Source: a virus. Taken from it: 23,376 nucleotides of DNA. Position 1 is the stretch's first letter; every line of letters starts with the position of its first letter. Of this stretch, positions 1 to 23,376 are shown piece after piece. The stretch is from positions 1-23,376 of the IMG/VR virus record IMGVR_UViG_3300020009_000075, one strand, 5' to 3'. The notes beneath the pieces are model-generated. The model worked only from the letters and a program-made list of their open reading frames with translations. It had not been told where the DNA came from and ran no database searches. Both the position numbers and the translations under genes were made by a program.

Positions 1-238
1 TAGAGTAGCGGTTCCACAGCGGCGGATAGTTACCTATCACGTCGATGGGAGCCGTGCGGTCGACAGTGCCACCCTTCGCGAGGGCGCAGTAGCGAGTGTC
101 GATTTCGCCGTTATCTGCACGCCGGAAGGTATGGAAGCCCAGACTCGGGCAATCGAGTGTCGGTGTTCCTGTGTACTCGGCATACTGCACAGTGCCGCAT
201 CCAGCCAGGAGAGCCAGAATGGGAAAATAATGGCGCAT
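1..238 (-). CDS. Putative lipoprotein, 3' end beyond window
   Basis: The frame is open from an ATG at 238 to the left edge (79 codons, no stop), so the gene is partial. The N-terminus begins MRHYFPILALLAGC: a short hydrophobic segment followed by a lipobox (LLAG before Cys14), typical of signal-peptidase-II lipoproteins anchored in the cell envelope. The mature part is polar, with two more Cys residues and a VIGNYPPLWN segment near the edge. An SD (AAGGA) lies 7 nt before the ATG, and the gene follows the ligase stop by 15 nt on the same strand. The start codon lies inside palindrome copy 1. Function unknown: a spanin, superinfection-exclusion or other envelope role is possible, but it is not Pro-rich like typical Rz1. 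Confidence 0.72.
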   Translation of the reverse strand, partial: MRHYFPILALLAGCGTVQYAEYTGTPTLDCPSLGFHTFRRADNGEIDTRYCALAKGGTVDRTAPIDVIGNYPPLWNRYS

Positions 239-241
239 TAT
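227..241. repeat. Palindrome copy 1 (ATAATG-GCG-CATTAT)
   Basis: A perfect 6-bp inverted repeat around a 3-nt centre. It overlaps the start codon of the leftward lipoprotein gene. The same element occurs at 9189, 13684 and 21768. The flanks (GGGAAA on the left, CTGTCCTTTTAATT on the right) resemble those of the other copies. Confidence 0.8.
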
Positions 242-253
242 CTGTCCTTTTAA

Positions 254-1144
254 TTAAAGATCGTGTCGGAACCCAGTGAATACTAACGGTGGTCTGATTC
301 CGGTTCCGCCCTCGTCGACGGGTTTCGCTCCGGTGTTGAGGTGCTTAATTCGCGCAAGGTGGCCGAGAAAGTTACTTCGATGCAACCAGATTTCTCTTCG
401 CTCCTTGCTAGTGAACCCAGTTCCAACTCGAAGCTCTTGACCTCGCCAGTGGACAATGAGCGCGCCGAGAACACCAGCAGGGATCTTTCCTTCTGCGTGA
501 GTGGATCTTTGAGTATAACCTCGACCATCGAGAGTAGCTGGATTAGCATTGCGAAAGAGCTCCTCAAAGCCGACAACCTTTGCTTCGATATGCGAGAAAC
601 GCTTGACCTTGACGAGATACTGTTCGTTCATGGTTGAGCGGCCGAGCTTGTAAACACCTTCCGGATTGCGCGTTACTATTCCTTCGTACCGAAGCTCGAC
701 CGCGTTCTTCTCGAATTCGACGAGCTGATCGTAGGTTTCGATGAGGTGGCCATCCAAGCGTATGACGTTCGGTAGCATTTCTTGCAGCGACTCATAACGT
801 CGGTAGTAAGGATAAGGCAACGCAGCGTTATCAAATACAAAGAACCGGATACCATCCCCAGGTGCTCCTGCAGATTTGAGTATCTTGTCCGTGCGCCTGA
901 AACAATCCGAAGCATTAGGTTCGCCATAGATTAGTTCTCCATCATAGCCGGTTGGGATGTCGAGCTTCGAGAACAGCTGCTGAACCTCACGATTCGGCAC
1001 TGCGTTGAGTTTGCGAGTGAAGAATTCAAGGTGCTGCCAGACGGCCCGCCAGCCATCGAGCTTGATGAAGGCGATGCACGGGAGGCGAATGTCGCGCAGA
1101 TCTGTGCACTTCGCGCCAAGGATCGGTTGGAAAGAGCGGCTCAT
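254..1144 (-). CDS. ATP-dependent DNA ligase (compact phage type)
   Basis: A 296-aa protein that seals nicked duplex DNA through a lysyl-AMP intermediate. Nucleotidyltransferase motifs are visible in order: motif I KLDGWR with nucleophile Lys28, motif III-like RFFVFDN, motif IV YEGIVTR and motif V LVKVKR. A C-terminal OB-fold-like region follows (VLGALIVHWRG, GTGFTSKERREIW). The length is close to minimal viral ligases such as Chlorella virus ligase, and shorter than T7 ligase. The frame is open upstream, but the ATG at 1144 is chosen because it overlaps the previous stop as ATGA, has GGAA upstream, and fits the length of the family. It is the last DNA-metabolism gene of the module before the lipoprotein. 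Function is confident; biochemical specificity is inferred. Confidence 0.93.
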   Translation of the reverse strand: MSRSFQPILGAKCTDLRDIRLPCIAFIKLDGWRAVWQHLEFFTRKLNAVPNREVQQLFSKLDIPTGYDGELIYGEPNASDCFRRTDKILKSAGAPGDGIRFFVFDNAALPYPYYRRYESLQEMLPNVIRLDGHLIETYDQLVEFEKNAVELRYEGIVTRNPEGVYKLGRSTMNEQYLVKVKRFSHIEAKVVGFEELFRNANPATLDGRGYTQRSTHAEGKIPAGVLGALIVHWRGQELRVGTGFTSKERREIWLHRSNFLGHLARIKHLNTGAKPVDEGGTGIRPPLVFTGFRHDL

Positions 1145-1311
1145 GTGAAGTTTCCGTTGCGAATTTCCTGGAAATTCTCGATCTGCCTGAGCTCGACAGC
1201 GGTGCAAGCGTGCGCAGCGGCTATATCGATCCACCGCTCTTGCGGGAAGATAGCATAGAGCCATTCGAGATCTTGACGCTTGATGAAGTGGATGACGGTG
1301 AGATTGCTCAC
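1141..1311 (-). CDS. Hypothetical protein, 56 aa
   Basis: A GTG start at 1311 overlaps the upstream stop as GTGA, and its own TGA overlaps the ligase ATG as ATGA, so it is locked between two coupled genes. An AAGGA SD sits about 6 nt before the GTG. The protein begins MSNLTVIHFIKRQDLEW and contains IFPQERWIDIA. It has no signal peptide, membrane segment or recognisable motif. A longer open frame continues upstream, but that part runs over the preceding gene and reads like shadow sequence. Function unknown; a role beside the ligase is only suggested by position. Confidence 0.65.
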   Translation of the reverse strand: MSNLTVIHFIKRQDLEWLYAIFPQERWIDIAAAHACTAVELRQIENFQEIRNGNFT

Positions 1312-1478
1312 GGAATATCCTTGTACTGTCGTTTCCCATACTCGACAAGAGCATTGAAGACGTTCGGTTCGAGTGCGACAAACGCCGGGGCCTCGCTTCC
1401 ACCCTCGACGCTGATCCAAACCTGATAGCCGTCGAATTGCGCGTAGACGCCATCGCCCAGATACTCACGCTGAGTCAT
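1308..1478 (-). CDS. Hypothetical protein, 56 aa (YLGDGVYAQFDGYQ type)
   Basis: Starts at ATG 1478, which overlaps the upstream stop as ATGA. An in-frame ATG 7 codons upstream (1499) lies inside the preceding gene and is less likely. The N-terminal half, TQREYLGDGVYAQFDGYQVW, resembles a short conserved protein found in many phages of Proteobacteria, with the same LGDGVYA-FDGYQ core. It ends with a GTGA junction into the next gene. It is probably a compact beta-rich cytoplasmic protein. No function is known to me. Confidence 0.75.
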   Translation of the reverse strand: MTQREYLGDGVYAQFDGYQVWISVEGGSEAPAFVALEPNVFNALVEYGKRQYKDIP

Positions 1479-1873
1479 TTCACGTTTCGCTTGTTCCACG
1501 ATTTCTCACTTTTGACGAGGTGGATACAACTCGGAGAGACGCCCGACCACGCGGCAAGGAGGACGTTTGAGATTCTGCGGCCAGTCTCGGACTGGATGAA
1601 TGTCGCCCAGTCTTGAGTAAGTACAGCTTGGCTGTTGCGATCTCCCGCTTGGCCGCCTTTACGGCGCTTAGCGTTGACTCGATCCTTTTCCGCATCCCAG
1701 CGGCATTTGCGGCAGGTATTGTCGAGATGCTGGTAAATCTTTCGCTCGCCGCTTTTAAGCCAGTGAGGCTTGTAATGAAGCTTGAACGCAGAAGCGGGCT
1801 TAAGAGCCTTACATTTGAGGCAGCTTTTGCTCGCCACTGCGTTGATTTCGACAAGACTATTACTCGCTCTCAA
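1475..1873 (-). CDS. Zinc-finger-like protein, 132 aa
   Basis: Two CxxC knuckles (CLKC at residues 18-21 and CRKC further on) lie about 30 residues apart, with Lys/Arg-rich sequence after the second (RVNAKRRKGG). This layout resembles the N-terminal zinc knuckles of phage HNH/endonuclease VII-type proteins, but no HNH catalytic segment is evident. A C-terminal stretch (ISNVLLAAWSGVSPSCIHLV) could be a small helix-turn-helix. The only upstream start in frame is TTG at 1873, forming a TTGA overlap with the preceding stop. An internal GTG at 1837 is the alternative. It probably binds nucleic acid; no precise function can be given. Confidence 0.65.
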   Translation of the reverse strand: MRASNSLVEINAVASKSCLKCKALKPASAFKLHYKPHWLKSGERKIYQHLDNTCRKCRWDAEKDRVNAKRRKGGQAGDRNSQAVLTQDWATFIQSETGRRISNVLLAAWSGVSPSCIHLVKSEKSWNKRNVK

Positions 1874-2142
1874 AACGGGATATCGTCTTCCAGGTCCGAC
1901 GGAGGTGGAGGCCGCTTTTCCGCTTTCTCTTTCTTCGCGGCTTGGCGCTCCTCGTACTTGTCGTCGTTGGGGAAGAGCTTGATCGTTGGGTTCTCGATTT
2001 GGCTCAGGACGATGAACGGGTTCAGCTTGATGAAAATCGAGTCATCGTCGTTGATCCAGGCTGCTCCAATTTTGCCCTTGGAGGTTTCATCTGGGATGAT
2101 CGCCCAGAGGTTATAGTCGGGCTTGCGTGCCTTCTCCTTCAC
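1870..2142 (-). CDS. Small protein with SSB-type acidic tail (SSB-like candidate)
   Basis: A 90-aa protein from a GTG at 2142 that overlaps the previous stop as GTGA. Residues 8-55 are beta-like (YNLWAIIPDE, KGKIGAAWINDD, SIFIKLNPFIV). This resembles small phage or mobile-element proteins with an IGAAW core (DUF736-like) more than a canonical OB-fold SSB. Residues 62-80 are charged and Pro-rich, and the last residues are SDLEDDIPF, nearly identical to the DDDIPF tip that bacterial SSB uses to recruit replication and repair proteins. It sits between nuclease and ligase genes, which fits ssDNA binding. It could instead be a decoy or adaptor for host SSB partners. The longer open frame upstream overlaps the preceding gene and is rejected. 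Confidence 0.75.
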   Translation of the reverse strand: MKEKARKPDYNLWAIIPDETSKGKIGAAWINDDDSIFIKLNPFIVLSQIENPTIKLFPNDDKYEERQAAKKEKAEKRPPPPSDLEDDIPF

Positions 2143-2402
2143 TTGATCGAAGCTACGGGTTCGTACTTCTCGACGAAGGTCTCGTTCTTGATGGGGTAGA
2201 ACTCTCCGCGCGTCCCCTTGATAATCCAGTCGCCCTTCTCGCAGACGACGTGACCGTGCTCGTTGTTGATCGCGACAGAGACGGGGTCCCAGCTGCGCTC
2301 GACGAACGAGGGCCCGATCCACTTCACCAGCTCATCACGGGTCTCAGGCGTGTTCTGCAAGGCCTCGATCGTGATGCGCTTGCTGACATACTTTTTAGGC
2401 AT
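2139..2402 (-). CDS. Conserved phage protein, 87 aa (MKKYRKKP-type)
   Basis: Begins MPKKYVSKRITIEALQNT and ends with GDWIIKGTRGEFYPIKNET followed by EKYEPV. This matches the architecture of a widespread phage protein family whose members begin like M-K-K-[YF]-x-x-K-P and carry a conserved GD-II-G-x-x-GEFYP segment; the function is unknown. ATG 2402 is chosen because GGAGA lies about 5 nt upstream and the family starts here. An in-frame ATG at 2459, also preceded by AAGG, would add 19 residues. The stop is coupled to the SSB-like gene by GTGA. Confidence 0.82.
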   Translation of the reverse strand: MPKKYVSKRITIEALQNTPETRDELVKWIGPSFVERSWDPVSVAINNEHGHVVCEKGDWIIKGTRGEFYPIKNETFVEKYEPVASIK

Positions 2403-2476
2403 TAGACTCTCCAGGTAAGTTACAAAACCGTCTCCGCACTGATCGAGCGTGATCGGCATTTCGAAGTGACCTTCTT

Positions 2477-3511
2477 TCACATCAGATCCTTCAGGTCGAT
2501 CTCGAGGTCTTCGCTCGGACCTTCCTTCAGTTTCGGGTTCTCGAGGAGTTTCTCCCCGAAATCTTTGGCGAGTGGGTCCCAGACACGCTTGCGGTACTGG
2601 TTGAGCCACTGCTCAGGATTGTTGCTCTTGCAGAGCATTAAGAAGGAGCAGCCGCCGTAGCTCGCGCAGGCGCCCTTACTGATGGCCATATCCCAGTAGC
2701 CTTCATTATAGGCTCGAACCATGCGCCGCAGATCACGATGAAGCTGGAACCACCAGCGTTCGATCTCCCACGTGCTGCGCTGTTGAATGCTCTCGGCGTG
2801 AGTTATTTTGGTTTTGAGAAGCCCAATCCCCCTAACAACCGCGCCCGCGACTGGTATGCCGTGTTCTCTTGCGGCGGCGACGTAGCCGGTGAATTGGGAG
2901 TCGAGGTCCCATTGCGCTGCCCACGTTTCGCCAAGAGAACCGGTAGTTTTCTCGTCGGTGACGTACAAGAGGCCATGCATAACTCCGATCATGTCAGAGC
3001 GTCCGCCGTAGAGGATCGGGTCGCCAGTTTCTGGGTGCATTACTTCAGTAGGGATGGCGAAGCCAAACTCGACCATGGCTTTACCGTCTTTGCCGATGTA
3101 CGGCTTGATTGGATCGAGACCTAGCCTATAGCGGCTCATGTAGCTGTCGAAAGCGCGGATAACGTTCTCGAGGCTTTTGTCACCGGAGCGGGTGGGCGGG
3201 AACTGGACGGGGCCGTAGAACTGCATGAGAGCTTCGAGGCCGCGCGTAAGGCTTTCTGCCTCAGTCTTCCCGTCCTGGTAGAAGCACTTTCTCGCTACCT
3301 CGAGCCCTCGTGCAAACGCCCCGCCTGCATGAAGGTGCACAGAGGGGGCGCTTGGCGCGAGCTGGTAGCCGAAGCTGTACATCCACTTTCGCTCGCATTG
3401 AATGAAGTCGCTTCTCATAGTGTTATCGATGAGCGACGGGAAATGAGGCTTCGTTCCCGTAAACAGCCGAGGGAGCTCGACCGGGACTATCGGTATTACA
3501 CGATCTGGCAC
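2477..3511 (-). CDS. PD-(D/E)XK nuclease, Cas4/RecB-like with four Cys
   Basis: A 344-aa nuclease of the PD-(D/E)XK superfamily. Core motifs are GGRSDMIG (Asp173), VTDEKTT (Glu187, Lys188) and a downstream DSQFTGY with the usual Gln. One Cys in the N-terminal part (QCERKW, Cys39) and three near the C-terminus (Cys282, 288, 294; spacing CX5CX5C) match the layout that binds an iron-sulfur cluster in Cas4 and AddB. Family members act as DNA exonucleases in recombination or genome degradation. The GTG at 3511 is chosen because GGAGGA lies 6 nt upstream; the frame opens further up to an ATG at 3577 with poorer context. It belongs to the same module as the SSB-like protein and ligase. Iron-sulfur binding is inferred. 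Confidence 0.88.
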   Translation of the reverse strand: MPDRVIPIVPVELPRLFTGTKPHFPSLIDNTMRSDFIQCERKWMYSFGYQLAPSAPSVHLHAGGAFARGLEVARKCFYQDGKTEAESLTRGLEALMQFYGPVQFPPTRSGDKSLENVIRAFDSYMSRYRLGLDPIKPYIGKDGKAMVEFGFAIPTEVMHPETGDPILYGGRSDMIGVMHGLLYVTDEKTTGSLGETWAAQWDLDSQFTGYVAAAREHGIPVAGAVVRGIGLLKTKITHAESIQQRSTWEIERWWFQLHRDLRRMVRAYNEGYWDMAISKGACASYGGCSFLMLCKSNNPEQWLNQYRKRVWDPLAKDFGEKLLENPKLKEGPSEDLEIDLKDLM

Positions 3512-3587
3512 AAAAATCCTCCGGTTATTAAAGCGCTGGATTGCGCTGTAAAAGAGAAGGCACGGAATTGCTCCCATGCCCTCTGTT

Positions 3588-3731
3588 TTACATCGACGGC
3601 AGCAGCCGGTCTAAATCAGCATTGAGTTGATCGTCAGTTGCAGGCGCGCTAGCTTTCCGTGCGCGTTTCGGCTTGGTGCCCGCGTCAAGTTCGGCGGTAG
3701 CGCCTTGGCCCTGTCGAAGCGACTCGTACAC
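3588..3731 (-). CDS. Hypothetical basic protein, 47 aa
   Basis: Begins at GTG 3731 with AAAGGAG 10 nt upstream, giving MYESLRQGQG and ending LNADLDRLLPSM. The middle is basic and Ala/Pro-rich (GTKPKRARKASAPATDDQ), so it is probably partly disordered. An in-frame ATG at 3776 exists, but it lies inside the promoter spacer, upstream of the predicted transcription start near 3758, so it could not be used from that promoter. It is the first gene of the DNA-metabolism module. Function unknown. Confidence 0.6.
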   Translation of the reverse strand: MYESLRQGQGATAELDAGTKPKRARKASAPATDDQLNADLDRLLPSM

Positions 3732-3764
3732 TTTCGCTGTACTCCTTTCCAGATGATTAACGCC

Positions 3765-3806
3765 ATCGTCGCACATTCCGCGTCAGTTGTCAAGCGGACT
3801 ATCGAC
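3765..3806 (-). promoter_or_regulatory. Phage promoter copy A
   Basis: On the minus strand: ATAGTCCG, CTTGACAACTGA, then -10-like GACGAT exactly 17 nt after TTGACA. It shares its upstream box and ACTGA extension with the copies at 9199, 9969, 12327 and 13712. It sits in the 92-nt gap between the accessory and DNA-metabolism modules and would start transcription near 3758. Confidence 0.75.
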
Positions 3807-3823
3807 GCCGCTCATTCGAGCTC

Positions 3824-4069
3824 CTAGTCAGATTCAGGTGGATATGCCACCGGAGGTGGTGTTGGAACGGGAGGCGGCTTCTGCTGGAGCCTTACCTCCT
3901 TAAGGTAGCGTTCCAAGAGCATTTCGAGAAGTTGCGTTCTCGCTCCATATTTCGGCTTCTCGCGCATCGGATCAGTAATGATGAGTTCTACTTCGGCCGC
4001 AAGATCAGCGCGGACCATCACCTTCCAGGGAATGCGAGGGATAGCGTTAGGCTTGCGGCCGACGCTCAT
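3824..4069 (-). CDS. Ribbon-helix-helix-like small protein, 81 aa
   Basis: ATG 4069 overlaps the upstream stop as ATGA. The order is basic N-terminus (MSVGRKPNAIPRIPWKVMV), a helix with acidic residues (DLAAEVELIITDP), then KPKYGARTQLLEMLLERYL. A short strand followed by two helices, with KPKYGARTQ before the last helix, is the pattern of small phage proteins often regarded as ribbon-helix-helix or CopG-like. The C-terminal 18 residues are Pro-rich and likely disordered. It could be a transcription regulator, and as the last gene of its module it sits just before promoter A. The fold assignment is inferred. Confidence 0.72.
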   Translation of the reverse strand: MSVGRKPNAIPRIPWKVMVRADLAAEVELIITDPMREKPKYGARTQLLEMLLERYLKEVRLQQKPPPVPTPPPVAYPPESD

Positions 4070-4293
4070 GAGATGAGCCTTTCCTTGAGTTGATTCAAGC
4101 AATCTTCTGCGCCTTCCTTGTCCGCGATGAAGATCCAATACTCTTCACCAGCGGTTGATCGGCTCGGCGCTCGGGCAATGACGGCCCAGTTGAACTTCGG
4201 GTCCTCTGGTTCGATGAGTTCGAGAAGCTTGACGTTCTCCATCTGGTCAAGATTCACCAAGTCACCGTCGACGTCAGTAATCCAGTTACTCAT
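4066..4293 (-). CDS. Hypothetical protein, 75 aa
   Basis: Begins MSNWITDVDGDLVNLDQM with GGAG upstream and an ATGA overlap with the previous gene. The layout (aromatic start, a G-x-LVNLD segment, a strand with FNWAVIARA, YWIFIADKEGAEDCL, and a final amphipathic helix) is typical of a short phage protein family annotated as hypothetical. It has no signal peptide or metal motif. The frame extends far upstream, but that part is a shadow of the preceding gene. Coupled to the ribbon-helix-helix-like gene by ATGA. Confidence 0.78.
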   Translation of the reverse strand: MSNWITDVDGDLVNLDQMENVKLLELIEPEDPKFNWAVIARAPSRSTAGEEYWIFIADKEGAEDCLNQLKERLIS

Positions 4294-4610
4294 ACCTTGT
4301 TCTCCGGTATCTGGGCTCTTATGCGAGTAATACCCGGCTGGACTGTAACAAACATTCCAACCTCGCCGTTGTCGAGGCAGCCGAATGAGAGCGCGACTAT
4401 TTTCTTTTTTCTGCCGATAAGCCGCAGGTCTTTTAAAATGTGCTCTATCCGGTTGAACTCGACTTGGCGAGCGCGCTTGATCGCTTCGAGCGGCATCTCC
4501 CTTACTATATTCTCGAGTGCTCCAAGGGATTCCTCGGGAATAAAATAAGTTTGTCCTTCGAGACAAGGTGATGCCGGCACGTTGCTTTTTGCGCCATTTT
4601 CCTCGGGCAT
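4290..4610 (-). CDS. Hypothetical protein, 106 aa
   Basis: Starts at ATG 4610 with GGAG 7-8 nt upstream. The protein has a helical middle (LGALENIVREMPLEAIKRA, VEFNRIEHILKDLRLIG), a basic RKKK, then beta-like sequence to the C-terminus (KIVALSFGCLDNGEVGMFVT). No known domain is recognised. It ends in an ATGA overlap with the next gene, consistent with translational coupling in the long accessory module. Cytoplasmic, function unknown. Confidence 0.72.
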   Translation of the reverse strand: MPEENGAKSNVPASPCLEGQTYFIPEESLGALENIVREMPLEAIKRARQVEFNRIEHILKDLRLIGRKKKIVALSFGCLDNGEVGMFVTVQPGITRIRAQIPENKV

Positions 4611-4627
4611 GCATGAGCTCCATTAGG

Positions 4628-4846
4628 TTATGAAAAGCTTTCTACTTGAACTCTAATTTCACCAAAGCTCGGATCGTTCTCCAGGGTGGGAACGGCCTCC
4701 GCCTGCTGCACAAGCCAAGCCGCCAAAAGCAGCGCCTCGTGGCGTGAGAGTGGATGAGCAGGAGTTTTATGAATAATCACTCTGTACTCACCACATCTCG
4801 CGACCGCGAAGACATTGTCGAAAGGCAGCCCGGGACCTTCGCTCAC
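4628..4846 (-). CDS. Hypothetical protein, 72 aa
   Basis: GTG 4846 overlaps the HIRAN gene stop as GTGA. The sequence has a beta-like first half (FDNVFAVARCGEYRVIIHK) and a helix (SRHEALLLAAWLVQQAEAV). The segment LSRHEALLLAAWL is similar in style to short conserved phage proteins of unknown function. It has no metal-binding or catalytic motif. The 17 nt after its stop separate it from the next gene, one of the few gaps in this module. Confidence 0.75.
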   Translation of the reverse strand: MSEGPGLPFDNVFAVARCGEYRVIIHKTPAHPLSRHEALLLAAWLVQQAEAVPTLENDPSFGEIRVQVESFS

Positions 4847-5205
4847 GGATCCACGTCGAGGTCATCTTCGGAGTTGTAGCTCTCCTCGACGTCGCTCCCG
4901 TTGATCGGCTTCACTTCGATTGTTCCAAGCAGGAACGCCGGCTTCTCTCCTTTCGGCGGGTAGAGCACTTTTACTTTGAGCACTCGCCCGTCCTTGAGCA
5001 GCGCACTAACGTGAGCGCTCATGTCGCGAGCGACGTAGCCGATTTGCTTCTCGTCGGAAAGAACTCGCACGGCGTTGGAGTCGTACGGGTTGCCCGGCTC
5101 CGCCATGAGAGTAAGCGGAGCTCCCGCGAGAAGATGACCTTCGTCGTTCTGCTCCTTCATCGCATGATGAGAACCGCCAACGACACGAATCTGCATTGTT
5201 TCCAT
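4843..5205 (-). CDS. HIRAN-domain protein
   Basis: A 120-aa stand-alone HIRAN domain. It has an IRVVGGSHH strand, the signature NPYDSNAVRV around residues 39-48, and IGYVARDMSAHVSALLKDG. A C-terminal acidic tail follows (ESYNSEDDLDVDP). HIRAN domains occur in SNF2 helicases such as HLTF, where they bind 3' ends of single-stranded DNA, and as single-domain phage and bacterial proteins. ATG 5205 is chosen with GGAAGGG about 6 nt upstream; an ATG three codons later is possible. The acidic tail could recruit partners or mimic DNA. Its role in this phage is probably recognition of stalled or damaged DNA, which is inferred from the family. Confidence 0.88.
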   Translation of the reverse strand: METMQIRVVGGSHHAMKEQNDEGHLLAGAPLTLMAEPGNPYDSNAVRVLSDEKQIGYVARDMSAHVSALLKDGRVLKVKVLYPPKGEKPAFLLGTIEVKPINGSDVEESYNSEDDLDVDP

Positions 5206-5207
5206 TT

Positions 5208-5537
5208 CTAACCCTTCCGTTGAAAGATGTCGATGATGATCTGGTTGAAGTGCATGCAGAGGAGAAGCGATTCCTCCTCCGGGACCTTCAGCTGATCGCA
5301 CAGATCCTTATGTATCGACCGCAAGAGGTCATGCACCTCGCGCTGGAATAACTCCAGTTGAAACTCGGGGTCTACCTTTGCTCTGATTACTCCTTCGCTT
5401 AAGAGGTTTTCAATAAGCATGAGCTCGGCGGCCATAGAGCTGGTGAATGCGAGACCGGGGCCGTGCGTGTGAGCGATCGACTCCTCGATAGCGTCGAAGC
5501 GTTCGGTCAGGCGAATTGATCGCGCGCGGTCTGTCAT
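5208..5537 (-). CDS. Hypothetical helical protein, 109 aa
   Basis: ATG 5537 overlaps the upstream stop as ATGA. The protein is almost wholly helical, with regularly spaced hydrophobic residues (TERFDAIEESIAH, AAELMLIENLLSEGV, EFQLELFQREVHDLLRSIH, LLLCMHFNQIIIDIF). This suggests a small helical bundle or oligomer. No domain is recognised. It lies immediately upstream of the HIRAN gene, so the two are probably co-expressed. Confidence 0.75.
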   Translation of the reverse strand: MTDRARSIRLTERFDAIEESIAHTHGPGLAFTSSMAAELMLIENLLSEGVIRAKVDPEFQLELFQREVHDLLRSIHKDLCDQLKVPEEESLLLCMHFNQIIIDIFQRKG

Positions 5538-5896
5538 CGGCCGCTTCGCTCACCCTCGCGCACGAGTGCTTCTCCCATCGCCTCGAGAAAGGCACGCGAG
5601 AGTTTGTAGCGATGCACCTGCTCGAAGCCGGTCTGGGCGTTGTCGCGAGGCGAAGCTTCGATCACGCAGTTCGTGGTGAGCCACTTGGTCATGCCCTCGT
5701 TTTCCGCGTAGTCTTTGATCCAGACTTCTCCCTCGGGACAATCCTCTTCGACCATGTTAACGCTGGCGGTCGCGAGCACTTCATCGTAACCGTCTGGTTT
5801 GCCCACGAGAATGAGCGCCAGACGGTTATTCGGATAGTGGTGAACCTCGAGATCGGCTAACCACTCCTTGAAAGGTAAGCCAAAGAGGATCTTCAT
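5534..5896 (-). CDS. DUF4313-like phage protein, 120 aa
   Basis: Coupled at both ends by ATGA. The pattern NRLALILVG, then ATASVNMVEEDCPEGEVWIKDY, ENEGMTKWLTTNCVIE is that of a phage/plasmid family of unknown function: a beta-rich part with A-T-x-V-N, followed by an IKDY-x-ENEGM segment. I place it near DUF4313 from memory of that pattern, so the family name is less certain than the conservation. The C-terminal helix (RAFLEAMGEALVREGERSG) is charged. Cytoplasmic; function unknown. Confidence 0.78.
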   Translation of the reverse strand: MKILFGLPFKEWLADLEVHHYPNNRLALILVGKPDGYDEVLATASVNMVEEDCPEGEVWIKDYAENEGMTKWLTTNCVIEASPRDNAQTGFEQVHRYKLSRAFLEAMGEALVREGERSGR

Positions 5897-6081
5897 TTGT
5901 CCACCTCGATGGTGATCTTGATCCGATCCGGGGAGCCGCCGAAGGCTTTCTTGAGCGCTTCTTGCGAGACGTATGCGTTAGGCATTACCTCGCGACCGCC
6001 TCCGACGATGTCATAGCGCGTCATGCGCAGAGTCGGGCGGGTGTTCGACATCTTGACTACGATCTTCTGATCATCGGGCAC
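5893..6081 (-). CDS. Hypothetical protein, 62 aa
   Basis: GTG start at 6081 with AAGGAG about 8 nt upstream; the stop is coupled by ATGA to the next gene. The sequence alternates short strands (KIVVKMSNT, TRYDIVGGG) with one helix (SQEALKKAFGG) and ends in a strand (RIKITIEVD). No motif is recognised. The compact alpha/beta content and operon position suggest a small accessory protein. Confidence 0.72.
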   Translation of the reverse strand: MPDDQKIVVKMSNTRPTLRMTRYDIVGGGREVMPNAYVSQEALKKAFGGSPDRIKITIEVDK

Positions 6082-6096
6082 GTGAGTCTCCTTAGG

Positions 6097-6312
6097 TTAG
6101 GACAGCGCCTTGCACGACATCTTGAAAACGACACCCCCTGGAGTTTTGTCTTTGAACTTGTTTAGTTCATCCAGATTGATCGCTCCTTGTACCCTGTAAT
6201 CCGGTGTGAGATAAACATACGCGGGCTTTCCTTGTATGAGCATCAGCACTTGCCAGGTGAGATCAGGGAGTCTGACCTGGTGTATGGTCTTGCTGTTCAA
6301 AACAGGTTTCAT
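6097..6312 (-). CDS. Hypothetical protein, 71 aa
   Basis: ATG 6312 with AAGGAG 6 nt upstream, a strong ribosome binding site. The protein is mainly beta (HQVRLPDLTWQVLMLIQG, AYVYLTPDYRVQGAI) with a basic C-terminal part (NKFKDKTPGG, MSCKAL). No signal peptide or catalytic motif is seen. A 15-nt gap follows before the next SD-bearing gene, so it is translated independently within the same module. Function unknown. Confidence 0.72.
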   Translation of the reverse strand: MKPVLNSKTIHQVRLPDLTWQVLMLIQGKPAYVYLTPDYRVQGAINLDELNKFKDKTPGGVVFKMSCKALS

Positions 6313-6330
6313 TTGGAGCTCCTTGGTTGA

Positions 6331-6585
6331 CTACTTTACTACGCGGTAAGGTTGCGGCTCACCCTCACGGATGAAGTCAGCGACCATTTGCGTGTGCCTG
6401 CACTCGTCGACAGCGCGGTTGCGCCACCTGGGGCAGTTGCACACGAGCTTGGCTTTGTATGTTGGGCTGGGAACGACTTCAACCCTGTACTCGGCCGCGG
6501 GAGCGTCGGTGTTGTCGTCGAACTTGACGACGGAGAACTGGATTAAGTTCTTCCGCTTGATGAAGTATTCGCTCTCGTGTGCCAT
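6331..6585 (-). CDS. SWIM-type zinc-finger protein, 84 aa
   Basis: Contains CNC at residues 49-51 and CRH at 62-64, i.e. CxCx(n)CxH, the SWIM zinc-finger signature known from SWI2/SNF2, MuDR transposase and bacterial nucleic-acid or protein binding proteins. A beta-rich N-terminal half (NLIQFSVVKFDDN, EYRVEVVPS) precedes it. ATG 6585 is chosen over the upstream 6615 because AGGAG lies 8 nt before it and it overlaps the previous stop as TGATG. It is the last of three adjacent zinc-binding microproteins. DNA binding or partner recruitment is a family-based guess. Confidence 0.82.
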   Translation of the reverse strand: MAHESEYFIKRKNLIQFSVVKFDDNTDAPAAEYRVEVVPSPTYKAKLVCNCPRWRNRAVDECRHTQMVADFIREGEPQPYRVVK

Positions 6586-6737
6586 CAGATGTTCTCCTCG
6601 CACGCTTCTTCGCACTCGGTACAGCAGGTGCAGAAGTTGTCAGAACAATCGTTGTCAATCTGGCAAGCATATGGACAGGCGTGTGGCTCGACAGCAGCAT
6701 TAACGCCACAGACACTGCATTTGGCTTCGCTTTCCAT
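6585..6737 (-). CDS. Cys-rich zinc-binding microprotein, 50 aa
   Basis: About one residue in five is Cys: CSVC near the start, then ACPYAC, a lone Cys, FCTCCTEC, and a final Cys. It contains EPHACPYA and ends acidic (EEACEENI). The spacing suggests two zinc sites, and the core resembles small phage proteins with a PHACPYA block whose function is unknown. ATG 6737 is selected because GGAGG lies 9 nt upstream and it overlaps the preceding stop as TAATG; the ATG 12 codons upstream lies inside the preceding gene. Confidence 0.82.
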   Translation of the reverse strand: MESEAKCSVCGVNAAVEPHACPYACQIDNDCSDNFCTCCTECEEACEENI

Positions 6738-6892
6738 TAGTTCGCCCTCCACCACCAGATGAACGCTTGCCACAGTGTTAGTCCGCGAAAGGCTCGCTCG
6801 GTTTCCCAGCAGAAGTCACACTTCCTCGTGTGCCTCATGAGAGTAGACGATTTGCAGTACTTGCACGGCACGGTAAGGTGATACGTGTTCAT
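6737..6892 (-). CDS. Zinc-ribbon microprotein, 51 aa
   Basis: Begins MNTYHLTVPCKYCKS, with a second pair CDFC after about 12 residues: two CxxC knuckles forming a zinc ribbon. A Trp-rich C-terminus follows (WQAFIWWWRAN). AAGGAGGAG directly precedes the ATG at 6892, one of the best ribosome binding sites in the window. Start and stop overlap neighbouring genes by one nucleotide (TGATG and TAATG). The Trp-rich end could be amphipathic and membrane- or partner-contacting. It probably binds nucleic acid or protein; function unknown. Confidence 0.78.
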   Translation of the reverse strand: MNTYHLTVPCKYCKSSTLMRHTRKCDFCWETERAFRGLTLWQAFIWWWRAN

Positions 6893-7332
6893 CACTCCTC
6901 CTTCACGTTCAAGGTGACAACGTAGCGCTTCCCTTGAATCTGCATCGTAACGCTGCCCGTGTCGAGAAGCTCCACGAGTTCGCTCGTATTTGATTCAAAG
7001 AGGCCGCCGATGGAACGCTGTTCCGGGTCAAAGCTCTTGATCATGAGCTCGTTGAGGCGTTCGAACTCGCCGCGTGGATCACTCTCGAGCAACCGACAGG
7101 TATCGAGAACCATCTCCCACTCACCGCGAGCGTTCTTCTGAAGAACGGTAATCCAGGTGGGAGAGCCGCCCCAGACGATGTACCCAATCGGGCCTGCGTA
7201 ACCGGGGCAGTCCGTCATATAGTTCTCGAGTACGAACGTTTGGCTGGAGCTCAGGTCCATCTCCTTCGTGCCGTCTCGCTTCTCAACGAGCGACATGAAG
7301 GTTTTGTGCTCAGGACGGGTTGCGAGTCGCAT
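6892..7332 (-). CDS. Hypothetical protein, 146 aa
   Basis: ATG 7332 with GGGAGGA about 8 nt upstream. The gene overlaps the previous one by 23 nt. Features are a Gly/Trp-rich middle (YAGPIGYIVWGGSPTWITVLQ), a charged helix (PRGEFERLNELMIKSF) and a C-terminal beta segment (TMQIQGKRYVVTLNV). No known domain is recognised. Its stop overlaps the zinc-ribbon gene start as TGATG. Probably cytoplasmic. Confidence 0.76.
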   Translation of the reverse strand: MRLATRPEHKTFMSLVEKRDGTKEMDLSSSQTFVLENYMTDCPGYAGPIGYIVWGGSPTWITVLQKNARGEWEMVLDTCRLLESDPRGEFERLNELMIKSFDPEQRSIGGLFESNTSELVELLDTGSVTMQIQGKRYVVTLNVKEE

Positions 7333-7504
7333 TTAATATTCCTCCCTTGAGTTGAAACTCTTCCACTCGGCAGCAGCGAAGAACGGTCACGCCGCTGATA
7401 TGGACGTAAAGAACTGCGCGAGTTGGATCCCACTCGATTTCGACGTTAGCCGGAGATGTTACGTCGAGCGAATGGTCAATGAGATACTGAATGTCGGGGC
7501 TCAT
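7310..7504 (-). CDS. Hypothetical protein, 64 aa
   Basis: ATG 7504 overlaps the upstream 35-aa gene stop as ATGA; only a weak GGGA SD is present, so reinitiation is likely. It begins MSPDIQYLIDHSLDV, followed by strands (NVEIEWD, AVLYVHISGVTVLRCCRVEEF). Its last 23 nt overlap the next gene in another frame. No motif is recognised beyond a CC pair. Confidence 0.62.
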   Translation of the reverse strand: MSPDIQYLIDHSLDVTSPANVEIEWDPTRAVLYVHISGVTVLRCCRVEEFQLKGGILNATRNPS

Positions 7505-7608
7505 ATTAGTTCCCAGGAAAAACTAGATATTTCTGCTGAGGCACGCTTGGCGAGAAATTGTGAATCCAGCCATCGACGCGTGGGATCAGCTACCGTGAAC
7601 GGCTTCAT
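7501..7608 (-). CDS. Microprotein, 35 aa
   Basis: Begins MKPFTVADPTRRWLDSQF and ends FSWELI. The case for this gene is positional: ATGA overlap with the previous stop and ATGA overlap with the next start exactly fill the space between two genes, as elsewhere in this operon. The SD is weak (GGTGA), so translation would depend on coupling. It has no homology I can recognise. Proteomics or comparison with related phages would decide. Confidence 0.5.
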   Translation of the reverse strand: MKPFTVADPTRRWLDSQFLAKRASAEISSFSWELI

Positions 7609-7817
7609 TGAGTCACCATCAGGCGTGAACCAGCGATGTACTCGGCAAGGGCGTAACGCTTGGCGTGAGTGCCGAGCGACCAACCTTTGTTGTACTCGCG
7701 TTGGCGCTTCAGGCTGCGGAACTTGCGCGGCTGCTTGCGACCTTGAACTGCATCGCGCCATCCAGTGCGGAAACTCGGGTGAGACAGATACGTTGGCTTC
7801 ATTTGATCGAGAGTCAT
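7605..7817 (-). CDS. Small basic protein, 70 aa
   Basis: ATG 7817 overlaps the upstream stop as ATGA. Very basic: SFRTGWRDAVQGRKQPRKF, SLKRQREYNKGWSLG. The pattern G-W-x-DA-x-x-G, a basic stretch, then Y-x-x-GW-x-x-G is reminiscent of ribosome-modulation-factor-like and other small phage RNA-binding proteins, but the match is loose. It likely binds nucleic acid. The stop is coupled to the 35-aa gene. Confidence 0.7.
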   Translation of the reverse strand: MTLDQMKPTYLSHPSFRTGWRDAVQGRKQPRKFRSLKRQREYNKGWSLGTHAKRYALAEYIAGSRLMVTQ

Positions 7818-8272
7818 TTGACCTCCTCATCCAGGTGATATTGCACCATCCAGTCGACAGTCGGGGACGTCTCGACTGCGACCCACGTCTTGCCTTGATC
7901 GGGCGACTGCATGAGTGGCCGGAACTCTTCGCCGACGATTCGCTCGACACGCTCACGATCTCCGACTTCCTTGAAGCACTCAGCGGAGTCAGGATGGCGA
8001 AACTCGACCACTGCCAGGCGTCGGGGCTTGAAGATTACGGGGATCTGATTCCCTTTCGAGTCGCGCGTCATGGAAACTCCTTTGAGCTTCAAGGTGACCT
8101 TCGGTTCCGGAGCTGGAATGGTGCGCCCAGCATCGTAGCCGTTGACGCTCTCGGCCGGAACCCTGACTGCTTTCCCGCTGGGATAGACACCATACTGATA
8201 CGATCTACCCTGGTCGTCGGTTCGGACACCTGGCAGCACCATAAGATTTGCAGGGAGTTCAGGCTTTTTCAT
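7814..8272 (-). CDS. Hypothetical protein, 152 aa
   Basis: Starts at ATG 8272 (MKKPELPANLMVLPG) with GAGGAG 7 nt upstream and an ATGA overlap with the preceding 37-aa gene; an upstream ATG at 8293 lies in that gene. The N-terminal half is Pro/Gly-rich and beta-like (YGVYPSGKAVRVPAES). The C-terminal half (VEFRHPDSAECFKEVGD, ERVERIVGEEFRPL, TWVAVETSP) looks like a separate alpha/beta unit. An internal ATG at 8071 has an ideal AAAGGAG 5 nt upstream, so a shorter 85-aa product may also be made. Function unknown. Confidence 0.75.
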   Translation of the reverse strand: MKKPELPANLMVLPGVRTDDQGRSYQYGVYPSGKAVRVPAESVNGYDAGRTIPAPEPKVTLKLKGVSMTRDSKGNQIPVIFKPRRLAVVEFRHPDSAECFKEVGDRERVERIVGEEFRPLMQSPDQGKTWVAVETSPTVDWMVQYHLDEEVK

Positions 8273-8382
8273 GAACGTCTCCTCGCAGGCCAACGCTTCT
8301 TAGCCAAGGCAGATCCGGTTTTACCAATCGCTGGCCGTTTGCACAACCAGATTCCTTTGTGGTATTCCGCTATTTTTCTCAT
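8269..8382 (-). CDS. Basic microprotein, 37 aa
   Basis: MRKIAEYHKGIWLCKRPAIG, followed by a Lys/Arg-rich end (AKKRWPARRRS). It is framed by ATGA junctions on both sides: its ATG overlaps the stop of the 198-aa gene and its TGA overlaps the ATG of the 152-aa gene. There is no good SD of its own, so it would be made by reinitiation. The strong positive charge suggests nucleic acid binding. It is below usual gene-caller length, and no homologue is known to me. Confidence 0.55.
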   Translation of the reverse strand: MRKIAEYHKGIWLCKRPAIGKTGSALAKKRWPARRRS

Positions 8383-8975
8383 TCGAGCCCCTTGATGATG
8401 ATCTCATCGTCATTGGCAGCCACGTCGAAGTCGATTTCTTTTTGTGCGAAGAGTTTTCGCTCTTCCTCGAGTTGCTGATCCCAAATCGCTGCCTGTGCAG
8501 CCTGATCGACCCTAATGCAGCCCGAGCAACGAGCTACCTTCTGATAGTGCCATTCGATCAGATCCTCGAGAGGTTTGATTATCTCATGCACGAGGAACAG
8601 GTTGGGACAATGCGCGGCTGATCGGAGAATAAAGCCACCGAAGGGCCGAGTCGATTTGAACTTCACGTACTCACCACCGATGAATTCTGTCACATCGGAG
8701 CAACACGCGCATTCTTGAATTACAACGTGAGTTACGTTGGCGATGGGCTGCCAAGCAAGGGAATCCTCGGGGTTTAAACGCTCGGGGCTCTTGCCAGTTC
8801 CCTTGCCTATTTGAGGATTTGCTTGGTGCCAAGCCTTATTGAGGGGCCTGTGCGATGTGTCTTTCTTTTTCTTCCCAAAATCCTCATTGAGTTCGGCCAG
8901 GAAATCCATCGTTTCCTGATCCGGCGTCTTACCCTGCGGTACTGGTACAGAATCCTGCTTTTTCGGAGTGTTCAT
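8379..8975 (-). CDS. Hypothetical zinc-binding-like protein, 198 aa
   Basis: ATG 8975 with GGAG upstream. The first 75 residues are charged and low in hydrophobics, probably disordered (FGKKKKDTSHRPLNK, GKGTGKSPERL). The middle has ECACCSD followed later by a single Cys and CSGC: Cys clusters compatible with one zinc site. The C-terminus has a helical acidic stretch (AIWDQQLEEERKLFAQ) and DDEIIIKGLE. No catalytic domain is recognised. It is the second gene of the accessory module. Confidence 0.76.
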   Translation of the reverse strand: MNTPKKQDSVPVPQGKTPDQETMDFLAELNEDFGKKKKDTSHRPLNKAWHQANPQIGKGTGKSPERLNPEDSLAWQPIANVTHVVIQECACCSDVTEFIGGEYVKFKSTRPFGGFILRSAAHCPNLFLVHEIIKPLEDLIEWHYQKVARCSGCIRVDQAAQAAIWDQQLEEERKLFAQKEIDFDVAANDDEIIIKGLE

Positions 8976-8990
8976 GTTATCTCCAGGTGG

Positions 8991-9149
8991 TTAAAGGAAC
9001 AGCGCCAACGTGAAAACTGCTACTGTAACGAGGCCGCCAAGCGCACAGATATAACTAACGCCTGGGTACTTATCAGAAATCTCGACGGCCAGAAAAATGG
9101 CAGCGATTGTGAGAAAGAAAACTGCTACGTCGTCAGTTATCGGGTTCAC
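8991..9149 (-). CDS. Small two-helix membrane protein, 52 aa
   Basis: GTG start at 9149 with GGAA upstream; begins MNPITDDVAV. Two hydrophobic stretches, about residues 8-23 (AVFFLTIAAIFLAV) and 33-52 (YICALGGLVTVAVFTLALFL), are joined by EISDKYPG. This predicts a small inner-membrane protein with a short cytoplasmic or periplasmic loop. It is the first gene after promoter B (predicted transcript start near 9192), in a stretch otherwise empty. It could be a holin-like or superinfection-exclusion protein; no lysis partners are next to it, so I do not name it holin. Confidence 0.66.
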   Translation of the reverse strand: MNPITDDVAVFFLTIAAIFLAVEISDKYPGVSYICALGGLVTVAVFTLALFL

Positions 9150-9188
9150 TGTTTGGTTCCGTCAGGTTTTGCGCGCGAGAAGGGCCAC

Positions 9189-9203
9189 ATAATGCGCCAT
9201 TAT
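9189..9203. repeat. Palindrome copy 2 (ATAATG-CGC-CATTAT)
   Basis: A perfect 6-bp inverted repeat with a 3-nt centre, 40 nt upstream of the membrane-protein start. It overlaps the -10 region of promoter B. The outer flanks GGGCC and GCGCCCC partly extend the dyad. Confidence 0.8.
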
Positions 9204-9240
9204 GCGCCCCATTTGGTCAGTTTGTCAAGCACTCTATTTC
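9199..9240 (-). promoter_or_regulatory. Phage promoter copy B
   Basis: On the minus strand: AATAGAGTG, CTTGACAAACTGA, then CATAAT 18 nt after TTGACA. It differs from the other copies by one extra A and a spacer of 18, and has the best -10 of the family. It would start the long accessory module at about 9192. Confidence 0.75.
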
Positions 9241-9252
9241 GAGAACGCAAAG

Positions 9253-9275
9253 AAAAAGCCCCAAAATTCTGGGGC
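9253..9275 (-). terminator. Intrinsic terminator after the 191-aa gene
   Basis: On the minus strand GCCCC and GGGGC form a 5-bp stem around an 8-nt loop, followed by TTTTT. It lies about 70 nt after the stop at 9345 and just before promoter B, closing a single-gene transcription unit. The flanking sequence could also work weakly in the plus direction. Confidence 0.75.
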
Positions 9276-9344
9276 CTTTTCAGGTAGTTGGGGAGTTAGT
9301 GGAGTCCTTCCGCTAGCTTTACCTCGACGCTCCCCGTAGATTGG

Positions 9345-9920
9345 TTAGGCTGGCTCGAGATCGACTTCGATCTCTTTCGCCTCCTCGCCCTGCGCTTCGA
9401 ACGCGGCCGCAGCCTTCTCGGCGCGCATCTTGGCGATGGTGGCTTTGACGCCGGCGTTGCCTCTCCACGCCTTGCGCTCGTCGTCGGTCGCCTTCTCGAC
9501 CGCAGCGCGAGCCTTCTCCACGTTCACGCCCTTGATGCGGGCGATTGCCTCGGCCAGCTCGGCCAGACGCGGGGCGCCGCCTTCGCGGTCGGCGGTCCAC
9601 TCGTTCGCGTAGAGCTGGTCGATCGTGGCCTGCGCGTTCTTGATGCCCTCGCCGAAGTTGCCCTTCACGCCTGCGAAGGAATCGCCGATCTTCTGGCTCG
9701 CGCCGTGGCAGCGCAGGTCGAGCTTCGTCTCGTCGTTGACCTTGTTAGTGTCGAACGTCAGGACGGTGCCATTGCCGAACTTGAAGCTCACGACGCCTGA
9801 CTCGTCCCAGGACTTGTCGCAGAACTTCGGGGGTTTCGCTGCCCCGCCTCCGGACGCTTGCTGTTGACCTTCGGCTGCGAAGATACCCGACAGGGCCATT
9901 GCGATGATACTGCGTTGCAT
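9345..9920 (-). CDS. Phage-conserved hypothetical protein, 191 aa (paralogue of 12820-13290)
   Basis: ATG 9920 with AAAGGAG about 7 nt upstream, a strong site. The core has VVSFKFGNGTVLTFDTN, then LDLRCHGASQKIGDSFAG, LYANEWTADREGG, LAELAEAIARIKG and a helical C-terminus (AGVKATIAKMRAEKAAAAF) ending acidic. The HG-x-x-QKIGD plus W-x-x-R plus LAEAIAR order belongs to a common phage family of unknown function. The gene at 12820-13290 shares the order and the C-terminal VKA-IAK-AE-AAA block. It has its own promoter and terminator, which points to high or specially timed expression. The N-terminal 25 residues are Ala/Gly/Gln-rich and only weakly signal-like. Confidence 0.85.
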   Translation of the reverse strand: MQRSIIAMALSGIFAAEGQQQASGGGAAKPPKFCDKSWDESGVVSFKFGNGTVLTFDTNKVNDETKLDLRCHGASQKIGDSFAGVKGNFGEGIKNAQATIDQLYANEWTADREGGAPRLAELAEAIARIKGVNVEKARAAVEKATDDERKAWRGNAGVKATIAKMRAEKAAAAFEAQGEEAKEIEVDLEPA

Positions 9921-9968
9921 GTAAATCTCCTTTGGTTAATTGGACTCGGGAATCGCTCCCGAATGATG

Positions 9969-10010
9969 ATCGTGCCACGGGTCGATTCAGTTGTCAAGAA
10001 CTCTATTTCA
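9969..10010 (-). promoter_or_regulatory. Phage promoter copy C
   Basis: On the minus strand: AATAGAGTT, CTTGACAACTGA, then CACGAT exactly 17 nt after TTGACA. Predicted start is near 9962, about 40 nt before the 191-aa gene. The TAG inside its AATAG box is the stop codon of the preceding gene (10003). Confidence 0.78.
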
Positions 10011-10191
10011 GTAACGGCAGATCCGGAAGTATGGCGAAGCTCACGATCGGCGATTCAGGTTGCCAATCCCATCCACCTATATTCATCCAATTAGACACTG
10101 AATAGCTATCGTCTGCATGAATACACAGGTACGCCAAACTATAACCTAGGGTTGGTGGTACACCTTGACGGAACTCGAGTGTGATCTTCAT
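10003..10191 (-). CDS. Hypothetical protein, 62 aa
   Basis: ATG 10191 overlaps the upstream stop as ATGA. The sequence contains GVPPTLGYSLAYLCIHADD and WMNIGGWDWQPESPIV, rich in Trp and beta-formers. No motif is recognised. It is the last gene of the promoter D module, and its stop codon forms part of the upstream box of promoter C, so the gene and the promoter share bases. Confidence 0.7.
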   Translation of the reverse strand: MKITLEFRQGVPPTLGYSLAYLCIHADDSYSVSNWMNIGGWDWQPESPIVSFAILPDLPLLK

Positions 10192-10460
10192 GTCCAGGCG
10201 GGACGTTCGGTCCAGCCGTTGTAGCAGTCCCAGCGTGCGCCATTGAAGCGGAGCGCATGCACCTGGATGCCGTGTATCCAGACGTATTGCTGATTGACAG
10301 CTTTCTTGAGCCGCCGGTCTGCCAGGAGATGAGTGCTGATGCTCTCAGGGCCTGTCCAAGGTTCCCACTCATCGCCTTCAGTTCCAATGAAATGCGAGGG
10401 TCGCACGTGCTCCTGCTCGGGGTGGATTTCAGTCTTTAAACGCTCCTTGAGATCTTTCAT
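10188..10460 (-). CDS. Hypothetical protein, 90 aa
   Basis: Starts at ATG 10460 (MKDLKERLKTEIHPEQ), overlapping the upstream stop as TGATG, with AGGA further upstream; an ATG at 10490 has no SD. A charged N-terminal helix is followed by aromatic-rich beta sequence (WEPWTGPESI, QQYVWIHGIQVHALRF, RWDCYNGWTE). No domain is recognised. Coupled to the next gene by ATGA. Cytoplasmic. Confidence 0.7.
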   Translation of the reverse strand: MKDLKERLKTEIHPEQEHVRPSHFIGTEGDEWEPWTGPESISTHLLADRRLKKAVNQQYVWIHGIQVHALRFNGARWDCYNGWTERPAWT

Positions 10461-11284
10461 CAGATGCAGATTCCTAGAGAAGTGGCGCAATTAGGACAGG
10501 TAACGTTATGCTTGTCTGCCATACTTACCCAGGTGTGACCTGCGGGCCAGTCGATAGGTCGACCCTTGATGCCGCAGCGAGCCGAACCTAAGTCGAGCAC
10601 GTGGCAGATTTCCTTCTCTAGCCGTTTATCTCGTGCGTAATCGAGCGCCTCTTGAGTGCTGGTATCGATTGCAGGATCGATGGTGACGAATACTGGCGGC
10701 GCGTTCTGGAGCTCCTTGAGCTTTTCAAGGCCATCGAGCAGATTATCTGCGTGCCGCATGACCCAGTCGTAGACGTCCTTAGGTGTGCAGTGTGCGTTTC
10801 TGTGGTCGCGGATGACTGAGCGGAACTCGAGCCACTCGTCTTCCCAGTCGATGCTTCGCGCCCCAGGATTGGACACCGGGCTTGGGCTCGGGCTCGGTGC
10901 TGATGGCGCGCCTAATTGCTTGCTCGGGTCCCAGGGAACGGTTGCGCTTTTGGGCTGGGGTGAAATAGAAGGATCGCCCCGTAGATGCTTCTCGACAAAA
11001 TCATCTATACCTTTCATCGGATCTGAGGCTGGGCTAACGCGCAAGATACGCTTCGCTTCTGCCTCGCTTTCTTCAGGCCAGCCTCCGAACGCGTGCCAGG
11101 TGTGCGTGCGGCCACACTTGCAGATATCGCTGTCGAAATCGCGAGGAGTGTATTCATGATCAGGTTTCATCGTATCTCCATACATTAATGCGAGTTCTAA
11201 TTTGGTAACCCAGGTTCTATACCACAGTAGAGGTGGATCGTCGCGGTCAGTTACGCTGCGCTCCTGCGAGTTCGCGGAGGTCAT
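10460..11284 (-). CDS. Hypothetical protein, 274 aa, two Cys clusters
   Basis: ATG 11284 overlaps the peptidase-like gene stop as ATGA but lacks a clear SD. An in-frame ATG at 11170 with GGAG 5 nt upstream would give 236 aa and may be the main start. Near the second start is DICKCGRTHTWHAFGG, and near the C-terminus CPNCATSLGIC: Cys/His groups that suggest one or two zinc sites. The centre is a Pro/Ser-rich linker (SAPSPSPSPV), then a helical region (DVYDWVMRHADNLLDGLEKL). Function unknown; it may bind nucleic acid through the zinc sites. Confidence 0.7.
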   Translation of the reverse strand: MTSANSQERSVTDRDDPPLLWYRTWVTKLELALMYGDTMKPDHEYTPRDFDSDICKCGRTHTWHAFGGWPEESEAEAKRILRVSPASDPMKGIDDFVEKHLRGDPSISPQPKSATVPWDPSKQLGAPSAPSPSPSPVSNPGARSIDWEDEWLEFRSVIRDHRNAHCTPKDVYDWVMRHADNLLDGLEKLKELQNAPPVFVTIDPAIDTSTQEALDYARDKRLEKEICHVLDLGSARCGIKGRPIDWPAGHTWVSMADKHNVTCPNCATSLGICI

Positions 11285-11592
11285 TTCGGATCATACTCGA
11301 TGTGGAAGTGAGTTGGGCCTTGGCGCTCATATATCACATCGTAGTCGGGACCTAAGCGAGCTTTCACACGCTTCACTATTTGCTCGCAATCGTCTGCGGG
11401 TATGTGACGAGCTCTGTAATCGAGCGCTTTGCCGTCGCCGTGGAGTGTGCCGATCATGTGCACTCCATTGCTTCCGCAGGTAATCACACACTCGTAGCCC
11501 ATCGCGTAGGTCATCTCGTCTTCGAGCACAAGGCTCGCGTGGAACATCTGCCATACTACACGCTCGATGCTTGCTCCAGCTTTGATCTTCAT
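11281..11592 (-). CDS. M15-type peptidase-like protein, 103 aa
   Basis: Shows the zinc-peptidase pattern of small M15/VanY-like endolysin domains: GVHMIGTLHGDGKALDYRAR with His51 and Asp58, then THFHIEYDP with His97 as the third ligand. Family members cut D-Ala-D-Ala or peptidoglycan cross-links. The protein is a single short domain with no signal peptide, so access to the wall would need a holin, or it acts elsewhere. ATG 11592 has AAAGGA 6 nt upstream. It lies in a leftward accessory module, not in a visible lysis cassette, which is unusual for an endolysin. Confidence 0.8.
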   Translation of the reverse strand: MKIKAGASIERVVWQMFHASLVLEDEMTYAMGYECVITCGSNGVHMIGTLHGDGKALDYRARHIPADDCEQIVKRVKARLGPDYDVIYERQGPTHFHIEYDPK

Positions 11593-11594
11593 CG

Positions 11595-12104
11595 TTATCC
11601 TTTCAACATATCAGGATGGGGTTGGTTGCACTTGAGGCAGAACGTAAGCTCGTTTGTCCACTCATGAGCGCCGCCTTTCGGACAGGCTGGAGCCATTGGA
11701 TCTGCGAGGCTCATGTACTTCTTGACTGCGTCTTCAGCGGGGTCGCCGACGGAGGATTGCGCGTCAACGCTCGGCATAGAGACTTCGACTGGTGTTTTAA
11801 TCTCGAGCTCTGCGCTGCTGACCTTCAACTCGAGCGCCCACAACCCGCGAGGAACGAACAGAATAAAGTGTTGGCCTGCTTGCTCCTCGATTCGCACGAT
11901 CAGGTCTTGGGTCGCCGGAGCGAATTCGTGCTCTTCTGCTGCTAGCGCGACTCGAAAGCGATTGAACTGGTGTCGGGTACTGATCGCTGAGCTCTTGTCG
12001 GGCATCGGCCAGGGTGTTATCGGCTGCTGAGCAAACGCTCTGGCTGCTACCTCCCAAAGCGGCCTTGGATAGCTCTTCGAACTCGTTTGTGCTCGTTTCG
12101 TCAT
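11595..12104 (-). CDS. Hypothetical protein, 169 aa, C-terminal zinc-ribbon-like
   Basis: ATG 12104 with AAGGAA 6 nt upstream. The first 35 residues are basic and Ser/Pro-rich. The middle is helical then beta (TRHQFNRFRVALAAEE, LIVRIEEQAGQHFILFVP). The end has ACPKGGAHEW and FCLKCNQPH, a likely Cys/His zinc knuckle. It is the first confident gene of the promoter D module and follows a 216-nt leader. No domain is recognised with certainty. Confidence 0.75.
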   Translation of the reverse strand: MTKRAQTSSKSYPRPLWEVAARAFAQQPITPWPMPDKSSAISTRHQFNRFRVALAAEEHEFAPATQDLIVRIEEQAGQHFILFVPRGLWALELKVSSAELEIKTPVEVSMPSVDAQSSVGDPAEDAVKKYMSLADPMAPACPKGGAHEWTNELTFCLKCNQPHPDMLKG

Positions 12105-12320
12105 AAGGTTTCCTTGCGTGGTGGGATAGGAATATGGATGAGGGCTAAGAGCCTAAATGGCTATCTGCGATCCCCCGGTCATTTACGTCCAAGTTGCCGG
12201 GTAGTGGTTCTTAAAAAAAAAAAGAAAAAAAGAAAAAACACTGACGTGGCAAGATCCCGCTTGGCCGAAGATATGAGGGGGGTCGCATATAGCCATATAG
12301 GAGGTTTAGGGCTCATTGAT
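12105..12320 (-). other. Leader between promoter D and the 169-aa gene, with homopolymer tract
   Basis: No confident gene. On the minus strand a hairpin-like GGCCAAG / CTTGCC is followed about 9 nt later by T6-C-T7-C-T11 (plus positions 12213-12239). A 45-codon ORF (ATG at 12316) begins a few nt after the predicted transcript start and reads through the tract as a run of Phe and Leu, but it lacks an SD. The tract could act as an attenuator or slippage site. Confidence 0.45.
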
Positions 12321-12326
12321 GTTGCT

Positions 12327-12367
12327 ACGTTAACGGTTGCACGATCAGTTGTCAAGTGGACTATTCC
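12327..12367 (-). promoter_or_regulatory. Phage promoter copy D
   Basis: On the minus strand: AATAGTCCA, CTTGACAACTGA, then TAACGT exactly 17 nt after TTGACA. Predicted start is near 12320. It drives the module from 12104 to 10003. The 145 nt between this site and the next terminator (12368-12512) show no gene. Confidence 0.77.
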
Positions 12368-12512
12368 GGCATTCGATCGCTCGCGCGACCTCTTCGCTGA
12401 AAGCTAATCGGAGCGAATCAATCGGAGCTCACAGTCGAGAGAGAAAAGCTTAGGCGCCATGGGAGCTTTCGTGCGCCGAGCACAAGCGCCTTGACTGTAA
12501 GTCGAGGTTGGG

Positions 12513-12535
12513 AAAAACTGCCCTTAGCGGGGCAG
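12513..12535 (-). terminator. Intrinsic terminator over the stop of the 57-aa gene
   Basis: On the minus strand CTGCCC / GGGCAG form a perfect 6-bp stem around a 6-nt loop, followed by TTTTT. The TAA stop of the 57-aa gene lies in and beside the loop, so gene and terminator overlap. Confidence 0.82.
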
Positions 12536-12697
12536 CTCTCCTTCCTCGTAGGCTCTGCGGTTCTCGAGCACCAGCGCGATACACTGCGCGGCCTGCAAGT
12601 CATACTGACCGTCAGGACATTTGCAATAAAACTCGAACGCTTTCTTCAGCGTCTCTGTCGGAATTCTCTGTACCATCTTCCAGTTCGGACGTTCCAT
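12524..12697 (-). CDS. Hypothetical protein, 57 aa
   Basis: ATG 12697 with AGGAG 7 nt upstream. The protein begins MERPNWKMVQRIPTETLKKA and ends YEEGELPR; the middle has FYCKCPDGQYDLQAAQCIAL with three Cys. It is mainly helical and acidic at the end. It is flanked by a leader hairpin upstream and an intrinsic terminator at its stop, so it appears to be a small independently controlled unit. No family is recognised. It is easily missed because of its length. Confidence 0.72.
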   Translation of the reverse strand: MERPNWKMVQRIPTETLKKAFEFYCKCPDGQYDLQAAQCIALVLENRRAYEEGELPR

Positions 12698-12720
12698 TCT
12701 CTTCTCCTAAAAGCCCAGGG

Positions 12721-12758
12721 GCGACTGAGTGTGACTTCTGACGAGCTCGCTCAGTCGC
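12721..12758. promoter_or_regulatory. 9-bp inverted repeat in the leader of the 57-aa gene
   Basis: GCGACTGAG and CTCAGTCGC are perfect complements separated by 20 nt. The RNA hairpin would stand about 23 nt before the start codon of the 57-aa gene. It might control translation, stabilise the transcript, or be an RNase III-type processing site. Confidence 0.6.
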
Positions 12759-12771
12759 ACTCTCCGTTAGC

Positions 12772-12777
12772 ATTATA
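12772..12777 (-). promoter_or_regulatory. Candidate -10 (TATAAT) for the 57-aa gene
   Basis: A perfect TATAAT on the minus strand lies directly after the terminator of the upstream unit. No good -35 is found 16-18 nt upstream, so this is only a candidate promoter. Confidence 0.3.
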
Positions 12778-12787
12778 TGTCACCGGA

Positions 12788-12812
12788 GGAAAACCGGGGC
12801 CTCTCGACCCCG
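12788..12812 (-). terminator. Intrinsic terminator after the 156-aa gene
   Basis: On the minus strand CGGGG / CCCCG form a 5-bp stem around an 8-nt loop, followed by GTTTTCC. It begins 8 nt after the stop at 12820. Confidence 0.7.
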
Positions 12813-12819
12813 TACACCT

Positions 12820-13290
12820 TTACTCGAAGACTACTTTGATCTCTTCCTTCGAGTCCGCGGCGTTCGCGGCCGCTCGCTCGGCGTAGATCTTCGCGATCTC
12901 CGCTTTCACCTTCAGGTCGCTTCTCCAGAGCTTCACCTGATCCGGCATTGCGACTGCGGCTTTCTGCAGCTTCTCCACCGGGTACTTGCGCGGGTTCAGC
13001 CGATTCATGGCCTCGATCACGATCGCAGTCGTATCGCGCGCACCAGCCGTCATGCGCCAGTCGCCGCCGTTCTTGTAATGCGCGGCCAGTTCCACGCACG
13101 CGTCGTACTTGGCTTGCCCGAGGTCGTCGCCGCTCTCGAGATCGCCGAAGCGTTGGAGGTAACCGTGCTCCTCGGCTTCCGCGTGATTGGCAGCCGGGAA
13201 CGTCGCCAGATCGATACGCAGCTTTTTCTCGATCTTCTCGAAGTCCAGATGGAGGACGCCGTTCACGATGCTCTTTTTCAGCACTTTCAT
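12820..13290 (-). CDS. Phage-conserved hypothetical protein, 156 aa (paralogue of 9345-9920)
   Basis: Begins MKVLKKSIVNGVLHLDFEKI, with AAAGGA 9 nt before the ATG at 13290; an ATG six codons upstream (13308) with GAGG 5-6 nt before it is a real alternative. It shares with the 191-aa protein the order LHLDFEK, KLRIDLAT, HGYLQRFGD, a GDWRMT block, and a C-terminal VKAEIAKIYAERAAAN ending in an acidic strand. Both belong to a common phage family of unknown function. It is the first gene transcribed leftward from the central control region and has its own strong sigma70-type promoter, long leader and terminator, so early and high expression is likely. Confidence 0.85.
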   Translation of the reverse strand: MKVLKKSIVNGVLHLDFEKIEKKLRIDLATFPAANHAEAEEHGYLQRFGDLESGDDLGQAKYDACVELAAHYKNGGDWRMTAGARDTTAIVIEAMNRLNPRKYPVEKLQKAAVAMPDQVKLWRSDLKVKAEIAKIYAERAAANAADSKEEIKVVFE

Positions 13291-13308
13291 TTGATCGATT
13301 CCTTTCAT

Positions 13309-13506
13309 GTGATCCTCAGCCGGGATTGGCCGAGGTGTCAATACTACCATGTCTGTCCGCTCGCAGGGAGCCTTTCGGCTGTACGGCTGCACAGATCGCA
13401 ACCTTGAGGACTGGAGTCAGGCTTCTGGCCGCCCGGAGGCGAAAGGGGCTTCAACCCTTCAGGTCTTGATCGACCTCACCACCACTTGATCTCAACTACT
13501 AACCAC
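13309..13506 (-). other. Long structured leader before the 156-aa gene
   Basis: About 200 nt from the predicted transcript start to the gene, with no supported ORF. Possible RNA stems include AGGTC / GACCT, AGCC-GAAA-GGCT (a GNRA-capped hairpin) and GGG-TTGAA-gCCC. It matches no riboswitch or tRNA that I can recognise. It may regulate translation or encode a small RNA. Confidence 0.45.
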
Positions 13507-13512
13507 AGAATC

Positions 13513-13541
13513 ATTGTCCCATAAAACTCATCTTGTGTCAA
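13513..13541 (-). promoter_or_regulatory. Strong sigma70-type promoter (host-like)
   Basis: On the minus strand: TTGACA, 17 nt, GACAAT, with TGG just before the -10 (extended -10 form). It lacks the ATAG box and ACTGA extension of the other promoters. It would start at about 13506 and feed the leader and the 156-aa gene. It is probably an early promoter read by host RNA polymerase. The stretch 13542-13683 beyond it shows no gene I can support. Confidence 0.75.
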
Positions 13542-13683
13542 ATCTTTTTGATGGGGCTGAATCATGTTAAGAATCAAGTACTTAATGAGGAGTGAGTACC
13601 CACCTGCCCCCAAAAAGTTCGTGAGCGGATTCTCCCATACGGTCAGACGGCGCGCGAGAAAATCTGGGGAATTAAAAGGCCCA

Positions 13684-13698
13684 ATAATGGCCCATTAT
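13684..13698. repeat. Palindrome copy 3 (ATAATG-GCC-CATTAT)
   Basis: A perfect 6-bp inverted repeat with a 3-nt centre, 24 nt upstream of the -35 of promoter E in the divergent control region. On the minus strand it is followed by TGGGCCTTTTAATT, close to the right flank of copy 1. Confidence 0.8.
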
Positions 13699-13711
13699 CT
13701 TCCCCTTAAAG

Positions 13712-13750
13712 CATAGTCCTCTTGACAACTGAATTCGATTCGGTTACCGT
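13712..13750 (+). promoter_or_regulatory. Phage promoter copy E (late operon)
   Basis: ATAGTCCT, CTTGACAACTGA, then TACCGT 17 nt after TTGACA. It is the only plus-strand copy and faces the packaging and head genes. The predicted start is at about 13757, the A of the terS ATG. Confidence 0.78.
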
Positions 13751-13756
13751 GGCGTT

Positions 13757-14350
13757 ATGACTCAGAGCCAAGATTCCGAACAGAACCGCGGGAGCTCGAT
13801 CCTCAAGCGAGGCATGACGCCGACGCACGAGCTGATGGGCGAATGGATCCTGCAGAATCCAGGCGGGACCCTGCGCGAGATGGGCGCGCACTTCGGCTAT
13901 AGCGAAACGTGGCTGAGTCAGGTGATTAACTCCGATATGTTCAAAGCTTATATGGCCCAGCGCATGGGCGACATTCAGAGTTACGTCTCGCTCGACATCC
14001 CGCAGAAGATGGCCCACCTAGCGAACCAGAGCATCGAGCGGATGCGCGAAGTTCTCGAGAAAACCAACGATGCTGAGGTTATCAAGGATTCGTTCGACAA
14101 GGTCATGCACCGCTACGGCTACGCTCCGAATGCCAGGAACGCAATCCAGCCTGACGGCCCGAAGCCCGGCGCGGTTCAGAACAACGTCTTCTTCCTGAGC
14201 GCCGAGGATCATGCGCGTGTCAAGGAGAAGCTGATCAACTCGCACGCCCAGCCCGCGGAGCCCCAAGCTCTGCCCCCGCCAGCGCAACCGGCGCAGGCTC
14301 AACCGCAATCGGAAGAGGATGCAAGAGAGCGCACCGTTACCGACACCTAA
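13757..14350 (+). CDS. terS: Terminase small subunit
   Basis: A 197-aa protein. Residues about 35-65 (GGTLREMGAHFGYSETWLSQ, then VINSDMFKAYMAQR) form a helix-turn-helix typical of small terminases that bind packaging sites. A helical oligomerisation region follows (IPQKMAHLANQSIERMREVL). The C-terminal third is Pro/Gln/Ala-rich (PPPAQPAQAQPQ), probably the flexible part contacting the large subunit. It is the first gene of the late arm, with TerL four genes on. No SD precedes the ATG, and the predicted transcript begins at or beside it, so the message may be leaderless; internal ATGs (such as 13814) also lack good SDs. The call rests on the domain layout and position. Confidence 0.86.
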   Translation: MTQSQDSEQNRGSSILKRGMTPTHELMGEWILQNPGGTLREMGAHFGYSETWLSQVINSDMFKAYMAQRMGDIQSYVSLDIPQKMAHLANQSIERMREVLEKTNDAEVIKDSFDKVMHRYGYAPNARNAIQPDGPKPGAVQNNVFFLSAEDHARVKEKLINSHAQPAEPQALPPPAQPAQAQPQSEEDARERTVTDT

Positions 14351-14924
14351 GCGATTCAAGCCGGCGATAGATGTCAGAAGTGCCAAGTTCCTGCCCGGCA
14401 AGCCAGTGTTCATTACGCGGAAGAAGTCCCGCGGAAAGTTCGCTGTTGGAATAAGGTACGAGCGCAAGGTGCATGAGCATCTAGCGCTTTTGGCGCTTGG
14501 GGTTCCCGGCCTGAATTATGTGGAGTCGCCGTGGATAGAGTTCGAGGACGCCAGCGGGACGCGCTATTGCCAGTTGGATGGGCTCCTGCTCGATAAAACG
14601 AATCGCTCCGCGCTGATCTATGAAGTCAAGTACAAGCATATCGCGAACGCCTGGTGGCAACTTACCCAGCTCTACGAGCCGGTAGTTCGCGTGCTACTTC
14701 CCACTTATCGTCCTATCTGCTTGATGGAAATCGTGCACTGGCATGATCCGCAGGTCACGTTCCCTCAGCGATACGATTTAACCTCTTCACCTCTGAAGGT
14801 TCCCCATGCAAACAAGGTCGCAGTCTGCATCTTCAACCCCCGAACTCACCGCGGGATTCAGTCTGATGGATGTCATGAGCGCGAAAGTGTTCGTGAAGCG
14901 GCTGGTGCAGAGCGGAATGCGTAA
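14319..14924 (+). CDS. PD-(D/E)XK-like nuclease candidate, 201 aa
   Basis: Overlaps the end of terS by 32 nt, with GGAAGAGG just before the ATG. After a basic N-terminus (FITRKKSRGKFAVGIRYERK), the core carries RYCQLDGLLLD (Asp87) and LIYEVKYKHIANAWWQLTQLY (Glu102, Lys104): D, then E-x-K, then a helix with Q, the arrangement of PD-(D/E)XK nucleases. A nuclease next to terminase genes could trim or resolve DNA during packaging. The last 40 residues are read in a frame that also overlaps the next gene, and may be less conserved. The fold is inferred from motifs only. Confidence 0.78.
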   Translation: MQESAPLPTPKRFKPAIDVRSAKFLPGKPVFITRKKSRGKFAVGIRYERKVHEHLALLALGVPGLNYVESPWIEFEDASGTRYCQLDGLLLDKTNRSALIYEVKYKHIANAWWQLTQLYEPVVRVLLPTYRPICLMEIVHWHDPQVTFPQRYDLTSSPLKVPHANKVAVCIFNPRTHRGIQSDGCHERESVREAAGAERNA

Positions 14925-15045
14925 AGGGCCCTCAGAGCTACTGGTTCTCTCTGACCACGCGCTCGAGCAGTGGTACAGCGAGGAGGCCGTTCGCTATCTG
15001 TTAGAGCGAAAGGCTGCACGCGAAGTACCCATCGTAATTCCTTAA
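14806..15045 (+). CDS. Hypothetical protein, 79 aa or shorter
   Basis: The C-terminal part is gene-like (SAKVFVKRLVQSGMRKGPSE, DHALEQWYSEEAVRYLLERK), helical and charged. The start is uncertain: ATG 14806 has GAAGG 7 nt upstream but overlaps the previous gene by 119 nt. ATG 14866 or 14875 would give about 59 or 56 aa with poorer SDs. The N-terminal 20 residues are Ser/Thr-rich and could be a shadow of the preceding frame. No function is recognised. Confidence 0.62.
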   Translation: MQTRSQSASSTPELTAGFSLMDVMSAKVFVKRLVQSGMRKGPSELLVLSDHALEQWYSEEAVRYLLERKAAREVPIVIP

Positions 15046-15059
15046 GGAGCAGCAAAGCA

Positions 15060-15695
15060 ATGGAACAGAAAACCTCAGGGCAGCAAGCAGACACCGGGGC
15101 AACCCGTACTGTGCAAGTGGAAGGGAAGGTCGTCGACCAGCAGCGCACCGGCAAGCTGGGCATCCCGCACGCCACTCACGCAGACGTGCTGAATACGCGC
15201 GTCGGCAGCGAGGCGTCGCAGGAAAGCGGTCTCCAGCCGGTCGAGGCGACCCTCGGCGGAATCGCTGGCGCCACCGAAATCAGGAACAAGGACATCAAGA
15301 AGCGGCACGACGACGAGATGGTGCGCCGAGGCAGGCGTAACCGTGAAGGTGCTGAAGTCGTCGCCGGCAGCAACGAGGTGTCGCTCGGTTTTACGGGCCT
15401 GATGATGGTCGAGGTAGACGGTGAGAAAGCCGTTCCGGTCAGCGGAAGCTTCTCCGGACAGTTCAACGAGAAGATCGTGCTGCGTCGTGCAACCGAAGCG
15501 GAAGTCGAAGAGATGACCGCGGCACGAGGTCCGGCACCGACGGCTGGCGACAAGACCCTGGTGAAGGGCAGCGGCGTAGGCGGCGGAGGCAATCCGCAAC
15601 ACGCTCGCGACAGCACCGGAGTCGCTTCGAATACTGCCGAACGTCAGCAGCCCGGCCAAGGGGTCGTAGGCGGCGGCAGAACGAGCCGGAACTGA
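15060..15695 (+). CDS. Hypothetical protein, 211 aa, low-complexity ends
   Basis: ATG 15060 has AAGGAG 10 nt upstream. The N-terminus is Gln/Thr/Gly-rich (EQKTSGQQADTGATRTVQVE) and the C-terminus is Gly/Arg-rich (GGGNPQHARDSTGVASN, GVVGGGRTSRN). The middle has HDDEMVRRGRRNREGAEVV and beta sequence (NEVSLGFTGLMMVEVDGEKA). It may be an accessory virion or packaging protein, judged only by its place just before terL. Its TGA overlaps a CTG that appears to start terL. Confidence 0.74.
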   Translation: MEQKTSGQQADTGATRTVQVEGKVVDQQRTGKLGIPHATHADVLNTRVGSEASQESGLQPVEATLGGIAGATEIRNKDIKKRHDDEMVRRGRRNREGAEVVAGSNEVSLGFTGLMMVEVDGEKAVPVSGSFSGQFNEKIVLRRATEAEVEEMTAARGPAPTAGDKTLVKGSGVGGGGNPQHARDSTGVASNTAERQQPGQGVVGGGRTSRN

Positions 15696-17179
15696 ACCAG
15701 CTCGTCGCTCTCAACCCGAGGGAAGCAGCCGAGGCTGGGGCAGCATCGCTCACGACCTACGGCAAGTTGTTCTTCCCTCGTACCTTTAGGCAGGCGAGTC
15801 CTGCCTTCCACGAGGAGATTGGGGCCGCGCTTTACTCCCCGTCTCGCTTTAATGCTTGGGAGATATTCCGTGATGGAGCAAAAACCACATTGCTGCGTAC
15901 GTACAAGTCGCAGCGGATTGCTTACGGGATCTCCCGCACTATCATGTACGTGTCTGTGTCACAACAACATTCGATGTTTAGTCTTCGCTGGCTACGTCGC
16001 CAGGTTATGTACAACAAGCGCTGGACCAATACCTTCGGCCTCGAGCAGGGAACCAAGTGGACCGATGAGCATTGCGAGATCGTACATAAGAATCTTCCTG
16101 TCAACGACGACGGCAGCCCGGTTACGATTACGGCGCTTGCCATGGGGATCACAGGCCAGATTCGCGGCTTTAACCCTGATGACTATCGCCCAGATCTGAT
16201 TATTATCGATGACATCTTGAATGAAGAGAATACTGCGACACCAGACCAAAGGAAAAAGATCGAAGCATTGCTCTTCGGGGCCTTGCTCAACTCCCTGGCG
16301 CCTGCTTCGGAGGCACCTCTCGCGAAAGCGGTGTACCTTCAAACTCCGTTTGACAAGAAGGACAGCATCGAAAAGTGCATGAACGACCCTGAGTGGAATC
16401 CGAGGCGTTATGGAATTCTCGACGAGCAAGGCAGGAGCCGGTGGGAGACGCGCTATCCGACGGCGCAAGTTCTAGCTTCGAAAGAGGCGCATATCCGTCG
16501 AGGCCAGTATCGCCTCTGGATGCGTGAGAAAGAGTGCCAGATTGTCACTGGCGACGACAAAGCAATCGATGTCAGTCGCTTTAAGACCTACGATGTCTTG
16601 CCTGAGTATCTAGACGTACTCATAGCGATCGACCCTGCGTCGAGCGACAACGAGGAAGCTGATGATCACGCCATCGCAGCAATCGGGTTTAAGGGAAATG
16701 ACGTTTTCGTGCTGGCTTACGCGCTTGCTAAAGCCGTCATGCCAGACAAAGCGGCCAATGACTTTTTCAATCTGGTCCTCCTCTGTAGACCTCGCAAGCT
16801 TGTTGTCGAGGGAAACGCATACCAGCGCACGCTTAAATGGTACCTTGAACAAGAAATGACCAAGCGGCGAATTTACGTCGCTAGCGAGCTAGTTATCGCT
16901 AAGACGCGGAAAGCGAATCGGATCATGAGCACGATTCCGATGCTGGCCGCGTATGGGCACTTCTGGATCAAGCCCGGCATGCAGGAGCTGATTACTCAAG
17001 CCGACGACTATGATCCGAACGTCAAGGATCAGCCGGATGACTTGCTCGATGCCATCAGCATGGCAATTATCGACCAGAACCCGGCGCTGAAAGGTACCAT
17101 GGTCGAGGACCCTGAGACTGGCGGAGTTATCGAAGACGAGAGCCAGTATGAAGAACTAACCGTTCGAGGAGCACCGTGA
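15692..17179 (+). CDS. terL: Terminase large subunit
   Basis: Packaging ATPase and nuclease that pumps DNA into the prohead. Walker A-like DGAKTTLL is near residues 61-68 and Walker B LIIIDD near 169-174. The nuclease acidic residues are at IAIDPAS (Asp314), LVVEGN (Glu373) and QPDDLLDA (449-453). No ATG, GTG or TTG with an SD stands upstream of the conserved region. The first standard codon is TTG 15767, which has no SD and would remove QLVALNPREAAEAGAASLTT, a segment that looks like a genuine terminase N-terminus (it precedes FFPRTFRQASPAFH). I therefore place the start at CTG 15692, overlapping the previous stop as CTGA like other junctions here. That gives 495 aa. Function certain, start unsure. 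Confidence 0.93.
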   Translation: MNQLVALNPREAAEAGAASLTTYGKLFFPRTFRQASPAFHEEIGAALYSPSRFNAWEIFRDGAKTTLLRTYKSQRIAYGISRTIMYVSVSQQHSMFSLRWLRRQVMYNKRWTNTFGLEQGTKWTDEHCEIVHKNLPVNDDGSPVTITALAMGITGQIRGFNPDDYRPDLIIIDDILNEENTATPDQRKKIEALLFGALLNSLAPASEAPLAKAVYLQTPFDKKDSIEKCMNDPEWNPRRYGILDEQGRSRWETRYPTAQVLASKEAHIRRGQYRLWMREKECQIVTGDDKAIDVSRFKTYDVLPEYLDVLIAIDPASSDNEEADDHAIAAIGFKGNDVFVLAYALAKAVMPDKAANDFFNLVLLCRPRKLVVEGNAYQRTLKWYLEQEMTKRRIYVASELVIAKTRKANRIMSTIPMLAAYGHFWIKPGMQELITQADDYDPNVKDQPDDLLDAISMAIIDQNPALKGTMVEDPETGGVIEDESQYEELTVRGAP

Positions 17180-19113
17180 ACAAAGAGATCGCCGACAAGC
17201 TTAAGCACGGCACACCGCTCCACAAGAAGATCAGCGGCGCGCTGAAGGACCGCTTGCGGATGAGCAACGCTCGTTTCAGGGATCGCTATGTCACGATGGC
17301 CAAGAACGAGGAGCTATTCCAAGCTTATATTCCTGAGAAAGAGGTCGATCGGGTAAGGCGGGCGAAGCGAGAGGGTCAAGGAATCCCTGAATACCGGACG
17401 ATCGAGCTCCCGTACGCGTACAGCGTCGTCATGACCGCTCATACATACTATACGAGCGTCTTTCTCGCCCGCTCACCGATCCTCCAGCTCAGCGGTCGTC
17501 ACGGAGAAAGCGAGCAGGGTGTCGCTGCCATGGAAGCACTCATGGCTTACCAGCTTAGCGTGGGTCAGAACCTGCTGCCGCTCTTCGTCTGGTTGCTCGA
17601 TCCAGGAAAATATGGCTACGGAGTCATCGGCCACCACTGGGATGTGGAAACGACTCGTATTCGCAAGCTGATCCAGCAGAAGCCTACGTTCTTCGGCACA
17701 GAGATTCCGTTTGCCAAGTCCCGCTCAGTCGCTGTCGTGGAAGATCTCGTCTCCTACGAAGGAAATAAGATCTTCAACGTGCGGCCTCAGGACTTCTACC
17801 CAGATCCTCGAGTCGCGCTCGTCCACTTTCAGAAAGGTGAGTTTTGCGCTCGCTATACTGAGATCGCCTGGAACGAAATCTTCGCTGGTTCGCGTGAGGG
17901 TATGTTCCGCTACTTCAACTACGATTATCTGAAGAAGAACAAGGCGGAACGTGAAGGCCACGGCGACGCGGAACCTCTACGCGATACGGGAAGCTCGAAC
18001 GTCACAGAGCTCCCAGGTACCAGCTTCCAGGAGGCCGGCTTCGACGTACCTGTTGGGTTTGTTAAAGGCCATGAGCTCTACTTGAAGCTCCGCCCGAGTG
18101 AATGGGAGCTTGGCAAGGAAAACCGCGAGGAGATCTGGGCCTTCAACATTACCACTAACGATTGCATCTTCGGCGCTGAGCCGCTCGGAGAGTACCATGG
18201 GAAGTTCCCCTTTGATTTAATCACAGACGAGATCGACGGATACACTGTTTTCCCACGCAGCACGCTGGAACGATGCCGACCACTAAACGACGTGATGACC
18301 TGGCTCATCAACACTCACTTCTACAACGTGAGGGCGGCGTTGAACAACCAGTTCGTCGTCGATCCCTCGATGATTGTGATGAAGGATGCGGAGAACCCAG
18401 ATCCTGGCAAGCTTATCAGGCTGAAGCCGACCGCCTACGGCAAAGACGTGAGAACGGCGATGAGCCAGCTTCAAGTAATGGACATTACTCGCGGGCACGT
18501 AGGTGACCTTCAGCTGATGATGGATATGGTCCAGCGGATGGTGCCGGCTAACGACGCGCTCATGGGCATGCAACAGAAGGGCGGCAGGGAAACAGCTACG
18601 ATGGGTCGGATCTCGACCAATTTTGCTGTGAGTCGCTTGAAGACCCAGTGTGAATGGTGGAGCGCGTGCGGATTCACTCCGATGACGCAGAAACTCGTGC
18701 AAAGGACTCAGCAGAACTATGACACTGCGAAGAAGTTCAAGCTCGTCGGCGATCTGGTCCAGTTCGGCCAGAAATTTGCGGAGGTTAGCCCGGAAGCGAT
18801 CGCTGGGTTCTACGATTATGAGCCGGTCGATGGAACGCTCCCCGTCGATAGATTTGCCCAAGCCAACCTCTGGCAAATGCTTCTGGGTCAAATGCAAAAG
18901 GCGCCGCAGATTCTTGCCACTTACGACATCGCGAAGATTTTCGCGTTTGTCGCTGTTCTTGGCGGGATCAAGAACCTTCAGCAGTTCCGGCTTGTACCGA
19001 ACGAACAGATTCAGCAGCAAGCGCAGGCTGGTAATGTTGTTCCCCTTAAAGACGTGACAGGAAAGAACATGATGGAGCCGAGACAAACTCCGCAGGCTGG
19101 GCCGACCGGATGA
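17176..19113 (+). CDS. Portal (head-tail connector) protein
   Basis: A 645-aa protein starting at GTG 17176, in a GTGA overlap with terL. Its size, its place between TerL and capsid genes, and features such as ELPYAYSVVMTAHTYYTSVF, FNVRPQDFYPDP, RCRPLNDVMTWLINTHFYNV and GRETATMGRIST fit portal proteins of podovirus- and DUF5309-capsid-type phages. These form a dodecameric ring at the head vertex, the channel for DNA. The C-terminal tail is Gln/Pro-rich (IQQQAQAGNVVP, EPRQTPQAGPTG). No catalytic motif is expected. It ends in an ATGA overlap with the next gene. Confidence 0.9.
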   Translation: MNKEIADKLKHGTPLHKKISGALKDRLRMSNARFRDRYVTMAKNEELFQAYIPEKEVDRVRRAKREGQGIPEYRTIELPYAYSVVMTAHTYYTSVFLARSPILQLSGRHGESEQGVAAMEALMAYQLSVGQNLLPLFVWLLDPGKYGYGVIGHHWDVETTRIRKLIQQKPTFFGTEIPFAKSRSVAVVEDLVSYEGNKIFNVRPQDFYPDPRVALVHFQKGEFCARYTEIAWNEIFAGSREGMFRYFNYDYLKKNKAEREGHGDAEPLRDTGSSNVTELPGTSFQEAGFDVPVGFVKGHELYLKLRPSEWELGKENREEIWAFNITTNDCIFGAEPLGEYHGKFPFDLITDEIDGYTVFPRSTLERCRPLNDVMTWLINTHFYNVRAALNNQFVVDPSMIVMKDAENPDPGKLIRLKPTAYGKDVRTAMSQLQVMDITRGHVGDLQLMMDMVQRMVPANDALMGMQQKGGRETATMGRISTNFAVSRLKTQCEWWSACGFTPMTQKLVQRTQQNYDTAKKFKLVGDLVQFGQKFAEVSPEAIAGFYDYEPVDGTLPVDRFAQANLWQMLLGQMQKAPQILATYDIAKIFAFVAVLGGIKNLQQFRLVPNEQIQQQAQAGNVVPLKDVTGKNMMEPRQTPQAGPTG

Positions 19114-19496
19114 AAGACGAACGGAAGGAAGAACTTGAGGGTGAACTTCAGCGTGCGGCTAACGATGAGCATGTGTGGAAGACCTTCATGGAGCATTCAG
19201 GATGGGCGAAGCTTTCCGCCTTCCTCAAAGAGCAGATGGACTTGCGTAAGCAGGCCGTCGTGCTTACACCGATTAACAGCGTTGGTCAGGCGTTCTCCCA
19301 GGAATTCTACAAGGGGGAATGTCAAGGAATCAGTACTGCGCTGGAAACACCTCGGGCGCAACTCGAGATGGCGCAGATGGAACGTAGAATTGCAACTAAA
19401 TCACTGGAGATAGAAGATGAACCTGAAGATGAAGTGGCCTCTGAATTCGCCGGAAGACTCGACGGGAACCCCTTCGGGGGGAGCGCCAGCGAGTGA
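19110..19496 (+). CDS. Hypothetical protein after portal, 128 aa
   Basis: ATG overlaps the portal stop as ATGA. The protein is mainly helical and charged (KEELEGELQRAANDEHVWKT, HSGWAKLSAFLKEQMDLRKQ, LEMAQMERRIATKSLEIEDE). Coiled-coil or helical-bundle behaviour is likely. The C-terminus overlaps the next gene by 80 nt in another frame. Small helical genes here are often head-assembly accessories, but no family is recognised. Confidence 0.76.
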   Translation: MKDERKEELEGELQRAANDEHVWKTFMEHSGWAKLSAFLKEQMDLRKQAVVLTPINSVGQAFSQEFYKGECQGISTALETPRAQLEMAQMERRIATKSLEIEDEPEDEVASEFAGRLDGNPFGGSASE

Positions 19497-20442
19497 TGGA
19501 GCAGCGGCTCCGGCAAGCGCACCTACCGTCGTCGAGCTGCCGGATACCGGTCAGCAAGGTCACGAGACAGACAACGTAGACGGAGACGATTCGTCTATTG
19601 ACTGGGCCGCGGAATCTACGCCTGCGCAGGAAGATCCGGACGTTACGGGAGACGATGAACCCTCCCCACCTCCGGCCCCTCCCCAGCCGCCGCAGAAACC
19701 TCCGGCTCAACCGCCGCAGCCTCCACAACGGGCTCCGGTTAAGGCACCCGCTCAACAACCGCCTACGCAGCAAGACCCTGCGCAGCCGCCGGTTGATCAG
19801 CAGGCGCCCCCTCCGACTGAGGAACAACCCCAGCCGCAGGAAACACCCGAGCAGAAAACTGCTCGTGAGGCTCTCGAGAAAACTGAACGAGAGCGGGTGG
19901 AGCAGGAACAGTTTGCCCAGCTCACGGATTACTACAAGATTCCGGACGACCTGGCAGCTCGGCTCTCAACGGAGCCAGAACTCGTTCTGCCTGTTTTGGC
20001 AGCGAAGATTCATCAGGCGCTCATGCGAACTCACATGAACATGCTCTCGCAGGAGCTTCCGCGACGTATACAGGAGATCAACACGTATCACGCTGCGGAA
20101 GAAAAGTCGAAGGAAGCTTTCTTCGGACGGTGGCCAGGATTGAAGGGTCACGAGAAGCAGGTTATCCAAGTCGGCGCGATGTATCGCAAGATGAATCCCA
20201 ATGCTACGCCTGAAGAGGCGATCGAGAAGATTGGGCGAGTAGTGAATGCGGCACTGGGGCTGGCGGGTGATACACCCTCGTCCGCTCCGGCACAGCCTCC
20301 CGCAAGACCCCAGCCACCGGCGGCCAAGTCTGGTTTCCGTCCGGCAGGGACTCAAGCGTCGGCTTCCGCGGCCGCACCGCCTTCCGACAACATCTTCACC
20401 GCAATGGCCGAGGAGTTCTTGATGGACGACTCTGCGCCATAA
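19417..20442 (+). CDS. Scaffold-like Pro/Gln-rich protein, 341 aa
   Basis: ATG 19417 has GGAG about 8 nt upstream and overlaps the previous gene. Residues about 20-160 are Ala/Asp/Pro/Gln-rich, with a long run of PPAPPQPPQKPPAQ-type sequence, clearly disordered. Residues about 160-290 are helical and charged (EALEKTERERVEQEQFAQLT, then LAARLSTEPELVLPVLAAKI). The C-terminus is again low complexity and ends FTAMAEEFLMDDSAP. An acidic disordered protein with a helical part, directly before the major capsid gene, fits a scaffolding protein that leaves or is cut during maturation. The role is inferred from position and composition. Confidence 0.8.
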   Translation: MNLKMKWPLNSPEDSTGTPSGGAPASDGAAAPASAPTVVELPDTGQQGHETDNVDGDDSSIDWAAESTPAQEDPDVTGDDEPSPPPAPPQPPQKPPAQPPQPPQRAPVKAPAQQPPTQQDPAQPPVDQQAPPPTEEQPQPQETPEQKTAREALEKTERERVEQEQFAQLTDYYKIPDDLAARLSTEPELVLPVLAAKIHQALMRTHMNMLSQELPRRIQEINTYHAAEEKSKEAFFGRWPGLKGHEKQVIQVGAMYRKMNPNATPEEAIEKIGRVVNAALGLAGDTPSSAPAQPPARPQPPAAKSGFRPAGTQASASAAAPPSDNIFTAMAEEFLMDDSAP

Positions 20443-20459
20443 GGTGACAAGGAGCTGAA

Positions 20460-21725
20460 GTGAAACTGTTGCAAATGCTGTTCAACCCGCTGACGCTGAT
20501 GGACGAGCTGTTCGCTCTGTTCACCTTCTCAGCAATTGCCGGTCTCCGCGGTACGGGCGACTGGGGCACGGACGAGCGTCCGAAGAACTTCAGGGAGATG
20601 ATCCTCTGGAGACGCCCCAACGGCAACACTCCGATCACTGCCCTGATGAGCAAGACGAAGTCCGTCAAGGTAGACGATCCGGAATTCGCCCACTGGGAAG
20701 AAGAGCTGAACGCGATCCGTGTCCAGCTCGACGCTACGGGCCTGTCGGCGGCCAGCACCACGGCCACCATCGTAGCGGGCGACGCCCAGAACCTGGTCCC
20801 CGGCGACGTTCTGCTGGTGGAAAGCGCCATCACGTCGGCTTACGCGCACGAGATCGTGGTCGTTTCCTCGGTCACGAACGCGACTACCTTCGTGATCAAG
20901 CGCGGTCAAGCAGGCACCACGCCTGCAGTGACTGGCGTATCGGCATTCCTGACGAAGATCGGGAACGTCTACGAGGAGGGTTCGCTCTCCCCGGACGCCA
21001 GCACGCGCAACCCGACCAAGATCTACAACCTGGTCCAGATTTTCAAGACGGCCTATCGCATCACGGAGACGGCCAAGCGGACCAGGGCGCGGACGGGCGA
21101 TGCGCTGACGAACGACAAGAAGCGCAAGATGTTCGACCACAGCGTGGCTCTCGAGCTCGCCTTCCTCTTCGGGAAGCGGCATGAGACCACGGGTCCTCAG
21201 GGCAAACCCCTGCGGTTCACGGGCGGGCTGCTGTTCATGCTCGCGACGTATGCTTCCAGCCGGGTGATCGCGTTCACTACGACCCCGACCGAAAGCACGC
21301 TGCTCGATGCCGTCTTCCCGATCTGGGACTACAGCACCGATGCAGGAGACGAGAGGATCGTCTTCGCCGGCAACGGAGCGCTGAATTCGCTGAACAAGCT
21401 GGCGAAGAACCAGGCCAGCACGCGAATCAACTTCAACGGCACCGTGAAGGAGTACGGCATGCGTCTGCAGCAATGGACGTTCCCTCAGGGGACGCTGTAC
21501 TTCAAAACCCATCCGCTGTTCAACACCCACGGCAGGTTCACCAATGACATTCTGATCGTCGATCCGAGTGCCATGGGGTATCGCTACCTCCGTGACACGA
21601 AGCCGCAGGACAACATCCAGGCAAACGACGCGGACGAGGAAAAAGGTCAGTGGCTGACGGAAGCCGGCCTGCAACTCGAGCACGCGAAAACGATGCTCTG
21701 GATCCACAACTTCGTGGTTCCGTAA
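20460..21725 (+). CDS. Major capsid protein (DUF5309 / SU10-like, HK97 fold)
   Basis: A 421-aa protein from GTG 20460 with AAGGAG 5 nt upstream. Features include FREMILWRRPNGNTPITALM near the N-terminus, a long beta-rich domain (TATIVAGDAQNLVPGDVLLV, EIVVVSSVTNATTFVIKRG), YNLVQIFKTAYRITETAKRT, ALELAFLFGKRHE and a C-terminal VDPSAMGYRYLRDTK. This order matches SU10-like/DUF5309 major capsid proteins, HK97-fold shell proteins of many podo- and siphoviruses. Codon usage is visibly GC-richer than in its neighbours, as expected for an abundant protein. It is followed by 81 nt without a gene, containing palindrome copy 4. Confidence 0.9.
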   Translation: MKLLQMLFNPLTLMDELFALFTFSAIAGLRGTGDWGTDERPKNFREMILWRRPNGNTPITALMSKTKSVKVDDPEFAHWEEELNAIRVQLDATGLSAASTTATIVAGDAQNLVPGDVLLVESAITSAYAHEIVVVSSVTNATTFVIKRGQAGTTPAVTGVSAFLTKIGNVYEEGSLSPDASTRNPTKIYNLVQIFKTAYRITETAKRTRARTGDALTNDKKRKMFDHSVALELAFLFGKRHETTGPQGKPLRFTGGLLFMLATYASSRVIAFTTTPTESTLLDAVFPIWDYSTDAGDERIVFAGNGALNSLNKLAKNQASTRINFNGTVKEYGMRLQQWTFPQGTLYFKTHPLFNTHGRFTNDILIVDPSAMGYRYLRDTKPQDNIQANDADEEKGQWLTEAGLQLEHAKTMLWIHNFVVP

Positions 21726-21761
21726 TAAGCGAACGTCGGCCAGAGCACTGACGTGAACTCC

Positions 21762-21788
21762 GGGCAGATAATCGGCCATTATTTGCCC
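21762..21788. repeat. Palindrome copy 4, extended to 27 bp
   Basis: The core is ATAAT-CGGCC-ATTAT (21768-21782), with matching outer arms GGGCA and TGCCC. The left and right halves are complementary except at the sixth base from each end and one central pair. It is the longest copy. It lies in the gap after the major capsid gene and ends 19 nt before the next start codon. Confidence 0.78.
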
Positions 21789-21806
21789 ATTTAATGAGCG
21801 AGCGAT

Positions 21807-22502
21807 ATGAACGCCAGCTTTGAGAGAAAACTGAACGTACTGGTAGCCTTCCCGGCAGGGGAGCTCTGGCATGGTAAGTTCGGCATTAGCCTGTCGAACA
21901 TGCTCTGCTATATGATGGCGCAACCAGTTCCCGGGTATCGAAACCAGCGTATCCAACCGATGCAGCTGCGGGGCTCGATTCTGCCTCGATCGAGACACAA
22001 GCTCGTGAAGGAAGCTCAACGGCAGAGCTGCTCCCACGTGCTCTGGGCCGATACTGATCAGACGTTCCCGCGTGACACCTGCCACAGACTGCTCGCTCAC
22101 GACAAGGACGTAGTCGGCTGCAACATTGCGACTAAGCAGCTTCCAGCCACGACGACCGCGAGGAAGAAAACCGATAAATACTGGGGCGAAAGTGTGTTCA
22201 CTGACCCGGACTCTCCGCCGCTCGAGAAGGTTTGGAGGCTCGGAACCGGTATTATGCTCGTCAAGGTGCAGGTTTACAACCGCATCGGAGCGAATGTGTT
22301 CGATATTCCCTGGATTCCCGAGATTCAGGATTATCAGGGTGAAGACTGGACGATGTGCCAGCGGATGGAACAGGCCGGCATCGACATCTGGGTCGATCAT
22401 AAGCTGAGCAATCAGATCGGTCACCTGGGCGAACTCGAATACACTCACGATATGGTGGGTGAGCGGGTGGTGGAAGAGGTCAAAGTGATCGGAGAGGCCT
22501 GA
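21807..22502 (+). CDS. Glycosyltransferase-like protein (GT-A type)
   Basis: A 231-aa protein. SHVLWADTDQTFPRDTCHRL carries DTD at residues 82-84, like the DxD metal/nucleotide-sugar motif of GT-A enzymes. VVGCNIATKQLP follows, then VWRLGTGIMLVKVQVYNRI (GTG-x-x-L as in family 2-like enzymes), GEDWTMC at 178-184, and HKLSNQIGHLGELEY with possible metal or catalytic His. Related genes next to phage capsid cassettes are usually annotated as glycosyltransferases. It may modify a virion or host-surface target, or be inactive and structural. The SD is weak (GAGCGAG); palindrome 4 lies just upstream. Fold likely, substrate unknown. Confidence 0.8.
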   Translation: MNASFERKLNVLVAFPAGELWHGKFGISLSNMLCYMMAQPVPGYRNQRIQPMQLRGSILPRSRHKLVKEAQRQSCSHVLWADTDQTFPRDTCHRLLAHDKDVVGCNIATKQLPATTTARKKTDKYWGESVFTDPDSPPLEKVWRLGTGIMLVKVQVYNRIGANVFDIPWIPEIQDYQGEDWTMCQRMEQAGIDIWVDHKLSNQIGHLGELEYTHDMVGERVVEEVKVIGEA

Positions 22503-23146
22503 TGAACGTCAAGGATACCCTCGATTTGCTGATGAAACAGCTCGGAAATAGGAAAGATCCTGAATTTCGAGAAACCTGCTTGAAGCAAATGACAGTTATT
22601 CAGCAAAATCTCGAAGGAATGGCCCAGCTTCCGTGGTTTTTGATAAGCGAAGAGGCCACAACTGTCACAACTCCGGGCGAGCGGCGCATTTTGCTCCCTC
22701 AAGACTTCATTCGAGAGGTCGAAGAGCAGCCGCTAACGCTCGATCTGGTCGATGAGACCGAAGATGACGTCAAAATCCATCGCTTTGGTTACGACGAGGC
22801 CTTTCACGAGTTCGGAACTGCCGCAAGCGGCAAGCCGTTCGTCTACACAATCAGGGGATTCTACATTTTGCTCTTCCCCGTACCAGACGACATCTATACC
22901 CTCAGACTTTCGGGCTATTACGCTCGGCAAGCGCCGCCGACTGACAACGTGAGCTCAGAGAACCAGTGGTTTCGCTGGGCTAGCGATCTTATCATGGCCA
23001 ACACAGGCATGGTGATGGCTGCGCTCCACATTAAAGATCGAGAGAAGGCGCAGGACTTCAATGTCATGCAGCAAACGGCCTTGGCGCGTCTGGAACGTGA
23101 ACAGACGGCAAGGGAAGAAGCTAATCGAGACAGGAGAATGAATTAA
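22502..23146 (+). CDS. Head-tail adaptor-like protein, 214 aa
   Basis: ATG overlaps the previous stop as TGATG. The pattern MNVKDTLDLLMKQLGNRKDP, LKQMTVIQQNLEGMAQLPWF, RRILLPQDFIREVEEQPLTL, YILLFPVPDDIYTLRLSGYY and SDLIMANTGMVMAALHIKDR is that of phage adaptor proteins that attach below the portal: a helical first part, then the strand motif FP-x-P, then a helical end. Tail genes should follow beyond the window. The assignment is by sequence style and position. Confidence 0.82.
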   Translation: MNVKDTLDLLMKQLGNRKDPEFRETCLKQMTVIQQNLEGMAQLPWFLISEEATTVTTPGERRILLPQDFIREVEEQPLTLDLVDETEDDVKIHRFGYDEAFHEFGTAASGKPFVYTIRGFYILLFPVPDDIYTLRLSGYYARQAPPTDNVSSENQWFRWASDLIMANTGMVMAALHIKDREKAQDFNVMQQTALARLEREQTAREEANRDRRMN

Positions 23147-23376
23147 ATGGCTGCCTTTAACAAGTTCAATTCGTTTGTCGAGGCGCGTGGACGGAAAGTT
23201 CACAACCTTCACACAGACACCCTGAAAATCATGCTGACCAACGCGGCACCAGTCGCCGGGAACTCGGTCAAGGCGGATATCGTCGAGATCGCCGCCGGAA
23301 ACGGCTACGCTGCGGGCGGAGTCGCTCTGACGGGTCAAAGCTATTCGCAAGTAGCCGGCGTAGCCAAGCTGCTCGC
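23147..23376 (+). CDS. Structural protein, 3' end beyond window
   Basis: ATG 23147 directly follows the adaptor stop, with AGGAG 11 nt upstream; 76 complete codons are visible to the right edge without a stop. It begins MAAFNKFNSFVEARGRKVHN, then LHTDTLKIMLTNAAPVAGNS and ADIVEIAAGNGYAAGGVAL. This N-terminus, especially DTLK-MLTN-APV followed by AAGNGY-AGG, is shared by a common phage virion protein family located after the adaptor, often annotated as a minor head or tail structural protein. The C-terminal part cannot be judged. Confidence 0.78.
   Translation, partial: MAAFNKFNSFVEARGRKVHNLHTDTLKIMLTNAAPVAGNSVKADIVEIAAGNGYAAGGVALTGQSYSQVAGVAKLL

Follow-up and report, generated by a model that had tools for sequence, protein, structure and literature searches.

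A conserved block over the -35 element of predicted host-type promoters in a tailed phage and its relatives, and its putative role as a regulator site

Described promoter and operator systems

Phage-specific boxes in the -35 region of a promoter set are known from the MotA-dependent middle promoters of phage T4, which have no -35 hexamer and combine a MotA box at about -30 with a good -10. The sites described here share the presence of such a box, but their layout is the reverse, with a perfect -35 and weak -10s, and the combination that defines MotA-type promoters was not found in them. In common with bacterial sigma70 promoters (TTGACA-17-TATAAT, extended TGn), they present the -35 consensus, a spacing of 17-18 nt, -11A, -7T and, in part, TGn, but they differ in having about 20 bp of conserved sequence around the -35, a feature missing from ordinary promoters. 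The UP element of strong promoters finds a parallel in the A-rich stretch located directly upstream of the -35 in relatives of this phage, whereas the DNA analysed here carries a fixed word, ATAG, rather than an A-tract.

The operators and stoperators of cluster A mycobacteriophages comprise over twenty 13-bp sites, including intergenic ones (PMC9283540). As in L5 and TipsytheTRex (PMC9283540), the sites analysed here are asymmetric, occur several times per genome, are located at early promoters and vary between lineages. In contrast to L5-type stoperators, however, the block is confined to promoters. A search for CTTGACAACTGA allowing one mismatch returned no further match in the window, which ties the block to promoters and led us to reject a stoperator reading. 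The temperate lifestyle that accompanies L5-type sites was likewise not apparent from searches for an integrase and a repressor: no tyrosine integrase (PF00589) was found in 20 records, some of them incomplete, with positive controls matching, and no clear immunity repressor (HTH_3 over cut-off) was detected in the relatives searched. None of the publications searched contained the motif sequence or mentioned the relatives by name.

Five predicted promoters with a host sigma70 layout

The window, that is, the whole stretch of DNA analysed, encompasses a complete virus record of 23,376 bases and represents a fragment of a tailed phage. Its plus strand encodes terminase, portal and major head protein, and its minus strand small early genes, an exonuclease and a DNA ligase. 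The terminase is similar to that of Microcystis phage Mel-JY34 (41%) and to that of Vibrio phage vB_VspS_VS-ABTNL-3 (36%). The features relevant to this analysis are as follows.

2477-3490, minus strand: exonuclease gene (PHROG 1218), in the module of early promoter 1
3765-3802, minus strand: predicted early promoter 1 (exonuclease/ligase module); block 3783-3802, ATAGTCCGCTTGACAACTGA; -35 at 3788-3793; -10 GACGAT at 3765-3770, preceded by TGC
3824-4069, minus strand: small ribbon-helix-helix-like protein, candidate regulator, conserved in the phage family
9189-9203, no strand assigned: palindrome ATAATGCGCCATTAT, overlapping the -10 of early promoter 2; repeat family unrelated to the block
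9199-9237, minus strand: predicted early promoter 2; block 9217-9237, ATAGAGTGCTTGACAaACTGA, one base inserted; -35 at 9223-9228; -10 CATAAT at 9199-9204; spacer 18
9252-9281, minus strand: intrinsic-terminator-like hairpin directly upstream of early promoter 2
9969-10006, minus strand: predicted early promoter 3 (gene 9345-9920); block 9987-10006; -35 at 9992-9997; -10 CACGAT at 9969-9974, preceded by TGG
12327-12364, minus strand: predicted early promoter 4 (genes 12104 down to 10003); block 12345-12364; -35 at 12350-12355; -10 TAACGT at 12327-12332
13713-13750, plus strand: predicted late promoter (structural operon); block 13713-13732; -35 at 13722-13727; -10 TACCGT at 13745-13750
13757, plus strand: ATG of the small-terminase candidate, after the late promoter
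15767-17179, plus strand: terminase large subunit, in the operon of the late promoter

The first-pass annotation had described five sites sharing a single motif. Four of them contain ATAG-N4-CTTGACAACTGA exactly (the blocks of early promoters 1, 3 and 4 and of the late promoter), a pattern with no matches in 100 dinucleotide shuffles. The description has to be amended for the copy at 9229 (minus strand, site 9199-9240), which reads CTTGACAaACTGA with one inserted base; this extra A, seen in ATAGAGTGCTTGACAaACTGA, deprives the site of CTTGACAACTGA and the spacer spans 18 nt. The placement of the copies at module boundaries was borne out by gene order and by the hairpin (9281-9252) preceding the 9229 promoter.

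Other elements were observed in the vicinity of these sites. On the minus strand, TTGACA with a -10 core but without the block is present at 13313-13341 and 13513-13541, near gene 12820-13401. This gene and gene 9345-9920 are early paralogs (31.5% over 165 aa), both located near a promoter and each with relatives in other genomes. A second repeat family, the palindrome ATAAT-N5-ATTAT with partly symmetric flanks, has four copies in the window (227-241, 9189-9203, 13684-13698 and 21768-21782) and none in shuffles, with one copy covering the -10 of the 9229 promoter and another lying upstream of the late promoter. The palindrome was absent from seven other genomes scanned, and may constitute an operator, a terminator or some other site. 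The late -10 is followed after 6 nt by an ATG, so that the message of the small terminase may lack a leader; 10/34 late promoters, versus 15/97 early ones, have an ATG 5-8 nt downstream of the -10.

The -35 hexamer is a full TTGACA at all five sites, which account for five of the 14 exact instances of this hexamer in the window. The -10 hexamers listed in the first-pass annotation (GACGAT, CATAAT, CACGAT, TAACGT and TACCGT, in the order of the features above) and their spacings (17, 18, 17, 17 and 17 nt) were correct. Of these hexamers, which the annotation characterized as mostly poor, four match the consensus at only 3/6 bases; position 2 is A and position 6 is T in all five (chance for all five about 6e-5, with spacers of 16-18 nt), and an extended TGn precedes two of the poorest, GACGAT and CACGAT. 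Two sequence features expected of the sigma70 class, TTGACA in full and an A2/T6 -10 at 16-18 nt, were hence found together at 5/5 sites.

The same layout was observed in relatives, which were collected through their terminase, head protein and exonuclease and of which about 85 were used for the -35/-10 layout; for the exonuclease, a single-protein query gave no relatives and an alignment query gave matches. In these genomes, instances of NANNNT after TTGACA peak at 17 nt (25/47 late-region and 46/106 early-region TTGACAs), with counts of 0-14 at every other spacing, and TGn precedes the -10 in 27/108 and 27/144 cases, versus 46/841 for TTGACAs without a -10. Many relatives present a promoter at the late-operon position (TTGACA-17-TAxxxT) that lacks the block. 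The -10s of late promoters range from TATAAT to TAGGGT and mostly keep T1, A2 and T6, of which A2 and T6, but not T1, were demanded by the search. Searches for the single-subunit phage RNA polymerase (phrog_414), the gene that would define a T7/N4-type promoter class, returned no match in the window, which is a fragment, nor in 19 relatives, some of them with incomplete records, while the T7 control was found. A 1,893-aa protein encoded at the end of the late operon of Mel-JY34 (L173:17795-23476) was considered as a virion RNA polymerase and discarded, since it is a DarB-like antirestriction protein according to PHROGs and no RNA polymerase was seen in it. The sigma70 layout in relatives, together with the lack of a phage RNA polymerase among those searched, indicates that the five sites are most likely host sigma70-type promoters.

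These observations bear on the proposal, put forward in the first-pass annotation, that the poor -10s require a phage-made activator or a sigma-appropriating factor of the MotA/AsiA kind. The low consensus match of four -10s and the position of the block, centred near the binding position of some activators, are in line with this idea. Nevertheless, all five sites have a perfect -35, the opposite of what is seen in MotA- and CII-type promoters, and TGn is present at two of the weak -10s. Furthermore, promoters of the family without the block likewise show weak TAxxxT -10s, indicating that weak -10 middles are normal in this family, with or without it, and that no special factor is called for. 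By way of analogy only, lax -10s with a conserved TTG have been reported in some alphaproteobacteria (PMC3616915, PMC4943231); prophage matches provided only five metagenome-bin matches of mixed taxa as a clue to the host. With the sigma70 layout independent of the block and no single-subunit RNA polymerase found in the window or the 19 relatives, we consider this proposal improbable. Recognition by another factor of the sigma70 family, such as a heat-shock type with CTTGA, would agree with the frequent C before TTGACA in the phage family, but the -35 is exactly TTGACA and the -10s of relatives reach TATAAT at 17 nt, which is the housekeeping consensus, making such a factor very improbable.

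Conservation of the block among relatives

The first-pass annotation had also pointed to conservation extending beyond the -35, and the analysis supports this observation. The conserved block spans about 20 bp, from -44 to -25 (ATAGNNNNCTTGACA(a)ACTGA), and is centred on the -35 hexamer. Its symmetry is loose (AGT..ACT, at variable distance), and an operator of the usual dyad type is hence not evident.

According to gene order, the four leftward promoters map to four promoters at equivalent module boundaries in G002, a relative of the phage. The block of early promoter 1 is identical at 19/20 positions in its counterpart (51134, minus strand), that of early promoter 2 is identical in 5769 (minus strand), inserted A included, and CTTGACAACTGA is exact in the counterpart of early promoter 4 (8260, minus strand). 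At early promoter 3 the block is only partly kept, with ATAG..CTTGACAaACTtG preserved upstream of the orthologous gene (6696, minus strand). For the exonuclease, 9229, 9998 and 12356 promoters, respectively, matches amount to 8, 9, 5 and 6 of the nine bases before the -35 and to 5, 5, 1 and 5 of the five bases after it (the third with one inserted base), versus 1, 6, 4 and 4 of the 12 remaining spacer bases and near-random flanks. The absence of the motif from equivalent gaps in close relatives, named in the first-pass annotation as an outcome that would refute its proposal, was thus not observed at the four leftward promoters: in G002 the block is well preserved at three of them and partly at the fourth.

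This comparison also addresses the notion that one promoter was recently copied inside the genome and that the letters beyond the -35 are unselected. The copies are indeed alike within one genome, and the regions 3758-3802 and 13713-13757 share 73% over 45 nt. However, the presence of the four leftward copies at the same boundaries in G002 places them before the split of the two phages, and divergence has affected their spacers and -10s but spared the block. Recent copying of the leftward copies is largely refuted by this sequence comparison, and as a general explanation it appears scarcely credible. The late copy is the only one that could be a recent transfer.

Beyond G002, TTGACAACTG[AG] was identified at all three leftward promoters found in G016. 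The (A)ACTG word follows the -35 in 11/91 early promoters of relatives, whereas among TTGACAs lacking a -10 it does so in 4/546 (p 2e-7); the exonuclease-anchored set, whose genomes partly overlap the first, gives 10/91 versus 3/327. Promoters of one genome resemble each other at spacer positions 1-8 more than promoters of different genomes do (p 0.001; 0.009 when G000 and G002 are left out), a trend not observed for positions 9-16. Since all these tests treat promoters sharing ancestry as independent, their p-values are too small. A different word, CCGGGCG, is common to three promoters in G022. Searches with the exact block across all viral contigs returned 12 stretches, two of them with a good -10 (L009 and L015); those inspected were scattered and none was a terminase relative of the window. 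As a separate observation, the early promoters of G006 (L040-L042) and G022 (L166-L168) present palindromes over the -10 (CCCCGGGGAATA..TATTCCCCGGGG and GGCGGATTAT..ATAATCCG, respectively) that resemble repressor operators.

Among late promoters, the (A)ACTG word was detected in none of the 33 from relatives, leaving that of the window as the only one of the 34 in the set to carry it. The first-pass annotation had envisaged one regulator timing the leftward modules and the late operon together. The distribution of the word does not support this as a general scheme, and indicates that early-late coupling is peculiar to the phage of the window; joint timing, if working at all, would be private to this phage.

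The nature of the conserved word can also be explained without a regulator. In plain host sigma70 promoters, ATAG would be an A-rich sequence contacted by the alpha subunit of the polymerase, and (A)ACTG would be kept for the polymerase or for promoter geometry. The early promoters of relatives are generally A-rich from -44 to -40 (A reaches 66% at -44), suggesting that the ATAG half could contact the alpha subunit instead of a regulator; moreover, the layout is complete without any factor and a related word recurs in many relatives. The word is nonetheless missing from the late promoters of relatives, the comparison with G002 and G000 yields sharp block edges and a kept one-base insertion, and we know of no sequence-specific sigma contact with the spacer bases adjoining the -35. 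We regard this explanation as possible, yet rather unlikely.

A putative regulator site and its candidate binder

The block has sharp edges, covers about 20 bp across the -35 and is missing from the late promoters of relatives, features that suggest a putative regulator site. We hence favour, with modest confidence, an interpretation of these sequences as host-sigma70 early promoters with an embedded regulator site. All five sites would be read by host RNA polymerase carrying the main sigma factor; four of them would start leftward early modules and the fifth the rightward structural operon. The block would be the predicted target of a sequence-specific regulator, and we infer the existence of such a binder. 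Given that the block overlaps a perfect -35, competition of the bound protein with sigma region 4 is the simplest mode of action and repression its likeliest outcome, so that repression or modulation is a likelier role for the putative regulator than activation or sigma appropriation. The early modules would be repressed together or turned down on schedule, with both the repressor sign and the timing inferred. The presence of the block in the late promoter suggests that late transcription in the phage of the window would fall under the same control.

A candidate for this role, proposed in the first-pass annotation, was the ribbon-helix-helix protein encoded at 3824-4069, whose family is conserved beside the exonuclease module. 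Profile matches for this family are weak (RHH_3, 1e-4 in one member), and its solved-structure matches are all ribbon-helix-helix proteins, with E-values of only 0.08-0.15. The monomer was modelled with high confidence (pLDDT 91) and returned no fold match, a result of little weight here since the ribbon-helix-helix strand takes shape in the dimer. A correspondence between strand residues and promoter word appeared suggestive by eye, but carriers of the ACT[TG] word do not group together on the tree of these proteins (10 changes versus a shuffled mean of 11.6, with 71-87 of 500 shuffles as low). This indirect test did not favour the protein as the binder of the block, and sequence data leave it as one candidate regulator among many.

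A broader and more speculative proposal, to which we assign a low probability, is that members of a large, apparently lytic phage family carry a lineage-specific word by the host -35 (ACTGA/ACTGG here, CCGGGCG in G022), read by a phage-made regulator of shifting specificity, and that the phage of the window drew its late operon under the same control. The analysis provides a promoter map, early leftward and late rightward, for a widespread phage family whose members are mostly uncultured and whose terminases link it to Microcystis phage Mel-JY34 and Vibrio phage vB_VspS_VS-ABTNL-3. The results point to host-polymerase-driven transcription in this family. If the block has a binder, these promoters would constitute a test case for the timing of expression in phages without a polymerase of their own.
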